From IMG/VR virus record IMGVR_UViG_3300006028_000011, positions 1 through 64,000 of that record: DNA of 64,000 bases; one strand, written 5' to 3'. The stretch's first letter is position 1, and the number at the start of each line of letters is the position of its first letter. This document shows positions 1-64,000 of this stretch, piece after piece. The position numbers were made by a program, and so were the translations under genes. The notes under the pieces are model-generated. The model made no database searches. It had not been told where the DNA came from and saw only the letters and a list, made by a program, of their open reading frames with translations. This DNA comes from a virus.

Positions 1-196
1 CGCTGATCGGCGCTCCGAGCTCGGTGTGGACCATCCGCAGGCGCGGGTTGTCGACGAGGTGGCGGAGCCGCAGCGGACACCCCTGGTGACGGAAGCTGGC
101 GACGCCCACGACCTCCCAGCCCGTCGTGCGCAGGACGTGCTCGACGAAGTGATGGCCGAGGAAGCCGGCGGCGCCGGTGACCAGGGCCCTGGTCAC
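1..196 (-). CDS. NAD-dependent sugar epimerase/dehydratase, partial
   Basis: The readable N-terminal 65 residues begin VTRALVTGAAGFLGHH, the TGxxGxxG dinucleotide-binding loop of extended short-chain dehydrogenases that epimerise or dehydrate nucleotide sugars. The gene runs off the window at base 1, so the YxxxK active site cannot be checked. The GTG start is chosen because GGAGG lies 7 bases upstream and the codon overlaps the stop of the nucleotidyltransferase gene (GTGA). Its position behind nucleotidyltransferase and glycosyltransferase genes supports a role in making a sugar donor. Confidence 0.75.
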   Translation of the reverse strand, partial: MTRALVTGAAGFLGHHFVEHVLRTTGWEVVGVASFRHQGCPLRLRHLVDNPRLRMVHTELGAPIS

Positions 197-930
197 GATC
201 GGGCCTCCTGACGGCGGACCCAGTCGGAGGCGCGGTAGTACGCCTCGATCGACTGGCCGGCGTCGGTCCAGAAGCCGTCGATCACGTCGTGCTCGAGCAG
301 GCCTCGCTCCGCGTAGCGGTTGAGCACGTCGGTGATCTCCAGCTCGCCCCGGGCGGACGGCGCCAGCCCGGGCAGGACGCTCCAGACCGTCTCGTCGAAG
401 GCGTAGGCGCCGGTGACGACGTACGGGCTCGCCGGCACCGGAGGCTTCTCCTCGACGCGCCCGATCCTGGTCGTGGCGTCCAGCTCGGGCACCCCGGACG
501 CGCGAAGGGTCGCGATATCAGCGGTGGCCTTCAGCAGCGCGCGGGCGCCGCTCTCCTGGCGCCCGAACGCCTCCACCCATGGCCGCAGCGACCGCTCCCA
601 GACGTTGTCGGCGAGCAGGACGACGACGCGTCCGCCGGCATGGGCCTCAGCCGCCAGGAGCGCCTGGGCGATGCCGCCGGGGCGCTCCTGGCAGGCGAGC
701 TGGAGACGGCGCATGCCCAGTCCCCCGCCGTCGCCGAGCAACCTGACGAAGGCGCCGAAGTGCTGGACGCCGACGACGACGACCGCCTCCTCGATGCCGG
801 CCTCGAGGAGCGTCCTGATGGAGCGGCAGACCATCGGCTCGCGCCCCAGGGGCAGCAAGTGCTTGTTGGTGCCGACGCTCAGCGCGCCGAGGCGGGTCGC
901 CGTGCCGCCGGCGAGGATGACTCCCTTCAC
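193..930 (-). CDS. Sugar-1-phosphate nucleotidyltransferase (RmlA-like)
   Basis: This 245-residue protein starts VKGVILAGGTATRLG, the glycine-rich signature of nucleotidyltransferases, followed by NKHLLPLG with the usual Lys and by LLADN, VEEKP and FWTDAG motifs. These match glucose-1-phosphate thymidylyl/uridylyltransferases, which couple a sugar phosphate to an NTP and release pyrophosphate. The GTG start overlaps the glycosyltransferase stop (GTGA), so translation is probably coupled. With the epimerase and glycosyltransferase next to it, the likely output is an activated sugar for a virion protein or for DNA. The exact sugar cannot be read from the sequence. Confidence 0.85.
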   Translation of the reverse strand: MKGVILAGGTATRLGALSVGTNKHLLPLGREPMVCRSIRTLLEAGIEEAVVVVGVQHFGAFVRLLGDGGGLGMRRLQLACQERPGGIAQALLAAEAHAGGRVVVLLADNVWERSLRPWVEAFGRQESGARALLKATADIATLRASGVPELDATTRIGRVEEKPPVPASPYVVTGAYAFDETVWSVLPGLAPSARGELEITDVLNRYAERGLLEHDVIDGFWTDAGQSIEAYYRASDWVRRQEARS

Positions 931-2276
931 GCGTACCTCTCGATGACCTCCAGGACGGAACGGGCCTGATGGCCCAGCGTGTGGTGCGCTCGCACGTACG
1001 CGGCCGCCAGCGGCCCCTTCCCGTGTCCGCGCGCCCAGGCCATGTGCGCCCGGCGCAGCTGCTTGACCAGGTCGGGGTAGGACGGGACCCACCACTGGCC
1101 GACCGAGCCGTACGACTCGACGTAGTGGCGACTGAACCCGCCTGGGATGTCGGCCGGCTCCATGTGCGAGGTGCCGACCGGCCAGCAGTGGTCGGGATAG
1201 GCGTAGTCGGCCATGCCCGAGTTGTCGGACATGACGACCTCCATCCCGGTCGCCATCGCCTCCAGCGGAGGTAGCCCGACCCCCTCGCCCTTGCTGGGCC
1301 AGAGCAGGCAGTCGTGCTCCCAGTAGCGCTGGCGGACGCGCTCGGGCGAGTCGTCGCACAGCCACAGCTCGATGCGCGGATCCACCGGAGCGGGTCCGCG
1401 CCAGGGCCACCCCGGCAGCTGGTCGGGCGCGTGCGGGATGCCGAGGGCGTCCAACAGCAGCTCGATGCCCTGAGCCCGGCGCGTCTTGATCGTGAGCCGC
1501 CACCCTTCGTCGCCGCGGCTGGCCTCCTGGAAGGCCTTCACGGCCGTGATGGGATCCTTGCGCGCGGTCAGGGCGCCGAGGATGAGGACGCGGAAGGTGT
1601 CCCCCGCGGGGCGCTCGCGGAAGGCGAACCAGTCGGTGTCGACCCCGGGCGTCAGGACCGAGACGGGAAGGTCGCGGCGGAGGCCGCTGCGCCGCCACAC
1701 GTCCGGCTGGAAGTTGGAGGTCAGGATCAGGTGATCGAGGCGGTTGACCTGCCGGACGTGGAACTCGGGCACCCGGTCGGTCTCGAACTGGGTGATCCCG
1801 ATCTTGTAGACGCTCTGGTGGACGTGCAGACGCTCGTCGTAGGGCACCGTCATCGCGATCCCGATGCGGCAGGGGAGACGGAGGCGATTGCGACGGGCCT
1901 CGGCGAGGACGCCCGGAGCGAGATGGGGGTGATCGCCGGTCGGCGTCTCTCGCCACTCGGCGTCGAGCAGGACCGGCGCGACGCCGAGGCGCTGCAGGCC
2001 CTCGACGATCGCGAGCGCGTGGCGGCCGTAGCCGTCGATCGACGAGAGCGGGCACCAGAAGTCGAAGGCGAGGCGGCCGCCCTCGTCGGACGTCCTGAGC
2101 ATGTCCTGGACGCTGGTGAAGTCGATGTGGATCCCGGGCGCATTTCCGAACTGCTCCAGGAACTCCATCGGGACGTCGACCGTCTCGCCGGGCTGGATGA
2201 TCCATCGGCCCATCTGCTGGGGCAGGTCCGCGGTGTTGGTCACCCGGAGCGGGAGCCGGTCGGCGGTGGAGATCAT
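927..2276 (-). CDS. Glycosyltransferase (GT4-like) with a short N-terminal virion-type domain
   Basis: The protein has 449 residues. The first ~70 (with PGETVDVP) look like the small beta domains found in phage structural proteins. The rest is a GT-B glycosyltransferase with GVDTDWF, a GALTARKDP segment and the donor-binding motif SKGEGVGLPPLEAMATG near the C terminus. It would transfer a sugar from a nucleotide donor. It sits directly downstream of the major capsid gene and upstream of two nucleotide-sugar genes, so glycosylation of capsid or another virion part is a reasonable inference. The ATG at 2276 is the first good start. An upstream start within the same open frame would only add basic low-complexity sequence. 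Confidence 0.8.
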   Translation of the reverse strand: MISTADRLPLRVTNTADLPQQMGRWIIQPGETVDVPMEFLEQFGNAPGIHIDFTSVQDMLRTSDEGGRLAFDFWCPLSSIDGYGRHALAIVEGLQRLGVAPVLLDAEWRETPTGDHPHLAPGVLAEARRNRLRLPCRIGIAMTVPYDERLHVHQSVYKIGITQFETDRVPEFHVRQVNRLDHLILTSNFQPDVWRRSGLRRDLPVSVLTPGVDTDWFAFRERPAGDTFRVLILGALTARKDPITAVKAFQEASRGDEGWRLTIKTRRAQGIELLLDALGIPHAPDQLPGWPWRGPAPVDPRIELWLCDDSPERVRQRYWEHDCLLWPSKGEGVGLPPLEAMATGMEVVMSDNSGMADYAYPDHCWPVGTSHMEPADIPGGFSRHYVESYGSVGQWWVPSYPDLVKQLRRAHMAWARGHGKGPLAAAYVRAHHTLGHQARSVLEVIERYA

Positions 2277-2338
2277 GGGCGCCTCGACGAAGGGGATGGG
2301 CGGAGGCCCCGGACGAGACCGGAGCCTCCAAGGGATCG

Positions 2339-3625
2339 CTAGAAGACCAGGCCGGCCGGGCCCTTGATGGGCATGAAGCCGTACGGCTTGGTGCAGATCT
2401 GCGCCGAGCGCTCCCGGATGTTCCGGGTGTAGGCGTCCACGTTCTGGTAGGCGCCGCCCGACGTGTTGTAGTCCCCGTAGATCGCGGGCATGACCTGGAT
2501 GGGGACGTAGGGGGCGTACACGTACGCCGCCTGCAGCTGGCTCGGGTTCCGCTTGTAGAGGAACCCGACGTCGTCCTTGATGAAGTCGGTCCCCCAGATC
2601 CTCCACCGGCCGGCGTACGTGCCGTAGTCGGTGATGCCCAGGGAGGCCATGTTCTGGTCGGTCGGCGCCTGCGACTGGGTGGCCGTGTTGAGCTTCTGCA
2701 GGAAGCCCGCCAGGCCGTAGCCGGCGATGATGCCGTCCGAGGGGTAGCGGTTCGCCTTCTGGAAGAGGACGTCCGCGTCGATGACCTGGCCGTAGACCAG
2801 CGCCTTGTAGTCGGTGACCGTGTTCGAGCCCTGGGCCGCGATGGTGGTCAGGGTGTTCGGGCCGGCCCACGGGTTGACCAGGTTGGCGCCGGTCCCGGTC
2901 CCGCTCGTCGAGTTGATGTAGATGTCCTGGATGTGGCGGCCGAACAGGTTGCGCACGAACTCCTCGGAGAACGCGCCGATGAGCTCCTGCTCGATGTCGA
3001 GGCCCAGCTGCGCCCGGGCGTCCTCCATGGCCTCGAGGCTCCAGGACATGCCCATGAGCTGCTTGACCACGGTGAGGGTCGTCCGGTTGAGGCTGATCTT
3101 CCCCTTGTTCGGGACGCCGAGCTCCGCCGTGAGGAAGTTGTTGTACTCGACGGACAGGATGTTCGTCGAGTCGTTCTCGCGGAGGAAGTCGAGCCAGAAC
3201 ACGTAGCCGGTCGGCCCCGGGAGCGGCTGCACCACCTGGAAGTCGGCCTCAATGACCAGCGCGTAGATGCGCCGGACGATCGGGAGGCTGTACTTGGTGG
3301 GCAGCGCCAGGTCCGCGTCGGCGGTGTCCTGGAGGAGGACGCGGCCGTTGGAGACGGTCGCCTCCTTCGAGTGCTGGAAGCGGAGCTGGTTCTCCAGCAC
3401 CATCGCCATCGCCTGTCGCGAACGCTCGCTGCGCAGGGGGATGGCGTTGAAGCGCTGCTCCGACTCCTGGCCGAGCCAGTCGATGTACTCGACCTTGCCG
3501 GTGCGGGTGTTGAGCGTGGGGCGATGGCTCCACTTCTTCACCAGCAGCTCCTGCTGGAGCTGCACGTTGCGCATCTGCTCCAGAGCGACCTGCGGGTCGA
3601 CGGCGTCGATGTCGATGCCGGGCAT
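2339..3625 (-). CDS. Major capsid protein (T4 gp23-like HK97 fold)
   Basis: The 428-residue product has the layout of T4-like major capsid proteins. It contains a long region with SLEAMEDARAQLGLDIEQEL (the conserved helix around the spine) and a C-terminal part with YVYAPYVPIQVMP and EICTKPYG-like sequence (RSAQICTKPYGF). It would form the icosahedral shell of the virion. Its ATG directly abuts the TAG stop of the protease/scaffold gene, with GGAGG just upstream inside that gene, so the two are translationally linked. Length and gene order (portal, head morphogenesis, protease/scaffold, capsid) fit the assignment. Confidence 0.9.
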   Translation of the reverse strand: MPGIDIDAVDPQVALEQMRNVQLQQELLVKKWSHRPTLNTRTGKVEYIDWLGQESEQRFNAIPLRSERSRQAMAMVLENQLRFQHSKEATVSNGRVLLQDTADADLALPTKYSLPIVRRIYALVIEADFQVVQPLPGPTGYVFWLDFLRENDSTNILSVEYNNFLTAELGVPNKGKISLNRTTLTVVKQLMGMSWSLEAMEDARAQLGLDIEQELIGAFSEEFVRNLFGRHIQDIYINSTSGTGTGANLVNPWAGPNTLTTIAAQGSNTVTDYKALVYGQVIDADVLFQKANRYPSDGIIAGYGLAGFLQKLNTATQSQAPTDQNMASLGITDYGTYAGRWRIWGTDFIKDDVGFLYKRNPSQLQAAYVYAPYVPIQVMPAIYGDYNTSGGAYQNVDAYTRNIRERSAQICTKPYGFMPIKGPAGLVF

Positions 3626-4081
3626 CTAGACCTCCGCCAGGTCGACGCCGGAGAACTCCCCGGGGTCGTGATCCTTGGCGCCCTCGCCCTCCTGGGTGAT
3701 GGGCACCTTGCCGGCGCCGCCCGGCTGGAACATCTCCAGCAGGACCTCTCGGGTGGGTCGCTCGATCGCCGGCTCCTCGGTGGCCTTGGCGCGCTTGAGC
3801 GCCTCGAGCAGGACGGGGAACGCCCGCTCGGCCACCTGGGCGTCCGTCTCGCAGTCCGAGCAGAGCTCCTGGAGCACCGGAAGCGCCTTCTCGGGGTCCG
3901 GGAAGTTGCCGGCGATCTCCCTCAGCTTCTCGTCCCGCAGGCGCGCGTTCCGCTCCTGCTCCAGGACGTTGAGCCGCGAGGTGAGCTGCTGGTTCTCCCG
4001 ACGTAGAGGAGCCTCGATCTCGGCCACGATCTCCGGGTACTCGGCCCGGAGCGTGTCGAGTGTCAGCTCGTCTTCAGACAT
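3626..4081 (-). CDS. Possible free scaffolding protein from an internal in-frame start
   Basis: Within the protease gene an ATG at 4081 (MSEDELTLD) is preceded by AAGGAGGA, 12 bases from the start. It would yield a 151-residue acidic, coiled-coil protein covering exactly the scaffold portion. Lambda and other phages make scaffold this way from the 3' end of the protease gene. The ribosome binding site is seen directly. Use of the start is inferred. Confidence 0.55.
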   Translation of the reverse strand: MSEDELTLDTLRAEYPEIVAEIEAPLRRENQQLTSRLNVLEQERNARLRDEKLREIAGNFPDPEKALPVLQELCSDCETDAQVAERAFPVLLEALKRAKATEEPAIERPTREVLLEMFQPGGAGKVPITQEGEGAKDHDPGEFSGVDLAEV

Positions 4082-5407
4082 GAGTCGCGGTGTCCTCCTT
4101 CTCGGAGTGGGATGATTCGCTGGGGCCTTCGCGGCCTCGACACGCGCGTCCTCCTGCAGGATCTGGATGCCCCACGTCGGCTGCGCCGGCGAGTCAGGCG
4201 CGAAGTCCACGCCGTCGATCGCCAGCCGGAGCGGCGTCAGCATCGGCTGCCCGTTCACCTTCCGGTCCTCCAGCTCGAACCGGCCAAGGCCCGAGCGGAG
4301 CGAGACCGCGTTCAGGTGCTTGTTCTGTGCGAGCACCTGGATGTCACGGCCGGTGGAGGTGGGCGAGACTTCGAGGGTCGCGTAGCCAATGCGGCCCTCC
4401 TGCTCGAGGTCCACGACGGCGCCGACCGGCAGATGGTCGCCGCTGGTGGCGTGGGCGTGTCGCGCATAGACGTTGAGGGGCTGCTTGCCCTCCTCGATCT
4501 GGCGCTTGCCCTCCTGGACGATGCCCGGGAGGATCGAGCGCGGGAAGTAGATGGGCTTGGTGAATCCGGGCGCCCGGGCGATCGACTCGCCGACGTAGAA
4601 GGGCACCTTGAGGCGCATGACGCCGCCGTTGGCCTCGGCCGCCTCCTGGAGGATGACCGGCTTCGGGACCTCGCCCTCCAGCAGCAGCAACGGCCTCAGC
4701 GGGCTCGTCTCGGAGACCATCGCCCCCTTCGCCCTCGCGCGCTGGCCCTTCGCGGTGAGCTGACCGGACGGAAGCACGTAGTCGTGGTCCGAGTCGCCCT
4801 CCGGCGAGGAGTCGTCGTCGCCGTCGTGGTCGGGGTCGAACACTCGGCGACCGTCCGGCTCGATGCGGTAGTCGCCGTCGTAGCGGACGCCCGCCGCGCC
4901 CGACTGCGAGGGCGATCCGGCCTCGGCCGCCAGCGCGCCGCTCGAGGTCCACGCCCTCGGGATGGCGGACGACTTGCCCAGGGCGCGGGCGCGCTTGATG
5001 ATGTGCCGGCGGATGGCGTCGTGATCCTTCCCGCCGCGGCCGACCGCGCTGATGGCCTTGCCGAGGTCCTCCTCGTCGCCGATCGGGTAGCTGGGCTCGC
5101 CGTTGGCGTTGCGGATCGCCTGACCCTTGGCCAGCATCGAGCGCAGCTGGTCTGCGGTGTACTTGGCCATGTCGATAGGGCCTCCTGGGAGCGTGGGGAT
5201 GTCGTCCGGGCAGGGCACCGGGTCGGTCGGCTGGGTCAGCGCGGCCTTCGCCGCCAGCTGGCGGCGGCGCTCGCGCGACTCGTCGTCCTGGACCTCGTCG
5301 CCGGTCTTGGGGAGGGCCACCTTCACCAGGTGCCCACCCGACTTGGCGACCGCCGTCCCGGCGGAGATGTCGGTGCTCGTGGTGTCGAGCTGGAGCGGAT
5401 CGGTCAT
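3626..5407 (-). CDS. Prohead maturation protease fused to scaffold
   Basis: The 593-residue product has three recognisable parts. Residues ~75-150 contain a YPIGDEEDL...AIRRHIIKRA segment often found in phage capsid-related proteins. Residues ~270-420 form a prohead-protease-like domain with NVYARHAH as the probable His and LNAVSLRSG as the probable Ser region. The C-terminal ~150 residues are a charged, helical scaffold-like segment. A protease/scaffold next to the major capsid gene is standard for head assembly. An ATG at 4081 with its own ribosome binding site could give a free scaffold (separate entry). Asp/Glu-rich stretches near residue 200 are also notable. Confidence 0.8.
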   Translation of the reverse strand: MTDPLQLDTTSTDISAGTAVAKSGGHLVKVALPKTGDEVQDDESRERRRQLAAKAALTQPTDPVPCPDDIPTLPGGPIDMAKYTADQLRSMLAKGQAIRNANGEPSYPIGDEEDLGKAISAVGRGGKDHDAIRRHIIKRARALGKSSAIPRAWTSSGALAAEAGSPSQSGAAGVRYDGDYRIEPDGRRVFDPDHDGDDDSSPEGDSDHDYVLPSGQLTAKGQRARAKGAMVSETSPLRPLLLLEGEVPKPVILQEAAEANGGVMRLKVPFYVGESIARAPGFTKPIYFPRSILPGIVQEGKRQIEEGKQPLNVYARHAHATSGDHLPVGAVVDLEQEGRIGYATLEVSPTSTGRDIQVLAQNKHLNAVSLRSGLGRFELEDRKVNGQPMLTPLRLAIDGVDFAPDSPAQPTWGIQILQEDARVEAAKAPANHPTPRRRTPRLMSEDELTLDTLRAEYPEIVAEIEAPLRRENQQLTSRLNVLEQERNARLRDEKLREIAGNFPDPEKALPVLQELCSDCETDAQVAERAFPVLLEALKRAKATEEPAIERPTREVLLEMFQPGGAGKVPITQEGEGAKDHDPGEFSGVDLAEV

Positions 5408-5502
5408 CGCCGGGGCGGCTGCGGACCCTGCGGCGTGGCGCCCTGCACCGGGCCGTCCGGCGGCAGGAAGAGGTCGGCCAAGGTGGTCGTGCTGCGGGCC
5501 AT
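5404..5502 (-). CDS. Small 32-residue protein in the head operon
   Basis: MARSTTTLADLFLPPDG is preceded by AGGAGG at an 8-base spacing and its TGA overlaps the protease ATG (ATGA). No family is recognised. It fills the only space between the head-morphogenesis gene and the protease, so it is probably translated and may act as a coupling peptide. Confidence 0.55.
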   Translation of the reverse strand: MARSTTTLADLFLPPDGPVQGATPQGPQPPRR

Positions 5503-5542
5503 GCGGGCGCCTCCTGCGAGTACGACTGGATGCCGGGCCGGC

Positions 5543-6625
5543 TCAGGCAGCGATGGCGTCGCCGGAGCCGGTGTCGTAGACGGCGGCCAGGCTGCAGCGG
5601 CAGTTCCCCTTGCCGCGACACGCCTCGCCAGGCAGGGGCGCCTCCAGGGGTTCCCAGTAGATGCCGTCCTCGTCCTGGCCGCCGGCGCCCTCTTCCTGGC
5701 AGGGCAGGCACACGTCGCCGTCGTTCTGTGTCTCGTACTGGACGCCCATCCGGAACCCGGCGCCACCGGAAGCGCTCAGCGCCGAGCCCAGGTCGGCGAG
5801 ATCGGCCACCCCGATGCCGAGCGCCTCCGCGATGGCGTCGTCCAGCTCGGCCGGAGTGACGCCACCGGCAGCCGAGAGGGCCGCCGCCCCGGAGCCGGCC
5901 GCGGCGACGGCTTGGCCCGCCGCCCCAGCCAGCGCCGCCGGGGTCACACCGAGAGCGCTCGCCGCGGCCTGCGATGTCTCCGACGTCGCCGTGGCCAGGT
6001 CCGCCACCGTGGCGCCGAGGCGCTCGAGGACTCTTTCGACTCGGGAACGGCTCAGCCGCAACAGGAGGGCGAGGGCGACAAGGACGGCGAGCTCGTCGTC
6101 GCGCTGCTCTTCCTCGCCGTCATCCTCCTGACGCAGGGGCAGCCGGAACCGGGAGCGCACGGTGTCGCCGAGGTCGCGCGCGCCGGCGCGGAACCCGGCC
6201 TCCGTCACACGCCAAAGTTGCCCGCCGTACTGCTGCTCGACGCGACTCCGAAAGGCCTTGCCCAGATCGACGAGGTCGGCGCCCTGCATCCGCTGCAAGG
6301 TGGCCTTGTCCTGGATGTCGGCCTCAAGGGAGCGCTGGACGTACATGCGGTTGGACTGAAGCGCCGCCGCGACCCAGCGCCGGTCGTCGGGGCCGAGGGT
6401 GGCAGCTCCGAACGCCTGGCGCTTCCCGCGCAGGTAGGCCGGCTCGTAGTTGGCCTCGGCCGCCTGCTGGAGTCGCGCGCCGAGCGCCTGCGTGCTCATG
6501 CCGGCCACCTGGGAGCGCCGCAGCCAGTCATCGAAGATGGCGCGGAGGGCGCGGCCGTAGCCGGCCACCTGGGCGTCGTTGTCCGTGCGGTGGAGTGCGG
6601 AGCGGGCGATCCTGCGGACGGTCAC
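5543..6625 (-). CDS. Phage head morphogenesis protein (SPP1 gp7 / Mu gpF-like)
   Basis: The 360-residue product is helical and Ala-rich. It ends in the Cys cluster of the Mu gpF family (QNDGDVCLPCQEEG ... CRGKGNCRCS), a putative metal-binding C terminus. Such proteins are minor head components needed to start capsid assembly or protect DNA ends, and their genes usually sit between portal and protease, as here. The GTG start overlaps the preceding stop (GTGA). An acidic stretch near residue 170 (DDGEEEQRDDE) interrupts two helical halves. Confidence 0.85.
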   Translation of the reverse strand: MTVRRIARSALHRTDNDAQVAGYGRALRAIFDDWLRRSQVAGMSTQALGARLQQAAEANYEPAYLRGKRQAFGAATLGPDDRRWVAAALQSNRMYVQRSLEADIQDKATLQRMQGADLVDLGKAFRSRVEQQYGGQLWRVTEAGFRAGARDLGDTVRSRFRLPLRQEDDGEEEQRDDELAVLVALALLLRLSRSRVERVLERLGATVADLATATSETSQAAASALGVTPAALAGAAGQAVAAAGSGAAALSAAGGVTPAELDDAIAEALGIGVADLADLGSALSASGGAGFRMGVQYETQNDGDVCLPCQEEGAGGQDEDGIYWEPLEAPLPGEACRGKGNCRCSLAAVYDTGSGDAIAA

Positions 6626-6963
6626 AGCAGCTTCGGTGTGATCCGCCAGATCGCCTGGTCCGCATCCGGCCAGCGCTCGATGTCGCCGTTCGCGAACGTC
6701 ACCATCCACTCGGCGAAGAGGTCCTGCGCCACCGCCACATCGGCCGCGACCTGCTGGTACTGGACGCCGCCGGTGGTGTCGAGCGCCCCGCCCCCGATGG
6801 CTGTCACCGTGCCGTTGGCCACGATCGCGTTGCCGAGTCGATCCACGGCATGGAACTTCACGGTGGCGCCGGTCAGGTTCACGGCGACCCCGTTCCTGTC
6901 CAGCAGGGTGTCCGTGATCGGCGGTCCGGTGTCGCCCTGCTTGGAGTAGTAGAACGTCGCCAT
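6622..6963 (-). CDS. Virion protein with BppU-like Ig-type domain
   Basis: The 113-residue product starts MATFYYSKQGDTGPPITDTL and contains DRNGVAVNLTGATVKFHAVD, the pattern of the N-terminal beta domain of baseplate upper proteins and related phage structural proteins. It ends DGDIERWPDADQ-like, typical of small head/baseplate adaptors. Its start overlaps the preceding stop as TGATG. The exact role in the particle is not clear. Confidence 0.6.
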   Translation of the reverse strand: MATFYYSKQGDTGPPITDTLLDRNGVAVNLTGATVKFHAVDRLGNAIVANGTVTAIGGGALDTTGGVQYQQVAADVAVAQDLFAEWMVTFANGDIERWPDADQAIWRITPKLL

Positions 6964-8213
6964 CAGCGCAGGGTCACCTCGTCGCCCGCGGCCGGGGTGC
7001 GCAGCATCCGCAGCGCCGCCGGCAGCGCCTTGGCCCAGCTCGTGAAGGTCAGGCCCTTGTCGTTGACCACAGCAGTGCCGTGGTCCTTGCTCACGAACTG
7101 GTCGTAGCGGACGCCCTCCTCGCGCATCTGGTGGCGCATGGCGGCGAGCCGCCGAGAGGACTCCTCCGGGGTCTTGTCCGCCGGGTCCCAGCCGGCGCAC
7201 GAGAGGTGGATCTGGTAGCCGGCGTCCCAGACCTGCCGGAGCGCGTCCACCGCGGCGGGGGAGATGCGGCCCTCGCGCGCCGAGCTGTTCGAGTCGCTGA
7301 GGCAGCGATGGACGTCCACGTCGAGGATGCGGGTCGAGAGGCCGCGTGGCTGGTCGGGCGGCACCGCGTCAGGGTCCGGCCAGTCCTCGATCAGTTGCCC
7401 CTGGTCCGGAAGCTGGACCAGGCGGCGGATGCCAGCCTTGTCCGACTCCGTGCGCTGCTCGAGCTGGGCCTCGACCCCAGCTCGGACCGCGTCCCAGTCG
7501 CCGCGCCTGACCGGCACCATCCGGTCGTCCAGGTAGCAACGGGCCCTGACGTTGCCCGTGATGAACCCGATCGGCAGCCCGTAGGCGGTGCACCACGACT
7601 GGATGAGCACCTGGCGGGCGGCGAGGACGAGCGGGCCGTGCGAGGGGTCCAGCCCGGCGGTCGCGATGTGCAGGCACAGGCCCTGGCCCCGCCAGACGTC
7701 CAGCGCGGCCTTGACGCCATCGAAGGGGGGCGCGAGGAAGCCGGGCTGGTCGATGGCTACGAACCCCGGGCTCGGCGTCAAGGTCTCGTGGAGGTCGAAG
7801 ACGACGACCGGGGGCGCGCCGGCGTCCGTGGAGTGGTCGTGGGCCGGCGGGCGCTTCTCGTCGGTGTAGACCCGCTCCAGCACCAGGCGGCGCGTCTCGC
7901 TGTCGGCGAGGACGGCGGCCATCTGGCCGAGGCGGGACTCCAGCGCCACGGCCTCCTCGGCCCAGCGCTGGAGCTGCGCCGCCGCCTCCGCGTGCTGAGC
8001 GGTCAGCGCGGCGGCCTGCCGCTCTCTCGTCGCGAGCTCGGCGCGCAGGGTGGCCTCGACGCCCTCCCGGGCCGCCAGGCGCCGGCGCAGGACGCGCATC
8101 TCGCCGAGGAGGCGGTCCGACTCGCGCTCCACCTCGCGCAGACGAGGCCGGAAGGCGTCGGCGACCTCGGCCGAGACCCGGTCGATGAGGACGGCCGCCT
8201 CGTGGTCAGTCAT
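6963..8213 (-). CDS. Coiled-coil protein with two tandem HAD-like domains
   Basis: The 416-residue product begins with ~140 residues of charged coiled coil, then two HAD-phosphatase-like halves. The first has VVFDLHETLTPS (motif I, second Asp replaced by His) and YLDDRMVPV (motif IV). The second has RILDVDVHRCLS and VVNDKG. HAD enzymes use the first Asp as nucleophile to hydrolyse phosphate esters. The altered second Asp in both halves may change or abolish catalysis. Lying between portal and head-morphogenesis genes, it may be a virion-associated or modification enzyme. The start at 8213 overlaps the end of the small Cys-rich gene. Confidence 0.65.
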   Translation of the reverse strand: MTDHEAAVLIDRVSAEVADAFRPRLREVERESDRLLGEMRVLRRRLAAREGVEATLRAELATRERQAAALTAQHAEAAAQLQRWAEEAVALESRLGQMAAVLADSETRRLVLERVYTDEKRPPAHDHSTDAGAPPVVVFDLHETLTPSPGFVAIDQPGFLAPPFDGVKAALDVWRGQGLCLHIATAGLDPSHGPLVLAARQVLIQSWCTAYGLPIGFITGNVRARCYLDDRMVPVRRGDWDAVRAGVEAQLEQRTESDKAGIRRLVQLPDQGQLIEDWPDPDAVPPDQPRGLSTRILDVDVHRCLSDSNSSAREGRISPAAVDALRQVWDAGYQIHLSCAGWDPADKTPEESSRRLAAMRHQMREEGVRYDQFVSKDHGTAVVNDKGLTFTSWAKALPAALRMLRTPAAGDEVTLR

Positions 8214-8376
8214 GGACCCTGTTCCTCTTCGCCTTCCGACGCTGCTCGTGCTGACTGCTGCTGCAGCAGCGTCGAGAGTGGCCGCAGGAGCGGCAGTAGC
8301 CGTCCGTGTACGCCTTGAACCCGGGACAGCGACGCGATGCCCGCGTGCCGCACAGGCAGCGCTGCGGGTCACTCAA
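8206..8376 (-). CDS. Small Cys-rich zinc-binding protein
   Basis: Starting from TTG at 8376 the frame reads a 56-residue protein with CLCG, CPGFKAYTDGYC, RSCGH and RRCC, a zinc-ribbon-like spacing, and a basic C terminus. The TTG overlaps the preceding small gene's stop and its own TGA overlaps the next ATG. Tight packing and Cys spacing argue that it is real. The non-ATG start is the weak point. Confidence 0.5.
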   Translation of the reverse strand: MSDPQRCLCGTRASRRCPGFKAYTDGYCRSCGHSRRCCSSSQHEQRRKAKRNRVHD

Positions 8377-8500
8377 CCCGCCACCATCGACCGGCGAAGA
8401 ACCTGATCGGCCGCAGGCAGCGGGCGCAGACCGAATCGGTGGCCGACGAGGCCGTACGGTGGCCCCAGAGTCCGCAGGCCAGCTCGGCCAAGACCAGCAG
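8369..8500 (-). CDS. Small zinc-finger-like protein, start uncertain
   Basis: This frame between the portal stop and the next small gene reads ~43 residues with LACGLWGHRTAS and VCARC, which could bind one zinc. The only in-frame starts are CTG or TTG, so the exact beginning is not settled. It ends in TGA overlapping the following TTG. Confidence 0.35.
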   Translation of the reverse strand: MLVLAELACGLWGHRTASSATDSVCARCLRPIRFFAGRWWRVE

Positions 8501-8508
8501 CGCGCGGC

Positions 8509-10659
8509 CTACGCCACGTCCTCGTTGATCTCGCGCGCCTTCGCGAGCGCCTCCCGCTGCTCGTCCAGCACGCGGTCGACGTCGCGCTCCAGGATCGCCA
8601 GCGTGCGGCTCTTGATCGCCTCGGAGAGCATCAGCACCGACGAGCGGTCCACGGCCCCTCGGGGCTGCACGTAGTCGTCGTAGGGATCATCCTCGGCGAT
8701 CACGAGGTTGCGCCGGACATGCGTCTGTGGGTGGACGTCGCGCGGCATCCCGGCCGCCCGGGCGGACAGGTGCGTGGCGTGGCTGGCGGCGTGCGGATGC
8801 ACATGCGTGTTCCCGCCGGCGTGCGCGTGGGGGTGGGAGTGCACGAGGGTGCCGTGGGCGTGCGCGTGGGCGTGGGCGCCTGCGACCGGGCCATGGACCT
8901 TGGGCTTCGGCTTGACCGTCACCTTCGCCTTCGCGCGGGCCGCGCTCTTGGCGGCGCCCTTCCGCCGGCGGGCGGCCAGGGCGGCGGCGCGCGCCGCGGG
9001 GCCCCAACCCTGGAGGATCTCGCCCTCCGCCGTCACCTCGTGCTCCTGCTCTCGGCCCTGGTTGTCGTCCGTCTCGGGCGGGCCCTCCTCGTCGTCTTCC
9101 TCGGTTGGCTCCGCGGCCGGCGCGGACTCGTCGTCGCCCGGCTGGCCAGCGGCGGCGGCCGCCGCCTGGTTGGCCTCCTCCATCCGCTTCTGGATCTCCT
9201 CGATCTCCTCGTCGGTCATGTCGAAGCGGTGGCGCATGATCCACTCGGCGTCGATGGCGTGGAGCTCGGCGTAGAGGTTGTCGGCCTGGGCCCGGCTGAA
9301 CTCGGCGTCGGCGGCCGCCGCCTCGTCCGTCGCCGAGAGCATCGGCCAGGTGATCTCGTACTCGGCCTGCGTGGGGTCGATGCCCTGCAGGACCAGGGCG
9401 GTGTCGAAGACCTGCTCCAGGGCCTGTCCGATCTGCTGCTGGATGCGGCGCAGGAAGCGGACGTACTGGACGTCCTGCTGCGAGACGGTGGCCTTGGCGT
9501 TGACCTGCTCCTCCCACCCGAGGTGCGCCGGCGGGATGCGCAGGCAGCACAGCAACTTGCGGTGGAAGTAGGTCTTGATGTCGTCGATGTTGAAGACGGT
9601 CGACCCGGAGGGCTCCAGCAGGCTCACCGTGGACGCGTTCTCGGTGAACTTGCCCTCGGAGTCCTTCACCTTGGGGACGCCCATGTAGACGTCGCTGAGG
9701 ATCCAGTACGGCTGCTCGCGCCGGCCGTCGATGGCCTGGCGCTGGTTCATCGCCTGGTTGACCTCGCCAATCGCGACCTTTGCCTCGGCGGGGGAGAGGC
9801 CGGTGGTGTCGACCTTCACGAAGAGCTTCGGGTAGGCCCTGGTGAGGCGTGCGATGATCATCGCCTCCTCGATCGCCTTCAGCTTCTTCCAGATGATCCG
9901 CGCGACGCGCAGGTGGCTGCGCCCGTAGGGCCGGAAGCCGTCGTGGTTGTTGCGGATGTGGACGACCTGCCAGGGCCAGAACGCGGCCACCATCGCCTGC
10001 GTGTCCTCGGCGCGCTGCTCGAAGGCGCAGGTCCCGCCCGGGCTCGTGCACGCCCCGCTGTCCTGGTCGTACTCGGGCTTGCCCAGCTTCAGGTCGCCGC
10101 GGGCGTCCTGGTTGCGGAACATGGTCGACGGCGGGAGCTGGCGCAGTTCGGTGATCTGGCCCTCGGCGTTGACCACGATCTCGGCGAAGTTGTCGCCGTA
10201 CTTGATCAGGTTGCGGGCCAGGCTGTAGACGATGCGGTGGAGGCGGGCGTCGTTGACGACCTGGTCCAGCACGTCGGCGATCTTCTGGTCCTCCGAGGCG
10301 GCCTGGAACGTCATCTGCATGCCGTCCTCGGAGGTGGTCGCGTTGTCCGCGATCGTGTCGAGGGCGACGCTGATCTCCTCGGAGACCTCGTCCATCTCGT
10401 CCACGTCCTTGTAGACGGCGAGGCGGTCGCTCTGGCTCTTGAAGTACTGGTCGAAGACCGACTGCAGGGCCTGCACGGTGATGCCCGAGACCGTGCTCTG
10501 CTGCTGGGCAGGCTGGGGGCCCGTCTGCGGCTGGGCCCGGAAGATCAGGCCGGCGATGCGATCGATGAGGCGCGGGTTGCGCTTGGGGATCAGGAGCTCG
10601 GGGGAGACCTGGCCGCCCATGCCGCTGGTGTCGGGCGTCACGCCTCCGGGAATCGCCAC
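8509..10659 (-). CDS. Portal protein (T4 gp20-like) with His-rich tail
   Basis: The 716-residue product matches T4-like portal proteins. It has VDEMDEVSEEISVALDTIADNA near residue 80, the stem/crown region PPAHLGWEEQVNAKATVSQQDVQYV near residue 370 and a helical segment after it. The portal ring is the DNA entry channel and the site where terminase docks. The C-terminal ~180 residues are an add-on: an acidic patch, a Lys/Ala-rich patch and then a stretch of repeated His-Ala/His-Pro pairs around residues 590-640 that could bind metal. The GTG start immediately follows the TAG stop of the upstream gene. Confidence 0.9.
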   Translation of the reverse strand: MAIPGGVTPDTSGMGGQVSPELLIPKRNPRLIDRIAGLIFRAQPQTGPQPAQQQSTVSGITVQALQSVFDQYFKSQSDRLAVYKDVDEMDEVSEEISVALDTIADNATTSEDGMQMTFQAASEDQKIADVLDQVVNDARLHRIVYSLARNLIKYGDNFAEIVVNAEGQITELRQLPPSTMFRNQDARGDLKLGKPEYDQDSGACTSPGGTCAFEQRAEDTQAMVAAFWPWQVVHIRNNHDGFRPYGRSHLRVARIIWKKLKAIEEAMIIARLTRAYPKLFVKVDTTGLSPAEAKVAIGEVNQAMNQRQAIDGRREQPYWILSDVYMGVPKVKDSEGKFTENASTVSLLEPSGSTVFNIDDIKTYFHRKLLCCLRIPPAHLGWEEQVNAKATVSQQDVQYVRFLRRIQQQIGQALEQVFDTALVLQGIDPTQAEYEITWPMLSATDEAAAADAEFSRAQADNLYAELHAIDAEWIMRHRFDMTDEEIEEIQKRMEEANQAAAAAAGQPGDDESAPAAEPTEEDDEEGPPETDDNQGREQEHEVTAEGEILQGWGPAARAAALAARRRKGAAKSAARAKAKVTVKPKPKVHGPVAGAHAHAHAHGTLVHSHPHAHAGGNTHVHPHAASHATHLSARAAGMPRDVHPQTHVRRNLVIAEDDPYDDYVQPRGAVDRSSVLMLSEAIKSRTLAILERDVDRVLDEQREALAKAREINEDVA

Positions 10660-10887
10660 CTACTCGACCTCCACGCCGAAGAGGCGCCGGAGCACGTCCG
10701 GGTCGTCGGCCGCGTACGGCTCGATGTTGCCGTGCTCGTCCGTGCGGCCGGCCAGCGTCCCGCTACTGACCTTGGCGACCTCCCCGGTTCCGTAGCGCAG
10801 GCTGGCGGTCAGCGTGACCGGCCAGGAGCGGGCGAGGTTGTCCACGGCGCCCGCCACCTTGCGGATGAAGGCGGCCGGCTCGCTCAC
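10660..10887 (-). CDS. Small hypothetical protein upstream of portal
   Basis: This 75-residue protein (VSEPAAFIRKVAGAVDNLA) has no recognised family. Its GTG overlaps the preceding stop and its TAG abuts the portal start, so it belongs to the packaging operon. It is mildly basic at the N terminus and acidic at the C terminus. Confidence 0.6.
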   Translation of the reverse strand: MSEPAAFIRKVAGAVDNLARSWPVTLTASLRYGTGEVAKVSSGTLAGRTDEHGNIEPYAADDPDVLRRLFGVEVE

Positions 10888-11156
10888 AGCAGGCCTTGGC
10901 GGCCGCGGGCCCGGAGCACGCCCCGGGATGGCAGGCCGGACGGCTGGTGCGCCTCGACTCGCGGCTGCTGCGTCCGGGCGGCCGGGCAACCGGGGCAGTC
11001 GCAGGGCTGCGTCGCCAGGCAGGCAGCGTAGTTGCCGGCGGCGCACGGGCCGCAGCACATCCGCGCCGATGGAGCCGCGGCCTGGCGCTCCTGGAGCACG
11101 CGCTGGCGCGCCGTGTCGCGCACCACGGCGTGGCCCAGGATGTTGCGTCCGATCAT
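10884..11156 (-). CDS. Small Cys-rich protein downstream of terminase
   Basis: The 90-residue product has an N-terminal helix (MIGRNILGHAVV) and a Cys cluster (CCGPCAAGNYAACLATQPCDCPGC) that could bind metal. The ATG overlaps the terminase stop by ATGA. Function is unknown. Confidence 0.6.
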   Translation of the reverse strand: MIGRNILGHAVVRDTARQRVLQERQAAAPSARMCCGPCAAGNYAACLATQPCDCPGCPAARTQQPRVEAHQPSGLPSRGVLRARGRQGLL

Positions 11157-12523
11157 CCGTAGCTCCTCTGGCCGGCGATCACGTTCGGGGCCTGCGGCAC
11201 CCACTCGCTCTCGCCGAGCATCAAATCGGTCAGCGCCCACACCAGCGCGTCGAGGCGGTCCGGGGAGGGGGCGTTGCTGTTCGGCTCCCAGCCGCAGAGC
11301 TGGTCCTCCAGCAACGGGAAGGCGCCGACATGGTGCACGCGGCCCTGCTCGTAGAGCGCGGCCACCGGCTCGGCCCGGGCCTGCTTGGCACGAGCAGCCC
11401 GGACGGTGCGGATCGGCGCGTTCTCGCGGACGGTGCGGATCGTGCTCGTGACCATCGCGCCGCCCTGATTGACCTCGGCCACGATCCGGTCGCCCTGGTA
11501 CTTGTCCAGCGCGTCGATGACGGCGACGCCCCAGACGTTCGGGCTGCCGCCGGCGGTGCAGTCGTCGAGGACATAGGCGTGGCGGTCGGCGCCGAGGCCG
11601 GCCACCACGATGCCCGTCTCGGCGGTGCCGCCCGACGGGTCGACCCCGACCACGATGCGGGCGAAGTCGGGGAGCTGGCTCTGGCGGACTCGGAGCGCCT
11701 CCAGCTGGCCGCGGGACCAGAGCGCGCCCTCGACATCCTCGATGATCTCGGCGTACAGCTCCTGACGACCGAGCCGGGTGCCCTCGTACCGCCGCCGCAG
11801 CTCCTCCAGCGCGGCGGGGGAGAGGTTGGCCGCGTTGTCGAACGTGCTGCCGCGGGTGACGTGGACCGAACCGTCACCGCGTCCGGCGAGCTCGCGGATC
11901 AGGGGCACCGGCTTCGGGGTGGTGGTGACGACCACGCGCGGCCGTTCGCCGACGCGGAGCGCCGGCATCAGGCCCTCGTCCCAGACCTCGCGGTATCGCC
12001 AGGCGGCCAACTCGTCGCACCAGGCGCCGGAGAGGTTCCGGCCGCGGACCCCGACGCGGGGCTCCTCGGCGCCATACAGGAACGCCTTGGCGCCGTTGGT
12101 GAGCGTGACCTCGTAGGTGTTCTTGTTGTAGCCGGCGAGGACGCCTGGGCTGAGCACGCGCAGGAGCCCGACCTTGCCCTCGACGCACACCGTGCGGGCG
12201 TCGGCCAGCTTCGGGGCGATGATGGCCCACTCGCTGTCGGGGGTCGCCTCCATCCACTCGGCCAGCCACTCGGCGCCGGTCCGCGTCTTCCCCCAGCCGC
12301 GGCCCGACAGGATCAGCCAAGCCGTCCAATCGCCGGGTGGAGGGAGTTGCTCGGGGCGGGCGTGGTCGGCACCGCAGACCGGGCAGTCGCGCTCGTGCCA
12401 GCCGTGGGCGTCGCCGAGCCTCCAGGAGCGGACCGCCGCCGCCGGCGCCAGCAGCGCCGCGGCGATCGCGAACGGGTCAGGCCGTGGAGCTGAGAACCTG
12501 GAGGTGGCGGGATGCGACGACAC
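11153..12523 (-). CDS. Terminase large subunit
   Basis: The 456-residue product carries an N-terminal ATPase with Walker A SGRGWGKT (residues ~73-80) and a Walker B-like AWCDELAAW (~167-175). The C-terminal RNase H-like nuclease has VGVDPSGG, DRIVAEVNQGG and SPDRLDALVWAL. It drives DNA into the prohead and cuts the concatemer. An extra CPVCGADH in the first 55 residues may be a zinc knuckle. The GTG start lies 47 bases inside the end of the small-terminase gene. Confidence 0.95.
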   Translation of the reverse strand: MSSHPATSRFSAPRPDPFAIAAALLAPAAAVRSWRLGDAHGWHERDCPVCGADHARPEQLPPPGDWTAWLILSGRGWGKTRTGAEWLAEWMEATPDSEWAIIAPKLADARTVCVEGKVGLLRVLSPGVLAGYNKNTYEVTLTNGAKAFLYGAEEPRVGVRGRNLSGAWCDELAAWRYREVWDEGLMPALRVGERPRVVVTTTPKPVPLIRELAGRGDGSVHVTRGSTFDNAANLSPAALEELRRRYEGTRLGRQELYAEIIEDVEGALWSRGQLEALRVRQSQLPDFARIVVGVDPSGGTAETGIVVAGLGADRHAYVLDDCTAGGSPNVWGVAVIDALDKYQGDRIVAEVNQGGAMVTSTIRTVRENAPIRTVRAARAKQARAEPVAALYEQGRVHHVGAFPLLEDQLCGWEPNSNAPSPDRLDALVWALTDLMLGESEWVPQAPNVIAGQRSYG

Positions 12524-13133
12524 GGCCGACCTCCCGCTGGCGGCGGTCGAGCCCGAGCTCTGGGTCCTCCAGCATCCGGCGGATGACGTCGGCGATCAGC
12601 ACGCCCTGCCGCTCGGCCAGGCGGACGCGGCGCTCGTCGATGTCGGCGGCGATGGCCGCCTTGCACACGTCGACCAGGTGCTTGCGCTCGTCGCGGTACA
12701 GGACGACCCACACGTTCGGCGCAGCCTTCTGGGTCGTGTCGGTGCCCGGGAACTCGGAGGCGCCCTTCTCGACCTCCTCGGAGCGGCCCCAGACCAGCTC
12801 ATCGGGCGAGAGCGCCCGGACCTGCTGCTCCAGCCAGGCCACGTGGCCGGCAGTGCGGCAGACCTCCTCGAGGAGGGCGTCACCGGGGTCGATGTCGCGG
12901 GGGAGGCCGTACGTCGCGACGGCGGCGCGCGCCGCTTGCTCGGCGACTCGGCGGTCGGCGGCGGCGCGGACCTGCGGGGCCTGGCCGCCGTGCATCCGGC
13001 ACACCTCGCCGCCCCGAACGGCCTGCATCGTGCAGGGCTTGCCGTCCCGCCGATGTGCGATGCAGCGCAGGTGCAGCTCGCCGCACTCGCCGCATGGGGT
13101 GGTCCGGGCCGGGCCGCTGGCGTGGGGTGGCAC
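12477..13133 (-). CDS. Terminase small subunit-like DNA-binding protein
   Basis: The 218-residue product has the Cys/His N-terminal module often seen in actinophage small terminases (CIAHRRDGKPC, CRMHGGQAPQV), followed by helical segments with EEVCRTAGHVAWLEQQVRAL. It would recognise phage DNA and recruit the large subunit, whose gene overlaps its 3' end. An extra CGECGEL before the first module adds another possible zinc site. Confidence 0.8.
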   Translation of the reverse strand: MPPHASGPARTTPCGECGELHLRCIAHRRDGKPCTMQAVRGGEVCRMHGGQAPQVRAAADRRVAEQAARAAVATYGLPRDIDPGDALLEEVCRTAGHVAWLEQQVRALSPDELVWGRSEEVEKGASEFPGTDTTQKAAPNVWVVLYRDERKHLVDVCKAAIAADIDERRVRLAERQGVLIADVIRRMLEDPELGLDRRQREVGRVVASRHLQVLSSTA

Positions 13134-13139
13134 AGTCGT

Positions 13140-14552
13140 TCAGCCGCCTCCCAGTCGGTTGGGGCCGCCGCCGTCCGTGCGGTTCCGGCCAAGGAGCCGG
13201 TTTGCCGCCATGCCCAGGAGTCGCGTGGGGCCCTTGACGGGGTGTCCTGGAATGCCGAAGAACCCACCCGCCAGGCGCAGTCGGGCTCTGGCCAGGTGTC
13301 GCAGCCGAACGACTAGATGCCCCTGCGCCAGGACCGTCCGGATCGGGTACGCGACGAGCCGGGCAACCGCGCGACCGACCGGGCCGCGGACCCGAGACTG
13401 CACCCGGCGGCGCTCCGGACGGACCGCTCGCTGGACAGCCGCCAGGCGCCGGCGGATCGCCGGCGCCGGCCGAAAGAACCCTGCGGCCCTGCGGATCGCA
13501 GATCGGACGCGCCGTCGCTCGGGTCGCATCGCCCGCTCGGTCGCCTGCAGGACGACGCGGAGCGGATACGGGTACGGCCGGCTGAGCGCCCGGCCGACCT
13601 GGCGCGCAAGGCGGTTGCGGACGACGCGGCGTCGCGCACCAGCTGCCCTGGCGACCGCCGCCAGCGTCCGGCGGACCGGCCGCGGGAAGATGATCGCGGC
13701 GAGGGTGCCGAACCGCCCACGGAGCCGGCTCCGCGGGTACGTGCGCTGCCGCAGCGCAGCGCGGCGGCCGGCCTGCGTCCGGTAGACGGCGAGCGGCGCC
13801 GGCGTCGGGCGGGGAAGGGCGCGGCCGACCTGGCGGCCCAGTCGGAGGCGGCGCGGACGGCGGCGCTCCGTCGCCATCCGAGCCACCGCCTGCAGGGCGC
13901 GGCGGATGGCGCGCGGGTAGATGACGACCAGCGCGGAGCCGAACGGCCGGATCCGCCGGGGATGCGCCATCCGCCGGTCTTGGCGGATCGCGCGCTTCAC
14001 GGCCAGCGCGATGCGGACGGGGTAGGCGACGAGCCGCGCTACCGCCCGGCCGATCGGGGCTTCCAGCCGGGACCGAACCCTGCGCCGCTGCGGCTGCGCT
14101 GCGCGGCGCGGCGCGGTGAGCGTGACGTGGACGAAGGCGACGAACCGAGCGATTGCCCGCCCCACCGGATGATGTAGGAACGAGGCGACCATGCGCCGAC
14201 GCTGGGCCGCTCGTCGGTTGGCCTGCTGTTGGTACGTCCTGATCGGGTAGGCGTACGTCCTGGCGACGGCCCTGCCGACCGGCTTCGCGACCCGAGAGCG
14301 GACCCGACGCCGCTGCGGCATCATGGCGCGCTCGGTCGCCTGCAGGAGGCTCAGGAGCGGGCGCGGATGAGCCCGAGCGACGGCCCTGCCGACCGGCGCC
14401 CGAAGGCGGGTGCGCGTGACGCGCTGCCGACGCTCCTGGGCCCGCTCGTCGGCGCGCAGATACACCTGGATCGGCCGGGCGTAGGTCCGCGCGATCGCCC
14501 GACCGACTGGACGCCCGAGGTGGCTGCTGGGCTGGCGCCGGCCTCCGGGCAT
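13140..14552 (-). CDS. Arg-rich protein made of ~11 imperfect 35-40-residue repeats
   Basis: The 470-residue product repeats a unit of the form RxR-x-PVGRAVAR-xxAYPIR-xxL-xxxxRA-xxxxRRR, 11 times with variation. A typical unit is about 29% Arg, and the protein has almost no acidic residues. Third codon positions are almost always G or C in this frame, and an ATG with GAGG upstream starts it, so it is a real gene and not a shadow. No known family is recognised. The charge suggests DNA condensation or membrane contact. Its place between small terminase and virion genes suggests a packaged or head-associated protein. Confidence 0.7.
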   Translation of the reverse strand: MPGGRRQPSSHLGRPVGRAIARTYARPIQVYLRADERAQERRQRVTRTRLRAPVGRAVARAHPRPLLSLLQATERAMMPQRRRVRSRVAKPVGRAVARTYAYPIRTYQQQANRRAAQRRRMVASFLHHPVGRAIARFVAFVHVTLTAPRRAAQPQRRRVRSRLEAPIGRAVARLVAYPVRIALAVKRAIRQDRRMAHPRRIRPFGSALVVIYPRAIRRALQAVARMATERRRPRRLRLGRQVGRALPRPTPAPLAVYRTQAGRRAALRQRTYPRSRLRGRFGTLAAIIFPRPVRRTLAAVARAAGARRRVVRNRLARQVGRALSRPYPYPLRVVLQATERAMRPERRRVRSAIRRAAGFFRPAPAIRRRLAAVQRAVRPERRRVQSRVRGPVGRAVARLVAYPIRTVLAQGHLVVRLRHLARARLRLAGGFFGIPGHPVKGPTRLLGMAANRLLGRNRTDGGGPNRLGGG

Positions 14553-14555
14553 GAG

Positions 14556-14810
14556 CTACCTCGGGGAGAGCTGTCGGGGATTCAGCACGCGAGCCGTGTT
14601 GGCGCGGCCTGCCCAGCCGCAGGGGCACTCAGCGCGGAGGACCAGGTGGTCGCCGGGCGGGAGGTTGCGGTCCGCCGAGATGCCCAGGGTGGTCACGGCG
14701 TTGTCCTCGGCCCAGAAGGTCTGCAGGCCGGTGCCGCAGTGCGGACACCACGCCGCTGGAGTCGCTAGAGCGGGCCGGCCGAGCAGCCACGAGAGGAGGC
14801 GACCGAGCAC
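14556..14810 (-). CDS. Small zinc-ribbon protein
   Basis: The 84-residue product has CPHCGTG near residue 22 and CPCGW near residue 62, a two-knuckle zinc ribbon, with LISADRNLPPGDH-like beta sequence between. No specific function can be assigned. It lies between a virion-type gene and the Arg-rich repeat gene. Confidence 0.6.
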   Translation of the reverse strand: MLGRLLSWLLGRPALATPAAWCPHCGTGLQTFWAEDNAVTTLGISADRNLPPGDHLVLRAECPCGWAGRANTARVLNPRQLSPR

Positions 14811-14811
14811 C

Positions 14812-15270
14812 TCACTCTTCCCATTCCATCGTGCAGGTGGCGTTGACCGCCTGGGCGGCGAGGGCGCGCACGGCCAGGATGTTGGTGTTGGACCCCGCGC
14901 CGACCTGGAATGGCTCCTCGCCGAGCGGGTACTGGATCAGGATGCCCGAGGTGGGGGGGACTCGGTGGTACTCGAGCACCGTCACCGTGCCGTTCTCGGT
15001 GGTGACCGCGGTCACCGAGGTGGCCGCCGCCGCCGGCTGATACGCCTTCATCGAGTTGACCGTGCCGGCGCCGCCGCCGGAGGACGCCGTCCCGGTGCCC
15101 TGGATCAGCTCCACGCGGACCGGCGTGTTGGAGGCCGTGACGCCGTCGAACTCGATGTTCCACTGCTTCAGGATCATGAAGCGGCTGGCGATCTGGCGGA
15201 CCTCCACCACCGAGTGGATCGCGGACGTGCTGACCGCCGAGGCGTCGATGCCGGTGCTGAACAGGGACAT
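14812..15270 (-). CDS. Probable virion structural protein
   Basis: The 152-residue product is rich in beta-forming, small residues (VRVELIQGTGTASSGGG, FQVGAGSNTNIL) and has no catalytic motif. An AAGGAGAG site precedes the ATG. Composition and position among head genes suggest a decoration or head-tail joining protein, but no family is recognised. Confidence 0.55.
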   Translation of the reverse strand: MSLFSTGIDASAVSTSAIHSVVEVRQIASRFMILKQWNIEFDGVTASNTPVRVELIQGTGTASSGGGAGTVNSMKAYQPAAAATSVTAVTTENGTVTVLEYHRVPPTSGILIQYPLGEEPFQVGAGSNTNILAVRALAAQAVNATCTMEWEE

Positions 15271-15298
15271 GGGCGCAAGCTCTCCTTACGATTTCTCG

Positions 15299-15574
15299 AT
15301 GCCCCTGAATCAGGGCCTGACGGAAGCGCAGGTCGCCGAACGCGTCAACCGGCTCACATGCCCGATGTGCGGGACGCCCCTGCGGGTGCTGCTGCGTCGC
15401 GAGTGGGCCACGTGCTCGTGCTGCGGCGTGGACTACGCCAAGGCGCTCAACGACCAGGGCGCGGAGTGGGTGGTCAGCCGGTACGTGCCGGACGGGCATC
15501 CGAGCTGCCCGCACTACCTGGCAGCGCGTCCGCGGCTGCGGGCGCAGTCGGCGACGCCCTACCGCGGGTTGTAG
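15299..15574 (+). CDS. Plus-strand zinc-ribbon protein inside the minus-strand virion operon
   Basis: The 91-residue frame MPLNQGLTEAQ has CPMCGTPL and CSCCGVDY knuckles plus a C-terminal HPSCPHY. Codon third positions are strongly G/C, and it overlaps no minus-strand gene except the last 16 bases of its neighbour, so it looks real. A longer version could start at 15269, where the palindrome CATG also starts the minus-strand gene. Neither start has a good ribosome binding site. Confidence 0.6.
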   Translation: MPLNQGLTEAQVAERVNRLTCPMCGTPLRVLLRREWATCSCCGVDYAKALNDQGAEWVVSRYVPDGHPSCPHYLAARPRLRAQSATPYRGL

Positions 15575-16272
15575 CTGGCACGCCGGACGGCGTTCAGCGC
15601 GAGGAGTCGCCGGCGAGGAGCAGTGGCCACGGCCGCCGCGGAGTAGACCGCGATCACGTCGCGGCTGTTTGCGCTGCCGCCCGTCCAGCCTGGGCTGAAC
15701 GTCTGGCTACCCGAACCGATGAAGTCCGCCGCCTGGCCGGCGATGTTCCCGGCGGTCCCCTGGCTGAATCTCGTGGTGAAGACGCCCGAAATGGTCTGGG
15801 TTTCCGGGGTGCCGCCGTTGTCGTTGTGCACGCCCAGGTAGAAGCTGCCCGCCCCGGCTCCGGTGCCGGCCGAGAGCGAGGCCGACGTGACGCCGCTCAC
15901 CTCTGCGCTGTTCGTGCTCTGTGGGGCGCCGCTGGCGGCGCCCAGCAACGCCGTCGCCCCCATCTCGTTGAGGGTCATGTGGGTCCAGTTGACCGTTATC
16001 GCCAGGGAGCCGGCACTTGGGAGCGAGACGTTGTCGGCCCGGTAGATCCAGACCACACCGTTGTTGAGCGCATCGGTGATCGAGACGTCCACCACCCATG
16101 TCGCCGGCGAAGTGCCGTTGTCGGTGACGCTGGAAATGGTCGGCGGGCCGCCGCCGGAGAAGAACGCCCAGATGGCCAGGACGATCTTGTCCCCGGAGGA
16201 CGGGTTGGTGCCGAACGACGTCGACGAGGCGTTGTGCGCCTGGGTTGACCGCTGGTCGACCGTGATCGACAC
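15559..16272 (-). CDS. Beta-rich putative virion/adhesin protein
   Basis: The 237-residue product is Ser/Thr/Gly-rich with alternating hydrophobic residues (WVVDVSITDALNNGVVW, FYLGVHNDNGGTPET), like the jelly-roll or lectin-like domains of phage surface proteins. No signal peptide or catalytic motif is visible. A role in host attachment is only a guess. Confidence 0.5.
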   Translation of the reverse strand: MSITVDQRSTQAHNASSTSFGTNPSSGDKIVLAIWAFFSGGGPPTISSVTDNGTSPATWVVDVSITDALNNGVVWIYRADNVSLPSAGSLAITVNWTHMTLNEMGATALLGAASGAPQSTNSAEVSGVTSASLSAGTGAGAGSFYLGVHNDNGGTPETQTISGVFTTRFSQGTAGNIAGQAADFIGSGSQTFSPGWTGGSANSRDVIAVYSAAAVATAPRRRLLALNAVRRASYNPR

Positions 16273-16293
16273 GGTCGGTCCCTACGCCGCCGG

Positions 16294-16665
16294 CTACGGC
16301 CCGGGCGCCGGCGCGGGGTTCAGCGCCGCCGCGGCGTTGGCGGTCAGGGTCTTGATCGCCGCGTCGTGGGCGCCCACGAGCGCGGTCGCGGCCTGGATGG
16401 CGGCGACGTCGGCCGCCGTCAGCACGGTGCCGGTCTGGAGGTTCTTCAGGGCGGTGATCAGCGCGGAGCTCTGGGTCGCCAGCGCCTGCAGGTCGGTGTC
16501 CTCCGCGGTGGTGGCGGCGGTCAGGTCGGTGATGTCCTGGGACAAGGTGGCCTCCTTGGCGGCGAGGGTGGACTGGATCTGCGAGGTGGCGAGCACGGCG
16601 GCCGTGTTCCGGTCCAAGGCCGCAGTGGTCGCGCCAAGCGCGGCGACGAGCTGGTTGATGCTCAC
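16294..16665 (-). CDS. Ala/Thr-rich helical protein
   Basis: The 123-residue product (VSINQLVAALGATTAALD) is a long low-complexity helix/coiled coil with regularly spaced Leu and Ile and a Pro-Ala tail. Similar proteins are found beside phage holins and fibres. The GTG overlaps the stop of the small membrane gene upstream. Confidence 0.6.
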   Translation of the reverse strand: MSINQLVAALGATTAALDRNTAAVLATSQIQSTLAAKEATLSQDITDLTAATTAEDTDLQALATQSSALITALKNLQTGTVLTAADVAAIQAATALVGAHDAAIKTLTANAAAALNPAPAPGP

Positions 16666-16826
16666 GCGATCCGGAGCCCGGCCTGGAGCAGCTGCGCCAG
16701 GAGCCAGCACGCCAGCAGCGCGCCGAGCAGGCCCCACTCGAGCGACCGGCGCAGCACGGCCACGATGGTCAGCGCGACCGCGAGCACCAGGCCGAGCAGC
16801 AGCAGGAAGGCCGTCAGCGTGATCAC
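16662..16826 (-). CDS. Small two-helix membrane protein, holin-like
   Basis: The 54-residue frame reads VITLTAFLLLLGLVLAVAL then a basic turn (RRSLEW) then GLLGALLACWLLAQLL: two transmembrane helices in hairpin form. AAGGAGGA precedes the GTG at good spacing and the stop overlaps the next gene. It fits a class II holin or other small phage membrane protein. It is the first gene of this minus-strand operon. Confidence 0.65.
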   Translation of the reverse strand: MITLTAFLLLLGLVLAVALTIVAVLRRSLEWGLLGALLACWLLAQLLQAGLRIA

Positions 16827-16853
16827 AGGACTCCTCCTTCGCGGCTCGCCTGG

Positions 16854-16880
16854 CCCCGGATAACGTTCACTTATCCGGGG
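16854..16880. promoter_or_regulatory. Perfect 10-bp inverted repeat between divergent operons
   Basis: CCCCGGATAA (16854-16863) and TTATCCGGGG (16871-16880) flank a 7-base centre. It lies 28 bases upstream of the minus-strand operon start and has no T run, so an operator is more likely than a terminator. Confidence 0.5.
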
Positions 16881-16949
16881 CGATGTTCGTCAAGTACGGG
16901 TTGATCCGGCTCGCGCGCACGTCACGCGCACGGTCCCACTTCTGGCTTA

Positions 16950-16984
16950 CGGGAATTGATCTTCCCGAACGTCAGGAGTAGGAT
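16950..16984 (+). promoter_or_regulatory. Probable sigma70-type promoter for the integrase operon
   Basis: TTGATC at 16956 and TAGGAT at 16979 are separated by exactly 17 bases, 49 bases before the 17033 start. The -35 box lies inside a 6-bp inverted repeat (CGGGAA / TTCCCG, 16950-16967), which could be a repressor site. A 19-codon frame at 16992 overlaps the next gene and could be a leader peptide. Confidence 0.6.
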
Positions 16985-17032
16985 TAGGGGCATGAAGACT
17001 GGGACCCGAAACGAGATTCACGAGCGACCCCT

Positions 17033-17365
17033 ATGCCGCAGTACATCCTGAAGGCGGATCGGGACCGGGACCTGTACGTGGTTTGGTCCACCGTCGTCGA
17101 CAACGCCGTCTGGGCAGGGACTCGCGCGGAGCTGGAGGCCGAGCCGGACTACGACACCAGCGCCGACCGCATGGCGCGCGTCGAGGTGACCGGCACGTCA
17201 GCCCGCGACGGGACTGGCTCGTGGAGCGAGCCGACTCTCTGGGTCTGCAACCTGCCGGAACCCCTCTTGGAGCCGCGCCTCCTGCCGCGGGCGAGCCTCG
17301 CCGCCTTCGTCGCGGCCCAGGAGGACGAGCCCACCATCGCGGCATTGACGGTTCCGGCTCGGTGA
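17033..17365 (+). CDS. Hypothetical protein co-transcribed with integrase
   Basis: This 110-residue protein starts MPQYILKADRDRDLYVVWSTVVD and has no recognised family. Its TGA overlaps the integrase GTG. In other phages small genes in this place control integration, but nothing in the sequence proves that here. Confidence 0.65.
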   Translation: MPQYILKADRDRDLYVVWSTVVDNAVWAGTRAELEAEPDYDTSADRMARVEVTGTSARDGTGSWSEPTLWVCNLPEPLLEPRLLPRASLAAFVAAQEDEPTIAALTVPAR

Positions 17366-18327
17366 CCGACCTCGCCTCCCTCCCTCCCGTCCAGCCGGCC
17401 GACGCCCTGGCGCGCTACGCCAGGGCGTCGCGCGCCGACAGCACCTGGGAGAAGTACGGGCGGGACTGGCGCGCCTTCGAGTCGTGGTGTGCCCGCGAGG
17501 GCCGGGTGGCGCTGCCCGCCAGTCCGGAGACGATCGCCGAGTACGTGGTCGACCTGGTCACGAGCAGGACGCCACCGCGCTCCATCCGGTACGTCCGGCG
17601 GCACGTCGCGGCGATCGGCCTGGCCCACGCGACGGCGGGCTTCGATCCGCCTCCGACTCGCCACCAGATGCTTCGGGAAGTCCTCAAGGGGCTGGCCCGG
17701 ACCCACGGCCGGCCGGCAGCCAAGCGCAAGGCGCTCAGCGGCGAGGATCTCGCGCGGCTGATCGAGCGCACGTCGGGCGGGACGCTGGCCGGGAAGCGCG
17801 ACCGGGCGTTGCTGGCGATTGGCTACTTCGCGGCCCGGCGGCGGTCGGAGATCGTGGGCCTTGACCGCGAGCACATCGAGGAGGTCGCCGAGGGCCTGAA
17901 CATCCTGATCGTCCGGTCCAAGACGGACCCGGAGGGCGAGGGCATGGTGGTCGGCGTGAAGCGGCGCCGTGGCATCACCGACCCGGTGTCGCTGTACCGG
18001 AGCTGGCTCGCGGCGTCAGGGATCACGGAGGGCCCGCTCTTCCGGCCGATCGACCGTCACGGGAACATGGCCGGCACGCGCCTCACCGACCATGCGGTGG
18101 CGCTCATCGTGAAGCGGGCCTGCGAGCGGGCCGGGATCGACCCCGCGGTGTTCAGCGGGCACAGCCTGCGCCGCGGGTTCGCTACGTCGGCGGCGCGAGG
18201 CGGCGCGGACGGGTTGCTGATCCGGAAGCAGACCCGACACAAGTCCGACGCCATGGTGGCCGAGTACGTCGAGGAGGGTCAGCGCTTCGGGCGCCACGCC
18301 CAGGACTTCATCGACACCGGCGACTGA
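17362..18327 (+). CDS. Tyrosine integrase 1
   Basis: The 321-residue product has a SAM-like N-terminal core-binding domain (SRADSTWEKYGRDWRAFESWC). The catalytic domain carries ARRRSEIVGL (Arg I), a Lys in a beta hairpin, HSLRRGFA (His-x-x-Arg), RHKSDAM and the nucleophile in EYVEEGQRF. It would recombine attP with attB. There is no arm-binding domain, so it resembles shorter XerC-like recombinases. The GTG start overlaps the upstream stop. Confidence 0.9.
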   Translation: MTDLASLPPVQPADALARYARASRADSTWEKYGRDWRAFESWCAREGRVALPASPETIAEYVVDLVTSRTPPRSIRYVRRHVAAIGLAHATAGFDPPPTRHQMLREVLKGLARTHGRPAAKRKALSGEDLARLIERTSGGTLAGKRDRALLAIGYFAARRRSEIVGLDREHIEEVAEGLNILIVRSKTDPEGEGMVVGVKRRRGITDPVSLYRSWLAASGITEGPLFRPIDRHGNMAGTRLTDHAVALIVKRACERAGIDPAVFSGHSLRRGFATSAARGGADGLLIRKQTRHKSDAMVAEYVEEGQRFGRHAQDFIDTGD

Positions 18328-18347
18328 AGGGGTCCGAACGCCCTTCC

Positions 18348-18367
18348 GGGCACGGGTCGACGTGCCC
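18348..18367. terminator. Hairpin between convergent operons
   Basis: GGGCACG (18348-18354) pairs with CGTGCCC (18361-18367) over a 6-base loop. It is followed by CGAGTTT on the plus strand and lies between the convergent integrase and 18374 genes, so it probably ends transcription on both strands. Confidence 0.5.
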
Positions 18368-18373
18368 ACGAGT

Positions 18374-19090
18374 TTAGCCCGGTTGCGTCCGATCTTGGGA
18401 GCGCACCTCGGCAGACCAGCGCCGGAGCGCCGACCGGGCCCGGCTGATGCGGCTCTCCACCGTCTCGATCGAGATCGGCATCCCGCGCCGGCTGCGATGG
18501 CCGCCGGGCCGCCGGTCGACCATGTCGCGGACCTCGAACAGGCACCGCATGCCGCCGCGGTGCTCCCGGTCCGGCCGCCGGCAGTCGCCGCTGCAGGGCT
18601 CCAGGCTGTACCTGAACGCCTCGGCCTCCACCTGCGGCAGCCCGGCACGACCGGTCACCCACTCGCCCGAGCGCTCGGTCCAGCCGAGCACCAGGTCCTC
18701 GACGTCGGCGCCCAGCAGCTCGCGGCGCAGGTCCTGGTCGACGTCCGCCGGCACCGGCGACGAGGACAGGCCGACGCGGCCCTCGGCGCGATCGAGGATT
18801 CTCAACCAGCGCGTCTCGAACTGGGCCAGGCCGGCGCCGTGGTGCGTCTCGCCGCAGGACAGCGCGGCGTCCACCCAGGCCAGCAGCACGGCGAGCTCGT
18901 CGATCAGCACCCGCAGCCCCTCCCCACGTTCCCAGCGGCCCCGCGACTGCCGGTCCGAGATGATGTCGCCGGCGTCGCGGCCCGGCATCGGGCGGGGCTT
19001 CTCGCCACCGGGCAGGAAGCCGGCGGCCCGCAGCCGCCAATCGCGGATCCGCGCCGCCTCGGAGTCTGCATCGTGGGTCGTGGCGATCAC
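18374..19090 (-). CDS. Hypothetical protein with sigma-region-4-like C terminus
   Basis: The 238-residue product is unrecognised over most of its length. The last 40 residues include PISIETVESRISRARSALRRW, which resembles the recognition helix of sigma region 4 (typical VxSRLxRARKAL). A Cys cluster (SLEPCSGDC, MRCLFEV) precedes it. It could be a DNA-binding late regulator. The similarity is short. Confidence 0.55.
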   Translation of the reverse strand: MIATTHDADSEAARIRDWRLRAAGFLPGGEKPRPMPGRDAGDIISDRQSRGRWERGEGLRVLIDELAVLLAWVDAALSCGETHHGAGLAQFETRWLRILDRAEGRVGLSSSPVPADVDQDLRRELLGADVEDLVLGWTERSGEWVTGRAGLPQVEAEAFRYSLEPCSGDCRRPDREHRGGMRCLFEVRDMVDRRPGGHRSRRGMPISIETVESRISRARSALRRWSAEVRSQDRTQPG

Positions 19091-19839
19091 CTCGAGGCGG
19101 GCTCTGGCGGGACGTCGCGGAGCAGGGCGGCCACCTGCGGGACCTGGTCGGCCATCACGCCATGCCCCATGACCTCACCGAGCGGGGTCAGGTACAGGGC
19201 GCGCCGCACCTCGGCCCGGAGCGCCTCCATCTCGCCGAGTAGGCGTCCGACGTCGGCCTGGAGCTCCAGGTTGCCCTGCTGGCACAGCCGGAACGCGGCC
19301 TTCACCTCGGCCACGCCGTTCACTGAATCGACCGCCAGACGGGCGTCCTCGGTGGTGAACATGACGCCGATCAGCTCGCCGTTGGCGCCGTAGATCGGCC
19401 GCTGGCGCGGGCCTGGCTCGTCGGTCCGGTGGCGGCCGGTGCGCCAGGGTGCGTCGGCGGTCTCGACTGCGTCGCGGCGCGCTGCCAGCTCCGCGTTCTG
19501 GTTCCGGATCGTCGCCCACGCCGCCTCGACATGGCGCACGATCGCGGCCTGCTCCGCCTCGGTCCACAGATCGTGACGCTGGATCTCGGCCCACTGCTCC
19601 GCCGTCAGCAGCGGGCCGACCCACGGGGCGGGGGTCGGCCCGACCTCGTCCAGTGCGCGGAGCGATCGCATCAGGCAGTCGCACAGTTCCGGCCGCCCCA
19701 TCGCGTAGCGGCACTCGTATGCGTGGCCCTCCTCCCGGACCGCCGCCACGAGGTCCGCCAGACGGTCGGCGTCCGCCATCGCCAGGACCACCGGGCCTTG
19801 CGCGGCCCGGTGGCGCAGGGTGTCCTCGTAGCGGGTCAC
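19087..19839 (-). CDS. Hypothetical protein
   Basis: The 250-residue product has AYECRYAMGRPELCDCLM near the N terminus, a central VMFTTEDARLAVDSVNGVAE segment and a helical C terminus. No family is recognised. Overlapping ATGA junctions on both sides place it in the early minus-strand operon. Confidence 0.6.
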   Translation of the reverse strand: MTRYEDTLRHRAAQGPVVLAMADADRLADLVAAVREEGHAYECRYAMGRPELCDCLMRSLRALDEVGPTPAPWVGPLLTAEQWAEIQRHDLWTEAEQAAIVRHVEAAWATIRNQNAELAARRDAVETADAPWRTGRHRTDEPGPRQRPIYGANGELIGVMFTTEDARLAVDSVNGVAEVKAAFRLCQQGNLELQADVGRLLGEMEALRAEVRRALYLTPLGEVMGHGVMADQVPQVAALLRDVPPEPASR

Positions 19840-19913
19840 CGCCCCTCCCGAGGCGCCATCAGCTCCGTCGCCTCCACGTCGAAGACCATGATCGGGCTGT
19901 CTGCGAGCTTCAT
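19836..19913 (-). CDS. 25-residue small protein
   Basis: MKLADSPIMVFDVEATELM follows a strong GAGGAGGAGCG ribosome binding site. Its start lies inside the end of the upstream gene and its stop overlaps the next start, so it is probably expressed. Function is unknown. Confidence 0.5.
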   Translation of the reverse strand: MKLADSPIMVFDVEATELMAPREGR

Positions 19914-20176
19914 CGCTCCTCCTCGAGTTCGTTCGCGGTGCAGCGGCCGCGCACCGTCTCGGCGTAGCGGCGGCCGCGGATCTCGGCCGGCTTCCACATG
20001 CACCCGCAGAGCTCGCAGCGGCGCCAGCTCGGCCACTCGCACGACGTGGTGGCGCCCTCGCAGCCCAGGCAGGCGCAGCGGTGGTCGGCCAGCAGCGCCA
20101 GGGCGCGGCCGAGGTTCCAGGGCGCGGGCCGGGCGGGCGCCGGCTCGCGGTGGCCGAGCTGCTGGGCGACGGTCAT
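19910..20176 (-). CDS. Small zinc-binding protein
   Basis: The 88-residue product has CACLGCEG, SCEW and CELCGCMW, a probable two-site zinc module. It overlaps both neighbours by ATGA. No function is known. Confidence 0.6.
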   Translation of the reverse strand: MTVAQQLGHREPAPARPAPWNLGRALALLADHRCACLGCEGATTSCEWPSWRRCELCGCMWKPAEIRGRRYAETVRGRCTANELEEER

Positions 20177-20610
20177 GCTGCGCCCTCGGCGCGGCCGGGC
20201 CAGTCGCACCCGACCACACCCGGCGCCGCCGCGAGCCAACCCCGGCGACACCGGCGGCAATGCGCCCAGCCGCCCGGGGAGAGCTGCGGGTCGGTCAGCG
20301 GCCCACGGCAGGCAGGACACGCTCCGGCCTGGACGGCCCGGGCTACGGCAGCGGCCTGGCAGCGGACGCAGATCCACGTCGCCGGCGTGATGATCCGCGC
20401 AGGGATGTCTCCGTGCGCAGCCTGCTCCCACCGAACCACACGCAGCCAGCCGACCTCGTCGCACAGCGAGCCGAGGCCCGGGCGCTCGAACAGGTGCTGG
20501 ATGCCCCAACCGGACGTCGGGCCCTCGGGCTGACCGGCCACGATGTAGTCGCCGAACATGCACTGGCGCTCGGCCGCGGTGGCGATGTAGACGCCGGACG
20601 TAGGGCTCAC
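20173..20610 (-). CDS. Double zinc-ribbon protein
   Basis: The 145-residue product ends in CVRCQ, CPACRG and CRRCRRGW, three knuckles suggesting zinc ribbons. The N-terminal half (ERQCMFGDYIVAGQPEG) is unrecognised. It follows the replication initiator and overlaps it by GTGA, so a role in early DNA or transcription steps is possible. Confidence 0.6.
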   Translation of the reverse strand: MSPTSGVYIATAAERQCMFGDYIVAGQPEGPTSGWGIQHLFERPGLGSLCDEVGWLRVVRWEQAAHGDIPARIITPATWICVRCQAAAVARAVQAGACPACRGPLTDPQLSPGGWAHCRRCRRGWLAAAPGVVGCDWPGRAEGAA

Positions 20611-21566
20611 TGAAGCGTCCTCGGTGCGGTCGCCAGCATGTCTCCGAGTCGGGTCAGGCCGTTCACGTGGCTCCGGCCAGACGGCACCGACTGGTCGTCT
20701 ACGATCGCCGCGTCGAGCTCGCCGAGCATCGCCTCGAAGAACTTCGCCTGACGGATCGGGTCGCCGCGGGCGGTGGCCTGCCCGGCTCGCCGTCGGCAGG
20801 GCTCCAGGAAGGCTCTCTCGCCGAGGCGGGCGAGGTGCTGATATGCCCACGGCCAGTTCTGGACGCGCTTCTGGTCGGCTGGAGAAAGCATCCCTCCGGC
20901 CATCAGCGAGCCCAGTTCGGCGACGAGGCGGTCGCCGAGTGCCGTTCTCGGATCGGCTTTAGCCTCGGGCGGCGCTCCAGGCGCGGGCATTGAGTCAGGA
21001 GGCTTTCGGTCGGAGACCGTCTCGGAGGCGCCGTTAGGCGCCGGAGGACCGGGAACGGGTCTGGGTTCGGGAACGGGATCGAGATACCCAGCGCGCGGTT
21101 GTGCGCGAGGGGTGTCACATCCCGAAACGGGGGGCGTCACAGGTGCGTCACTCGTGACGGCTGTAGTGACGACCTGTGACGTCACAGGTGCGTCACGGAC
21201 GGGGTCTGCTCTGGCCGCATCCTCCCGTTCTCGCGCCCGCTTTCGGCGCATCCGCTCCTTCGAGGTGGCGGGGTTGTACTCCTCGTGGTCGTGGATCTCG
21301 TAGACGCCTGGCTGGAGCTCTTCCCAGCAGCCAGCGTCGTAGCCGTACTCCGTCGGTACGTGGAGCAACTCGGCGATGGCGGTCTTCGGGTTGCGGATTC
21401 GATGCCGAGCACAGAGCTCCGCTACGTCGTCTGCGAGGAGCCTCCCGCTGGTCTCGTGGCGGCGGGTATACGACACCGCCGTCCAGTACAGGCGGAACGC
21501 CTCGTGGGAGAGGCGACGCAGCTTTCGGTTCTCGTCCATCTCATCGTCGAGGCGACACCAGGTCAT
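20607..21566 (-). CDS. Phage replication initiation protein (winged-helix, DnaD-like)
   Basis: The 319-residue product starts MTWCRLDDEMDENRKLRRLS followed by AFRLYWTAVSYTRRHETSGR, the N-terminal winged-helix pattern of phage replication initiators. A Pro/Ala/Thr-rich linker follows, with near-repeated TSQVVTTAVTSDAPV segments. The C-terminal helical domain (QKRVQNWPWAYQHLARLGE) could contact a helicase. The origin often lies in the gene for such a protein: the linker codes repeated GTCAC/GTGAC motifs at ~21117-21195 that could serve. Confidence 0.7.
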   Translation of the reverse strand: MTWCRLDDEMDENRKLRRLSHEAFRLYWTAVSYTRRHETSGRLLADDVAELCARHRIRNPKTAIAELLHVPTEYGYDAGCWEELQPGVYEIHDHEEYNPATSKERMRRKRAREREDAARADPVRDAPVTSQVVTTAVTSDAPVTPPVSGCDTPRAQPRAGYLDPVPEPRPVPGPPAPNGASETVSDRKPPDSMPAPGAPPEAKADPRTALGDRLVAELGSLMAGGMLSPADQKRVQNWPWAYQHLARLGERAFLEPCRRRAGQATARGDPIRQAKFFEAMLGELDAAIVDDQSVPSGRSHVNGLTRLGDMLATAPRTLQ

Positions 21567-22021
21567 TGGAGGATCTCGCTGGCTGGCTTGCCGGCAGCGA
21601 TAGCGGCCCTGCGGAAGCGGAGCCTTCCGATCTCATCCTTGACGGATCGGACGACGCCCAGGCATCCGCGCAACTGGGCATCGCTCCCGTCCTCTGTGGG
21701 CGAGACCATCCGCAGCATGGCCGTCCACGACACCAGCTCCTCTTCCTCATTCGCGAGAGCCTCGTCCACCGGATCGTCCTCTGACTTCCCGCTGAGGTAG
21801 GCGTGGCAGCCCCTACAGACGCCGTTGAGGTCCTCGTGGCCAATCCGCTCGTACGTCAGGTGATGCGTGGCGGCGAGGCGATGGAGGCGGCACCGTTCGC
21901 AGTAGGCATCGGCCGCCCAGGCAGGTATGCCGAGGCCGGCGCGAAGTCGCACAGCCTCGCGTAGCAGCGCCCACTCCCGTGAGGCCAGGTATCTCTTGTA
22001 GTCGAACTCGTTCTCGGCCAA
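21563..22021 (-). CDS. HNH endonuclease-like protein
   Basis: The 152-residue product has YLASREWALLREAVRLRA then CERC, THHLTYERIGHEDLNG and CRGCHAYLSG, the betabeta-alpha metal HNH fold with two zinc knuckles. It starts at TTG with GGAGAG 7 bases upstream. The C-terminal 60 residues are an unrecognised helical extension. HNH proteins in phages nick DNA for packaging or homing. Confidence 0.75.
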   Translation of the reverse strand: MAENEFDYKRYLASREWALLREAVRLRAGLGIPAWAADAYCERCRLHRLAATHHLTYERIGHEDLNGVCRGCHAYLSGKSEDDPVDEALANEEEELVSWTAMLRMVSPTEDGSDAQLRGCLGVVRSVKDEIGRLRFRRAAIAAGKPASEILQ

Positions 22022-22112
22022 TCGATGGCTCTCCGTGTTCGCCGATGGGGACGTGACGCCCGGCGCCCGGTCGCCGGCTCTGCCGTGTGGCCGCCCGCGG
22101 CGGCCCGGGTGG

Positions 22113-23678
22113 TCAGGTGGCGGACTCGTCGAACAGCCCGACCTGCACGAGGGCGGGCGTGGCGTCTGCGGGGTGCGGGGCCGGCCTGGTCGCCGGGCGC
22201 GGGGCTGACCGTGGCTGAGCGCGCCAGTACGTCAGCCGGGCGAGCGCGGTCCGCACCGACTCCTCGTCCTGCTCGATGCCGATGGCCTGGAAGCCCTCCA
22301 GGACGGCCGCGATCAGCGTGGTGCCGCTGCCGGCGAACGGGTCGAGGATTACCCCCCCCTGCGGCGTGACGAGGCGACACAGCCACCGCATGAGGGCGAG
22401 CGGCTTGACCGTCGGATGGGTGTTGCGCTCGCCCGGCGGGAGGCCAGCGCTGCGCTCGCGAGGGCTGGCCTTGGCGCAGTAATAGAAGCGGCTGGCGGCA
22501 CCTGTGTCGTCGTAGAACTTGCGCTGCTGGTCTGTGGGCTGCCAGCCGTCGTCGTTCATCAGGCCGAGGGCGGTGTGGTTGGTGCCACCTTTGCCAACGA
22601 TCCGCTCGCCGCTCTGTCGGTCCAGCTCGGCCACCGGACAGCCCTCGACGCACTCCCAGGACTCGACGGTTTCGGTGCCGTCGGGGTCGGCGTGGCGAGT
22701 CATCACGGGGTTGCTCGCGAAGTCGCCGAGACTGCGCCGCTCCACACTGGCCATGCCGCGTGACGGCCGGCCCGGCGGCGCGATGCCGCGGACCTTCCGA
22801 GCCCCCACCGCCACGCAGCCCTCGGCGTGCGAGAGCACCAGGTTGGCCGGCCAGCGACCGATAGAGCAGTCCGTTTCAGCCGCAGCCATCGGCCCGGCCA
22901 TCGACCCCCGCGTGGCGACCCGGTCGGTGAGCGGCCAGACGCCCTTGTCTGCCCCCGTTCCCACCCGGCACCCGCCCACGTTGATCGCGCCCGTCCCGTG
23001 CTCCAGGATGTTCGTGGCCACCGAGCCCCGGAAGGGCCTGCGGAAGACCAGGACGGCCTCCCAGGCGGGCTTGAGGGCGACGTTCCACCCCTGCCACCGA
23101 CGAGCCTCGTCGGTTGCAGGGGTGGTGATCGGGGTTGGCGAGAATCGGTCCGCGCGTCCTTCCGCCAGACGCCATCCCATCGATGCAGTCCAGGCGGGCC
23201 GCTCTGCGAGTACCTCCCGCTCGGCGCCCGCCATCCGGTCGATCGCCTTGGACACGTCCAACCCCTTGGGGAAACCCTGTCCGTGCATCCAGCGCAGTGC
23301 GGGCGGCCCCTCCGAGGCGATCGTGTCGCGGTTCTCGAACCCGGCGAAGCGGATGGCCAGCGAGAGGAGGTCCCACGTCCGGGTGCTGCTGAACGCCAGC
23401 AGGTGGGCGCCGGGCTTCATGACCCGGTAGACCTCGCGCCAGTACTCCGGACCGGGGACGAAGCTGTCCCACGAGCGGCCCATGAATCCTGCGCTGCCGT
23501 GCTCGTACTCGTCGCCGGCCAGCCAGTGGCGCACGACCTCGGCGATGTCCGGCTCACGGCTCAGGCCGTACGGCGGGTCCGTCACCGCCGCGTCCACGCT
23601 GGCGTCGGGCAGCTCGCGGAGGCGCTCGCGGCAGTCGCCGTGGAGGAGGCGGACGGGACCGGAGGTCCAGTCGCTCAT
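22113..23678 (-). CDS. DNA N6-adenine/N4-cytosine methyltransferase (beta class)
   Basis: The 521-residue product has the circularly permuted order of beta-class enzymes: TDPPYGL (motif IV) near residue 40 and LDPFAGSGTTLIAA (motif I) near the C terminus. A large middle region holds the target-recognition domain. It would methylate phage DNA, most likely against host restriction, and lies with the Mom-like gene. The recognition sequence cannot be read. GGGAGGGCGGC precedes the ATG. Confidence 0.9.
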   Translation of the reverse strand: MSDWTSGPVRLLHGDCRERLRELPDASVDAAVTDPPYGLSREPDIAEVVRHWLAGDEYEHGSAGFMGRSWDSFVPGPEYWREVYRVMKPGAHLLAFSSTRTWDLLSLAIRFAGFENRDTIASEGPPALRWMHGQGFPKGLDVSKAIDRMAGAEREVLAERPAWTASMGWRLAEGRADRFSPTPITTPATDEARRWQGWNVALKPAWEAVLVFRRPFRGSVATNILEHGTGAINVGGCRVGTGADKGVWPLTDRVATRGSMAGPMAAAETDCSIGRWPANLVLSHAEGCVAVGARKVRGIAPPGRPSRGMASVERRSLGDFASNPVMTRHADPDGTETVESWECVEGCPVAELDRQSGERIVGKGGTNHTALGLMNDDGWQPTDQQRKFYDDTGAASRFYYCAKASPRERSAGLPPGERNTHPTVKPLALMRWLCRLVTPQGGVILDPFAGSGTTLIAAVLEGFQAIGIEQDEESVRTALARLTYWRAQPRSAPRPATRPAPHPADATPALVQVGLFDESAT

Positions 23679-24553
23679 GCCGCCCTCCCATCGAGGCGGA
23701 CCCGACACGGCTCGCACGGGCAGGGCGGCGCCGCGGGCGGCAGGCCCAGCTGGATCAGCCGCCGACGCGGGCCGACGCGGAAGGCGTAGCGGTGGCTGCC
23801 GTGGTGGCGGATGCGCCGGACGCCGACGCGCCCGAGCGCGTCCCGCAGCCAGTCAGGCCGGTCCTCGCCCGGTCGCCGGGCCCGTGCGCCGAGGCCAACC
23901 AGGAGCCGTTCGCCGGCGGCCGCCCCGCGCTCCCCCGCCCGGATCTTCTGCACGGTCCGCGCCGACAGGACGCGACCGTCGGGCAGCAGGAGCTGCGTCC
24001 GCGGAGTGCTGCGCTCGTGGTACGTGGCGTTGCCGGCCTGGTAGATCAGCCCGACGTGGCCGGGGAACACCCGGAGGCCGTCCACCGTGGACCTCGCCAC
24101 CGGGTCGGAGAAGCTGACGACGCCGCGTAGGCCGGTCGCCGCGGCCAACTCCCAGACGCGGGCCAGGAACCACGTCTCCGCGTTCGCTGGCACGCTGTCG
24201 GCCAGCACGAAGCGCCCGAGCTCCAGCGACTCGCTCAGCGGCTCCAGGTCGGGGAACAGCGAGGTGAGCACGGCGCTCTGCACCGGCACGGAGAGCACGG
24301 CAGTGCCGACCAGCCAGGGCCCGTCGTGGAGGCCGTAGGCGAAGCGCGCGGCCGGGTACGAGCCGCTGTAGTGGTTGGCCTCGACGAACGGCCGCGCCTC
24401 CCGCTCCACCAGCGGCGCGACCTCGTAGCGGGCCTGGTCGAAGCCGCCCTCGGAGCGGTGGCGCCAGCTGTGCCGGCGGCTCCGCCAGCGCTGGCACCAG
24501 GGGGAGTGACCGCTACCCCCCGATGCAGTGGTCCCGGAGGTCCAGGCGCTCAT
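23675..24553 (-). CDS. Mom-like DNA modification protein (GNAT fold)
   Basis: The 292-residue product matches the Mom family found in Mu and many actinophages: FVEANHYSGSYPA, ELGRFVLADSVPANAETWFLAR, VVSFSDPVAR, GHVGLIYQAGNATYHER and VQKIRAGERG. Mom converts adenine to methylcarbamoyl adenine and protects DNA from many restriction enzymes. The last 80 residues, with CPCEPC, are an extension. The ATG at 24553 is preceded by GGGAG. A second ATG 18 bases upstream has none. Confidence 0.8.
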   Translation of the reverse strand: MSAWTSGTTASGGSGHSPWCQRWRSRRHSWRHRSEGGFDQARYEVAPLVEREARPFVEANHYSGSYPAARFAYGLHDGPWLVGTAVLSVPVQSAVLTSLFPDLEPLSESLELGRFVLADSVPANAETWFLARVWELAAATGLRGVVSFSDPVARSTVDGLRVFPGHVGLIYQAGNATYHERSTPRTQLLLPDGRVLSARTVQKIRAGERGAAAGERLLVGLGARARRPGEDRPDWLRDALGRVGVRRIRHHGSHRYAFRVGPRRRLIQLGLPPAAPPCPCEPCRVRLDGRAA

Positions 24554-24846
24554 GGCGTGCGCTCCCGGCACGGCGAGCTGACACCCATTCCCGACACCCC
24601 AGCGCTGGCGGTGGCGGTCAGGAGGTGGCGGTCGCTGGCGGCATCCCCATATTCACCTGGCGGCAGCCGGCGGGGTCTGTCGCCCCGTGGCGGGAAGATA
24701 GACGGATGATGTACATCCATCCCCCGTCCCGCGACCGGCTGGCCGGGGAGCTCCGCGCCCTGGTCGCTGGAACTCAGGAGCCAGGTCTCGGAGGCTGAGA
24801 CCAGCGCCTCCTCGACCGCGATGACACCCATTTCTGACACCCTCAC
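24550..24846 (-). CDS. Hypothetical protein between integrase 2 and Mom-like gene
   Basis: This 98-residue frame starts at GTG overlapping the integrase stop (GTGA) and ends in TGA overlapping the Mom-like ATG (ATGA), the usual junctions in this genome. Its composition is not very protein-like, so confidence is moderate. Both ends carry a direct repeat built from GGGTGTC units (24578-24600 and 24822-24842), so the segment may also work as an integrase-binding or attachment region. A 30-codon plus-strand frame at 24706 lies inside it. Confidence 0.45.
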   Translation of the reverse strand: MRVSEMGVIAVEEALVSASETWLLSSSDQGAELPGQPVAGRGMDVHHPSIFPPRGDRPRRLPPGEYGDAASDRHLLTATASAGVSGMGVSSPCRERTP

Positions 24847-26054
24847 CCTGCCGACTCCTCGCCGCGCCCAGTGGCCGCCTCGTCCTCGCCCCACGCCGCG
24901 TCCAGCACGGCCAGCTGCTCGCGCAGGCCGTCGTCCTCGAGGTGGCCGTAGAGGTCGGCGGTGATCTGGATGCCGGAGTGCGCGAGCACCTCGGAGACGG
25001 TCTTGAGAGGGATCTTGAGGGCCAGCATCACGGAGGCCGCGCTATGGCGCAGGTCGTGGAACCGCCGCTCCCCCAGGCCGGCCCGCTTCAGCAGCCGCTG
25101 GAAGTGCGCCGTCACGTACTGGCCGTGGAGCGGGAGGCCGTTCGGACGGGTGAACACCAACTCGATCGGCCTCCCGTCGCTCTCCATGACGCTCCAGCTC
25201 GGCCCGGCCGCCTCTCGTTCTGCCTGCTGGCGTGCGAGGTGCTCGCGCAGGGCGGCGGCCACGGGCGCCGGCAGGGGCAGCGATCGCGGCGCCTTCTTGG
25301 AGCGCGACCGGCGCACCGAGCGCAACTGCCAGGACGTGTCGATGCGGACCAGCTTCATCGGCCAGCGGATGCGGGTGAAGTCCTCCGCGATGTCCTGGCG
25401 CCGGAGGCCGAGCAGCGAGGACTTGCGCTGCCCGAGCACGGCCGCGGTCAGGTAGAGCGCGTACAGGCGGTCCCCGCGGATGCCGGCCAGGAACGCGCGG
25501 GCCTCGGCCAGGGTCAGGATGTTCTCCGGCGCCGCCTCCGCCGCAGGCATCTCGATGAGCTCGCTTGAGGCTGGGTTGCGGTGGATCAGGCCCAGCCGGT
25601 TGGCGCGGCCGAGCGCCGAGCTGAGCGCGATCCAGATCGACCGCACCATGTTCACGCTGAACGAGCGCTGCATGGCGTCGAGGAAGCGCTGGATCTCCAG
25701 CGGGTCGAGCTGCGACAGGCGGCGGCGGCCGAGCACCGGCTTGATGTGGAGCCGGACCAGGCTCTCGTAACGCTGGTACGTGAGCGGCTCGCGGCTCGCC
25801 TTGACCGTCTCCAGCCATTGGTCGAGCCACTCGTCGAGCGTGCGCGGCGCCGCCACGCCGGACGCGGTCAGGCGACCCTGCTCCTTCTGGCGCTGGAGCC
25901 GGCGCAGCACCTTGGCGGCCCCGGCCTCCGTGTCCGCGTACTCGTACTTCCGCTGCCGCTTCCCGAGCGGGTCGCGGCCCAGGTCGATGCGGACCTGGAA
26001 GCGCCCGTCGCTCCGCCGGGTGATGGAGCCCTCGCCGCGCGCCCGCCGCCTCAC
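24843..26054 (-). CDS. Tyrosine integrase 2
   Basis: The 403-residue product has an arm-binding-type N terminus (GEGSITRRSDGRFQVRID), a SAM-like core-binding domain (RTLDEWLDQWLETVKASR) and a catalytic domain with LGQRKSSLLGL (Arg I), HDLRHSAASVM and LAHSGIQITADLYGHL (His and Tyr nucleophile). This is the actinophage-type integrase layout. The GTG overlaps the excisionase stop, so the two are expressed together. It is a second integrase besides the one at 17.4 kb. Confidence 0.92.
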   Translation of the reverse strand: MRRRARGEGSITRRSDGRFQVRIDLGRDPLGKRQRKYEYADTEAGAAKVLRRLQRQKEQGRLTASGVAAPRTLDEWLDQWLETVKASREPLTYQRYESLVRLHIKPVLGRRRLSQLDPLEIQRFLDAMQRSFSVNMVRSIWIALSSALGRANRLGLIHRNPASSELIEMPAAEAAPENILTLAEARAFLAGIRGDRLYALYLTAAVLGQRKSSLLGLRRQDIAEDFTRIRWPMKLVRIDTSWQLRSVRRSRSKKAPRSLPLPAPVAAALREHLARQQAEREAAGPSWSVMESDGRPIELVFTRPNGLPLHGQYVTAHFQRLLKRAGLGERRFHDLRHSAASVMLALKIPLKTVSEVLAHSGIQITADLYGHLEDDGLREQLAVLDAAWGEDEAATGRGEESAG

Positions 26055-26287
26055 TGCGTGCCACCTTCCAGGCGCTGGCGCCACCACTCGTCGAGCAGCG
26101 CGACCGGGATGCGGACCATCCGATCTCCGTCCAGGCGGACGTGCGGCACGGTGCCGCGCGCGATCCAGCGCTCCATCGTGCGGCGCCCGACGCGGATCCG
26201 GGCCGCGGCCTCCTTTATGGTCAGCAGCACCGGCGCCGCCGACTCCTGCTGCCGCGGGCGGAGGTGAATGACAGGAGCGTTGCTCAT
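26051..26287 (-). CDS. Excisionase-type helix-turn-helix protein
   Basis: The 78-residue product contains LTIKEAAARIRVGRRTMERW and GTVPHVRLDGDRMVRIP, the MerR-like excisionase fold. It lies directly upstream of integrase 2 and overlaps it by 4 bases, so it probably directs excision, though regulators of the same fold exist. Confidence 0.8.
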   Translation of the reverse strand: MSNAPVIHLRPRQQESAAPVLLTIKEAAARIRVGRRTMERWIARGTVPHVRLDGDRMVRIPVALLDEWWRQRLEGGTQ

Positions 26288-26289
26288 CC

Positions 26290-26613
26290 TTACCCCACCT
26301 CGACTGACCGAGGCAAGCCGTCGGCTCTGCCCAACGCCACGAAGGCGTTGTGTCTGCGCGGCAAGCTGACCCGGCTCTCGCGACTCCAGCCCTGCGTGTC
26401 TGTATAGAGCTGCCAGGCGACGCCTCTGCTCGGCACCGAGGAGAGCCAGGTGAAGGCCCGGGTCTCCTCGCCGAGGTCCCACAGCGGCATCGCCAGGTGG
26501 CAGAGCCGGCAGAGCTGGATCAGGTTGGGGAGGAGGTCCAGGCCGCATCCCCGATCGCTGGCGGCCGCCTTGGGCGGCATCCCGGGCAGGAGGGGCTGCG
26601 CGACCGGCGTCAC
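26290..26613 (-). CDS. HNH-like small protein
   Basis: The 107-residue product has NLIQLCRLCHLAM, which resembles the second half of HNH nucleases (NLxxLCRxCH), but no clear first His motif. The C-terminal half (WQLYTDTQGWSRESRV) is unrecognised. The GTG overlaps the C5 methyltransferase stop. It may be a degenerate or minimal HNH protein. Confidence 0.5.
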   Translation of the reverse strand: MTPVAQPLLPGMPPKAAASDRGCGLDLLPNLIQLCRLCHLAMPLWDLGEETRAFTWLSSVPSRGVAWQLYTDTQGWSRESRVSLPRRHNAFVALGRADGLPRSVEVG

Positions 26614-27809
26614 CGGACCGCCTCGGCGAACAACTCGTCCTGCATGTAGGTCGTCCCGTCGTCGCCGGTCGCCACGGCGGCCTTCGTCTCGCGCTTCGCC
26701 GCCTTCCGCTCGTCTCGCAGACGCCGGCGGCGCTCGGCCCGCGTCTCGCCGTCCGCGTCCCGCACCTCGCCGCCCCGGCGGACGCCGCGCTGCGCCACTC
26801 CGACGCCCGCCGTCGCCTCCAGCATCTGCCGCAGGTTGTCGGCGATACCCATGCCGCCAGCCTCGGCCATCCGGCAGATGGCGTCGACGACCAACTCCCC
26901 GTCGGGGGTGACCATCGCGGCCATGTTCGGGACGTTCTCCATCATCCAGGCGCGCGGCTGGATGTCGCAGACGATCCGGACGAAGTCGAACACGAGGCTG
27001 TTGCGCGGGTCGTACACGTTCCGCCTCCCCGCCGTGGAGAAGCCCTGGCAGGGCGGGCCGCCGCAGACCATGTCGATCTTCCCCGGCTCGGCGCCGAGGA
27101 CGCTCAGGATGTCGTGGCCGGAGAGATGGCGGGCGTCCGCCAGGAACAGCGCCCGGCACGGCTCCAGGCACTCCTTGTCGTCCACGGTGTTCAGCTCCCG
27201 CACGTACTCCGAGCCGTAGTCGCGCGGGTTGGGCAGGACGCCCTCACGCTGGAGGCGCGCGGACCTGATCCAGCCCTGTCCGGCGGACGGCCAGGTCAGG
27301 TACTCGCCGTGGTCGACGAGGGGGGCGTGCTCCAGCGGGTGACGCTCCTGCGTCAGCGTCTCGCCTGTGGCGACGTCGCTCCAGCCGCCCCTGCCGCTCT
27401 TGTACTTCGGGTTCCGCACCCTGCCGGCCCGCTTCCGCTCGGAGTCGTTCGCCTTGATGAAGGCCGCCTTCCGGTCCGGGTCCGCGTAGATGCGCGTGGT
27501 CGGGTCGCCGAGGTTGCAGAGGTACGTCATGGCGGCATGCACATCCCACTCCAGGGCGCCGACGACGTGGATGCCGGCCTGGTGCAAGCCGAGCGACATG
27601 CCGCCGCAGCCGGCGAACAGGTCGATGCCGGTCGGGTACCGGCTCAGCTTCACGGCGGCCGGCACGTACAGGCCGGTGCCGTTCCGCTGGTACCCGTCCC
27701 ACTCGCTCCACGACCGGACCCGCGCGAACTCGGCGCCCCGGATATCGGCGAACGCCCGGGTGACGCCGAGCGCGTGCTCCACCTGGGCGACGAAGGCGTC
27801 AGTGGCCAC
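26610..27809 (-). CDS. DNA cytosine-C5 methyltransferase lacking C-terminal motifs
   Basis: The 399-residue product has motif I GIDLFAGCGGMSLGLHQAG, motif IV GGPPCQGFS with the catalytic Cys and motif VI ENVPN. After motif VI only ~120 residues follow, rich in Arg/Lys/Glu, and neither the QxRxR (VIII) nor GNxV (X) motif is visible. A large insertion separates motifs I and IV. It may be inactive, need a partner or represent a divergent type. GGGAGAG precedes the GTG. Confidence 0.75.
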   Translation of the reverse strand: MATDAFVAQVEHALGVTRAFADIRGAEFARVRSWSEWDGYQRNGTGLYVPAAVKLSRYPTGIDLFAGCGGMSLGLHQAGIHVVGALEWDVHAAMTYLCNLGDPTTRIYADPDRKAAFIKANDSERKRAGRVRNPKYKSGRGGWSDVATGETLTQERHPLEHAPLVDHGEYLTWPSAGQGWIRSARLQREGVLPNPRDYGSEYVRELNTVDDKECLEPCRALFLADARHLSGHDILSVLGAEPGKIDMVCGGPPCQGFSTAGRRNVYDPRNSLVFDFVRIVCDIQPRAWMMENVPNMAAMVTPDGELVVDAICRMAEAGGMGIADNLRQMLEATAGVGVAQRGVRRGGEVRDADGETRAERRRRLRDERKAAKRETKAAVATGDDGTTYMQDELFAEAVR

Positions 27810-27981
27810 GCCGGCTCTCCCTCCCAGCCCGCACCAGCGCGACCGCCTCGTCCCCGGTGACCTCGGTGCCGTCCGGCCCGATCGTGTGGCCACACGGCAC
27901 GCGGTCCCCGTCCTGGCCCTCTACCGGCTGCGACAGCTCGCGGGGCCAGGTCTCCGGCTGGATCAGGGCCGCGTCAGCCAC
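27799..27981 (-). CDS. 60-residue hypothetical protein
   Basis: VADAALIQPETWPRELSQPV leads into RVPCGHTIGPDGTEVTGDE, a CGH pair possibly binding metal. It overlaps both neighbours. Function is unknown. Confidence 0.5.
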   Translation of the reverse strand: MADAALIQPETWPRELSQPVEGQDGDRVPCGHTIGPDGTEVTGDEAVALVRAGRESRRGH

Positions 27982-28309
27982 CGCTCTCCTCCTCCCCGAA
28001 CTCCTCTCGGTACGGGTCGTGCTGGCGGAGCAGCTGCTCCTGGACCTCGAAGACGGAGTCGAGCACCTCCTGCACGCTCCCGCCCCGCAGCTCGGCCAGC
28101 GCCCGCTCGGGCAGTTCGGACAGCCGCTCCCGGATGCGCTCGCCGAGCCAGGCCGGCAGCGCGCTCACGTCCTGGAGGTTCTGCGCCTCCAGCCAGCCGA
28201 GCACCTCGTCGGTGGCTGCCAGCCAGCGGGCCCACTCGTAGCGGCGGTCGTTCAGCCGCTGCTGGCGCACCGCGCGGCGCTCGATGTCCACGTTGGCGTC
28301 CGCGATCAC
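27974..28309 (-). CDS. Helical hypothetical protein
   Basis: The 111-residue product is almost wholly helical and charged (RRAVRQQRLNDRRYEWARWL, LDSVFEVQEQLLRQHD). No family is recognised. It overlaps its neighbours in the early operon. Confidence 0.55.
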   Translation of the reverse strand: MIADANVDIERRAVRQQRLNDRRYEWARWLAATDEVLGWLEAQNLQDVSALPAWLGERIRERLSELPERALAELRGGSVQEVLDSVFEVQEQLLRQHDPYREEFGEEESGG

Positions 28310-28545
28310 GGCAGTACCTCCCGCATCGTCGCGATGGCAGCCTGCATGGCCCGGCCGTGGCGCTCCTCGGCGTCGATGGCGTCCTCGGGCCGCGCCCGCT
28401 GGAGCGCCCGCCAGGCGGCCCAGACCTCGTCGCGCTCGAAGAGCGGGACCTGGAACCAGTGAGCGCGGCAGGCGAGCATGGCGGCCGGGACGCGCCGCTC
28501 GCAGCCGGGGCCCGGGCAGAGGTGGGTGCTGGCCTCAGCCGCCAT
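28306..28545 (-). CDS. Actinophage-type Cys/His small protein
   Basis: The 79-residue product has CPGPGCERRVPAAMLACRAHW then VPLFERDEVWAAWRALQRAR and HGRAMQAAIA. The C-x4-C...C-x2-HW pattern followed by a Trp-rich helix is common in actinophage genomes but uncharacterised. Confidence 0.6.
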   Translation of the reverse strand: MAAEASTHLCPGPGCERRVPAAMLACRAHWFQVPLFERDEVWAAWRALQRARPEDAIDAEERHGRAMQAAIATMREVLP

Positions 28546-29500
28546 CGGAGCCCTCCCCGGGCGTCTCGCCCAGCTCCTTCGACACGGCCGCCCACGCCTT
28601 CTCCAGGCGCTTCCCGGCGGCGCCCTTGGCCGCGTCGGCCTCCTCGTAGGGCCCGGACTCGGCATCCGCGGCCGACTCGATGTCGAACATGGCGCGGAGG
28701 AGCGCGGTGTCCGCCTCCTCGTGCGCGGCCTGGGCGCTGTACAGCTCGCGGAGGATGCCGGTCAGACGCGCGATCTCCGCGTCCTGCCCCTGGGCCTCGG
28801 CAGCGTCATCCTCGTCGTCCGGCTGGGCGGCGGCGTCCGGCCCAGCGGCGCCCTGCTGGCCCAGCGCTGCCTTGATGGCAGTCGCGAACTCCCTCACGTC
28901 CCGCTGGATCTCGTCGTGGGTTCCGCCGCAGCCGTAGTTGGCCTGCATCCACTGCGCGCGAGCCTCAGGGGTGTCGCTCAGGGCGAGCAGTTCGAGCGCG
29001 CCGTCCAGCAGGTCGAGCCACCTGGCCGCCGTCTCCAGCTTTTCGGGCCACCCCGTCAGGAGCCCGCGCAGCCGCGCGATCTCCGCGTCCCGGTCGGCCC
29101 TCTCCCGGGCGCCAACGGCCTCCTCGTCGGATGCGTAGCCCCACGCCTTGGCGTTCTCCTCGCGCAGTTCGGCGATCACCGCCGCGACCAGTTCGGCCGT
29201 CGGCATGTCGCGCTTCTCCTCGACGAGGTTCGACCGCTGGTCGCCGACGAGGGCCTCGATGGCGGCGAGCTGGTCCAGCAGGTACGCGATGTCGGCCGGG
29301 GCGTTGCCCAACATCTTGAGGTCGGCGCGGGTCAGCGGCGGAGCGTCCTCGGCGAGGCGGTCTCTCGTCACCGGCAGGATCGTCCAGCGGTCGCCGTCCG
29401 TCGCGTCCTCGGGCTCGATGAACACGCCCACCGTCGCGGCCTCCAGCCGCTTCCGGATCGCGGCCACGCGCTCGTTGGTCTGGACGGTCTGCTCAGCCAC
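28535..29500 (-). CDS. Acidic helical hypothetical protein
   Basis: The 321-residue product is mostly helical with an acidic middle (AAAQPDDEDDAAEAQGQDAE). The segment DRDAEIARLRGLL is echoed later by GQDAEIARLTGIL, so it may contain two related coiled-coil units. No function is recognised. The GTG start overlaps the upstream stop. Confidence 0.6.
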   Translation of the reverse strand: MAEQTVQTNERVAAIRKRLEAATVGVFIEPEDATDGDRWTILPVTRDRLAEDAPPLTRADLKMLGNAPADIAYLLDQLAAIEALVGDQRSNLVEEKRDMPTAELVAAVIAELREENAKAWGYASDEEAVGARERADRDAEIARLRGLLTGWPEKLETAARWLDLLDGALELLALSDTPEARAQWMQANYGCGGTHDEIQRDVREFATAIKAALGQQGAAGPDAAAQPDDEDDAAEAQGQDAEIARLTGILRELYSAQAAHEEADTALLRAMFDIESAADAESGPYEEADAAKGAAGKRLEKAWAAVSKELGETPGEGSDGG

Positions 29501-29720
29501 GGCGCTTCCCTTCCTTCGCGATCCTCTCGCGTGCGCAGGCGAGCGCCTCCTTCCGCGTCTCGTGGGAGTGGCGCAGCGCCCGCTCGCAGTTCCACAGCCA
29601 GGCGTCCGTGCCGCGCTCCTTGATGACGCCCCGGAAGCGGCCGGCGGTCCGGTCACAGGTGGACCAGCTCGCGACCATGCCGTCCTCGGGCTGGAAGATG
29701 AGGCGGTCAGCCACGGCCAT
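29493..29720 (-). CDS. 75-residue hypothetical protein
   Basis: MAVADRLIFQPEDGMVASWSTCD is followed by a basic helix with Cys and Trp (AWLWNCERALRHSHETRKEA). No family is recognised. It overlaps both neighbours. Confidence 0.55.
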   Translation of the reverse strand: MAVADRLIFQPEDGMVASWSTCDRTAGRFRGVIKERGTDAWLWNCERALRHSHETRKEALACARERIAKEGKRRG

Positions 29721-30843
29721 CTCCCTCCTCGGCCGCCTTGCGCCGCACCCGGGTCCCGACGAGCGCCTTCCTCGTCTTGAACGAGGGCGGGCTGAACTCC
29801 ATGACTGCCATCCCGGCCGCCAGGGCCATGTCCTGGACGCCGCGGTTGGTGGCGGTGCGGGTCGTCAGGCCCACGAACGACCGCCAGTCCATGCCCTTCG
29901 ATCGGGCCCAGGCCGCCACCGCGGACGGGAGCGCCACCCAGCGGAAGGTGGGCTTGCGCGAGAGCAGGTAGCCGATCTCCTCGCCGTTGACGTCGAGCCG
30001 CGCCTCGCGGTCCCGGTAGTACTCCTCCAGGAGGTCCCAGCGCACGGTGGCGGCCGCGTCGAGGCGCCTGTGCTCGGAGAGCAGCACGTCGGCCTCGTCG
30101 TCCGTCTGGGGCGCCACGGCCACCGACGGCAGTGACTCGCCGCAGGTCCGTCGCAGCGCGCACCCGGCGCAGGACGGGCCGCCCACCGGGGCGCCGGGTC
30201 CCGCCTCGAGGCGGTGCCGCAGGCCCTGGAGGGTGGCGTCCCACCACTCGTCCAGCTCGCCGCGCTCGATGGTGATGGGGTCGTGCGGCCGGCCGTAGCG
30301 GACGAGGTCCAGGACGAGGTCCAGACGCTCCAGGGCCGGCCGGGTCAGGAAGCGCATCTGCGCGTACCAGTGGAGCTGGAACTGGTGGTCCATCTCCCCC
30401 TGCTCGGTCTTGTAGTCGGTGACGCGCTCCCAGGTCGCCTCGTCGTCCGGGTCGCCACCGTCCACGCGGTCGATCCGGTCCGGGGTGCAGACCAGGATCG
30501 CCCAGCCGACGTGGAGCGTGATCGGCTCCTCGACGGCGGCGATCGTGTGCAGGTCGCCGAGGTGCGTCTGGGTGAAGCGCTCGCAGAGGCCCGCGTACTC
30601 CCGCCAGCGGGACTGGAGGAGCCCCGGCGTGCGCGCCCAGGCGTCCGCCGCCAGGTCGCGCCAGCCGGTCATGTCGGTCTCCTCGCCGAGCGCCTGGAGG
30701 TGCCTCCAGTAGGCGGCGATGAAGCGGTGGACGGCCTGCCCGAAGGCCAGGCGCTCGGACCGCTCCATGACGAACGCCGGGCAGCTCGCCAGGCCCTCGG
30801 CCAGCGAGCGCCGGATGGTCGGGACGGCGTGCGCGACGCTCAT
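29707..30843 (-). CDS. PD-(D/E)XK nuclease, RecB/Cas4-like
   Basis: The 378-residue product has TPDRIDRVDGG and VTDYKTEQGE (Asp...Asp-x-Lys motif of RecB-type nucleases), a QLHWYAQMRFL helix and a late Cys trio CAGCALRRTC that could hold an iron-sulphur cluster with an early Cys (SCPAF). It would be a 5'-3' exonuclease for recombination or replication. The C-terminal ~140 residues are an extra domain. It is translationally coupled to the gp3-like gene. Confidence 0.8.
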   Translation of the reverse strand: MSVAHAVPTIRRSLAEGLASCPAFVMERSERLAFGQAVHRFIAAYWRHLQALGEETDMTGWRDLAADAWARTPGLLQSRWREYAGLCERFTQTHLGDLHTIAAVEEPITLHVGWAILVCTPDRIDRVDGGDPDDEATWERVTDYKTEQGEMDHQFQLHWYAQMRFLTRPALERLDLVLDLVRYGRPHDPITIERGELDEWWDATLQGLRHRLEAGPGAPVGGPSCAGCALRRTCGESLPSVAVAPQTDDEADVLLSEHRRLDAAATVRWDLLEEYYRDREARLDVNGEEIGYLLSRKPTFRWVALPSAVAAWARSKGMDWRSFVGLTTRTATNRGVQDMALAAGMAVMEFSPPSFKTRKALVGTRVRRKAAEEGDGRG

Positions 30844-32225
30844 GACCGACCCTTTTCGTTCGGGTCCGCGACCTCGGAGTCGCTCGCCGCCGGGGCCCGG
30901 AGCTGCTGCTCGATCCACGCGCGGTGACGGGTAGTGAGGTAGGTCGCCTGGCCGATCGGGGCGTTCGGGAGCGGCACGTACGGCGCCCACTCGCCGGTCG
31001 CCTTCGTGCCGAGCGCGTGGTAGGACGCCTCGACCAACTCCCGGTACCGCCCGAGCGTGTCCGGCTTGCCCGGCACGCCGCCGCAGGCCACCTTTAGCTC
31101 GTCGACGTCGTCCTGGCTGAGCTTGCGGACCACCTCCTCTTCGGGCTCCGACCACGTGGCGTCGTCGGAACGGTCTGCCTCGGCCTCGGCCTCGTCGAGC
31201 CGGGCCGCGTCCACCGCGTCGTCCCGGTCGGTGAACGGCGCCTGCGGGGTGCTGGGGGGCAGCGCGCGCTGGACCGCCGCGACCGCGGGGCGGTCCACCG
31301 GCTGCGGCTGGATGTCGGAGACGTGCGCGAACTGCACCTCCTGCGTGGCCAGAGCGAGCAGCTCGCGCCGCTTCGCCGGCGGCAGGATCGCCCGGGCCGT
31401 GCCGCTGGGGTCGTAGGTGAACGTCAGCGCCTCGGCCAGGTCGTACTTCACGGCGAGCGTCGCCTTCACCACGCGCCCCTCCGGCGTCGAGATCGGGCGG
31501 GCGATGCGCGCCAGCGTGAACGGCACGTTGTGGCTGCGGCCGGCGCGCGCCCGGAGCATCCGCAGCCCGCTCTGGACGTCGACGGCGCCGTTGAACGAGC
31601 CCGTGCTCACCTGCACCCAGCCGAGCTGGCGGATGTAGTTGGGCGCCTCCGGGTTCGTCTCCGGGTGCAGCAGCTCGGCCGAGAACCGCCCCTCGCGGTG
31701 GCAGCCGGGCAGCGTGTTCTCCTTGGTCCGCTGCGAGTGCCAGAGCGGGCAGTCGGGCCCGAGGCAGGTGGCCGTCCAGCCGCCCTTGCGCTCCTCGCCG
31801 AGGAGGTGGCGCCGGCGCAGGACATCGGCGTAGGCCGGGTCGCGGACCCACGCCTCGCCGACCTTGCCGTCCTCCTCCCCGCCACCGGTGCCCGAGCACC
31901 GGATGCGCGACTTTCCCCAGGCGCGGTTCAGCAGCTCCCAGCTCACCTCGCGCCCGTTGGCCACCGCGTCGAACTCCCAGGGCAGCATGAAGCGCAGACC
32001 CTTGCCGAGGCCGTAGACCTCCTCGGCCGCGTCCTTGATCCGCTGCCCGCCGTACGCCGCGAGGATGGCCTCGAAGATGTCCGGGTCGCAGCCGGCCTCG
32101 CGCTTGATGCAGAACACGTCGCTGTCGCGCGGGAAGTCGCCGCGCTCGCCGCGCTTCTTGTAGCCGAGGCGGATGATCGCCCAGCGCGGCGTCCGCACCT
32201 CCTCGCTGAGTCCGTTGATCGTCAT
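30840..32225 (-). CDS. gp3/recombination-directionality-factor-like protein
   Basis: The 461-residue product starts with TPRWAIIRLGYKKRGERGDFP and AILAAYGGQ, the opening of the gp3-like family that includes the phiC31 directionality factor and many phage single-strand-binding-like proteins. A middle Cys/His region (TCLGPDCPLWH, LPGCH) suggests a zinc site. Next to a RecB-like nuclease, a role in recombination or replication is more likely than excision, since no serine integrase is in the window. Confidence 0.6.
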   Translation of the reverse strand: MTINGLSEEVRTPRWAIIRLGYKKRGERGDFPRDSDVFCIKREAGCDPDIFEAILAAYGGQRIKDAAEEVYGLGKGLRFMLPWEFDAVANGREVSWELLNRAWGKSRIRCSGTGGGEEDGKVGEAWVRDPAYADVLRRRHLLGEERKGGWTATCLGPDCPLWHSQRTKENTLPGCHREGRFSAELLHPETNPEAPNYIRQLGWVQVSTGSFNGAVDVQSGLRMLRARAGRSHNVPFTLARIARPISTPEGRVVKATLAVKYDLAEALTFTYDPSGTARAILPPAKRRELLALATQEVQFAHVSDIQPQPVDRPAVAAVQRALPPSTPQAPFTDRDDAVDAARLDEAEAEADRSDDATWSEPEEEVVRKLSQDDVDELKVACGGVPGKPDTLGRYRELVEASYHALGTKATGEWAPYVPLPNAPIGQATYLTTRHRAWIEQQLRAPAASDSEVADPNEKGRS

Positions 32226-32551
32226 CAGCGCGTCCCTCCGAGCTGCTCGACCTGCGCGACCACCAGGCCCTGGTCGAGCGTCGTCACCGCGCCCGCCATC
32301 GCCGCCCGCCGGCTCGCCGCCTCGGCCTCCTTCTCCCGCTTCCAGGCGGCCAGCCAGGTCGCGCGCCCGACCGTCCACGCCATGGTGTGCTCGGGGGTCC
32401 CGACGACCAGCCCGAGCGGCCCGGCGATGTCGCGCTCGAACGCTGTGGCGAAGGCCTCCTGCTCCCCGGCCGGCATCCGGGCGACCTCGATCGCCCGGTA
32501 GGGGTTGTGGCCGTCGGCCGAGATGCGGCCGTTGATGGCGCCGGTCGCCAT
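32225..32551 (-). CDS. Hypothetical protein
   Basis: The 108-residue product (MATGAINGRISADGHNPYRA) is helical in its second half (WLAAWKREKEAEAASRRAA). No family is recognised. Its start abuts the TAG of the upstream gene and its stop overlaps the gp3-like start. Confidence 0.55.
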   Translation of the reverse strand: MATGAINGRISADGHNPYRAIEVARMPAGEQEAFATAFERDIAGPLGLVVGTPEHTMAWTVGRATWLAAWKREKEAEAASRRAAMAGAVTTLDQGLVVAQVEQLGGTR

Positions 32552-32926
32552 CTACGTGTCCTCCCGGTCGCGGAGCAGCGGCTCCAGGGCGAGGCGGGCC
32601 AACTCGCAGCGCGGCTCGTGGCGACCGTCCCGCGTCTCCGGGCTGGTCGCGCACCAGCAGCGGCCGTCGCGCTCGCTCCAGGCCGTCGACATCGTCGCCC
32701 GCACCGCCCCCACCAGCTCGGGCAGGTTGTTGATGACCAGCGTGACGAGGCAGGCGTCGGACGCCGCCATCGACTCCGCGACCGGCCAGCCGCCGTAGAT
32801 CTCGATCGTCTCGCGGTTGTCGTCGGTCGGCTCGATGTCGGCGAGGACCTCGCCGTCGGCCGACACCCGCCACGGCCGCTTGGTCGCGTCGGCCGCGTGC
32901 AGCTCCAGGAGGTCGAGCAGGTTCAC
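32552..32926 (-). CDS. Ea22-like early protein
   Basis: The 124-residue product begins VNLLDLLELHAADATKRPWR and has SDACLVTLVINNLPELVGAV, the pattern of the Ea22-like family of phage early proteins (HAADATPGPW...NALPELL). A C-terminal RCWCATSPETRD...RCEL could bind metal. The second GTG is chosen for its spacing to GGAGG. Confidence 0.6.
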   Translation of the reverse strand: MNLLDLLELHAADATKRPWRVSADGEVLADIEPTDDNRETIEIYGGWPVAESMAASDACLVTLVINNLPELVGAVRATMSTAWSERDGRCWCATSPETRDGRHEPRCELARLALEPLLRDREDT

Positions 32927-33210
32927 CACGCCCTCCAGGGCTGCGTCTCCGCCGCCAGCAGCAGCGCGCCGCCGGCGGCCACGAAGGCCGCGACGATCCG
33001 CGCCCGGTGCCGCGCCCACCAGCAGGCCAGCCGCAGGACGCCGCGCCGTCGCGCCCGGCGCTCGGCCGCGCCCACCCAGGCCCAGCGGGTCCGGGCGATC
33101 AGCCAGCCGGGCCGGGTCCGCGAGAACATGGACGGCCGCCGGACGACGGACCGCCCGTAGGGGCGGCCCGTCAGGATGTTGACGTCGGGCGGGAAGTCGA
33201 AGGTGGCCAT
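32923..33210 (-). CDS. Basic protein with a C-terminal membrane helix
   Basis: The 95-residue product is Arg/Trp-rich and ends in IVAAFVAAGGALLLAAETQ, a single hydrophobic helix. It may sit on the inner membrane face. No family is recognised. Confidence 0.5.
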   Translation of the reverse strand: MATFDFPPDVNILTGRPYGRSVVRRPSMFSRTRPGWLIARTRWAWVGAAERRARRRGVLRLACWWARHRARIVAAFVAAGGALLLAAETQPWRAW

Positions 33211-33492
33211 CTACGCCGCCCCCAGCACGAACTCGATGGGTTCCACGTCCTCGCCGGCGAGCCAGGCGAGGAACCACGTCCTCACCCGCCCGTCCAGCTC
33301 GTGGCGCTCGACCTGGGTCCCGTCCTCGCGGTCGATCCGGATGCCGGTCTCGTCGGCCTCGACCAGGCCGCGGTGGGTCCCGCCGACGCCGGTCGCCCGG
33401 GAGACGGCGAACGCGATCGGGTTGCGCCTCGCGGAGCCCCGGGCGCTCCGGGCGATATCCTCCGCGCTGACGGCGATCGTCCAGCAGCCCAT
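33211..33492 (-). CDS. Hypothetical protein
   Basis: The 93-residue product (MGCWTIAVSAEDIARSARG) is unrecognised. It abuts its neighbours by TAG-ATG junctions. Confidence 0.5.
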   Translation of the reverse strand: MGCWTIAVSAEDIARSARGSARRNPIAFAVSRATGVGGTHRGLVEADETGIRIDREDGTQVERHELDGRVRTWFLAWLAGEDVEPIEFVLGAA

Positions 33493-34380
33493 CTACGGCA
33501 CCTCCCCGTTCAGCTCGTCGCGCCGCTGCTCGGCCGCCTCGGCGGAGTCGAAGCTCCGGATGTGCTCGCCGGTCGCGTCGACGAGGGCCCACTCGCTGAT
33601 GTCCACCTGCTCGACGTGGTACGGCGGTGTCGAGGCGCGCTCGGACTCCGGGTCGGCCTCCCGCGCCGCGCGCGCCGCGATTGCCGCGAGGATCGCCGTC
33701 CGGTTGCGCTCCTCGACGTAGGCCCGCGTGTCGGGCTCGTCGAAGCCGTTGACCACCGCGCCGTCCGGCCGGACGACCAGCCAGTCGCCGAAGCGGCCGG
33801 CCTGCAGGTCGTCCTCCGTCGTCTTCCGAACCCGCCAGCCAGGCGTCAGCCCGGCGACGAGGATCTCGAGCGCGGCGGCCTGCTCGGCCCGCTGCGCGCG
33901 GAGCTTCACGATGTCGTCGAGGCGCCGCTGGGCGACCTCGGTGGCCGACTCGCCGACCACGTCGCCGCGCTCGCTCAGCCACGCGTAGGCATCCCAGGCG
34001 CGGTGCTTCTCCTCGTCCCACTCCTCGCCGGGGCTGTTCCACCGGACGTCGGACCGCGAGGTGGTGATGCGGGCGCTGTCGGTCGCGGCCGCGACGAACA
34101 GGTCGTACTCGTGGCCCAGGGCCTGGATCTCGCCCAGGACGACCTCCAGCGGGCGAGCGGGCGGGTCGTCGGCCTGGACCATGGCCAGGATCGCGGCGAG
34201 CCTCCTCTCGGTGATGGTCGCCGCGTGGTGCAGCTCCCCCCAGGCCCTCACGTAGTTCTGGGCGGCCTCGGGCGAGCTGGGCGTGAGCAGGTGCTCGCGG
34301 GCCGTCCGGAGGGCCGCCGAGAGGTCCCTGTACACCTCGTCCACGCTGACGCGGAGGTCGTGCCAGGACTGGTCGTCCAT
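33493..34380 (-). CDS. Helical hypothetical protein
   Basis: The 295-residue product is helical in the first 190 residues (VYRDLSAALRTAREHLL), with a C-terminal small domain that includes GDWLVVRPDGAVVNGFDEPD and ALVDATGEHIRSFDSAEAAE, two similar beta-turn units. No function is recognised. Confidence 0.55.
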   Translation of the reverse strand: MDDQSWHDLRVSVDEVYRDLSAALRTAREHLLTPSSPEAAQNYVRAWGELHHAATITERRLAAILAMVQADDPPARPLEVVLGEIQALGHEYDLFVAAATDSARITTSRSDVRWNSPGEEWDEEKHRAWDAYAWLSERGDVVGESATEVAQRRLDDIVKLRAQRAEQAAALEILVAGLTPGWRVRKTTEDDLQAGRFGDWLVVRPDGAVVNGFDEPDTRAYVEERNRTAILAAIAARAAREADPESERASTPPYHVEQVDISEWALVDATGEHIRSFDSAEAAEQRRDELNGEVP

Positions 34381-34689
34381 CTACCTCGCCCCCGGGTGCC
34401 CGACCAGCACCCAGAACAGGACCGCGACCATGACGATCACCACGAGGAGACCGACGGCGGGCGCCACGGAGAGGAACTCCGAGAACCGCCGGTCGGCCGC
34501 CGGGTCGATCCAGCTCAGCGCCTCGGCGTACTGGGGGTGGGCCTCCAGCGTGGCGAGCATCTGCCGGGCGTCGACCAGTTCCCAGTACCTGATGTACCGG
34601 CCCGTGGCGACGTCGACGAGGTGGAAGTAGTCGCCCACGGCGGTGAGGCGGTACCCCTGGCTGGCCGCCACGCGCTGCGAGGTGGCCAC
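34381..34689 (-). CDS. Tail-anchored small protein
   Basis: The 102-residue product has a soluble N-terminal part (GDYFHLVDVATGRYIRYWE) and a C-terminal transmembrane helix APAVGLLVVIVMVAVLFWVL. No family is recognised. Confidence 0.55.
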   Translation of the reverse strand: MATSQRVAASQGYRLTAVGDYFHLVDVATGRYIRYWELVDARQMLATLEAHPQYAEALSWIDPAADRRFSEFLSVAPAVGLLVVIVMVAVLFWVLVGHPGAR

Positions 34690-34974
34690 CTACAGCACCT
34701 CGAAGGGGCGGGCCGCCGCCACGAGGCTGGTCGACAGGAAGATGGCGGCCGCGGCCGCGTCGAGGGACTCACCCTCCGTGGGCTCGTTCCAGTTGAAGTA
34801 GCAGGCGTACTCCGGCGACTCGTTCAGGATGTTGGCGCCCTGGACGGCGCGCACGCCGGTGGCGAGCTGCACCCAGCGTCCGGACTGGCGGTCGATCAGC
34901 GTCGGCACGCCGCCGGCGCCGATGACGACCTCGAAGCGCGGCTCCTCGGGGCTGGCGATGGCGGTGATGGCCAC
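34690..34974 (-). CDS. Hypothetical protein
   Basis: The 94-residue product has TLIDRQSGRWVQLATG and ACYFNWNEPTEGESL. The ligand-like first part resembles those of its neighbours, suggesting small related domains. No function is known. Confidence 0.5.
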   Translation of the reverse strand: MAITAIASPEEPRFEVVIGAGGVPTLIDRQSGRWVQLATGVRAVQGANILNESPEYACYFNWNEPTEGESLDAAAAAIFLSTSLVAAARPFEVL

Positions 34975-35361
34975 CTACCGGCCCTCCGCCACCCAGTCGC
35001 CGTCGGGGGCGGCGGCCTGGGCGTCCTCGTCGCTCTCGATCGCGCGCGCCAGCACCGAGCCCGGCACGACCGCGATCCACTCGTCGCCGCAGAGCCACTG
35101 CCACCAGCCGTTGGCGAAGCGCACGCGCTGCCCGTCGAACAGCACGACCTCCGTCGGGGCGGCCGGCTGCTGTGAGATCATTGACATCGCGAACTCCTCC
35201 TGGGGGTTCAGGAGACCCGGGCGGTGCTTGCCGGCAGCCTGGGTCTCGTCGTACATGGGGGCGGCCACCTTCGCGCCGCTCCCTGCCTGGCGGTCTCGAC
35301 GCAGCGGGAAGCGCCGCACGCCGCGCGGTCGCATCTTCTCGTCGGGCCCGATGACGGTCAT
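34975..35361 (-). CDS. Hypothetical protein with two possible starts
   Basis: The 128-residue frame starts at ATG 35361 after GGGGGAGG. A second ATG at 35187 (MSMISQQPAAPTE) has an excellent AGGAGG at 8-base spacing and gives 70 residues with VVLFDGQRVRFANGWWQWLCGDE. Both may be used. No family is recognised. Confidence 0.5.
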   Translation of the reverse strand: MTVIGPDEKMRPRGVRRFPLRRDRQAGSGAKVAAPMYDETQAAGKHRPGLLNPQEEFAMSMISQQPAAPTEVVLFDGQRVRFANGWWQWLCGDEWIAVVPGSVLARAIESDEDAQAAAPDGDWVAEGR

Positions 35362-35364
35362 GGC

Positions 35365-35853
35365 CTACGCGGCCTCCCCCGCGAGCAGGCTGAGGGCGCG
35401 CCGCGCGGCCCGCTCCAGCCGGTCGAGCCGCCGCCGCGGCGGGGTCATCAGCGTCCGCGCCGTCCAGGCCGCCTCGCGCGCGATCCGGTCCGCCAGGCCC
35501 GGGAACCGCGCCTCGACGCGCTCGTGGACCTTCATCAGCCGCGCGTACTCGGCGGGCGTGCGCTCGGCGCGCAGCTGGTCTGCGGAGTAGAGGAGCTGGA
35601 CCCGCCACAGCCAGTAGCCGTGCAGGCCGGGGTCGCCGCCCAGATCGAGCAGCACGTCCAGGTCGGCGATCGCGGCCTCCGTGAGGGCCTGCAGGTCGTC
35701 GAGGGCGGTGAGCTCGATTCCGGCGAACTCCAGCGCGTCCGACGCGGTGTCGAGGTGCTGGAGCAACTCCGCCAGCTCGTCGCGCAGCGCCCGCGTCAGG
35801 GGCAGGTGGTCGGCGGGCGTCTCGGGGGTTCCGGTCTGCATGCAGGCCAGCAT
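35365..35853 (-). CDS. Helical hypothetical protein, first gene of the operon
   Basis: The 162-residue product (MLACMQTGTPETPADHLPL) is helical and Leu-rich. No ribosome binding site precedes either ATG (35853 or 35841), so the mRNA may be leaderless. A TTGACA hexamer lies at 35877-35872 on this strand. It heads the minus-strand run down to 32.5 kb. Confidence 0.55.
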   Translation of the reverse strand: MLACMQTGTPETPADHLPLTRALRDELAELLQHLDTASDALEFAGIELTALDDLQALTEAAIADLDVLLDLGGDPGLHGYWLWRVQLLYSADQLRAERTPAEYARLMKVHERVEARFPGLADRIAREAAWTARTLMTPPRRRLDRLERAARRALSLLAGEAA

Positions 35854-35917
35854 GTAGCACTTTGTAAGAGATGTCAATACCCCGGTTGAATACCCGGACG
35901 TATTTGGTAGCAAAATG

Positions 35918-35970
35918 TTGCAAGTGGCTCGCGATCGTGGCACAATTAGTCCGAATTGGTCACAATTTGT
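35918..35970 (+). promoter_or_regulatory. AT-rich promoter/operator for the Nudix cassette
   Basis: TTGCAA (35918-35923) and CACAAT (35941-35946) are 17 bases apart. CACAATT occurs twice (35941 and 35961), 20 bases between starts, bracketing the probable transcription start. This is the most AT-rich spot in the window and lies between divergent operons. The HTH-Nudix protein encoded just downstream is the obvious candidate to bind it. Confidence 0.6.
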
Positions 35971-35973
35971 TGC

Positions 35974-36594
35974 ATGACGTTGCGCCCGATCCAGGAAGTG
36001 GCCAAGGAAGAGGGCGTCAACGTGCTGACGCTGTACCGGCTGATCCGAGCCGGGAAGATCGCGCGGTACAAGCGGGCCGGCGATCGTCGGACTTTCGTGG
36101 ACACCGAGCAGGTCCGGGAGGTGCGCGGATTCCGTCGCGTCGCCGGACCCGAGCCGGGCGCCGAGCCGGTTCCCGCCCAGCCGGTCGAGGCCAAGCCGGT
36201 CGTCGCCCTCGCCGTCGTCTCCAGCGATGGCCGCGTCCTGATGACGCGCCGCCGCTTCCCCGAGGGTCGCTTCGCCTGGGGCTTCCCGTCCGGCAACGTG
36301 GAGCCGGGCGAGACGCCCGAGGCCGCCGCCGTGCGCGAGGCCAGCGAGGAGGTCGGCCTGACGATCGAGGTCGAGGGTCGCCTCGGCGAGCGCGTCCACC
36401 CGGTGACCGGCCGGCAGATGATCTACTTCCGCTGCCGGATCATCGAGGGCGTCCCGCACCTCGTCGACCACGACGAGCTGGCCGAGGTCCGCTGGGTCAC
36501 GCTGGCCGAGGCTGACGAGCTGGCGGCGCCGCAGGGCGGGATCTTCGAACCGGTCCGCGAGCACCTGCTCCGGCTGTCGGCCGCGGCCGAGTAG
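35974..36594 (+). CDS. HTH-Nudix fusion protein
   Basis: The 206-residue product has an excisionase/MerR-type HTH (RPIQEVAKEEGVNVLTLYRL, then RYKRAGDRRTFVD) followed by a Nudix hydrolase domain with a perfect box, GNVEPGETPEAAAVREASEE then VGL. Nudix domains hydrolyse or bind nucleoside diphosphate-linked compounds such as NAD or ADP-ribose, and when fused to HTH they often act as metabolite-sensing repressors (compare NrtR, which has the reverse order). It starts close to the CACAATT repeats, which suggests autoregulation. Confidence 0.8.
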   Translation: MTLRPIQEVAKEEGVNVLTLYRLIRAGKIARYKRAGDRRTFVDTEQVREVRGFRRVAGPEPGAEPVPAQPVEAKPVVALAVVSSDGRVLMTRRRFPEGRFAWGFPSGNVEPGETPEAAAVREASEEVGLTIEVEGRLGERVHPVTGRQMIYFRCRIIEGVPHLVDHDELAEVRWVTLAEADELAAPQGGIFEPVREHLLRLSAAAE

Positions 36595-36601
36595 TGGCCG
36601 C

Positions 36602-36880
36602 GTGCCGCTGAGCCTGACGTTCACCGGCCACGCCCTGCGCGCGATGATGGACGAGGACATCGACTTCGACGAGGTCCGCGGCGCCATCGAGCGAGAGGAC
36701 GTGATCGAGCGGTACGAGAGCGATAGGCCGTACCCGAGCAGGCTGCTGCTCGGCCGCAGCGGCCCGCGGCCACTCCACGTCGTGGTGGCGACCGACGAGG
36801 CTGGCGGCCACATCGTGATCACGGCGTACGTCCCCGATCCGACCCGCTGGAGCGGCGATTTCCGCAGGAGGACGACATGA
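36602..36880 (+). CDS. DUF4258-type toxin-like protein
   Basis: The 92-residue product has FTGHALRAMMDEDIDFDEV, YESDRPYPSRLLLG and LHVVVATDEAGGHIVITAYVP ending DPTRW, matching DUF4258 proteins, which are RelE-like and usually paired with a YgiT-type zinc-finger antitoxin, as here. The next gene overlaps by 4 bases. Confidence 0.75.
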   Translation: MPLSLTFTGHALRAMMDEDIDFDEVRGAIEREDVIERYESDRPYPSRLLLGRSGPRPLHVVVATDEAGGHIVITAYVPDPTRWSGDFRRRTT

Positions 36881-37110
36881 GCGAGCGGCTGTGCGTGATC
36901 TGCCGGACCGGCCGGCTCGCCGCCGGGCACGCGACCTTCGTCCACGAGCGCGCCGACCACGTCAGCGTGGTGCGTGGCGTCCCGGCCGAGGTCTGCGACA
37001 ATTGCGGCGAGCCGTACTTCGACGAGGCGGTGGCCCGTCGCCTGCTCGCCCTCGCCCGCCAGAGCGAACAGCTCGGGCTCGACGTGGGCGTGCGCCAGTA
37101 CGTCGCGTGA
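36877..37110 (+). CDS. YgiT/MqsA-type zinc-finger antitoxin
   Basis: The 77-residue product starts MSERLCVICRTGRL and has VPAEVCDNCGEPYFDEAVARRL, the two CxxC knuckles of the MqsA N-terminal domain without the DNA-binding C-terminal half. It forms a toxin-antitoxin-like pair with the upstream DUF4258 gene. Confidence 0.75.
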   Translation: MSERLCVICRTGRLAAGHATFVHERADHVSVVRGVPAEVCDNCGEPYFDEAVARRLLALARQSEQLGLDVGVRQYVA

Positions 37111-38003
37111 CGGCCGCGCGCACTCCCGACGGACGTCCGCTGACCGTCGCCGCGATCATCCCCCACCCCGACGGGCGCCCGGAGGTGCTCATGTCCGGTC
37201 GCGTGGGAGCGGCCGGCAGCGCCTGGTTCTGGATCGGCGGCCACGTCGACGAGGGCGAGGAGCCGGCCGAGGCTGCGCTGCGCGAGATCGGCGAGGAGCT
37301 GGAGGCGGACGACCCCCACGTCGTGCGCCTGCTCGGCGTCCTCGACCTCCACGCCGACGTGTCCGGCATCTGGGGCGAGGGCTTCGAGCGCGGCTTCCAG
37401 GTCTGCTACGTCCAGGTATCGCTCGGGTCGGCCAGGGTCCGCGTGAGGGACCACGACGAGCTGACCCTGGTCGGCTGGAAGCCGATCGCGGACGTCGCCG
37501 AGGCGGTGGCCTCCCTGCCGGCCGAGGTCGGGGCGGCCGCCGTGCGCTTCGCTCGCGAGGCGCTGGACCTGCGGCCGGTCGCCTGCACCTTCACCGTCCG
37601 CGGCGGCCAGCTGCTCATGGTCCGCCGTCGCGAGCCGGAGGGGACGCTCGACTGGCACACCCCGGCCGGCAAGGTCGAGCCCGGCGAGACGCCCGAGCAG
37701 GCCGCGGCCAGGGAGGCCGAGGAGGAGGCCGGCGTGGTCGTGGAGGTCACGGGCTACCTCGGCAGCCGGGTTCATCCCGCGACCGGCCAGCCGCTTCTGT
37801 ACTTCGCCTGCCGCTGGATCAGCGGCGAGGCCCAGCTCCGCGAGCCCCAGAAGGCGCGCGCTGTCGAGTGGACTCCGATCCCCGAGGCGCTCGCGCGCTG
37901 GGACGGGCTCAAGGGCGGCGTGTTCCCGGCGGTGCGGGAGTATCTCGAAGGCGCGTGGACCGCGCACGTCGCCAAGACAGGCGCCCGGCCGGCGGGCGAG
38001 TAG
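37107..38003 (+). CDS. Tandem Nudix hydrolase
   Basis: The 298-residue product holds two Nudix domains. The first box, GGHVDEGEEPAEAALREI then GEEL, lacks the usual Gly after the EExG core. The second, GKVEPGETPEQAAAREAEEE then AGV, is complete. Two fused domains could hydrolyse different substrates or one could be regulatory. The GTG overlaps the antitoxin stop, so it is part of the same operon as the HTH-Nudix gene. Confidence 0.75.
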   Translation: MTAARTPDGRPLTVAAIIPHPDGRPEVLMSGRVGAAGSAWFWIGGHVDEGEEPAEAALREIGEELEADDPHVVRLLGVLDLHADVSGIWGEGFERGFQVCYVQVSLGSARVRVRDHDELTLVGWKPIADVAEAVASLPAEVGAAAVRFAREALDLRPVACTFTVRGGQLLMVRRREPEGTLDWHTPAGKVEPGETPEQAAAREAEEEAGVVVEVTGYLGSRVHPATGQPLLYFACRWISGEAQLREPQKARAVEWTPIPEALARWDGLKGGVFPAVREYLEGAWTAHVAKTGARPAGE

Positions 38004-38024
38004 CGGGGGCGTAAGCTGGCGACC

Positions 38025-38216
38025 ATGGCGACCGATCCGGCCTGGGACGCGATCGACCAGGAGATCCTCGACATGTACGCAGCGAACCCTGGCCTCAAGG
38101 ATGAGCTGGACGAGCTGGAGCGGCAGATCGAGGCCGGCGACGCTGACGGCATCCCCGACGCCGAGGTCCGCCGCCAACTGCTGGAGCTGGGCGTCCCCCT
38201 CGACGAGGACGCGTAG
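38025..38216 (+). CDS. Antitoxin-like small acidic protein
   Basis: The 63-residue product is acidic and helical (LKDELDELERQIEAGDADGI, EVRRQLLELG), typical of antitoxins that sit before ParE/RelE toxins. The toxin-like gene follows 22 bases later. Confidence 0.6.
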   Translation: MATDPAWDAIDQEILDMYAANPGLKDELDELERQIEAGDADGIPDAEVRRQLLELGVPLDEDA

Positions 38217-38237
38217 CTGGCACCCGACCGGCTGCGG

Positions 38238-38492
38238 GTGTACTGGACTCCCCGGGCGCTGGTGCAGCTCCGCGCCCTGGCGAAGCGGGCTCCCGTCCAG
38301 GCCGCCGCCGTGCATCGAGCCGTGAACTGGCTGGCCGAACGCGGGCTCCCGGAGCTGGGTCGCCGCGACCCCGGCGGAAAGAGCCGGCGCGTCTGGCTGG
38401 TGCCGCCCCAGGAGGTGCTGTACCTGGCCCGCGACGGGGGGCTGTGGGTACTGGCCATCCGCGACAGCCGGCGGCGGCTGGAGCCCTGGTAG
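38238..38492 (+). CDS. ParE/RelE-type toxin-like protein
   Basis: The 84-residue product begins VYWTPRALVQLRALAKRAP and ends VLYLARDGGLWVLAIRDSRR, the RelE fold pattern with the C-terminal Arg pair. It follows an antitoxin-like gene. The GTG start is inferred from family N termini, since the ribosome binding site is weak. Confidence 0.6.
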   Translation: MYWTPRALVQLRALAKRAPVQAAAVHRAVNWLAERGLPELGRRDPGGKSRRVWLVPPQEVLYLARDGGLWVLAIRDSRRRLEPW

Positions 38493-38496
38493 CGCG

Positions 38497-38814
38497 ATGC
38501 CCCTGACTCCGGACGACCCCGTCGACCCGGCCGATCCGCGCGAGATCGAGTACTGGCTGTCCGATCCGACGCTGCGGGCGAACCTGGAGTCGCTCCTGAG
38601 CAGCGAGGAACGCAACCTCCCGATACCCGAGAAGGCCCGGCTGATCGCGGACCGGATCGACGACGAGGCCGCGGCGCTGTTGGAGGACTCGGAGCTGCGA
38701 GCCGACCTGGAGGACTTCGTGCGCCGCGCCGAGCGGGGCGAGCTGGAGCCCGGGGTGTCCCACAACGAAGCCCGTCGGATCGTGGGCCTGCCGCCGCTGC
38801 CCGAGTACGACTGA
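38497..38814 (+). CDS. Orphan antitoxin-like protein
   Basis: The 105-residue product has LRADLEDFVRRAERGELEPG and SHNEARRIVGLP, echoing the antitoxin at 38025 (ELERQIEAGDADGI...RRQLLELG). No toxin follows it. It may be an extra or relic antitoxin. Confidence 0.55.
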   Translation: MPLTPDDPVDPADPREIEYWLSDPTLRANLESLLSSEERNLPIPEKARLIADRIDDEAAALLEDSELRADLEDFVRRAERGELEPGVSHNEARRIVGLPPLPEYD

Positions 38815-38832
38815 AGCGCCCGCTGCCGTAGC

Positions 38833-39018
38833 TCAGCCACGGGCCCGCTCCTCGCGCAGCCGTCGGGCGATGCGCTCGCGCACCAGCACGACGACCTGGC
38901 GAAAGACCTCGTACGTCGAGCCCAGGGTGGCGACCCGGGCGCTGAGGCCGGCGTTCTCCGCCTCCAGCTCGGCGATCCGCCGGCTGGCCGCGGTCAGCTC
39001 GTCGGGGTCGGCCGTCAC
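38833..39018 (-). CDS. Small coiled-coil protein
   Basis: The 61-residue product (MTADPDELTAASRRIAELEA) is one long charged helix. It is the last gene of the minus-strand operon. No function is known. Confidence 0.5.
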   Translation of the reverse strand: MTADPDELTAASRRIAELEAENAGLSARVATLGSTYEVFRQVVVLVRERIARRLREERARG

Positions 39019-39386
39019 GCCGCCCTCCTGCCGACTCGCCGGGCCGCCAGGACCTCGTCGCCGCGGCTGCGGGCGAACGCCTCCGCGTCAGGCTGGGCGC
39101 GGGCGCAGTAGATGGCCCGGCCCGGGTCGCAACGCCGGCACTCCGTCATGTGGCGGCGGAGCTTCGCCAGCAGCCGCTCGGAGTCCCGGTCGGCCACCTC
39201 CTGGATGCGCCGGACGCGGGTAGCGAACACCTCCTCCCTGCGCGCCGCGGCGAACGCCTCGGCGTCCGGGCGCGCCACCGGGCAGTAGATCCCGCGGGCG
39301 GGGTTGCAGCGCCGGCACGAGCCGCCGCGGCCGCCGCTGATGTGGGCGCGCAGGCGGGCGAGGAGGACGGCGGAGGAGTCAGCCAC
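39015..39386 (-). CDS. Protein with a duplicated Cys-rich module
   Basis: The 123-residue product contains the same ~48-residue unit twice. Each has LLA[RK]LR.H, C-x2-C-(N/D)P-(A/G)R-(G/A)IYC and RPDAEAFA followed by EV.A.R. Each unit has three Cys that could bind a metal with His. The copies are ~60% identical, showing an internal duplication. Unrecognised family. Confidence 0.6.
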   Translation of the reverse strand: MADSSAVLLARLRAHISGGRGGSCRRCNPARGIYCPVARPDAEAFAAARREEVFATRVRRIQEVADRDSERLLAKLRRHMTECRRCDPGRAIYCARAQPDAEAFARSRGDEVLAARRVGRRAA

Positions 39387-39909
39387 CGGCCACCTCCGCG
39401 ACGTACTTCGCCCGCCTGGCGGCCCAGCCGAAGCACAGGTCGGCCGGCTCGCCGGTCGCCTTGAACGGCCGGCCGCCGGCCTGGGGCGGGGCGTATTCCA
39501 GCGGGCTCGCCTCCACGACCATCCGGGATGGGTGCCGGTAGCGCACCGGCCGCCGCATCCCCTGGTGACAGAAGAACGGCTGACCGCGGATCACGAGGTC
39601 GTCGAGCAGCTCCTGGTCGCCGTCCGCGTCCGGATCTCCGCGACGCTCAGGCGAGCCGGGGCGGAAGGCGCAGTCGGCGCACATGGAAGACCGGCAGCCG
39701 AACAGCGGCCCCTCGCTCCTGGGCTCGGCCTGCTCGACGTCGTACTCCGGCTCCCAGCAGGTGCAGCCGGACGGACCGCGGGCGGCGCTGCCCATGCAGC
39801 ACATCCCGGTCATCGGCGTCTCCGGCCAGTCGCGATGGACGTCGAAGTGGACGAAGCTCTCGACGGCCGGCCGCCGCCCGGCGTTCCGCTGGGCGCGATC
39901 AGAGGTCAT
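39379..39909 (-). CDS. Cys-rich hypothetical protein (actinophage type)
   Basis: The 176-residue product has GMCCMG, GCTCW, CRSSMCADCAFRPGSPERR and PFFCHQGMRRP, a multi-Cys pattern seen in actinophage proteins of unknown role. It probably binds iron-sulphur or zinc. Confidence 0.6.
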   Translation of the reverse strand: MTSDRAQRNAGRRPAVESFVHFDVHRDWPETPMTGMCCMGSAARGPSGCTCWEPEYDVEQAEPRSEGPLFGCRSSMCADCAFRPGSPERRGDPDADGDQELLDDLVIRGQPFFCHQGMRRPVRYRHPSRMVVEASPLEYAPPQAGGRPFKATGEPADLCFGWAARRAKYVAEVAGG

Positions 39910-40417
39910 GCCGCCCCGCCCGCCACTGGCTCGCCGGCATGAACTGGAGCCCGGCCGCCTCCGCGCACCCCTCGTCCTCGGGCCGGTCGCCGACCATCAG
40001 GCCCAGGGCGGGCGGGTAGGTCTCGCCCGGGTGCCGCTGGGCCATCGCCAGGGCGGCCTCGATCACGAGCCCCGGGCGCGGCTTCCGGCACCAGCAGGCG
40101 CGGTCCGCCGGGTCGATGGCATCTGGGTGGTGGGGGCAGGCCGCGATCGAATCGAACAGGCCGCCGCACTGGCGCTGCGTCTCGGCCATGGCCGCCTGGA
40201 CGCGCTCCCAGGTCACGCGGCCCTTGGCGACCCCCCCCTGGTTGCTGACGCCGACGATGCGCCAGCCGGCCGCCCGGTAGCGGTAGAGCAGGTTCGGGAC
40301 CTCGGGGTAGACGTGGACGTCCTCCGGGCCGCCGACGTAGTGGCCCAGCTCGTCGACGCTCCAGCGAACGGTGCCGTCGATGTCCAGGTAGAGGACGGGG
40401 ACGCGGGGCCCGATCAC
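39899..40417 (-). CDS. HAD phosphatase, GmhB/HisB-N-like
   Basis: The 172-residue product has VLYLDIDGTVRW (motif I), GVSNQGGVAKG (motif II), the zinc-binding loop CPHHPDAIDPADRACWCRKP and MVGDRPED (motif IV). These are the marks of D,D-heptose 1,7-bisphosphate phosphatase relatives, which also include polynucleotide 3'-phosphatases. In a phage a DNA- or sugar-phosphatase role is equally possible. The GTG overlaps the preceding stop. Confidence 0.8.
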   Translation of the reverse strand: MIGPRVPVLYLDIDGTVRWSVDELGHYVGGPEDVHVYPEVPNLLYRYRAAGWRIVGVSNQGGVAKGRVTWERVQAAMAETQRQCGGLFDSIAACPHHPDAIDPADRACWCRKPRPGLVIEAALAMAQRHPGETYPPALGLMVGDRPEDEGCAEAAGLQFMPASQWRAGRHDL

Positions 40418-40845
40418 CCGACCGCCTGCACCCGCTCGTCGCCCGCCAGTTGGGGGACCATGAGTCGGACTCCGTGGATGCGCGCGCACTCGTCAGCCAG
40501 GCCCTGGGCCAGCGCGAGGTTCTTGCGGGCCGGCGAGACGTAGTGGTCGATCGCAGTCCGGAACATCTCCACGTCCCAGAAGTCGATCTGCACCGCCCTG
40601 CCCTTGAAGCTCCCGATCAACGGGACGCCCTCGTCGTCGCGCATCTTGCGCACCTCCTTGCGCACCCACTCGACCAGCTGGGCGCGACCGAGAAGCGCGG
40701 TCAGGTCGGGGAACTCGCTCTCCGCAATCCCGGCCAGCACGGCGTAGTCCACGCCGTCAGGCCCAGCCACGGCGACGGCGCCCTTCAGGCGCTCGAGCAG
40801 CGGATCGAGTGCGTCGGCGGCGACGTGGCGCTTCGTGCTTCTCAC
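40414..40845 (-). CDS. Hypothetical protein
   Basis: The 143-residue product (VRSTKRHVAADALDPLLERL) is helical with a central VEWVRKEVRKMRDDEGVPLI and a QIDFWDVEMFR segment. No family is recognised. The GTG overlaps the HTH gene stop. Confidence 0.55.
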   Translation of the reverse strand: MRSTKRHVAADALDPLLERLKGAVAVAGPDGVDYAVLAGIAESEFPDLTALLGRAQLVEWVRKEVRKMRDDEGVPLIGSFKGRAVQIDFWDVEMFRTAIDHYVSPARKNLALAQGLADECARIHGVRLMVPQLAGDERVQAVG

Positions 40846-41102
40846 TGGGCCTTCCTCCGGAGCTGGATGACGTTCTCTGTCGTCCTGCCTGGTGCCGGTG
40901 ACCGAGAAACCTGGGTCGGTTTCTCGGTCGGACCTGACCGAGAAACCTGGGTCGTTTTCTCGGTCAGGTACCACTGCACCGTTGACAGCGAGAGGCCCAA
41001 TGTCCGGGCGATCCCCCGCTGCCTCATGCCGGCCGCGTGCAGGTCGCGGATGGCCTTGCGCCGTCGCTGGCGGGTTTCGGCATCGTCACGAGGCATGGGC
41101 AC
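40842..41102 (-). CDS. Small HTH protein with 12-residue repeats
   Basis: The 86-residue product has an N-terminal HTH (RDLHAAGMRQRGIARTLGLS, STVQWYL) and then two 11-12-residue repeats TEKTTQVSRSGP / TEKPTQVSRSP. The DNA coding the repeats forms two hairpins (see repeat entry). It may be a small regulator. Confidence 0.6.
   Translation of the reverse strand: MPMPRDDAETRQRRRKAIRDLHAAGMRQRGIARTLGLSLSTVQWYLTEKTTQVSRSGPTEKPTQVSRSPAPGRTTENVIQLRRKAQ
40900..40967. repeat. Two consecutive perfect hairpins at 36-bp period
   Basis: GACCGAGAAAC (40900-40910) pairs with GTTTCTCGGTC (40919-40929). CTGACCGAGAAA (40934-40945) pairs with TTTCTCGGTCAG (40956-40967). The two units are direct copies inside the HTH gene and encode its amino-acid repeats. 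Confidence 0.75.
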
Positions 41103-41217
41103 GCTCCGGCGGGTAGTCGCCGGCCTCGGTCCTGCGTCGCTCGATGGCCGCCGCCATGACGATGGCGAGCCGGTCCGGCACGACGACAGGCCACGCGAGG
41201 GCCAGGTTGGCGCTCAC
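41086..41217 (-). CDS. 43-residue hypothetical protein
   Basis: VSANLALAWPVVVPDRLAIV forms one hydrophobic helix followed by an Arg-rich part. It overlaps both neighbours (GTGA upstream). Function is unknown. Confidence 0.45.
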   Translation of the reverse strand: MSANLALAWPVVVPDRLAIVMAAAIERRRTEAGDYPPERAHAS

Positions 41218-41498
41218 GCTGGAGCGACCTCCTCGGCCGTGTCCGCGACCAGCCGGTAGCCGGTAGTGGTCGGGCGGAAGCGGTCGATGCGGATGCGGGT
41301 CAGCCGGCCGCCCTTCTTCGCGCCGACCCGGCGGCAGAGTGCGACCGGGACGACCTCCTCGACGTAGCCCATCTCGCCGGAGCTCCAGTACCTGTGGCGG
41401 TGCGTGCCGAGCCGGACGACCTCGATGCGGCGCCCCTCCGAGCGCGGGTCGTTGTCGGCCCACACCTGACCGGGCCGCACGACGGGCAGGTCAGCCAC
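41214..41498 (-). CDS. DUF6354-like hypothetical protein
   Basis: The 94-residue product starts VADLPVVRPGQVWADNDPRS and ends RIRIDRFRPTTTGYRLV, a pattern shared by small uncharacterised actinophage proteins (PGQVWxDNDPR...RFRPTxTGY). The role is unknown. Confidence 0.6.
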   Translation of the reverse strand: MADLPVVRPGQVWADNDPRSEGRRIEVVRLGTHRHRYWSSGEMGYVEEVVPVALCRRVGAKKGGRLTRIRIDRFRPTTTGYRLVADTAEEVAPA

Positions 41499-41637
41499 GG
41501 CTCGCCTGCTCCAGGGCCGCGACGCAGCGCGCCTCCACCAGGTCGCGCTCCTCCTCCGTGCGGCTGGCCCACCAGTGGGCCAGCGTGGACTCGGTGTCGA
41601 CGAGGACGGCGATCAGGGCGCGGGCTGCGGGAGTCAC
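41491..41637 (-). CDS. 48-residue hypothetical protein
   Basis: This frame reads VTPAARALIAVLVDTESTLA then HWWASRTEEERDLVEARCVA. Start and stop both overlap neighbouring genes, which supports it. No family is recognised. Confidence 0.5.
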   Translation of the reverse strand: MTPAARALIAVLVDTESTLAHWWASRTEEERDLVEARCVAALEQASRG

Positions 41638-41948
41638 CCGACGGCCGTCAGCAGGCGGAGCTGGCCGGCGCGCTCCCGCTCCTCGTAGTCCGGCTCCCAG
41701 GCCGCGATGATCTCGGCGACGGTGCGCTCGTCGTCACCCTCGCTGAACGGCACGCTGTTGGCCCAGCCCGGGTCCGCCGGCATCTGTCGGTTGAGGGAGG
41801 CGTAGGCGCCCATGGTGCACGCCTCGGACTCGTTCTTGGCGATCCGCTCGGCCTCGCGGGCGCTGCCGGCCATGACGTAGACGACGTCACTGATCTCCAC
41901 GCGGTACAGCCGCGACGGTGTCAGGGTCGGTTCGATCTCGGGTGTCAC
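41634..41948 (-). CDS. Hypothetical protein
   Basis: The 104-residue product has LYRVEISDVVYVMAGSAREA, as in small proteins with a DUF-type beta-alpha N terminus, and an acidic C-terminal half. It overlaps its neighbours. Confidence 0.55.
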   Translation of the reverse strand: MTPEIEPTLTPSRLYRVEISDVVYVMAGSAREAERIAKNESEACTMGAYASLNRQMPADPGWANSVPFSEGDDERTVAEIIAAWEPDYEERERAGQLRLLTAVG

Positions 41949-42466
41949 GTCTCCTCCACAGCAGCCAGGAAGGCCTTGCTCTCCACCTCGATGGGCCGCC
42001 GAGGGTCCACCAGGTGCACCGCCAGCACCACCCGCTCATCGGCGGCGGTCGCGACGATGCGCTGCATGTCGGCGGGCGCGGTGATCAGCCCCAGCCAGTC
42101 AGGCGAGTCGTCCCAGGCCAGGGCTCCCGGCCGCGTCCAGCCGGGGACGCCGTTGCGGCCCGGGAACGTCGTGCGCCCGCAGGCACCGTCGATGAGCGGC
42201 TTGAGCGCGGCCACGCAGCCGTCGCCGTCGTAGAGCGGCCGCCGCTTGTAGACCGCGACCTCGAGGTAGCGGCGCGCCGGCGGCTCGCAGGGCACGGGTG
42301 CCGGCCAGCCGGCGGCGTGCCGGGCGGACATCGCCATCCGCCAGGCCAGGTCCCGCCACACCGCCTTCTCCGCGTCGCGCCGCGCCGAGTGGCCGCGCGA
42401 CTGGCTCCAGTTCGGCGGCACGGCCGGAACCACGACGCGGGCCGACGTGGCCAGAGCCACGCTCAC
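41945..42466 (-). CDS. RusA-like Holliday junction resolvase
   Basis: The 173-residue product has YLEVAVYKRRPLYDGDGC, AALKPLIDGACG and LAWDDSPDWLG, matching RusA (D-x-DN/K-L.DGL/.DD). RusA-type enzymes resolve recombination intermediates or trim packaging forks. The canonical DxDN is DGDG here, so one metal ligand differs slightly. The GTG overlaps the preceding stop. Confidence 0.75.
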   Translation of the reverse strand: MSVALATSARVVVPAVPPNWSQSRGHSARRDAEKAVWRDLAWRMAMSARHAAGWPAPVPCEPPARRYLEVAVYKRRPLYDGDGCVAALKPLIDGACGRTTFPGRNGVPGWTRPGALAWDDSPDWLGLITAPADMQRIVATAADERVVLAVHLVDPRRPIEVESKAFLAAVEET

Positions 42467-42675
42467 AGCGCCCCTCGCGTCGCGACCAGCGCCAGGACGC
42501 CAGCGGCGCCGGCGAGGAGCAGGGTGATGCCGGTGACGATCACGACGGCGATCAGCCGGCAGTCGCGGTCCGTCAGCCGGTCGGTGTCCGGCGTCCGCCG
42601 GGCCCGGTCGACCCATGCCCGCATCGCGGCGCAGCGAGTGTCGTCCGTGGTCGCCGGCCAGCCGCGCAGGGTCAC
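42463..42675 (-). CDS. Small single-pass membrane protein
   Basis: The 70-residue product is soluble first (VTLRGWPATTDDTRCAAM), then LIAVVIVTGITLLLAGAAGV, one transmembrane helix. GGAGG precedes the GTG, which overlaps the upstream small gene's stop. Confidence 0.55.
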   Translation of the reverse strand: MTLRGWPATTDDTRCAAMRAWVDRARRTPDTDRLTDRDCRLIAVVIVTGITLLLAGAAGVLALVATRGAL

Positions 42676-42770
42676 CGGCGCCCTCCGCCGATGCCGCCGC
42701 CCCGGGCGAGCCAGAGCAGGGGCGCCCCGAACAGCACGCACAGGATCAGGCCGCCGAGCAGGTACTGCAT
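42672..42770 (-). CDS. 32-residue membrane peptide
   Basis: MQYLLGGLILCVLFGAPLLW is a single hydrophobic helix followed by a Gly/Arg tail. It starts by TGATG overlap after GGAGGG, so it is probably translated. Confidence 0.5.
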   Translation of the reverse strand: MQYLLGGLILCVLFGAPLLWLARGGGIGGGRR

Positions 42771-43006
42771 CAGCCAGCCCTCCGGCGCCGCAGCGCCTCC
42801 AGGGCGGCCGACGTCTCCGGGCTCAGCTCGCCGACGACCAGGCGCACGACGGCGTACGGCCGGCGGTGGCGGTCCCGGGCGATGCCGAGGCGGTAGCCCG
42901 GGTCAGAGGGGACCGCGCCGCTCGGGGCGGGCGAGGAGGGGTTGCCCCCTCCTCGCACCTCCACCGAGCATGGCTGCGGGGGCGAGGTCTGGGTTGGAGC
43001 GGTCAT
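42770..43006 (-). CDS. Hypothetical protein carrying a dispersed repeat
   Basis: The 78-residue product (MTAPTQTSPPQPCSVEVRGG) has a low-complexity N terminus encoded by a 70-bp element found again at 59.1 kb. The C-terminal half (YRLGIARDRHRRPYAVVRLV) is unrecognised. It overlaps both neighbours. Confidence 0.5.
   Translation of the reverse strand: MTAPTQTSPPQPCSVEVRGGGNPSSPAPSGAVPSDPGYRLGIARDRHRRPYAVVRLVVGELSPETSAALEALRRRRAG
42919..42988 (+). repeat. Dispersed 70-bp hairpin element, copy 1
   Basis: This element matches 59101-59170 in the same orientation, identical except for the 6-base loop region and one other base. Its hairpin arms are GCGAGGAGGGG and CCCCTCCTCGC (42931-42941, 42946-42956). 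See findings for the compensating closing pair. Confidence 0.85.
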
Positions 43007-43185
43007 CGCACCGGCGCCCCGAGGCGCTCCAGCGCGAGGGCCTCCATCTCGTCCACGACGGCGACCGGGTCGACGCAGGTGGTGGTCACACGCTCGACGC
43101 GACCGCCGACCACCTCGATCCACCAGCCGGTCCAGCCGGTCGGACTGTCCGCGTCGCGCTCGACGACGAGGCGGCGCTCGATCAC
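43003..43185 (-). CDS. 60-residue hypothetical protein
   Basis: VIERRLVVERDADSPTGWTG is followed by WWIEVVGGRVERVTTTCVD. This is a small beta protein of unknown role that overlaps its neighbours by GTGA and ATGA. Confidence 0.5.
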   Translation of the reverse strand: MIERRLVVERDADSPTGWTGWWIEVVGGRVERVTTTCVDPVAVVDEMEALALERLGAPVR

Positions 43186-43550
43186 GCCGGCACCTCGACG
43201 AGCCCTAGCTGGAGCGCGCGCAGCAGGGCGCCGGCCGCGCCCGAGCCGTGCAGCTTCCTCGCCGCCTCGCCGACGTGGTTCCGCAACGTCTTCGCGTCGC
43301 AGCCGATGTGAGCGCGCACCGCCACCTCGCCGCCGCCCAGCGCGTAGAGGCGCATCACCTCCAGCTCCCTGGGTGTCAGCTGCTCGGCCTCCAGCTCCGG
43401 GGGCGCCAGGCGCAGCGGAGCGACGCGGCACGACAGGTCGCTGACCACCATCGCGGTCCGCGCGCCGCCGGCGACCGGCCAGAGCGCGGCGGCCACTTCG
43501 CCCGGCGGCAGGGGCGCGCCCTCGACGGCGACGAGGAGGACCTGCGTCAC
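43182..43550 (-). CDS. LuxR-type HTH regulator
   Basis: The 122-residue product ends in LTPRELEVMRLYALGGGEVA and GCDAKTLRNHVGEAARKL, a LuxR-type DNA-binding domain. The first 55 residues are not a typical receiver. It probably regulates phage genes and belongs to the cluster ending in the XRE repressor. Confidence 0.75.
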   Translation of the reverse strand: MTQVLLVAVEGAPLPPGEVAAALWPVAGGARTAMVVSDLSCRVAPLRLAPPELEAEQLTPRELEVMRLYALGGGEVAVRAHIGCDAKTLRNHVGEAARKLHGSGAAGALLRALQLGLVEVPA

Positions 43551-43732
43551 GGGCGAGCCGGCACCGTGCAGATGACCGCCGGGTCGGGCTGCCGATGCGC
43601 TGCGGTGGAGGCCAAGTACAGCATGCCGACCGCGGTGGCCGTGGCGACGAGGGCGACCAGTGCGACGGCGAGGGCCGCGACGATGGGCCAGGTGCGGGCC
43701 CGCGGCCGGCGGGGCGGCATGGCGACGATCAC
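43547..43732 (-). CDS. Small membrane protein
   Basis: The 61-residue product has a basic N terminus and WPIVAALAVALVALVATATA, one transmembrane helix. It overlaps the repressor gene's stop. Confidence 0.55.
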   Translation of the reverse strand: MIVAMPPRRPRARTWPIVAALAVALVALVATATAVGMLYLASTAAHRQPDPAVICTVPARP

Positions 43733-44004
43733 GCCGCCCCCTCCGCGGCCTCGCCCATCAGGCGAATCGCGATCTCGGACGGGGGGTGCGCCTCGAGCGT
43801 CCGGCAGATCCTGGAGAAGATCTCCACGGAGGCCGTGCCCGAGCCGTAGACCTTCCAGAGGGTGTTCGGGTTGATCCCCGCCTTCTCGGCGAAGTCCTCC
43901 TTGGACCAGCCCCGTAGAATCCGCTCCCGCTCGAGACGATCACGGCTCACTGGCACGCGAGGCGACCGACCTTCGGTAGCTTCACGGCGAGTCGGTAGCT
44001 TCAC
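43729..44004 (-). CDS. XRE-family repressor-like protein
   Basis: The product contains an XRE HTH, RILRGWSKEDFAEKAGINPN then TLWKVYGSG. Two starts are possible: GTG 44004 (91 residues), inside the second of two 19-bp tandem repeats and 7 bases after a TACTAT box, which would make a leaderless mRNA; or GTG 43950 (73 residues, VSRDRLERERI), which leaves the repeats as upstream operators. It faces a divergent HTH gene and so looks like a CI/Cro-type switch. Confidence 0.7.
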   Translation of the reverse strand: MKLPTRREATEGRSPRVPVSRDRLERERILRGWSKEDFAEKAGINPNTLWKVYGSGTASVEIFSRICRTLEAHPPSEIAIRLMGEAAEGAA

Positions 44005-44010
44005 GGCGAG
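43973..44010. promoter_or_regulatory. Two tandem 19-bp repeats, probable operators
   Basis: TCGGTAGCTTCACGGCGAG occurs twice back to back (43973-43991, 43992-44010). The GTAGC core recurs nearby (44013) and in inverted form (GCTACC near 44044). The array lies between divergent regulator genes. Confidence 0.65.
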
Positions 44011-44096
44011 ATAGTAGCATGACTACCGCGTAGCGTGCGTGCTGCTACCGAGATGCCGTTAGAAAGTCACGCGCTTGCCGTTACGCTGGCGCCACC

Positions 44097-44564
44097 GTGG
44101 ATCGACCAGACACCGGCGCTGCACACGAGCGCACCAGGCGGCTGTTCGCGACAGCGATCGAGCGGCGCGGCGGCCCGAAGGCCCTCGCGCACGAGCTGGC
44201 CATGCTGGGGGTGGACGCCGCCGAGCGCACCGTGGCCAGCTGGAGGGAGGGCAGGTACTTTCCGCGAGCGGACATCGCGATCTTGGTGTGGTCGCTCGCC
44301 GGCGTGCTCCCGGCGGACGAGCACATCAACGGGGCCGCGGCTTCGTCGCTGCTGGCCGACCAAGTCGCCGACCTCGCCCAGCGCATCGAGCGCCTGGAGG
44401 GCCGGCAGCGGGCCTGGGAGTGGGAGCGCCGGTCGGCCGCCGGCGAGGAGCTGCCGCCGCCGCCCGTTCCGGAGGGCGCCGTCGACCTGTCGGTGGCGCG
44501 GCTGGAGCGCACGGTCCGCGACCTCCAGGACCAGATCGACCGGCTACGCAGACAGCAGGCCTGA
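44097..44564 (+). CDS. Cro/XRE-like protein with coiled-coil tail
   Basis: The 155-residue product has an HTH-like ALAHELAMLGVDAAERTVAS then WREGRYFPRAD and a C-terminal coiled coil (LERTVRDLQDQIDRLRRQQ). It starts at GTG with no clear ribosome binding site and faces the XRE gene, so it is the likely opposing regulator. The two genes share the operator region between them. Confidence 0.65.
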   Translation: MDRPDTGAAHERTRRLFATAIERRGGPKALAHELAMLGVDAAERTVASWREGRYFPRADIAILVWSLAGVLPADEHINGAAASSLLADQVADLAQRIERLEGRQRAWEWERRSAAGEELPPPPVPEGAVDLSVARLERTVRDLQDQIDRLRRQQA

Positions 44565-44933
44565 CAGCAGGTCCAGGCCGGCGGCCGTGCCGGCCAGCTG
44601 GAGCGCGATCACGCCGAAGTGCATGGGCGGGGTCGGGCCGGTTGGGTCCTCCCAGGCCTCGATCACACCGATCGTGATGTCGGTGCGCCCGGTGCGGTCG
44701 GCGAGCTCGTCAGCCCACTCGTCGGGCGATTGTCCGGCGAGGGCGCGGAGCCCGCGCATCAACTCTGCAACCAGGGCGCGCGCCTCGCTCTCGGACGCGC
44801 AACTCCGCGACGACGGACGTTGACCCAGACCGACGGTACCCACAGCAGGCAGCACCTCACACCACGCGATGGACTTGGGGTGCCGGGGCGGGACGCCGGC
44901 CGGTCTCCAGCGTAACCGCCATCGAGGGCGCAT
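44544..44933 (-). CDS. XRE-like regulator, start uncertain
   Basis: The C-terminal ~72 residues (from ATG 44759, MRGLRALAGQSPDEWADELA) form an XRE-like HTH with GVIEAWEDPTGPTPP. The longer frame from 44933 adds an Arg/Trp/Pro-rich part that may not be translated. It converges with the upstream Cro-like gene and overlaps its last 21 bases. Confidence 0.55.
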   Translation of the reverse strand: MRPRWRLRWRPAGVPPRHPKSIAWCEVLPAVGTVGLGQRPSSRSCASESEARALVAELMRGLRALAGQSPDEWADELADRTGRTDITIGVIEAWEDPTGPTPPMHFGVIALQLAGTAAGLDLLSGLLSA

Positions 44934-44978
44934 AACCGAACGCGGGACAATTTGCTCAGGAGTTTGGGCCGGCCAAAC

Positions 44979-45005
44979 AGAGAGGGCCGGGTTGTCCCCG
45001 GCCCT
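44979..45005. terminator. Strong GC hairpin terminator
   Basis: AGAGGGCCGGG (44979-44989) pairs with CCCGGCCCTCT (44995-45005) over a 5-base loop. A second short palindrome (TTTGG/CCAAA, 44961-44975) sits beside it. It lies after the minus-strand operon that ends at 45078. Confidence 0.65.
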
Positions 45006-45077
45006 CTTCCCGCTGCGGCCCGACCCGTGGGAGTGGTTCGTCTCCGTGGGGTGGACCGCCTATTCACTTCCGGCAGG

Positions 45078-45167
45078 TCAGGCCAGCGACCCCTCCTCGC
45101 CCGACTCCGGGTCCAGGTAGGGCTCCAGCTCGGCCAGGGCGGCGGGGAGCCAGTCCGGTGCCGTCAC
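45078..45167 (-). CDS. 29-residue hypothetical peptide
   Basis: VTAPDWLPAALAELEPYLDP follows the GNAT gene by GTGA overlap. It is acidic, with no known family. It is the last gene of the operon. Confidence 0.4.
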   Translation of the reverse strand: MTAPDWLPAALAELEPYLDPESGEEGSLA

Positions 45168-45802
45168 GCCATCGCTCCCGTCAGCTCCGCCGGCGTCTCG
45201 CCGGCGAGCAGCGAGGCGGAGGGCCCGAGCATCTCCCGGGCGCGCTCCACCAGGCGTGCGTCGGCGTAGTCGGCCGGCACGCTCCAGATCTGGGTCGGGG
45301 GCGGCTCGTGCTCCGCCGTCACCCGCAGCACCGGCCGGAAGCCGGCCCGCGCGTTGGCGCGCTGGCTGGCGATCTTGTCGTCTCCGATGCCGCCCCAGAG
45401 CGTGTCCCAGCCCTCCCGGGCCAGGTGCCACGCGATGTGCTCCAGGATGGCCGTGAAGAGCCCGCGGCCGCGGTGGGCCTCCAGCGTCTCGGCGCCCCAC
45501 GCGAAGCAGTCGCCGGCGCCGAGCTGGAGCGTGCGGCGGAGCGGCGTCGCATAGGTCTCGCGCGTGGAGACCCAGCACCAGGCCACCACCTCCTCGTCCC
45601 GCCAGCTCCAGGCCACCCACGCGCCGCCGCCGGCGACGCGCTCCAGGATGGCCGCCTCGCTGGTGCCCATCGCCCTGGCCAGGTGGCCGGCCATCGCCTC
45701 TGCACGGCCGACCTCGGTGATCGCGTATCGGCCGTCCAGCTCGGGCCGGGTGGCGTGGCGCAGGTCTCGGGCCCAGAGCGCGCCGGTGAAGACGTCGCTC
45801 AC
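45164..45802 (-). CDS. GNAT-family acetyltransferase
   Basis: The 212-residue product has VAWSWRDEEVVAWCWVSTRE (beta strands), GAETLEAHRGRGLFTAILEH (acetyl-CoA loop HRGRGL) and QRANARAGFRPVL, the GNAT C-terminal motif. It would acetylate an amine substrate that cannot be identified. It overlaps its neighbours. Confidence 0.75.
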   Translation of the reverse strand: MSDVFTGALWARDLRHATRPELDGRYAITEVGRAEAMAGHLARAMGTSEAAILERVAGGGAWVAWSWRDEEVVAWCWVSTRETYATPLRRTLQLGAGDCFAWGAETLEAHRGRGLFTAILEHIAWHLAREGWDTLWGGIGDDKIASQRANARAGFRPVLRVTAEHEPPPTQIWSVPADYADARLVERAREMLGPSASLLAGETPAELTGAMA

Positions 45803-46086
45803 GCCGCCGCCCTCGCGGTCTGGGTCGCGGGCGCCGCCGCCTTCCGGCTGGCGCGGCGCCAGTTCCGCCAGGCCTGCCAGATGAGCAGCACGACCACGAG
45901 CAGGCCGTACTGGGTGGTCGCGATGGCGATCACCAGCAGACCGACCTGCGCTGCCATGACGCAGAGCCAGCCGACGCGCCGCCCGCGGCCGAGCAGCCAG
46001 TACCCGCCGAGCACCGGCAGGGCGGTGACCAGGGACAGCCAGCTGGGCAGGACGACGTGGTGCCACACCCAGGCCGCCGTGGTCAC
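45799..46086 (-). CDS. Small multi-pass membrane protein
   Basis: The 95-residue product has three hydrophobic segments (LSLVTALPVLGGYWLLG, VGWLCVMAAQVGLLVIAIA, YGLLVVVLLIWQAW) ending QAWRNWRR. Similar small proteins in actinophages resemble parts of PnuC transporters. Transport activity is not shown. Confidence 0.6.
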   Translation of the reverse strand: MTTAAWVWHHVVLPSWLSLVTALPVLGGYWLLGRGRRVGWLCVMAAQVGLLVIAIATTQYGLLVVVLLIWQAWRNWRRASRKAAAPATQTARAAA

Positions 46087-46277
46087 GCCGCCCTCCGGGT
46101 CGGCCGCCGGCCGCCGTTGGCCCGGGCCGCCTGGGCGGCGACCACGCGCAGCGCGGCCTCCCGCTCGGTGAACTGGCGCAGCAGGGCGTCGAGGGTGTCG
46201 ACGGGGACGCGCACGTACGACCGCTCGGCGCGGCGGGCGCGGACGACGGCGCGTCCGATGGTGACGATCGGGTTCAA
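46083..46277 (-). CDS. Hypothetical basic protein
   Basis: The 64-residue product (MNPIVTIGRAVVRARRAERS) has a helix ALLRQFTEREAALRVVAAQ. No family is recognised. Confidence 0.5.
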   Translation of the reverse strand: MNPIVTIGRAVVRARRAERSYVRVPVDTLDALLRQFTEREAALRVVAAQAARANGGRRPTRRAA

Positions 46278-46345
46278 GATGCTTCCTCCCTTGGAATCAC
46301 GCGTACAGGTCGCGGAGGTGCAGGGTTGGTGGTGTGGGGCGCCAT
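46274..46345 (-). CDS. 23-residue peptide
   Basis: MAPHTTNPAPPRPVRVIPRE is supported only by TGATG and ATGA-type overlaps with its neighbours and by its place in the operon. Confidence 0.3.
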   Translation of the reverse strand: MAPHTTNPAPPRPVRVIPREEAS

Positions 46346-46617
46346 CAGCCGCCGGCCTCCGCGGTGTCCCAGCACCAGTACGCCGCCGACTGCATCCCGC
46401 AGCCGCGGTCGCACTCCAGCCCCGCGCAGGCGGAGCCGTCCATGTCGAGGTGGACGTCCGGCGAGCCGTCCTTCCGCGCCTGGAGCACGTACGTCCCGCC
46501 GCAGCCGGCCCGGTCGCAGGGGCGGCGGACGTCCGGCAGCGACCCGGGCATGGCGTCCAGGGCGGCCTGCAGGCGGCGCTCCGTCGCCCGGTGCTCGGCC
46601 GGCACGCCGACGGTCAC
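46345..46617 (-). CDS. Cys-rich hypothetical protein
   Basis: The 90-residue product has CDRAGCGGTYVLQ and CAGLECDRGCGMQS, probable metal knuckles, with a QARKDGSPDVHLDMD strand between. The GTG overlaps the upstream stop. Confidence 0.55.
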   Translation of the reverse strand: MTVGVPAEHRATERRLQAALDAMPGSLPDVRRPCDRAGCGGTYVLQARKDGSPDVHLDMDGSACAGLECDRGCGMQSAAYWCWDTAEAGG

Positions 46618-46835
46618 GGTCGCATCCCCGGGTACCGCGCCAGGTCGGCGCCGACGGAGTCCGCATAGCTGTAGAACGACTCGGGGTCGATGCACCAGAG
46701 ACGGCCCTCGAAGAGCTCGGCCTCGATTACGCCCGTCCGGCACAGCTCTGCCACCTCGTCCTGGGTGATCCCCAGCGGGCCGGCCACCTGGCCAAGGGCG
46801 AACCAGCCTCGCTCTGCGGCCTCGGTTTCGATCAT
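46614..46835 (-). CDS. MerR-like HTH small protein
   Basis: The 73-residue product has WFALGQVAGPLGITQDEVAE then LCRTGVIEAELFEGRLWCID, a winged-helix/excisionase-like pattern. ATG 46835 is chosen because AGGAGG lies 6 bases upstream. A GTG 15 bases earlier has none. Confidence 0.6.
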   Translation of the reverse strand: MIETEAAERGWFALGQVAGPLGITQDEVAELCRTGVIEAELFEGRLWCIDPESFYSYADSVGADLARYPGMRP

Positions 46836-46846
46836 GTCGATCCTCC

Positions 46847-47293
46847 TCACATGCCTCGCGGCTTCGCGCGCCAGCGGCCAGGGGCGACCCGTGCCGCGCG
46901 CGAACGCAATCTGGTGTGCACCGTGGTGCGGCCCATGTAGCCGGCCATGGCCTGGACGACTTCGGAGAACGTCAGGCCGCCGGGAGGCGCGCCCTCCAGC
47001 AGCGCCGCGAGGCGTACATCGGCGCCCTCGCGGAAGCGGGGCGTCTCCGGAGTCGGGTCGCTATGCGCCGGTGCCTCCCGGCGGATGGCCAGGGCCTCGG
47101 CCTCGGCGGCTTCCTCCCATGTGCCGTGCGGCTCCAGTTCCAGCCGCGCGACTTCCGCCCACCAGGCCTTGCGGGCGTGCTCGCTCCACCGCCGCAGTGG
47201 ATCGCAGCTCATGCCCACGTAGAGGAGGTGCCCGTCGGCGTCGAAGAGGCGGTAGACGCTCGCGGGTAGACGTGGGCCTGGCAGGAACGTCAT
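46847..47293 (-). CDS. GIY-YIG nuclease-like protein
   Basis: The 148-residue product has ASVYRLFDADGHLLYVGMSC and DPLRRWSEHARKAWWAEVAR, the GIY-YIG core with Arg and the downstream Glu. A C-terminal winged helix (LTFSEVVQAMAGYMGRTTVH) could bind DNA. Phage enzymes of this type act in homing, repair or anti-host cleavage. Confidence 0.75.
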   Translation of the reverse strand: MTFLPGPRLPASVYRLFDADGHLLYVGMSCDPLRRWSEHARKAWWAEVARLELEPHGTWEEAAEAEALAIRREAPAHSDPTPETPRFREGADVRLAALLEGAPPGGLTFSEVVQAMAGYMGRTTVHTRLRSRAARVAPGRWRAKPRGM

Positions 47294-47952
47294 CGCTCCT
47301 CCGGCCGCCGCGGCGTCGTCGAGCTGGCCCGGAACCGGCCGTGGCTCGGGCGCGTGGCCGCCAGCACCTCCAGATACTTCCGGACGGTGTTCTCGGACAT
47401 GAACTCCTCCATCTCGACGACGTAGTGCTTGAACGGGTGCCCCGAGAGGGGCGCCTCCCAGAGGAGGTCGGCCAGGCGCTCGACAGCGGTCGACTCGACG
47501 GCGGGCGCGGGAGGAGGTGTCGGCGGTGAAGCCTCGGCCTCGACCACCGCCGTCACCTCCTCCCGGAGCCTGTACGCCACCCACCGCTGCACCCCGAGGG
47601 CGATCAGCGCGAGCAGCCCGATCCCCGACGCGGGGTCGAACAGGCCCTTCCACCAGGCCACCAGGAGCCACCCGACGACCCCTGCCGCGAATGGCCGGGC
47701 GGCCGCCCCGACGGGCCCGTTGAGGTACCGCCAGAGCCTGCCCAGCCCGACCCCCGCCCCGACGAGTAGGAGGGCCCGCACCAGGCCGGGCAGGTACCAC
47801 CCCGCGAAGGCGACCCCCACCACGGCCAGCACGACCCCTCCCCCCCGCCGGACGAGGCGGGAGAAGTCCAGCCGCGTCGCCCAGGCAATTCCGAGTTCGA
47901 ATGCCTGCTGTGCGATCTGCGTTTTGGGCGATTTGGGCGACTGGACTCCCAC
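47290..47952 (-). CDS. Membrane protein with C-terminal soluble domain
   Basis: The 220-residue product has three or four hydrophobic helices (GGGVVLAVVGVAFAGWYL, LVRALLLVGAGVGLG, AAGVVGWLLVAWWKG, GIGLLALIALGV) and a soluble tail with FMSENTVRKYLEVLA, which looks like a winged helix. No ATPase motif is seen. It is part of a membrane-protein cluster running to 49.9 kb. Confidence 0.6.
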   Translation of the reverse strand: MGVQSPKSPKTQIAQQAFELGIAWATRLDFSRLVRRGGGVVLAVVGVAFAGWYLPGLVRALLLVGAGVGLGRLWRYLNGPVGAAARPFAAGVVGWLLVAWWKGLFDPASGIGLLALIALGVQRWVAYRLREEVTAVVEAEASPPTPPPAPAVESTAVERLADLLWEAPLSGHPFKHYVVEMEEFMSENTVRKYLEVLAATRPSHGRFRASSTTPRRPEER

Positions 47953-47953
47953 G

Positions 47954-48484
47954 TCACCGACCCCGCGGAGTGGGGGAGGCGGGGAGCGCCGGACCCGTGT
48001 CGACGGCCTGGCAGATGTTGGCCGCGGGCTTGATCCCGAGGTAGGTGGCGGCGAGCGACGCGGCGCCGCTCTGGCCCAGCGTCATGGCCACGAGGACGAC
48101 GGGCAACAGGGCCACGCCGACCGCGATGCCGACCGGACCGATCCGGGTCGCCATGCGGTGCCCGTGCGTGGACAGCGCGTGACCCTGCGGCGTCAGCTTC
48201 ATCAGCAGGACGCCCGTCCCGATGCTGAGGGCGCTGACGAGCACGAACACCAGATCGAGGGGCCGCACCACCCCCAGGAGTCGGTTCAGGAACGTGTTGA
48301 GCCAGGCCTCGAGGAGGCCGGTGTAGATGATGTAGATCAGGCCGGCCGACACCGCGACCGCGAGCCAGGTCTTGAAGTGCGAGTTGCTCGCCCGGCCGCC
48401 GCCGCCACCACCTCCCGCGCCCGGCGGGGCGCCTCCACCGCGGCCCGGCCGGGTCCAGTCGCTGATCTTGTCGAAAACGCTCAT
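47954..48484 (-). CDS. Membrane protein with Gly-rich N terminus
   Basis: The 176-residue product has a Gly-rich N-terminal linker and four hydrophobic segments (TWLAVAVSAGLIYIIYTGLL, LDLVFVLVSALSIGTGVLL, IGPVGIAVGVALLPVVLV). It may be part of a membrane complex with its neighbours. No family is recognised. Confidence 0.6.
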   Translation of the reverse strand: MSVFDKISDWTRPGRGGGAPPGAGGGGGGGRASNSHFKTWLAVAVSAGLIYIIYTGLLEAWLNTFLNRLLGVVRPLDLVFVLVSALSIGTGVLLMKLTPQGHALSTHGHRMATRIGPVGIAVGVALLPVVLVAMTLGQSGAASLAATYLGIKPAANICQAVDTGPALPASPTPRGR

Positions 48485-48729
48485 CGAAACCTCCGAATCA
48501 GGGCCACCAGAGATCGGCCGGCGACCCACGGCAGCCCGTAGGCGAGTCGCGCGGAGCAGCGCAGCGTGATCAGCGCGATCACGCCGCCGTAGTGCCAGAC
48601 GCGGCCGAGCCCGATGCCCAGCCGCTCCCAGCCCGGCCAGGGCGGCCGGACCGGCTCGACGTCGATCACGTCGCCGGCGAGGGGGTACTCGTCATCGCCA
48701 TCGGTCAGCGCGGGGACGTAGCGGGTCAC
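48481..48729 (-). CDS. Small membrane-associated protein
   Basis: The 82-residue product starts MTRYVPALTDGDDEYPLAGD and has a mildly hydrophobic HYGGVIALITLRCSARLAYG. No family is recognised. It overlaps both neighbours. Confidence 0.5.
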   Translation of the reverse strand: MTRYVPALTDGDDEYPLAGDVIDVEPVRPPWPGWERLGIGLGRVWHYGGVIALITLRCSARLAYGLPWVAGRSLVALIRRFR

Positions 48730-48935
48730 CTACCGGCTCCCGTGGGGTCCGGCGACGGCATGTGGCCGTCGCACGAGAGGGTGTAGCCGTGCACGACGAC
48801 CGGGTGGGGGCAGACCGTTCCCCGGACGCCGCCGCTGTAGTACGCCCAGGCCCCGGCCAGGATGACCAGGACGACGATCAGGGCGGTTCCGAGCCCCCCC
48901 CCAGTGGGGCGCGGCTGCGGCTGCCACTGGTTCAC
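48726..48935 (-). CDS. Single-pass membrane protein
   Basis: The 69-residue product has GLGTALIVVLVILAGAWAYY, one helix, followed by CPHPVVVHGYTLSC, a possible disulphide-bridged external loop. It overlaps its neighbours. Confidence 0.5.
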   Translation of the reverse strand: MNQWQPQPRPTGGGLGTALIVVLVILAGAWAYYSGGVRGTVCPHPVVVHGYTLSCDGHMPSPDPTGAGR

Positions 48936-49066
48936 CAGGACACCGCCCCGGCGACGCCGGCCGCCACCACGAACACGGCCGCGGCGACGGCCCAGCCGAT
49001 GTGGGCCGTGCCGATCTCGCGCGGCGCCACCCGCAGGATGGCGATGAGCTCCAGCAGCCTGCTCAT
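48932..49066 (-). CDS. 44-residue membrane peptide
   Basis: MSRLLELIAILRVAPREIGT is followed by GWAVAAAVFVVAAGVAGAV, one helix. It overlaps the lytic transglycosylase gene's stop by ATGA, which suggests a holin-like or accessory lysis role. Confidence 0.5.
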   Translation of the reverse strand: MSRLLELIAILRVAPREIGTAHIGWAVAAAVFVVAAGVAGAVSW

Positions 49067-49740
49067 GCGTACTTCCTCCAGGCCCCGGACGTGAACGTCG
49101 TCCAGGGCGTCCAGTTCGAGCCATGCCCCGAGATCGCGGCCGTCTGCTGCGCGGCGCAGCCGAGCGCCTCGGCGCAGGCGACCGTGACCCGCGGGTGGGC
49201 GATCAGGTTGAGTTGCCAGGGGCCATACGACCGCTCCGGGCCCTGGCCGGGATCGCAGCGCGGCGGGCAGAGGTGGACGGCGTCGGAGCGGCCTCCGGAC
49301 TCGGCCATCCCGATCGCGGCGCCCGTGTGGGCGGCAGGCTCGGGAACACCGGCCGCCTGGAGCGCCTGCTCCATCTGGGCTCGCGTGTAGACCACGCCTG
49401 GGCCGGCGGGGACCGGCGGCACGTAGGCCGGGTCCGGCAGGGGGCCGCCCGGCACCGCTCCCCCGGACGCCGGTGGCGAGGGCGGGCCGGCCGGCACGCA
49501 GAGGAACCAGAAGCAGTCCACCTTCCGGACCGCTGGCGCCTCCGGGTTGGTGTTGTTCGGGTGGCTGCACAGCATGACGAGGCACGGCTGCGCCGAGGTG
49601 TTGACGCCGCGCGCCTCCATCCCGGCCAGCACGGCGTCGGTCGCCTTGGCGCTTCGGCCGGGCTGCGAGTACCAGGCATCGAACCCGAGCACCGCGATGA
49701 CGATCAGGACGAGCGCGAGCCCGCGCGGCGCGCAGCCCAT
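49063..49740 (-). CDS. Lytic transglycosylase/lysozyme-like protein with N-terminal anchor
   Basis: The 225-residue product has an N-terminal helix (LALVLIVIAVLGFDAWYS), a Pro/Gly linker and a lysozyme-type domain with IGMAESGGRSDAV (catalytic Glu), RSYGPWQLN and WTPWTTFTSGAWRKY, as in actinobacterial SLT-like enzymes. It would cut peptidoglycan. The anchor suggests a signal-arrest endolysin or a virion/conjugation lysin. Confidence 0.75.
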   Translation of the reverse strand: MGCAPRGLALVLIVIAVLGFDAWYSQPGRSAKATDAVLAGMEARGVNTSAQPCLVMLCSHPNNTNPEAPAVRKVDCFWFLCVPAGPPSPPASGGAVPGGPLPDPAYVPPVPAGPGVVYTRAQMEQALQAAGVPEPAAHTGAAIGMAESGGRSDAVHLCPPRCDPGQGPERSYGPWQLNLIAHPRVTVACAEALGCAAQQTAAISGHGSNWTPWTTFTSGAWRKYA

Positions 49741-49877
49741 CACCCGCCCAGCCTGCGAACGGCGCCCGCCGTGGCCCACGCGAGCAGGGCGCCCAGGACG
49801 AAGTAGGCGATGCCCAGGGTGGGGTCGGGGTGCGCGAGGACGGGCGCGGCGGCGACGAGTCGAAGCGCGAAGCTCAT
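49740..49877 (-). CDS. 45-residue membrane peptide
   Basis: MSFALRLVAAAPVLAHPDPT is followed by LGIAYFVLGALLAWATAGAV: two short hydrophobic stretches. The TGATG overlap with the lysin gene suggests a lysis accessory. Confidence 0.5.
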   Translation of the reverse strand: MSFALRLVAAAPVLAHPDPTLGIAYFVLGALLAWATAGAVRRLGG

Positions 49878-50737
49878 GCCGCCGCCTGCGTGCTGGCACG
49901 CTGCGCACGGGCCCGCGTTTCGTTCGCGAGCTGCTTGCGGGCGGCCGTGAGGGCACGCTTCGCGGCGTGCTCCTGGAGGCCGGTCGCCGCGGCCACCCGG
50001 CGCCAGTTGCCGCGGGCCCGTGCGATTCGCAGCACGCGGGGATCGACGCGGCGATCCGGGCCCCGCGGCGGCCGCGAATCGTCCTCCGCATCGCCGTCGT
50101 CATCGTCCTGCGAAGCGGCTGGCTCGTCCGGGGACGAGTCATCGTCCTCCAAGAGCCCGCGGTCGACGGCGTTCGATCGCCTCGTGCGAACGAGCAGGTA
50201 CCAGCAGGCCAGGGCGATCACTGGCGGCCACGCGTGCATGCCAACCGAGATCGCATCGCCCGCGTTGGCCAGGACGTTGCCGAGGACCATGATCGCGGCC
50301 GCCACTGCGCTGATCACGCCTGCGAGCCAGGCCGACTTCCCACGGTGCGCCTGGTCGAGCGCGATGATCCCGGTCGCGAGCGAGGCGAGGTCCACGGTCG
50401 TGGGCCACGCGATCGACTCCCAGTTCTCAGGACCGCCGAAGTTGTGCCTGCTCGCGAGGTCGTACAGGCTCGCGTATGAAATCGCGTACGCGAGCACCGA
50501 GATGGCGTACGCCACCAGCTCGGCGGTTCGAGAGAGGGAGGAGGGAGCCGTGCGCATTCGCGCGTATGCCCGGCGCGCCGCGAGCTGGATCGCCTTCCTG
50601 CGACTCCACCACCCTGGCCGACGCCGACGAGCCGGGGGCGTCTCGCTCCCCATGTTCGCGGGTGGCTTCGCGGGGTCGTTCGCGTTCGCTTCGTTCGCGG
50701 TTCGCTCCACCCTTCGCAGCGGGTTCGCAAGTCGCAT
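49874..50737 (-). CDS. DUF2637/SpdB2-like membrane protein with HTH tail
   Basis: The 287-residue product has four membrane helices (ELVAYAISVLAYAISYASLY, TVDLASLATGIIALD, AWLAGVISAVAAAIMVLGNV, PPVIALACWYLLV) in the DUF2637 pattern known from actinobacterial plasmid spread proteins, an acidic linker, and an HTH-like end (VLRIARARGNWRRVAAATGL). It lies opposite an XRE gene with shared operators. A role in plasmid-like maintenance or sensing is possible. Confidence 0.65.
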   Translation of the reverse strand: MRLANPLRRVERTANEANANDPAKPPANMGSETPPARRRRPGWWSRRKAIQLAARRAYARMRTAPSSLSRTAELVAYAISVLAYAISYASLYDLASRHNFGGPENWESIAWPTTVDLASLATGIIALDQAHRGKSAWLAGVISAVAAAIMVLGNVLANAGDAISVGMHAWPPVIALACWYLLVRTRRSNAVDRGLLEDDDSSPDEPAASQDDDDGDAEDDSRPPRGPDRRVDPRVLRIARARGNWRRVAAATGLQEHAAKRALTAARKQLANETRARAQRASTQAAA

Positions 50738-50752
50738 GGCCGCCACCATACA

Positions 50753-50785
50753 GCAAAGTCCGGCGTAATGCTGGCAAAGTCCGGC
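50753..50785. promoter_or_regulatory. Two direct operator-like repeats 21 bp apart
   Basis: GCAAAGTCCGGC occurs at 50753-50764 and 50774-50785, two helical turns apart, between the divergent DUF2637 and XRE genes. TTGCCA and TATG-type boxes on the minus strand overlap it. Confidence 0.6.
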
Positions 50786-50827
50786 ATGATGGGCTAGGGT
50801 TAGGGCATCGAACGCTACGATGCCGAC

Positions 50828-51070
50828 GTGACCGCCGAGATCGCGCCATACCTCGCCGAGGCGCTCCGTCGCGAGCAGGGCGCGAAGGACTGGACGACCA
50901 TCGAGTTGGCCGCCCGCGCCAACATCCACCGCAGCCACCTCGCCGAGATCCTGGTGGGGCGTCGGTCGCCGAACGTCGAGACCTTGGAGCGGCTGTGCAG
51001 GGCGCTCGGTCAGCCGATCTCCCGCTTGTTCCTGCAGGCTGAGCGACTGCGAGCAGAGAGGGGAGGGTGA
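50828..51070 (+). CDS. XRE-family regulator
   Basis: The 80-residue product has TIELAARANIHRSHLAEILV and RRSPNVETLERLCRALG, a complete XRE HTH. The GTG start overlaps a short upstream frame. It faces the DUF2637 gene and probably binds the GCAAAGTCCGGC repeats. Confidence 0.75.
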   Translation: MTAEIAPYLAEALRREQGAKDWTTIELAARANIHRSHLAEILVGRRSPNVETLERLCRALGQPISRLFLQAERLRAERGG

Positions 51071-51073
51071 TCA

Positions 51074-51120
51074 GGGCGGCGAGGTGTCGTGCCCCAATGC
51101 GGGCATCAGCCTCGCCGCCC
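51074..51120. terminator. Long hairpin terminator after the XRE gene
   Basis: GGGCGGCGAGG (51074-51084) pairs with CCTCGCCGCCC (51110-51120). The intervening bases form a second stem (TGCCC/GGGCA). It starts 3 bases after the XRE stop. Confidence 0.6.
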
Positions 51121-51175
51121 GTCCCTCCCGCGCATCATGAGCCGAAACGCCCCGGGGCGATGAACCTCCGGGCCC

Positions 51176-51202
51176 GGAGGCGCCTCTACAGGGGGCGCCT
51201 CC
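51176..51202. terminator. Hairpin terminator at the end of the CRISPR operon
   Basis: GGAGGCGCC (51176-51184) pairs with GGCGCCTCC (51194-51202). It lies 8 bases after the cas4 stop on the minus strand and would end the cas operon. Confidence 0.65.
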
Positions 51203-51209
51203 ATCCCGG

Positions 51210-51788
51210 TCAGACGCAGACCTTCCGGTAGACGCAGTCGAGGCACTTCGTCGCCGGCGCCCGCCCCGGCATGTCCTCCGTGCCGACCACGGCCTGCATG
51301 TCGGCCACGAGGTTCCGCACGATCCGCTTGTCGGCCTCCCTGATCGCCACCTCGCGGACGACGTCGCCGCCCAGATAGTGCAGGTAGCCGCGGTTAACCA
51401 ACCGGCCGTGCCGCTCCTCGAGGAGCAGGGCGTAGGCCGCGAGCTGCACCAGCTGCTCGGGCCACGGGCGCGCGGGCGGCTCGCCCATCTTCACCTCGTA
51501 CACCGCGAGGTCCCCATCCGCGGCGACCAGGGCGTCGACCTTGCCGCGGAGCCGGAGCCGCTCCGACGACAGCTCAGCGGACATCAACTTCGAGCGGGCC
51601 CGCACGCTGGCGCCCTCCCGCCATCGGTTCTGCTCCCTGGCCGCCCAGCGGTCGTGCTGCTCGCGGCCGTGCTCGGTCTTCACCGTCCCGCGCTGCTTCA
51701 TGCCGAGCACGTACGCGAACCACGTGATCCGGGCGCAGTAGCGGTGGTTCATCAGGTCTCCGACCGACAGGTAGCCGTGGCGATCCAC
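51210..51788 (-). CDS. cas4: Cas4 nuclease (adaptation)
   Basis: The 192-residue product has the Cas4 pattern: an early Cys (NHRYCARITWF), the nuclease motif GKVDAL...YEVKMGEP with QLVQLAAYALLLEE, and a C-terminal Cys trio CLDCVYRKVC that completes the iron-sulphur site. Cas4 trims prespacers and sets PAM choice with Cas1-Cas2. It starts at GTG overlapping the cas2 stop. It is the last gene of the cas1-cas2-cas4 operon. Confidence 0.9.
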   Translation of the reverse strand: MDRHGYLSVGDLMNHRYCARITWFAYVLGMKQRGTVKTEHGREQHDRWAAREQNRWREGASVRARSKLMSAELSSERLRLRGKVDALVAADGDLAVYEVKMGEPPARPWPEQLVQLAAYALLLEERHGRLVNRGYLHYLGGDVVREVAIREADKRIVRNLVADMQAVVGTEDMPGRAPATKCLDCVYRKVCV

Positions 51789-52090
51789 TACAGCACCTCG
51801 AAGCGATCACGCCGATGGTCGGGGAAGTGCGCCTGGCGGCCGAGGAAGCGGGCGCCCCCGAAGCAGCCGTCGCACATCGGCAGGACGTAGACGCGGTCCG
51901 ACTCGCGGGCGCGCGGGTCCCTGGCGAACAGGCCCTCGATGCGGATCTGGAGCATCTCCCTCCGGTTCCGGGTCAGGTCACCCGCGAACGCCGAGTACTG
52001 CACGCGCTCCAGGCCGAAGTCGAGCAGGAACTCCGCGGTCCGGACGCGCAGGCCGTTGTCGCCGATGTCGTAGATCACGAGCAACCTCAT
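51788..52090 (-). CDS. cas2: Cas2
   Basis: The 100-residue product begins MRLLVIYDIGDNGLRVRTAE with the conserved Asp, followed by LERVQYSAFAGDLTRNRREM and VYVLPMCDGC, typical of Cas2. Together with Cas1 it integrates new spacers. It lies 16 bases downstream of cas1 on the same strand. Confidence 0.9.
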   Translation of the reverse strand: MRLLVIYDIGDNGLRVRTAEFLLDFGLERVQYSAFAGDLTRNRREMLQIRIEGLFARDPRARESDRVYVLPMCDGCFGGARFLGRQAHFPDHRRDRFEVL

Positions 52091-52106
52091 CCGCCGACGG
52101 GGCCGG

Positions 52107-53102
52107 TCAGGCCCAGCGGTGGACGTACGGCTGGTAGGCGGCGTGGCGACCCAGCAGGAACCCGACGAGGTGACGGGCCTCGCGAACGAGGAGCTCCTGC
52201 CATCGGATCCGCTCGCCGCGGTAGACGAGCTCGTCGTTGAGGCGCTCCAGGACCTGGCCGGCCACGAGCTTGCGGCCGTCGACGCCGAGCAGCACACCGC
52301 CGTCCTCGTGCTCCTCGCCATGGTCTCGGCTGAGCTGCCGCCGGCGCACCAGGGTGAGGACGGCCCGGTCGACGATCGGCTGCCGGACGAGCTCCACGAA
52401 GTCCAGGGTCAGCGACGGCTTGCCCCAGCGGTCCGTGTGGAGGAAGCCGAGAGAGGGCTCGAAGCCGCTGAGGGCGAGAGCTCGCTCAGCCTGCGCGCAC
52501 GCGATGGCGTAGCCGTACGACAGGGCCGCGTTGACGATGTCGCGCGGCGGTCGCCGGGTGCGGCCGTTGAAGCCGATCCCGTGCGGCAGGAGCGCCTTCA
52601 GGCCGTCCATGTACGAGCGACCGATCCGCCCCTCCAGCGCGAACAGCGCGGGCCTCGCGGAATGCAGCGTCGATCCGAAGTCGCGCGATTCATCGAGCAG
52701 CCCGGAGATCGTCCTCCGCTGCTCGGCGGTGGCGGCGGCGTCGAGCACGCGGAGGAGGTGCTGCTGGTTCCGACACTTGGCCGCGACCAGCGCGCTGGCG
52801 ATCGCCACTCCGCGGTTGTCAGTGGCGGCGTCGAGCTGGGCGCGCTTGACGAGCGCGGCGCCCGACAGGGAAGAGGGGACGAAGCGGCCGACGAAGTCCC
52901 CCTTCCAGTCGACGAGCGCGATGTCGGTGCCCGTCTCGGCCGCCAGCGCCAACGCGTCGGTGCTGATCATCTGCTGCGAACCGAGCACGATCTGACGGAC
53001 ATCGTCGGCCGCCCACTCGCGATCCTCTTCGCCTACCTTGACCCTGAATCGCTGGCGATGGCGGCGCACAGCTATCCCGCGTGCATCCAGAACGATGTCC
53101 AT
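52107..53102 (-). CDS. cas1: Cas1 integrase
   Basis: The 331-residue product has the Cas1 active site: Glu at ~157 (FALEGRIGRSY), His at ~222 (LGFLHTDRWGKPSL) and Asp/Glu at ~234-237 (LTLDFVELVR). The length fits. ATG 53102 is chosen because GGGAGAG lies 7 bases upstream. It is the first adaptation gene after the array and is expressed in the same direction. Confidence 0.92.
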   Translation of the reverse strand: MDIVLDARGIAVRRHRQRFRVKVGEEDREWAADDVRQIVLGSQQMISTDALALAAETGTDIALVDWKGDFVGRFVPSSLSGAALVKRAQLDAATDNRGVAIASALVAAKCRNQQHLLRVLDAAATAEQRRTISGLLDESRDFGSTLHSARPALFALEGRIGRSYMDGLKALLPHGIGFNGRTRRPPRDIVNAALSYGYAIACAQAERALALSGFEPSLGFLHTDRWGKPSLTLDFVELVRQPIVDRAVLTLVRRRQLSRDHGEEHEDGGVLLGVDGRKLVAGQVLERLNDELVYRGERIRWQELLVREARHLVGFLLGRHAAYQPYVHRWA

Positions 53103-53195
53103 TCTCACTCTCCCGACAGCAAATCTGGGCGACCCACGTGGCCGCGACGACTCAGTTCAGCTCGCTACGTCGGACGAGGTCCCGACGCAGGTCTC

Positions 53196-54353
53196 GTGGC
53201 ATCCACACTCGCCTACCACCGGCCGTCACCTGTGGCAGCCATGCTCGCGCTCCGACCGCTGCAACTGGCGTGGCCAGGCGAGCCGGGCATGGGTGACTTC
53301 GTGGCATCCACGCTCGCGCTCCGTCGGCCGCTGCAACTGGCACGACGGCGCAAGAGAGGATCGAGAGTTGGTGGCATCCACGCTCGCGCTCCGTCGGCCG
53401 CTGCAACAGCGCACCCGCGACTGGGAAGAGAAGTAGGCCGAGTGGCATCCACGCTCGCGCTCCGTCGGCCGCTGCAACCACTCGTCCCGGGCCGGAACGA
53501 CCAGTCATTCACCGTGGCATCCACGCTCGCGCTCCGTCGGCCGCTGCAACCATGCTGTGCCGATCACTCAAGGAGGAGGTGATGCCGTGGCATCCACGCT
53601 CGCGCTCCGTCGGCCGCTGCAACACAGTCGCAGGGCGCCGTAGCTCCCACTGACCATCCCGTGGCATCCACGCTCGCGCTCCGTCGGCCGCTGCAACATA
53701 TTGGGATCTTGGGAGCAGCCTTATTGCCATCGGTGGCATCCACGCTCGCGCTCCGTCGGCCGCTGCAACCGCCTCGCCGGGAGCACGAAGCCACGGCCGA
53801 TTCTCGTGGCATCCACGCTCGCGCTCCGTCGGCCGCTGCAACGCATAGAGTTCAGACAGATGCCGCCGCAATCACCGTCGTGGCATCCACGCTCGCGCTC
53901 CGTCGGCCGCTGCAACCCGCTTGCAGAAGATCATCGACGCCGACCTCAGGTTGTGGCATCCACGCTCGCGCTCCGTCGGCCGCTGCAACTGTGCAGTACC
54001 CTCCGCAGCTTACCGCTCAGTCTACCGGTGGCATCCACGCTCGCGCTCCGTCGGCCGCTGCAACTGACAAAGCGGCGATGATAGCCGCGATAACCGCAGG
54101 TGGCATCCACGCTCGCGCTCCGTCGGCCGCTGCAACCCGCGCGGTTGGCTGCTCGGACGCGGGGCCTCATCCGTGGCATCCACGCTCGCGCTCCGTCGGC
54201 CGCTGCAACCGCCTCGGCGCTGGTGCTCACGGTGATGACCTCTCTGTGGCATCCACGCTCGCGCTCCGTCGGCCGCTGCAACCCGGCAGTGGCAGGCGCC
54301 ATGCGAAGCCATCTTCGTGGCATCCACGCTCGCGCTCCGTCGGCCGCTGCAAC
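53196..54353 (-). CRISPR. CRISPR array, 15 identical 37-bp repeats plus two decayed ones
   Basis: On the plus strand each repeat starts GTGGCATCCAC, continues GCTCGCGCTCC and ends CCGCTGCAAC. Intact copies begin at 53301, 53371, 53442, 53514, 53587, 53661, 53733, 53806, 53880, 53953, 54028, 54100, 54173, 54246 and 54317. Spacers are 33-38 bp and all differ. Decayed copies lie at 53232-53265 (short, mutated) and at 53196 (only its first ~18 bp match). Decay at the cas1-side end suggests that end is oldest, so the leader would lie at 54354 onward and the array would read on the minus strand like the genes around it. The conserved repeats imply recent activity. Confidence 0.95.
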
Positions 54354-54518
54354 CGCAATCGCCAACTCGTAAGCGCCCACAGCAGGCGCTCGGCGTAGAC
54401 TGAATCCGTCATAGAGCCGATGAGCCCGAGTTGCGTCGACGTGGTCAACCTCCCCCTCGCGGTGGCAAGTGAGAGGTCGTCCGCGAGTACAGCAGACGTC
54501 GGGGCGCAGGTGTGGTAT
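54354..54518 (-). other. Putative CRISPR leader between effector gene and array
   Basis: This 165-bp stretch lies between the stop of the TnpB-like gene and the first array repeat (minus-strand view). It has no convincing open frame. It is less GC-rich than its neighbours and holds a TTGACC box near 54450 on the minus strand, but no good -10 is seen. It is the position where a transposon TnpB gene has its guide (omega) RNA. Confidence 0.5.
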
Positions 54519-56201
54519 TCAGGCCACGGCATGGGGCACACCCCTACCGTTAGCGCCTGACGGACCTGCCCGGCCCGGCTCCTCCAGTGGACGCTGGAGG
54601 ACGTTTCGCGCCGAGTTGACCGTCCTCGGCGCGGTGTAACCGCAGGCCGGGCAACGGTGAACGCGGAGCGATATGGGCTTTGGGACGAGCGTGCCGCACC
54701 GGGCGCATTCCTGCGTCGTGTGTGGTGCCGGCTTCCTCGCGACTCGACCACCAGCATCTGCCGCTTTGTAGTCGAGGGCGGCGAAGAACGCGCCCCAAGC
54801 TGCGTCGAGTTCCCCTCTGTTCCTCCTCCTCTGTACGTGTGCCGGAAGGTCCGGCTGTGGATCCGGGTTGTGCTCCGGAGCCACCGTCAACTGCTTGATG
54901 TCGAGCGCTTCGACGGAGATCTCCTCGAACTGGCGCACCAGGGCCCGCGACACCTTGTGTCGGTGGTCCCCGCGGGCGCTGCGCTCGCGCTCCTTGGCGC
55001 GGGCGTACGCCTGCACCGCCTTCTTCCGGCGGTTGCTGTGGGCGTGGCCGGCCCTGGTCCGCCGGGCGACCCTGCGCTGCGTGCGCGCGACCCGCCTGGC
55101 GTGCCGCATGCCAGCATTGCTGCCCTCGATGAGCACGGCGGAGCCGGCCTCGTCAGGCACCGGCTCGGCGATGTCGTGGGCGGCCTGGAGGCGCCTGCGG
55201 ATCCTCGCGCACGCCCTGTCGAGCTCTCCGAGTCGATGGAGGGACCGACGGTAGAGCTTGGTCAGCTCCTTCGGGCATCGGCGCGGCCGGGCTGGATCCA
55301 GGCCTCGCGCCCGGCAGTGCGCCAGCACCTCCGAGAGCTGCGCGGCCTCGCGTTCCAGCTCCTCCAGCCGCCGGCAGTCCGAGGGGTCGGTGGCCATCCG
55401 GCGCAGATCCGCGACGAGCGCCGCGGCCGCGCTGGTGTCAGCCGTGAAGGCCGTGCCCCAGGTGACCACGCCCATGTCCAGCCCGACTGCCGGACGGCCG
55501 CTGGCGGCTGGCTCGACGCTCGGCATCTCCATGGCGATCGAGACGAACCAGCGCTTCCCGGACCGGCGCACGATGACGCTCTTCGGGATGGCGCCCATGG
55601 GGATGCGGCGGTGCTCGAGGATGCGCAGCTCGCCGAGCCCGGTGAGGCGGAGATCGCCGTTGTGGTACGTGCCAGCGCCGACGGTCTTGCCCCGGCCGAG
55701 CGATTCGCCGGTCTCGGGGTCGAAGCGCTCCTTCGACGGGCTGGTGAGGCCGAACGTCAGCGAGTCGTACCTGTGCTCGGAGCGCCAGCGCGGATACCCG
55801 GCCTTCTGACCCTTGGTCGCCCGCTGGAAGAACGCGGCCATGGACCGCTCGAGGCGCGCCAGGACCTCGTGCTGGACGAGAGCGGGCATGCCCGGCGGCA
55901 GGAGCTCGGCGTGCTCGCGGCGGAACTCCGTGAGCAGCTTGCCCTGGTCGTTCTTGGAGATGTGGGCGCCGCCGCCGCCGCGATAGACCCACCTGCCGGG
56001 CGGGTCGCTCTTTTTGCGGGGGGCGGCGTCGCCGTCCCAGAAGCGGAAGCCTCGGCCGTGCGCGTCATGGCGGCCCCACGCGTTCTTGCGGTGCTCGAGG
56101 GCCGCGTTGTAGAGCTGGCTCGCGAAGCGCAGCCAGCTCGTCAGGGCCTCGGCCTGCTCTGGCGTCGGGTAGGCGCGGTACTTGTACGTCCGAACCGTCA
56201 C
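54519..56201 (-). CDS. TnpB/Cas12-like effector candidate with altered RuvC-III
   Basis: The 560-residue product starts VTVRTYKYRAYPTPEQAEAL, the TnpB N terminus. RuvC-I is AVGLDMGVVTWG (Asp 242), RuvC-II is EEISVEALDI (Glu 431), the zinc finger is CARCG...CPACG (Cys 499, 502, 517, 520), and RuvC-III reads APRTVNSARN with Thr 527 where TnpB has Asp (RDVNAARN). About 120 extra helical residues follow RuvC-I, so it is longer than transposon TnpB (~400) and in the range of type V-U/V-M proteins. No TnpA or terminal repeats are visible. It is followed on the same strand by the CRISPR array and cas1-cas2-cas4. GTG overlaps the methyltransferase stop. A domesticated TnpB is the main alternative. 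Confidence 0.75.
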   Translation of the reverse strand: MTVRTYKYRAYPTPEQAEALTSWLRFASQLYNAALEHRKNAWGRHDAHGRGFRFWDGDAAPRKKSDPPGRWVYRGGGGAHISKNDQGKLLTEFRREHAELLPPGMPALVQHEVLARLERSMAAFFQRATKGQKAGYPRWRSEHRYDSLTFGLTSPSKERFDPETGESLGRGKTVGAGTYHNGDLRLTGLGELRILEHRRIPMGAIPKSVIVRRSGKRWFVSIAMEMPSVEPAASGRPAVGLDMGVVTWGTAFTADTSAAAALVADLRRMATDPSDCRRLEELEREAAQLSEVLAHCRARGLDPARPRRCPKELTKLYRRSLHRLGELDRACARIRRRLQAAHDIAEPVPDEAGSAVLIEGSNAGMRHARRVARTQRRVARRTRAGHAHSNRRKKAVQAYARAKERERSARGDHRHKVSRALVRQFEEISVEALDIKQLTVAPEHNPDPQPDLPAHVQRRRNRGELDAAWGAFFAALDYKAADAGGRVARKPAPHTTQECARCGTLVPKPISLRVHRCPACGYTAPRTVNSARNVLQRPLEEPGRAGPSGANGRGVPHAVA

Positions 56202-56860
56202 CACGCCCTCCGCGCCATCACGGTCCACCCCGACGGCGCCGTGGCCGACGGCAGGAGCCCGTCCAGCGCCGCGCCGACCAGGTTGGTCGCCAGGCGGACC
56301 GGGGCCAGCGGGCGGCCGTGGAGGCGCTGGGCCAGCACCAGGAAGAGGCACGCCCAGTCGCCTCCCTGCGGGGTGATCTCGACCTCGACGTACCCCGCCG
56401 CCCGGAGGTGGTGGGCGAACCCGTGGCTGGTGAAGCGGTGGAAGTCGTACGGCTCCTCATGCAGCGGCCACCAGAACGGCGCGGTGAGGACCAGGCGGCC
56501 GCCCGGCCGCAGCACCCGGTGCGTCTCCCTGATCAGGTCCGCCGGGTCCGGCACGTGCTCGGCCACCTGGGTGCAGAACACGATGTCGAAGCGGTCGCTG
56601 GCGACCCCGAGTTGCCCGGCGAGCATCAGCGCGTCCGGCCGGGTGTCCTCCGGGGTGGCGTCCACGCCGACGCACCGGCAGCCCGCGAAGAGGTCCCGGT
56701 ACGGCCGGTTGCCACAGCCGACGTCCAGCACCAGCGGCGCCTCGACGCCCACCGCCGCCCGGGCCGCCGCCACCGTGCGCTCGATGTCCGGCCACAGGTA
56801 GCGGTAGTGGAGGTAGTCCTGCCGCCACGGCCGCAGCCGGCGCTCGGAGAGCCGGCTCAC
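56198..56860 (-). CDS. SAM-dependent methyltransferase (class I)
   Basis: The 220-residue product has LVLDVGCGNRPYRDLFAG (motif I), DIVFCTQVAEHVPDPADLIR and VLRPGGRLVLTAPFWWP, the Methyltransf_11 pattern, so it probably methylates a small molecule, lipid or protein. It overlaps the TnpB/Cas12-like start by 4 bases, so the two are translated together. A functional link is unproven. Confidence 0.8.
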   Translation of the reverse strand: MSRLSERRLRPWRQDYLHYRYLWPDIERTVAAARAAVGVEAPLVLDVGCGNRPYRDLFAGCRCVGVDATPEDTRPDALMLAGQLGVASDRFDIVFCTQVAEHVPDPADLIRETHRVLRPGGRLVLTAPFWWPLHEEPYDFHRFTSHGFAHHLRAAGYVEVEITPQGGDWACLFLVLAQRLHGRPLAPVRLATNLVGAALDGLLPSATAPSGWTVMARRAW

Positions 56861-57045
56861 CGGCGCTTGCCCAGGAGCAGCCGCAGGGGCGGCATGTACA
56901 GGAGCACCGTCTCGGGCGCGATCCCGTCGGGCACCGACACCCTCACCACGACGTCGCCGGCGATCAGCCGGACCTCCTGCGGGGGCTCGGGTGCGCGCGG
57001 GAGCGGGCCGAGGACGCCGGCGAGGTTGCCGACCGCACCGATCAC
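56857..57045 (-). CDS. 62-residue hypothetical protein
   Basis: VIGAVGNLAGVLGPLPRAPE is followed by VRLIAGDVVVRVSVPDGIA. It is a small beta protein that overlaps its neighbours by GTGA. The family is unknown. Confidence 0.5.
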   Translation of the reverse strand: MIGAVGNLAGVLGPLPRAPEPPQEVRLIAGDVVVRVSVPDGIAPETVLLYMPPLRLLLGKRR

Positions 57046-57290
57046 GAGGGCTCCCCCTCGGGGAGCCGGGCTGACAGCGCCATCTCGATCGACGGCAGGC
57101 GGACCTGGGCGGTGGAACCGTCCGTCCGCTCCACCCACACGCGGTGCCCGGACCGGAACTCCCGGGCGAGCGCCCAGTGGACCCAGATGGCCTCGCGGAT
57201 CGCGTCCGCCATCGTGCCCTCCAGCCAGCCGGCCACGACGGCGAGCAGCCTGTAGGAGCCCCGGCTCAGCGCGACGTTGAACTTCACCAT
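57042..57290 (-). CDS. Ribbon-helix-helix-like protein
   Basis: The 82-residue product starts MVKFNVALSRGSYRLLAVVA then LEGTMADAIREAIWVHWAL, an RHH-type strand and two helices. It could be a dimeric DNA-binding regulator of the CRISPR-containing operon downstream. Confidence 0.55.
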   Translation of the reverse strand: MVKFNVALSRGSYRLLAVVAGWLEGTMADAIREAIWVHWALAREFRSGHRVWVERTDGSTAQVRLPSIEMALSARLPEGEPS

Positions 57291-57775
57291 GGGCGCATCC
57301 GCACCGCGGGCAGCCTGGCGTCCAGGGCGGTCGACAGCTCGGCGAGCGTGAGCCCGGTCCGGCGCCACCGATCGATGAGGCAGCGGGCGGGCGGGGTGAT
57401 CGACTCCCGGCCGGGGTCGCGCCGGCGCGGGCCCACGTCGAAGCCCAGGGACCACGCCTCCAGCTCGAGCAGGCCGTCGTCCCATGGACCGCCGTCCTGG
57501 AGCCGCTCCAGCGCCACGAGGATCGTGTCGAGGTGGTCGTGCGGCAGCCGGCCGACCATCGCGGCCAGGCCCGGCTCCTCCTCGCTCCCGACCTCGTCCG
57601 GGTCGTCAGCGCCGATGACCGGCAGCGGGTGGTCGCGGTGCGCGCGGATGGCGGCGGCGACCCACCAGGTCCACGCCGGGTGCGGTCCGGGGGAGATGGA
57701 GACCGCCGCGTCCCACTCGGGGTCGGCGGCCTGCGGGCGGGACCGACGCAGCCGGTCGAGCAAGGACAGGCTCAC
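57284..57775 (-). CDS. Hypothetical protein
   Basis: The 163-residue product has TWWVAAAIRAHRDHPLPVIG and a helical C terminus (CLIDRWRRTGLTLAELSTAL). No family is recognised. Confidence 0.5.
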   Translation of the reverse strand: MSLSLLDRLRRSRPQAADPEWDAAVSISPGPHPAWTWWVAAAIRAHRDHPLPVIGADDPDEVGSEEEPGLAAMVGRLPHDHLDTILVALERLQDGGPWDDGLLELEAWSLGFDVGPRRRDPGRESITPPARCLIDRWRRTGLTLAELSTALDARLPAVRMRPW

Positions 57776-58059
57776 CGCGACCGCTTGCCCTCCCCTTCGC
57801 GCACCCGGCCCTGGACGAACCAGTACTGGTCAGCGGTGAGTCGGCCATCGGCCTTGGCCGCCTCCACCTCCTGCCAGGTCCCCTCCTCGGGGTAGCAGCC
57901 GAGGTGCTCCCGGACCCACTCGTCGGGCCCCACGCCGGGCGGCGGGCGCTGGTAGACGCTGGGCTCGCGGTACTCGCGCGCCGCCAGCCGGTCGGCCAAC
58001 TCCTCCAGCGTCAGCTCGCCGACCCCGAAGTGACCGATCAGGTCCGAGATCTCGCTCAT
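57772..58059 (-). CDS. Hypothetical protein
   Basis: The 95-residue product starts MSEISDLIGHFGVGELTLEE after GGAGGTGAG and has PEEGTWQEVEAAKADGRLTA. No family is recognised. It overlaps its neighbours. Confidence 0.55.
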   Translation of the reverse strand: MSEISDLIGHFGVGELTLEELADRLAAREYREPSVYQRPPPGVGPDEWVREHLGCYPEEGTWQEVEAAKADGRLTADQYWFVQGRVREGEGKRSR

Positions 58060-58253
58060 CTCACCTCCGAGCCGGGCACGACCGGCGCCGGCGTGGCGAC
58101 CGCCTGGTGCGGGCCGCCCCAGCGGACGTCCTGGAACATCTGCAGCGCCATGCGCTGCAGCTCGTCGAGGCTGGGCGCCACCGCCACCCTGGCCAACAGC
58201 TCCCACCCGATGGAGGTGCGGCGCAGCACGAGCACGGTGTGGCCGGGGGCCAT
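58056..58253 (-). CDS. 65-residue hypothetical protein
   Basis: MAPGHTVLVLRRTSIGWELL is followed by LQRMALQMFQDVRWGG. The TGATG overlap with the upstream gene supports it. No function is known. Confidence 0.5.
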   Translation of the reverse strand: MAPGHTVLVLRRTSIGWELLARVAVAPSLDELQRMALQMFQDVRWGGPHQAVATPAPVVPGSEVR

Positions 58254-58552
58254 CAGTCCCAGATCGGCCCCGGCGGGGGCAGCGCGCGGGGCTCGCGCCG
58301 GGGACACATCGCCTGGACGAGCCCGGCCAGCGCGCCGGCCACTTCCACATCGCGCCGCATCCACACCTCCCAGGTCGCGGCCCAGCGGGTACCGCGCATC
58401 CAGTCCCGCGCGATCATCTCGATCCAGGCGATCTCGGCCAGGGCGCGGGCGACGGCTCGCAGGTCGTTGCCCCGCTCGGCCGCCGCCAGCTCGCCGTAGG
58501 CCGCCCGGAGCGCCCGAAGGATGGCGTCCCCGTCGGCCAGCTGCGGGCTCAC
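58253..58552 (-). CDS. Helical hypothetical protein
   Basis: The 99-residue product (VSPQLADGDAILRALRAAYG) is helical with ALAEIAWIEMIARDWMRGTR. The GTG overlaps the stop of the small membrane gene upstream. Confidence 0.55.
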   Translation of the reverse strand: MSPQLADGDAILRALRAAYGELAAAERGNDLRAVARALAEIAWIEMIARDWMRGTRWAATWEVWMRRDVEVAGALAGLVQAMCPRREPRALPPPGPIWD

Positions 58553-58665
58553 GGCTCCGGCGGACGCCTGCTGGCGGCGACGAGGCCGGCCATGGCCAGC
58601 ACGCCGACGCACACGCCAGCGACGAAGGCCCCGACGGCGATCGCCGCGAGCGCCAGCGGGTTCAC
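58549..58665 (-). CDS. 38-residue membrane peptide
   Basis: VNPLALAAIAVGAFVAGVCV and VLAMAGLVAAS form one hydrophobic helix. GGAGG lies 5 bases before the GTG. It is the first gene of the operon leading to the CRISPR effector. Confidence 0.55.
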   Translation of the reverse strand: MNPLALAAIAVGAFVAGVCVGVLAMAGLVAASRRPPEP

Positions 58666-59565
58666 GCCGGCCTCCGCGAGGTGGGGGCCGCGATCAGGTG
58701 GTCCGTGCCAGAAGGGAATCCGATGCGAACCGGGAGATCACGACCCCCACGCCGAGGGGCCGGGCGGCGGCCGGGACTGGCTGTGGATCCCGGACGCCGC
58801 CCGCGCCAGTCGGAGCAGGGCGCTGGGCGGGTGGAAGGCCGCGACCGTCGAGCCGCGCGGAGCCGAACGAGGGAGCCTGGCTGCCCGCGCCCGATCACGA
58901 CCCTCCACGCCGCCAGGGAGGCCCCGAAGCACGAGGCCTCCCCACGGGCGGGACTGAAGGCGAAGGGGAGGGCGGAGCACGTTGCCCCGCCCTGGTTAGG
59001 GAGAGGAATTCGAACTACAGAGGGACGGGGCCCAGGCGTTTTCCCGCCCGCCCAGGCGCCCGCCCCTCCCGCATATGCGGTTGGACTCGAAGACCGCCGC
59101 CGCTCGGGGCGGGCGAGGAGGGCCGAAGCCCTCCTCGCACCTCCACCGAGCATGGCTGCGGGGGTGAGGTCATGGAGAGGGGGCGAGGGCCTGGATGTCG
59201 AATGGGAGCGGCCCCCGCCCGGTGGCGTAGAGGTGGTCAGAGTCGACGCGAAGTGCCTGGCGCTCGGGACCAGGCGTGCCGCGTGTGTATCCGCTCGAGT
59301 AGTAGTGAGGATGATCGAAATCGACCAGGGCTTGACGCGGGCCCGAGCCCCGCGTCGGAGGCGTCCCTTCCCCGCCCTCCGGGGGGACGCTGCGGCGGCG
59401 ACGACCGGGACTCCGCCAGGCCAGGTACGGCGGCTCTGGCCTTGTCCCCGTTCTGTCGCCGATCCGCAACGCATGCACCCAGCAAATCAGGCGAAGGGCT
59501 GGGGATAGGTGGCCTCCGACCCACAAAGTCGGGTCGTCGTGTGGGCTCGCGCCCACAAGCTGCGG
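58666..59565. other. ~0.9-kb gap without a convincing gene
   Basis: No frame here shows family motifs, good starts or the tight overlaps seen elsewhere. Long open frames exist on both strands but are Arg/Pro/Gly-rich shadows of high GC. The gap holds the second copy of the 70-bp hairpin element, a tRNA-3'-end-like stretch near 58995-59025 and probably the promoter of the minus-strand operon starting at 58665. Confidence 0.6.
59101..59170 (+). repeat. Dispersed 70-bp hairpin element, copy 2
   Basis: This matches 42919-42988. The arms are GCGAGGAGGGC and GCCCTCCTCGC (59113-59123, 59128-59138). The closing pair is C-G here and G-C in copy 1, while the rest is nearly identical. Confidence 0.85.
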
Positions 59566-60819
59566 CTACAGGGCCTGGGCGAGCTGCTCGTCGAGCTGGC
59601 GCACGGCCGGCTCGTCGCTCCAGGGCGCCAGGCGGTGCCGTCGGACACCGTGCACGCGGTGGACCGCCTCCAGGTGGCCCAGCTCTGTGGCCTCCGCCAG
59701 CGCCAGGCCGAGCATGCCGCTGGCGGCGTCGGGCTCCCCGAGCTGCGCGTAGGCGGCGCCCTGGTCCGCGTGGAGCAGGGGGCGATGGGCCGCGTACGGC
59801 GACTTGATCGGCCCCAGCACCCGGATCGCCTCGGCCGGCTCGCCGAGGAGCTGGTGGATGGAGCCCGCGAAGCTGTCCACGAGGAAGTCGGGGAGGAACC
59901 GGCGCAGGTAGTGGGTCTGGACGCGGCCCTTCGCGATGACATCGCGTCCCCGCTCGAGCAGGACACGCGCCTCGGCGACGTGGCCGGCGGCCGCGTGCTC
60001 CTCGGCTGCGCGCAGGATGACCGGGGCCCCGATGCTCACCGGGGTAGAGGGCGAGACCAGCCGCATCGCTCGGTCCAGGCAACTCCGGGCCTCTTGGGGG
60101 AGGCCGCCCAGGCCACCGGACTTCACCGGCGACAGGCTGTCCGCGCGCAGCATGAGGAGGAGCGCGAGGATGTCCGAGTCGCCGGCTTCAACAGCCAGCC
60201 TCTCGCCGAGGTCCAGGTAGCTGTGCGTCTCGTCCGGGCGCTGCGCCATCAGGCTGACCCACGCGCTGATCGCGCTCGTGCCCGCCGTGATCGACGCCAG
60301 CCGCCGGTACGGGCGCTCGGGCGCGGACTGCTGGAGGCGCATGTACATGGTCGTCAGGTGCATCTCCAGCTGGGGGAGGAGGTCGCGAGGGGGCATGATC
60401 GGCCGGCCGGCGGCCAGCTTCTCGGTCAGGCCCTCCCAGTAGTCGAGCAGGGTGTCGTCGAGGCCCGCGGCCGCGTGACGACGTTCCAAGCCCTGGATCA
60501 CCTGGTGGGCCAGGGTAGTCGGAACCGGAGCCAGACCCGATCCGACGGCGGCCGCGCGACGAAGGAAATCACGGCGCTCCACTGCGCCCACCCTACCGCC
60601 GCAGCCGGTCAGGAGCCAGCCCGCATCGTGGTCGACCAGGCGTTCAGCCAGCGCCTGGCTGAGCCGGGCGACGGTGGATGCCCTCGGGTCGTTCCCGTTT
60701 TCAACGGACACCACTGCATCGCGGCCCACATCGGCCGCACGTGCCAGCTCCGCCTGGGACCATTTCGCACGGTCTCGCTCCTGCCGTACGCGGTCGCCCA
60801 AGGTGACCGTCCGCTGCAT
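59566..60819 (-). CDS. HTH-TPR regulator
   Basis: The 417-residue product has an XRE HTH (VRQERDRAKWSQAELARAAD, VGRDAVVSVENG) and then ~330 helical residues with TPR-like pairs (SYLDLGERLAVEAGDSDILA, EEHAAAGHVAEARVLLERG, GAAYAQLGEPDAASGMLGLA). This is the layout of actinobacterial XRE-TPR regulators and of RRNPP-type peptide receptors. ATG 60819 is chosen for GGAGG at 7 bases. It is monocistronic with its own promoter. Confidence 0.75.
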   Translation of the reverse strand: MQRTVTLGDRVRQERDRAKWSQAELARAADVGRDAVVSVENGNDPRASTVARLSQALAERLVDHDAGWLLTGCGGRVGAVERRDFLRRAAAVGSGLAPVPTTLAHQVIQGLERRHAAAGLDDTLLDYWEGLTEKLAAGRPIMPPRDLLPQLEMHLTTMYMRLQQSAPERPYRRLASITAGTSAISAWVSLMAQRPDETHSYLDLGERLAVEAGDSDILALLLMLRADSLSPVKSGGLGGLPQEARSCLDRAMRLVSPSTPVSIGAPVILRAAEEHAAAGHVAEARVLLERGRDVIAKGRVQTHYLRRFLPDFLVDSFAGSIHQLLGEPAEAIRVLGPIKSPYAAHRPLLHADQGAAYAQLGEPDAASGMLGLALAEATELGHLEAVHRVHGVRRHRLAPWSDEPAVRQLDEQLAQAL

Positions 60820-60865
60820 AACCACACCTCCCGCCCTTCCCCTTTACGTCCCCTTAACCGTTGTG

Positions 60866-60894
60866 ATCCTGCGCCGATGGCACGAGAATGGCAA
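60866..60894 (-). promoter_or_regulatory. Probable promoter of the HTH-TPR gene
   Basis: On the minus strand TTGCCA (60894-60889) and CAGGAT (60871-60866) are 17 bases apart, 46 bases before the ATG. The -35 box is close to consensus and the -10 box is weak. Confidence 0.4.
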
Positions 60895-61020
60895 GCACGG
60901 TTGTCAGATACCTGACCAACCGCAACAGCGGCGCAACCGAACACCGCTACTCGCAGCGTACTGCGATTCGTCCTCGAATGTCCATTCAATCGTCCTCGCT
61001 CAGACGTAGACTAGCCGACG

Positions 61021-61245
61021 GTGGGCATGCCAACTGATACAACTCGGCGAGTGCCGAAGGGAGCCAAGACCGTCCGGCTGGACCCGTATGCCCTCGACGA
61101 CCTGGATCACCTCCAGGGCCAGCTGCACAAGAACCAGCGGGAGATCGTCGAGATCGCGCTCGCGCATCTGCGCGAGACGGTTCGGCGGGGCGATCAGATC
61201 CACCTCGTCGTCGTCCGGGAGCGGCCCGCGAACGGCCGGGCCTGA
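61021..61245 (+). CDS. Ribbon-helix-helix (CopG-like) regulator
   Basis: The 74-residue product has GAKTVRLDPYALDDLDHLQG and QREIVEIALAHLRETVRRG, an RHH fold. The start is GTG 61021 or ATG 61027. It is divergent from the HTH-TPR gene and ended by a hairpin terminator. Confidence 0.65.
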   Translation: MGMPTDTTRRVPKGAKTVRLDPYALDDLDHLQGQLHKNQREIVEIALAHLRETVRRGDQIHLVVVRERPANGRA

Positions 61246-61253
61246 ACGACGAA

Positions 61254-61288
61254 ACGCCCCCGGCCGCCGCATGGGCAGCCGGGGGCGT
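61254..61288 (+). terminator. Hairpin terminator with CCGCATGGG loop
   Basis: ACGCCCCCGGC (61254-61264) pairs with GCCGGGGGCGT (61278-61288). The loop shares CCGCATGGG with the terminator at 62290, so they belong to one family. Confidence 0.75.
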
Positions 61289-61404
61289 CAGGGGGGGTGT
61301 GGAGTCGGAGGTGGGCGGCCGGCTGGTCTCCGCCGAAGCGGGCCTGCTGCCGGTTGGAGTGTAGCGACCAGCGCGCTTGACGTGACCTGGACCCCTCGGG
61401 CAGG

Positions 61405-61809
61405 ATGTTCGCCGCATGGCGAGAGAGAGGGAACGCCCTGACAGCCCCGCCGGGTGACCGGCCGTCCCGTTGGCTCCTCGAGGTCCGCGATCCGCGGGGA
61501 CGCCTCGTCCGCTGCGATCCAGACTGGTGGCGCGACCACGTCGTGGCCGACCATCAGGAGATGGGCGCTCCCGAGCTGGTGCAGGTGGCCCGAGATGCCC
61601 TGGCCGAGCCAGGGTGCATCACGGCCTCGAAGAACCATCCCCAGCGGGAGTGCTACTACGTCGATGCACCGCCGTCCCACGGTGGTCCACGCCTCAAGGT
61701 GAAGGTGGTCGTGGAGTTCCACAGGTTTTCCAAACGGGGTATGGTGGTCACCGCGCACCGGGTCCCGGCCATCACCTATGGCGAGTGGGAGGTCTGGAGG
61801 AGGTCATGA
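61405..61809 (+). CDS. RelE/barnase-like (PBECR-type) toxin candidate
   Basis: The 134-residue product has WRDHVVADHQEMGAPELVQV, EPGCITASKNHPQRECYYVD, LKVKVVVEFHRFSKRGMVVT and AHRVPAITYGEWEVW, a pattern shared by phage barnase/RelE-like RNases. It overlaps a DUF2283-like gene, the usual partner. RNase activity is inferred only. Confidence 0.55.
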   Translation: MFAAWRERGNALTAPPGDRPSRWLLEVRDPRGRLVRCDPDWWRDHVVADHQEMGAPELVQVARDALAEPGCITASKNHPQRECYYVDAPPSHGGPRLKVKVVVEFHRFSKRGMVVTAHRVPAITYGEWEVWRRS

Positions 61810-62234
61810 CCGAGCAGCTCTCGATCGGAGAGGCGACCCTGACGAACGAGCAGGGGGCTCGCCGGGGGGTGGCGCAGCTCGACGAGATCGACCCGAAGCG
61901 CTGGTACGTCTACTACAACCGCCGCCAGGACACCTTGTACTTCCGCGCCGTCGGGCACGGGCCGGCGACCTCGTACCACCTCCCCGACGAGCCCGAGGTG
62001 TTCCTGCGCCTGGACGGCAATCTCCACCTGGTGGGGATCGACCTCACCGACTTCCGCCGGGTCCTGGTCAAGCGCCATCCGGAGATGCGCTATGCCGTGC
62101 GGGCCCTCCACGTCGCCCAGCTGATGCGGCGTGTCAGGTGGCTTCGCGCCGTCGCCGAGACGCTCGACCGCGGGATCCAGGCGCGGGCTCGCGACGACAT
62201 CCAGCGAGTCACCGCCCGCCTCTGCCCTGGCTGA
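61806..62234 (+). CDS. DUF2283-like antitoxin candidate
   Basis: The 142-residue product has WYVYYNRRQDTLYFRAVGHG and VFLRLDGNLHLVGIDLTDFR, matching the DUF2283 core, plus a long helical C terminus. The ATG overlaps the toxin-like gene stop (ATGA), supporting a two-gene unit. Confidence 0.6.
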   Translation: MTEQLSIGEATLTNEQGARRGVAQLDEIDPKRWYVYYNRRQDTLYFRAVGHGPATSYHLPDEPEVFLRLDGNLHLVGIDLTDFRRVLVKRHPEMRYAVRALHVAQLMRRVRWLRAVAETLDRGIQARARDDIQRVTARLCPG

Positions 62235-62289
62235 CGGGCACCTGGCCCCGCACCCCATCCTCGTCCTCGGCGCCGCCTGAACGCGACGA

Positions 62290-62324
62290 AGCGCCCCGGC
62301 CTCCGCATGGGAGACCGGGGCGCT
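62290..62324 (+). terminator. Hairpin terminator with CCGCATGGG loop
   Basis: AGCGCCCCGG (62290-62299) pairs with CCGGGGCGCT (62315-62324). It follows the plus-strand toxin-antitoxin-like pair and mirrors the terminator at 61254. Confidence 0.75.
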
Positions 62325-62346
62325 CGCTGGTAGGGGAGAGGTCAGA

Positions 62347-62628
62347 TCAGGGCGGACGCTCGCGCCGGGCCAGGTGGTGCCACGCGACGTGCTCCGCGCT
62401 GGGCTCGCCGTCCGGGTGGTGGCAGCGGCAGACGTGGTGCCCGCCGGCGGTCTGGTGTCGGCCGATCCGCCAGCAGCCGCGCACCTCGCAGTTGTGGCGG
62501 CGCCAGAAGCTCCAGGTGAGGGCCGCGAGAGCGCCCACGATCCCCAGGTCCCCGCCGAAACCCGACCAGGCGAGGTACGGGACCCCGCTGGCGTCGTCCA
62601 GACCGAGGACGTGGAGGAGGGCGCCCAT
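62347..62628 (-). CDS. Small membrane protein with Cys/His tail (actinophage type)
   Basis: The 93-residue product has a hydrophobic stretch (GGDLGIVGALAALTWSFW) then HNCEVRGCWRIGRHQTAGGH and VCRCHHPDGEPS, a pattern common in actinophage lysis regions. The Cys/His part may bind zinc. Confidence 0.65.
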   Translation of the reverse strand: MGALLHVLGLDDASGVPYLAWSGFGGDLGIVGALAALTWSFWRRHNCEVRGCWRIGRHQTAGGHHVCRCHHPDGEPSAEHVAWHHLARRERPP

Positions 62629-62632
62629 CAGG

Positions 62633-62860
62633 TCACAGCGCGGGTGGGCGCCTCCCGGTCTGGAGCGCGTGCATCCCCGCGCGGTGCTGGAACACGGGGA
62701 TGAACAGCCCGAGCGCGGCCAGCGCTGCGGTGAGCACGACGACGACCCCGGAGCGGGTGGCCGGGTCCAGGTGGAGGACGCCAGCGGCCGTGAGCACGTC
62801 GAGGATGGCGGTGACGAGCGCGACGATGGCCGCGGAGAGGGTGCCGGGCGCCGGGGTCAC
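62633..62860 (-). CDS. Holin-like protein
   Basis: The 75-residue product has two hydrophobic helices (LSAAIVALVTAILDVLTAAG, SGVVVVLTAALAALGLFIPV) and a basic tail, the layout of actinophage class II holins. It lies downstream of the papain-like gene in a lysis-type cluster. Confidence 0.65.
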   Translation of the reverse strand: MTPAPGTLSAAIVALVTAILDVLTAAGVLHLDPATRSGVVVVLTAALAALGLFIPVFQHRAGMHALQTGRRPPAL

Positions 62861-62910
62861 AGCTGCCGGTCCACCCAGTCCGGGGCCGGCGGGGGTCCGA
62901 TGATGGTCAT
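62857..62910 (-). CDS. 17-residue peptide
   Basis: MTIIGPPPAPDWVDRQL has GGAGG upstream and overlaps both neighbours. It may serve only for translational coupling. Confidence 0.35.
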   Translation of the reverse strand: MTIIGPPPAPDWVDRQL

Positions 62911-63044
62911 GGCGAGCCTCCAGTCGAGATCGGGACGAGCGGCGCCGGCAGGATGCGAGGGCTCCCGGGCGGGCCGCCGCAGTAGGCGATGGTCAGGACG
63001 AGGACGACGAGGAGCACGGCGAGGGCGGCGACGAGCCACCTCAG
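62907..63044 (-). CDS. Single-helix membrane protein, start uncertain
   Basis: The frame reads LRWLVAALAVLLVVLVLTIA then YCGG and a Pro-rich tail. The only in-frame start near the upstream stop is CTG, so the beginning is uncertain. It may be an accessory lysis protein. Confidence 0.4.
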   Translation of the reverse strand: MRWLVAALAVLLVVLVLTIAYCGGPPGSPRILPAPLVPISTGGSP

Positions 63045-64000
63045 CAGCCGGGCATGTCCTCGGAGAGGTGCGCGTGCGGGACGTTGTGCTGGCCGGACAC
63101 CCCCTGCGCCTCGGCCCACGCGATGACGGCGAAGGCCCACGAGCGCTCGGGCTCGGGGAGGCGGTGCGCGACCCGCTGGAGCCACGCGATCACGGCCGGC
63201 GGGGGGATCGGGAAGGGCGGCGGAGCCGGGCTCGGCGTGGGGGCGGGTGCGGGCGGTGCGTTGCCGCCGATCGAGTCCATGTCCGCGATGAGCGCGTCGA
63301 GCGCCAGGCCGCACGGCAGGGCGCGGCTGGAGAGGCGCTGGTAGTCGGAGGGGATGACGGCGTACTGCTCGCTGAAGTACGTGGCGACGAACGCCCAGGT
63401 CGCGCGCTGGAGCTGGCCCCAGGTGACCACCGTGACGCCGTGCGCGTCATAGCCCAGGATCGGCACGCAGTGCCCTCCGACGATGCCGCCGTCGTCGGAG
63501 ACCACGTCCCACGCCTTGCCGGCCTGGAACTGGTCGAGCGCGCTGGCCGGGACGTCGAACCCGCAGTAGAGGCCCGAGAACAGCCAGCAGGCCGCCTGGA
63601 GGTCCGCCTGGTTGGCGCTGACTGCCGCCCAGCCGAGGATCTTGTCCCCGGCGAGCCCGACGTCGCGCCACTGGGTGAGCGCCTGGACGCAGGTGCCGCC
63701 CTGATCGGTGCTCGGGTCGCCAGGGACGTACCCCAGGCCCTCGTATGCCTTGAGGATGTCGGCGTCGGAGACGATGCGCGGCGAGCCGTCGACCTCGGCG
63801 GTGAAGACCTCGGTCATGTGGGCCTGGCCCGCGATGAGGCAGTCCCCGAGCTGGTCGTTGAGGTCCATCGGCCACGAGGCGATCCCGGCCGTGTAGTTCA
63901 CCGCCGCCGGGCCGGCTGGGAGGTCGCGCAGGTAGGCGCGGAGTCGGAGCTGGCGCTGGAGGACGGCGTGCGGGGTCGGGTGGCGGCCGAGGCGGTAGGG
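63041..64000 (-). CDS. Papain-like cysteine protease-fold protein, N terminus cut off
   Basis: The open frame continues past base 64000, so the start is outside. Visible motifs are DLNDQLGDCLIAGQAHM (catalytic Cys region), GGHCVPILGYDAHGVTVVTW (catalytic His region) and WAFVATYFSEQYAVI, the C1 peptidase core, followed by a Pro-rich linker and a small C-terminal domain. In the phage lysis region it may act on peptidoglycan cross-links or be a virion protease. Confidence 0.7.
   Translation of the reverse strand, partial: PYRLGRHPTPHAVLQRQLRLRAYLRDLPAGPAAVNYTAGIASWPMDLNDQLGDCLIAGQAHMTEVFTAEVDGSPRIVSDADILKAYEGLGYVPGDPSTDQGGTCVQALTQWRDVGLAGDKILGWAAVSANQADLQAACWLFSGLYCGFDVPASALDQFQAGKAWDVVSDDGGIVGGHCVPILGYDAHGVTVVTWGQLQRATWAFVATYFSEQYAVIPSDYQRLSSRALPCGLALDALIADMDSIGGNAPPAPAPTPSPAPPPFPIPPPAVIAWLQRVAHRLPEPERSWAFAVIAWAEAQGVSGQHNVPHAHLSEDMPGC

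Follow-up and report, generated by a model that had tools for sequence, protein, structure and literature searches.

An arginine-rich protein of eleven tandem repeats, with a possible role in coating or condensing phage DNA, encoded beside the terminase genes of a phage with T4-type head proteins

The present study describes a phage gene lying directly upstream of the terminase genes whose predicted product is built of 11 tandem arginine-rich units. The best explanation of our data, which we hold tentatively and at somewhat less than even confidence, is that the product is a real, lineage-specific accessory polycation which binds polyanions and could coat or condense the phage DNA during packaging or in the head.

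Results

The DNA analysed, called the window here, is a stretch of 64 kb out of a virus record of 82.2 kb; the GC content of the window is about 73%. The gene occupies positions 13140–14552 and codes for 470 amino acids, with an ATG at 14552 and a TGA ending at 13140. These coordinates agree with the preliminary description, which had omitted the strand; it is minus. The protein has a mass of 53.4 kDa, a pI of 12 and a net charge of +109. It contains 117 arginines (25%), 3 lysines, 2% serine and no cysteine. The earlier remark that acidic residues are almost absent is in keeping with a total of 11 Asp and Glu in 470 residues and with 0–3 in each unit. Arginine makes up 9.7% of the phage proteome as against 25% of this protein, so its arginine level does not follow from base composition alone. 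The preference for arginine over lysine, on the other hand, is expected from base composition, since the R:K ratio of the whole proteome is 4.8.

The 11 units cover residues 15–428 (13269–14510, minus strand), from unit 1 at 14510–14397 to unit 11 at 13382–13269. Units 1 to 6 span residues 15–52, 53–90, 91–128, 129–165, 166–202 and 203–240, and units 7 to 11 span residues 241–279, 280–317, 318–355, 356–390 and 391–428. They are followed by a C-terminal tail without repeats (residues 429–470; 13140–13268, minus strand), which is rich in Gly, Asn and Pro and has a net charge of +5. The units are 35–39 residues long and have the consensus PVGRAxARxxPxPxRxxLxAxxRAxxxxRRxVRSRLxx, in which Gly3 and Ala20 (numbered on the reference unit) are invariant in all 11. 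The repetition described earlier was borne out, independently of any profile, by self-similarity at an offset of 38, which reached 0.34, whereas the best value among 200 shuffles, with all offsets scanned, was −0.12. A profile of the unit found 11 domains in the protein, each with an i-Evalue of at most 1.2e-7; it should be noted here that the profile was derived from those same 11 units. The units are indeed arginine-rich, but the earlier figure of close to 30% per unit was slightly high, as the range is 21–31% with 26% across the repeat body.

High-GC DNA contains many arginine-rich shadow frames that are not genes, and for this reason coding was tested specifically. The GC content by codon position is gene-like (.80/.62/.86), and the synonymous-codon score is positive in this frame alone among the six, though weakly so (0.03 per codon versus 0.16–0.20 for the small terminase, large terminase and portal genes). 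A survey of 2.29 Mb of viral loci for strongly positive frames of at least 300 amino acids with at least 18% arginine gave 72 other long arginine-rich open frames, and the order GC3>GC1>GC2 with GC3 above 0.8 was absent from all 72. The 11 units were also treated as paralogues, and mismatches in their nucleotide alignment were counted by codon position. The observed/expected ratios at positions 1, 2 and 3 were.72,.61 and.91 (permutation p=1.5e-4), and position 3 reached the conservation of position 2 in 0 of 2000 bootstraps. The unit boundaries were drawn from the protein, which biases the register but not the contrast between codon positions. Nearly all gaps between units are multiples of a codon, and where Gly, Ala or Arg is conserved the units spell it with different synonymous codons. 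The pN/pS among units of equal length, 0.91 in the gene frame and the lowest of the six frames, was not informative. A GAGG lies upstream of the start codon. Codon-position GC, the divergence of the units and the survey of 72 shadows all disfavour a shadow-frame reading. We therefore regard the open reading frame as very probably a real, translated gene, in agreement with the earlier view of it as a true coding frame, which gene-like GC, a positive codon score, third-position divergence and frame-keeping gaps now uphold. The analysis also offers a way of telling a true arginine-rich gene apart from shadow frames, of which genomes of 73% GC are full.

All neighbours of the gene are likewise on the minus strand, in the order fibre-like gene, 152-aa gene, 84-aa ORF, repeat gene, small terminase (TerS), large terminase (TerL), portal and capsid. 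The fibre-like gene (15559–16272) corresponds to part of a 652-aa protein of L096, the nearest relative, discussed below. The 152-aa gene (14812–15270) belongs to the same operon as the repeat gene and showed no relatives in phages or IMG/VR. The 84-aa ORF directly upstream (14556–14810), also of this operon, has zinc-ribbon-like cysteines (CPHC...CPC) and no Pfam match. On the other side lie the putative TerS (12477–13133; phrog_3678, and phrog_10899 TerS at 1e-4), TerL (11153–12523), a T4-like portal of the Gp20 type (Portal_T4; 8509–10659; PF07230, 2e-36) and a Gp23-type major capsid protein (2339–3625; PF07068, 2e-20), which substantiates the earlier placement of the gene in a packaging and head region. 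The 84-aa ORF ends 3 nt before the repeat gene and TerS starts 6 nt after its stop codon; the gene is apparently translated from the terminase operon. After the capsid gene (2–2276, minus strand) there are genes for a sugar-nucleotide transferase and a glycosyltransferase, which suggests modification of capsid or cell-surface glycans.

Elsewhere in the window, at 51210–56201 on the minus strand, the phage carries a CRISPR system with Cas4 (PF01930), Cas2 (TIGR01573) and Cas1 (PF01867, 3e-65), together with a 560-aa TnpB/Cas12-like protein (guided_TnpB, 3e-50; V_cas_c2c8, 9e-20, below the cut-off). Between these genes, at 53227–54384, lies an array with about 16 copies of a 37-nt repeat (GTGGCATCCACGCTCGCGCTCCGTCGGCCGCTGCAAC). 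A complete adaptation module beside a TnpB-like effector on a phage is worth a separate study. The same phage record has two recombinases of the phage_integrase family, at 17362–18327 (plus strand) and 24843–26054 (minus strand).

The nearest relative found is L096, whose portal and capsid proteins are 65% and 70% identical to those of the window; its fibre-like protein is 56% identical over 227 aa and its TerS about 40% over 171 aa. In L096 the fibre-like, TerS, TerL, portal and capsid genes stand in the same order and the repeat gene is absent between them. The repeat-unit profile gave zero matches in the whole record of L096 or in 12 other records. Absence from L096 argues for an accessory insertion and not a core packaging gene, and on this comparison we take the repeat gene to be accessory and specific to its lineage, in a phage whose Gp20/Gp23 head proteins are of the T4 type. 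In L096 itself (4739–7005) the large terminase gene is apparently split by an intein, with a C-terminal ...HEFYANGYLAHNC motif ahead of the TerL continuation.

Searches for homologues of the repeat protein were made at several levels. Neither tblastn against 50,697 phage records nor scans of IMG/VR with the whole protein and with three-unit windows revealed a homologue. A degenerate DNA pattern for PVGRAVAR, run on IMG/VR and checked with the HMM, yielded only single-motif chance matches among the matches listed. A tandem GRAxA pattern with a spacing of 114 nt, also followed by an HMM check, found no homologue in the viral genomes of IMG/VR and none among the matches listed for 84,980 bacterial and archaeal genomes. 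When 14 viral records and about 400 genomes from the phylum of an actinobacterial MAG were searched with the HMM, one chance-level match of 22 residues came up, and a protein search of 299 genomes from the class of that MAG gave no homologue. The best Pfam match was DUF5789 at E=0.25, below the cut-off; PHROGs returned 0 families at E≤1, and NCBIfam and PDB gave no match. Low-complexity filtering in BLAST may mask weak relatives. At present sensitivity the protein thus appears to be an orphan, with a single copy on one contig. The preliminary description had called for a sequence search and knew of no described family with this repeat; that statement has held through Pfam, PHROGs, NCBIfam, PDB, the phage records, IMG/VR and the sampled bacterial genomes.

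Structure prediction, also proposed earlier, gave helices of low confidence. AlphaFold2 without relatives modelled the protein as helices with a pLDDT of 48, and a construct of two units, with the rest of the units supplied as the alignment, gave a helical model with a pLDDT of 59. In view of these low values we claim no more than that a unit probably consists of short helices interrupted by Pro and Gly. Helical moments of 0.6–0.76 mark some stretches of the units as amphipathic. These high-moment stretches have a negative mean hydrophobicity, the protein as a whole is strongly hydrophilic, and no transmembrane-like stretch was found in it (maximum 18-mer 0.36).

Discussion

Our data could be explained by a protein made as a string of 11 short, arginine-coated units, probably helical, with Pro and Gly as hinges and a charge of about +8 to +11 per unit. 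Such a protein would bind polyanions without sequence specificity, and from composition this much is likely. Its main target would be the phage's own DNA, the most probable choice for a gene that adjoins the terminase among T4-like head genes; we nevertheless regard both DNA as target and presence in the head as conjectured. On the model of the T4 internal proteins or ascovirus P64, it would coat or condense the DNA while this is packaged or once it is in the head; condensation in the head is plausible. Of the three functions named in the preliminary description, the predicted binding of DNA or another polyanion gains from composition, position and low hydrophobicity, while membrane permeabilisation is less favoured.

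Several observations count against condensation. The large aliphatic and alanine content is unlike that of protamines, and L096, the closest relative, lacks the gene and still packages its DNA. The gp21-type cleavage motif is [LI]xE, and no such T4-type site was found anywhere in the 470 residues; together with the weak codon adaptation this is a further point against our best explanation. With a single known copy, function is not traceable by conservation.

Among the alternatives, the one that survives best is that the protein binds RNA as a regulator of the arginine-rich-motif kind or, on the virion surface, grips anionic polymers in the cell wall of a Gram-positive host, such as teichoic acid. 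The composition argument serves it as well as it serves DNA, the RRRVRSR stretches resemble arginine-rich motifs, and the gene is on the side of the fibre-like genes (15559–16272); but fibre, adhesin and RNA-binding domains were looked for in the protein and none was found, and eleven similar units exceed what a regulator would be expected to need. We judge it unlikely, if worth keeping in mind. A membrane-active or antibacterial protein, acting through cationic amphipathic helices as a lysis helper or an ejected permeabiliser, is distinctly improbable, since the stretches whose high moments would recommend it have negative mean hydrophobicity, nothing transmembrane-like is present, and the gene adjoins the terminase and not lysis genes. 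The location of the gene immediately ahead of TerS and TerL, with its 6-nt spacing, would suit a basic assembly or packaging cofactor, scaffold-like or terminase-associated, whose work is done in the prohead or motor and which does not stay to condense DNA; however, L096 lacks the gene although its portal, capsid and terminase genes come in the same order, and we give this possibility little credence. Finally, it is very improbable that the frame is nonfunctional, whether as a gene in decay or as an arginine-rich open reading of repetitive GC-rich DNA: shadow frames are common here (72 per 2.29 Mb), the codon score is weakly positive and no homologue confirms conservation, but the units diverge at third positions, their gaps preserve the frame, none of the 72 shadows has gene-like GC, and the spacing is of the operon type.

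The proposed polycation can be compared with several known systems. TPR, PPR, HEAT and PUF proteins are helical repeat solenoids with repeats of 34–40 aa. The repeat protein shares this repeat length and the predicted helices, but has no Pfam match, no convincing hydrophobic core and a pLDDT below 60. The T4 internal proteins are basic, are present at about 300 copies each per head and bind DNA at low salt; they are poorly conserved and vary between relatives, and IPI, IPII and IPIII, of 8–20 kDa, have an N-terminal capsid-targeting sequence that is cleaved by gp21 (PMC9026906). Like the present protein they are basic and accessory and belong to phages with heads of the Gp20/Gp23 type; such head genes are found in our phage. 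Unlike these small proteins, which are not described as repetitive in PMC9026906, the repeat protein is 53 kDa, repetitive and devoid of [LI]xE, and no PHROG or Pfam match links it to their sequence family.

Ascovirus P64, with a pI of about 12, condenses the viral DNA and has arginine-rich tandem repeats, 14 copies of a short Ser/Arg motif, as well as vs2C-ad cysteine motifs at its N-terminus, and baculovirus P6.9 is a protamine-like, arginine-rich neutraliser of DNA (PMC6163548). The likeness to P64 lies in a large viral cationic protein with the same pI and many tandem arginine-rich repeats, whereas the present units are of 38 aa, composed of Ala, Val, Arg and Pro, in a protein of phage origin with little Ser and no Cys; the SPSQRRSTS(V/K)(A/S)RR repeats and vs2C-ad motifs of P64 are absent from it. 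P6.9 is very small, Arg/Ser-rich and regulated by phosphorylation, in contrast to a long, periodic protein rich in Ala, Val and Leu. By analogy the repeat protein may work like the T4 internal proteins or P64, with membership in neither shown. The bolder proposal, that it is a phage nucleoprotein organising DNA like a giant protamine and founding a new family of viral DNA-condensing repeat proteins among viruses of bacteria, seems to us rather doubtful. The DNA of tailed phages is usually described as naked and neutralised by small cations. If the repeat protein enters the head, it would be a protein-based alternative to these cations, comparable to the protamines of eukaryotic viruses.
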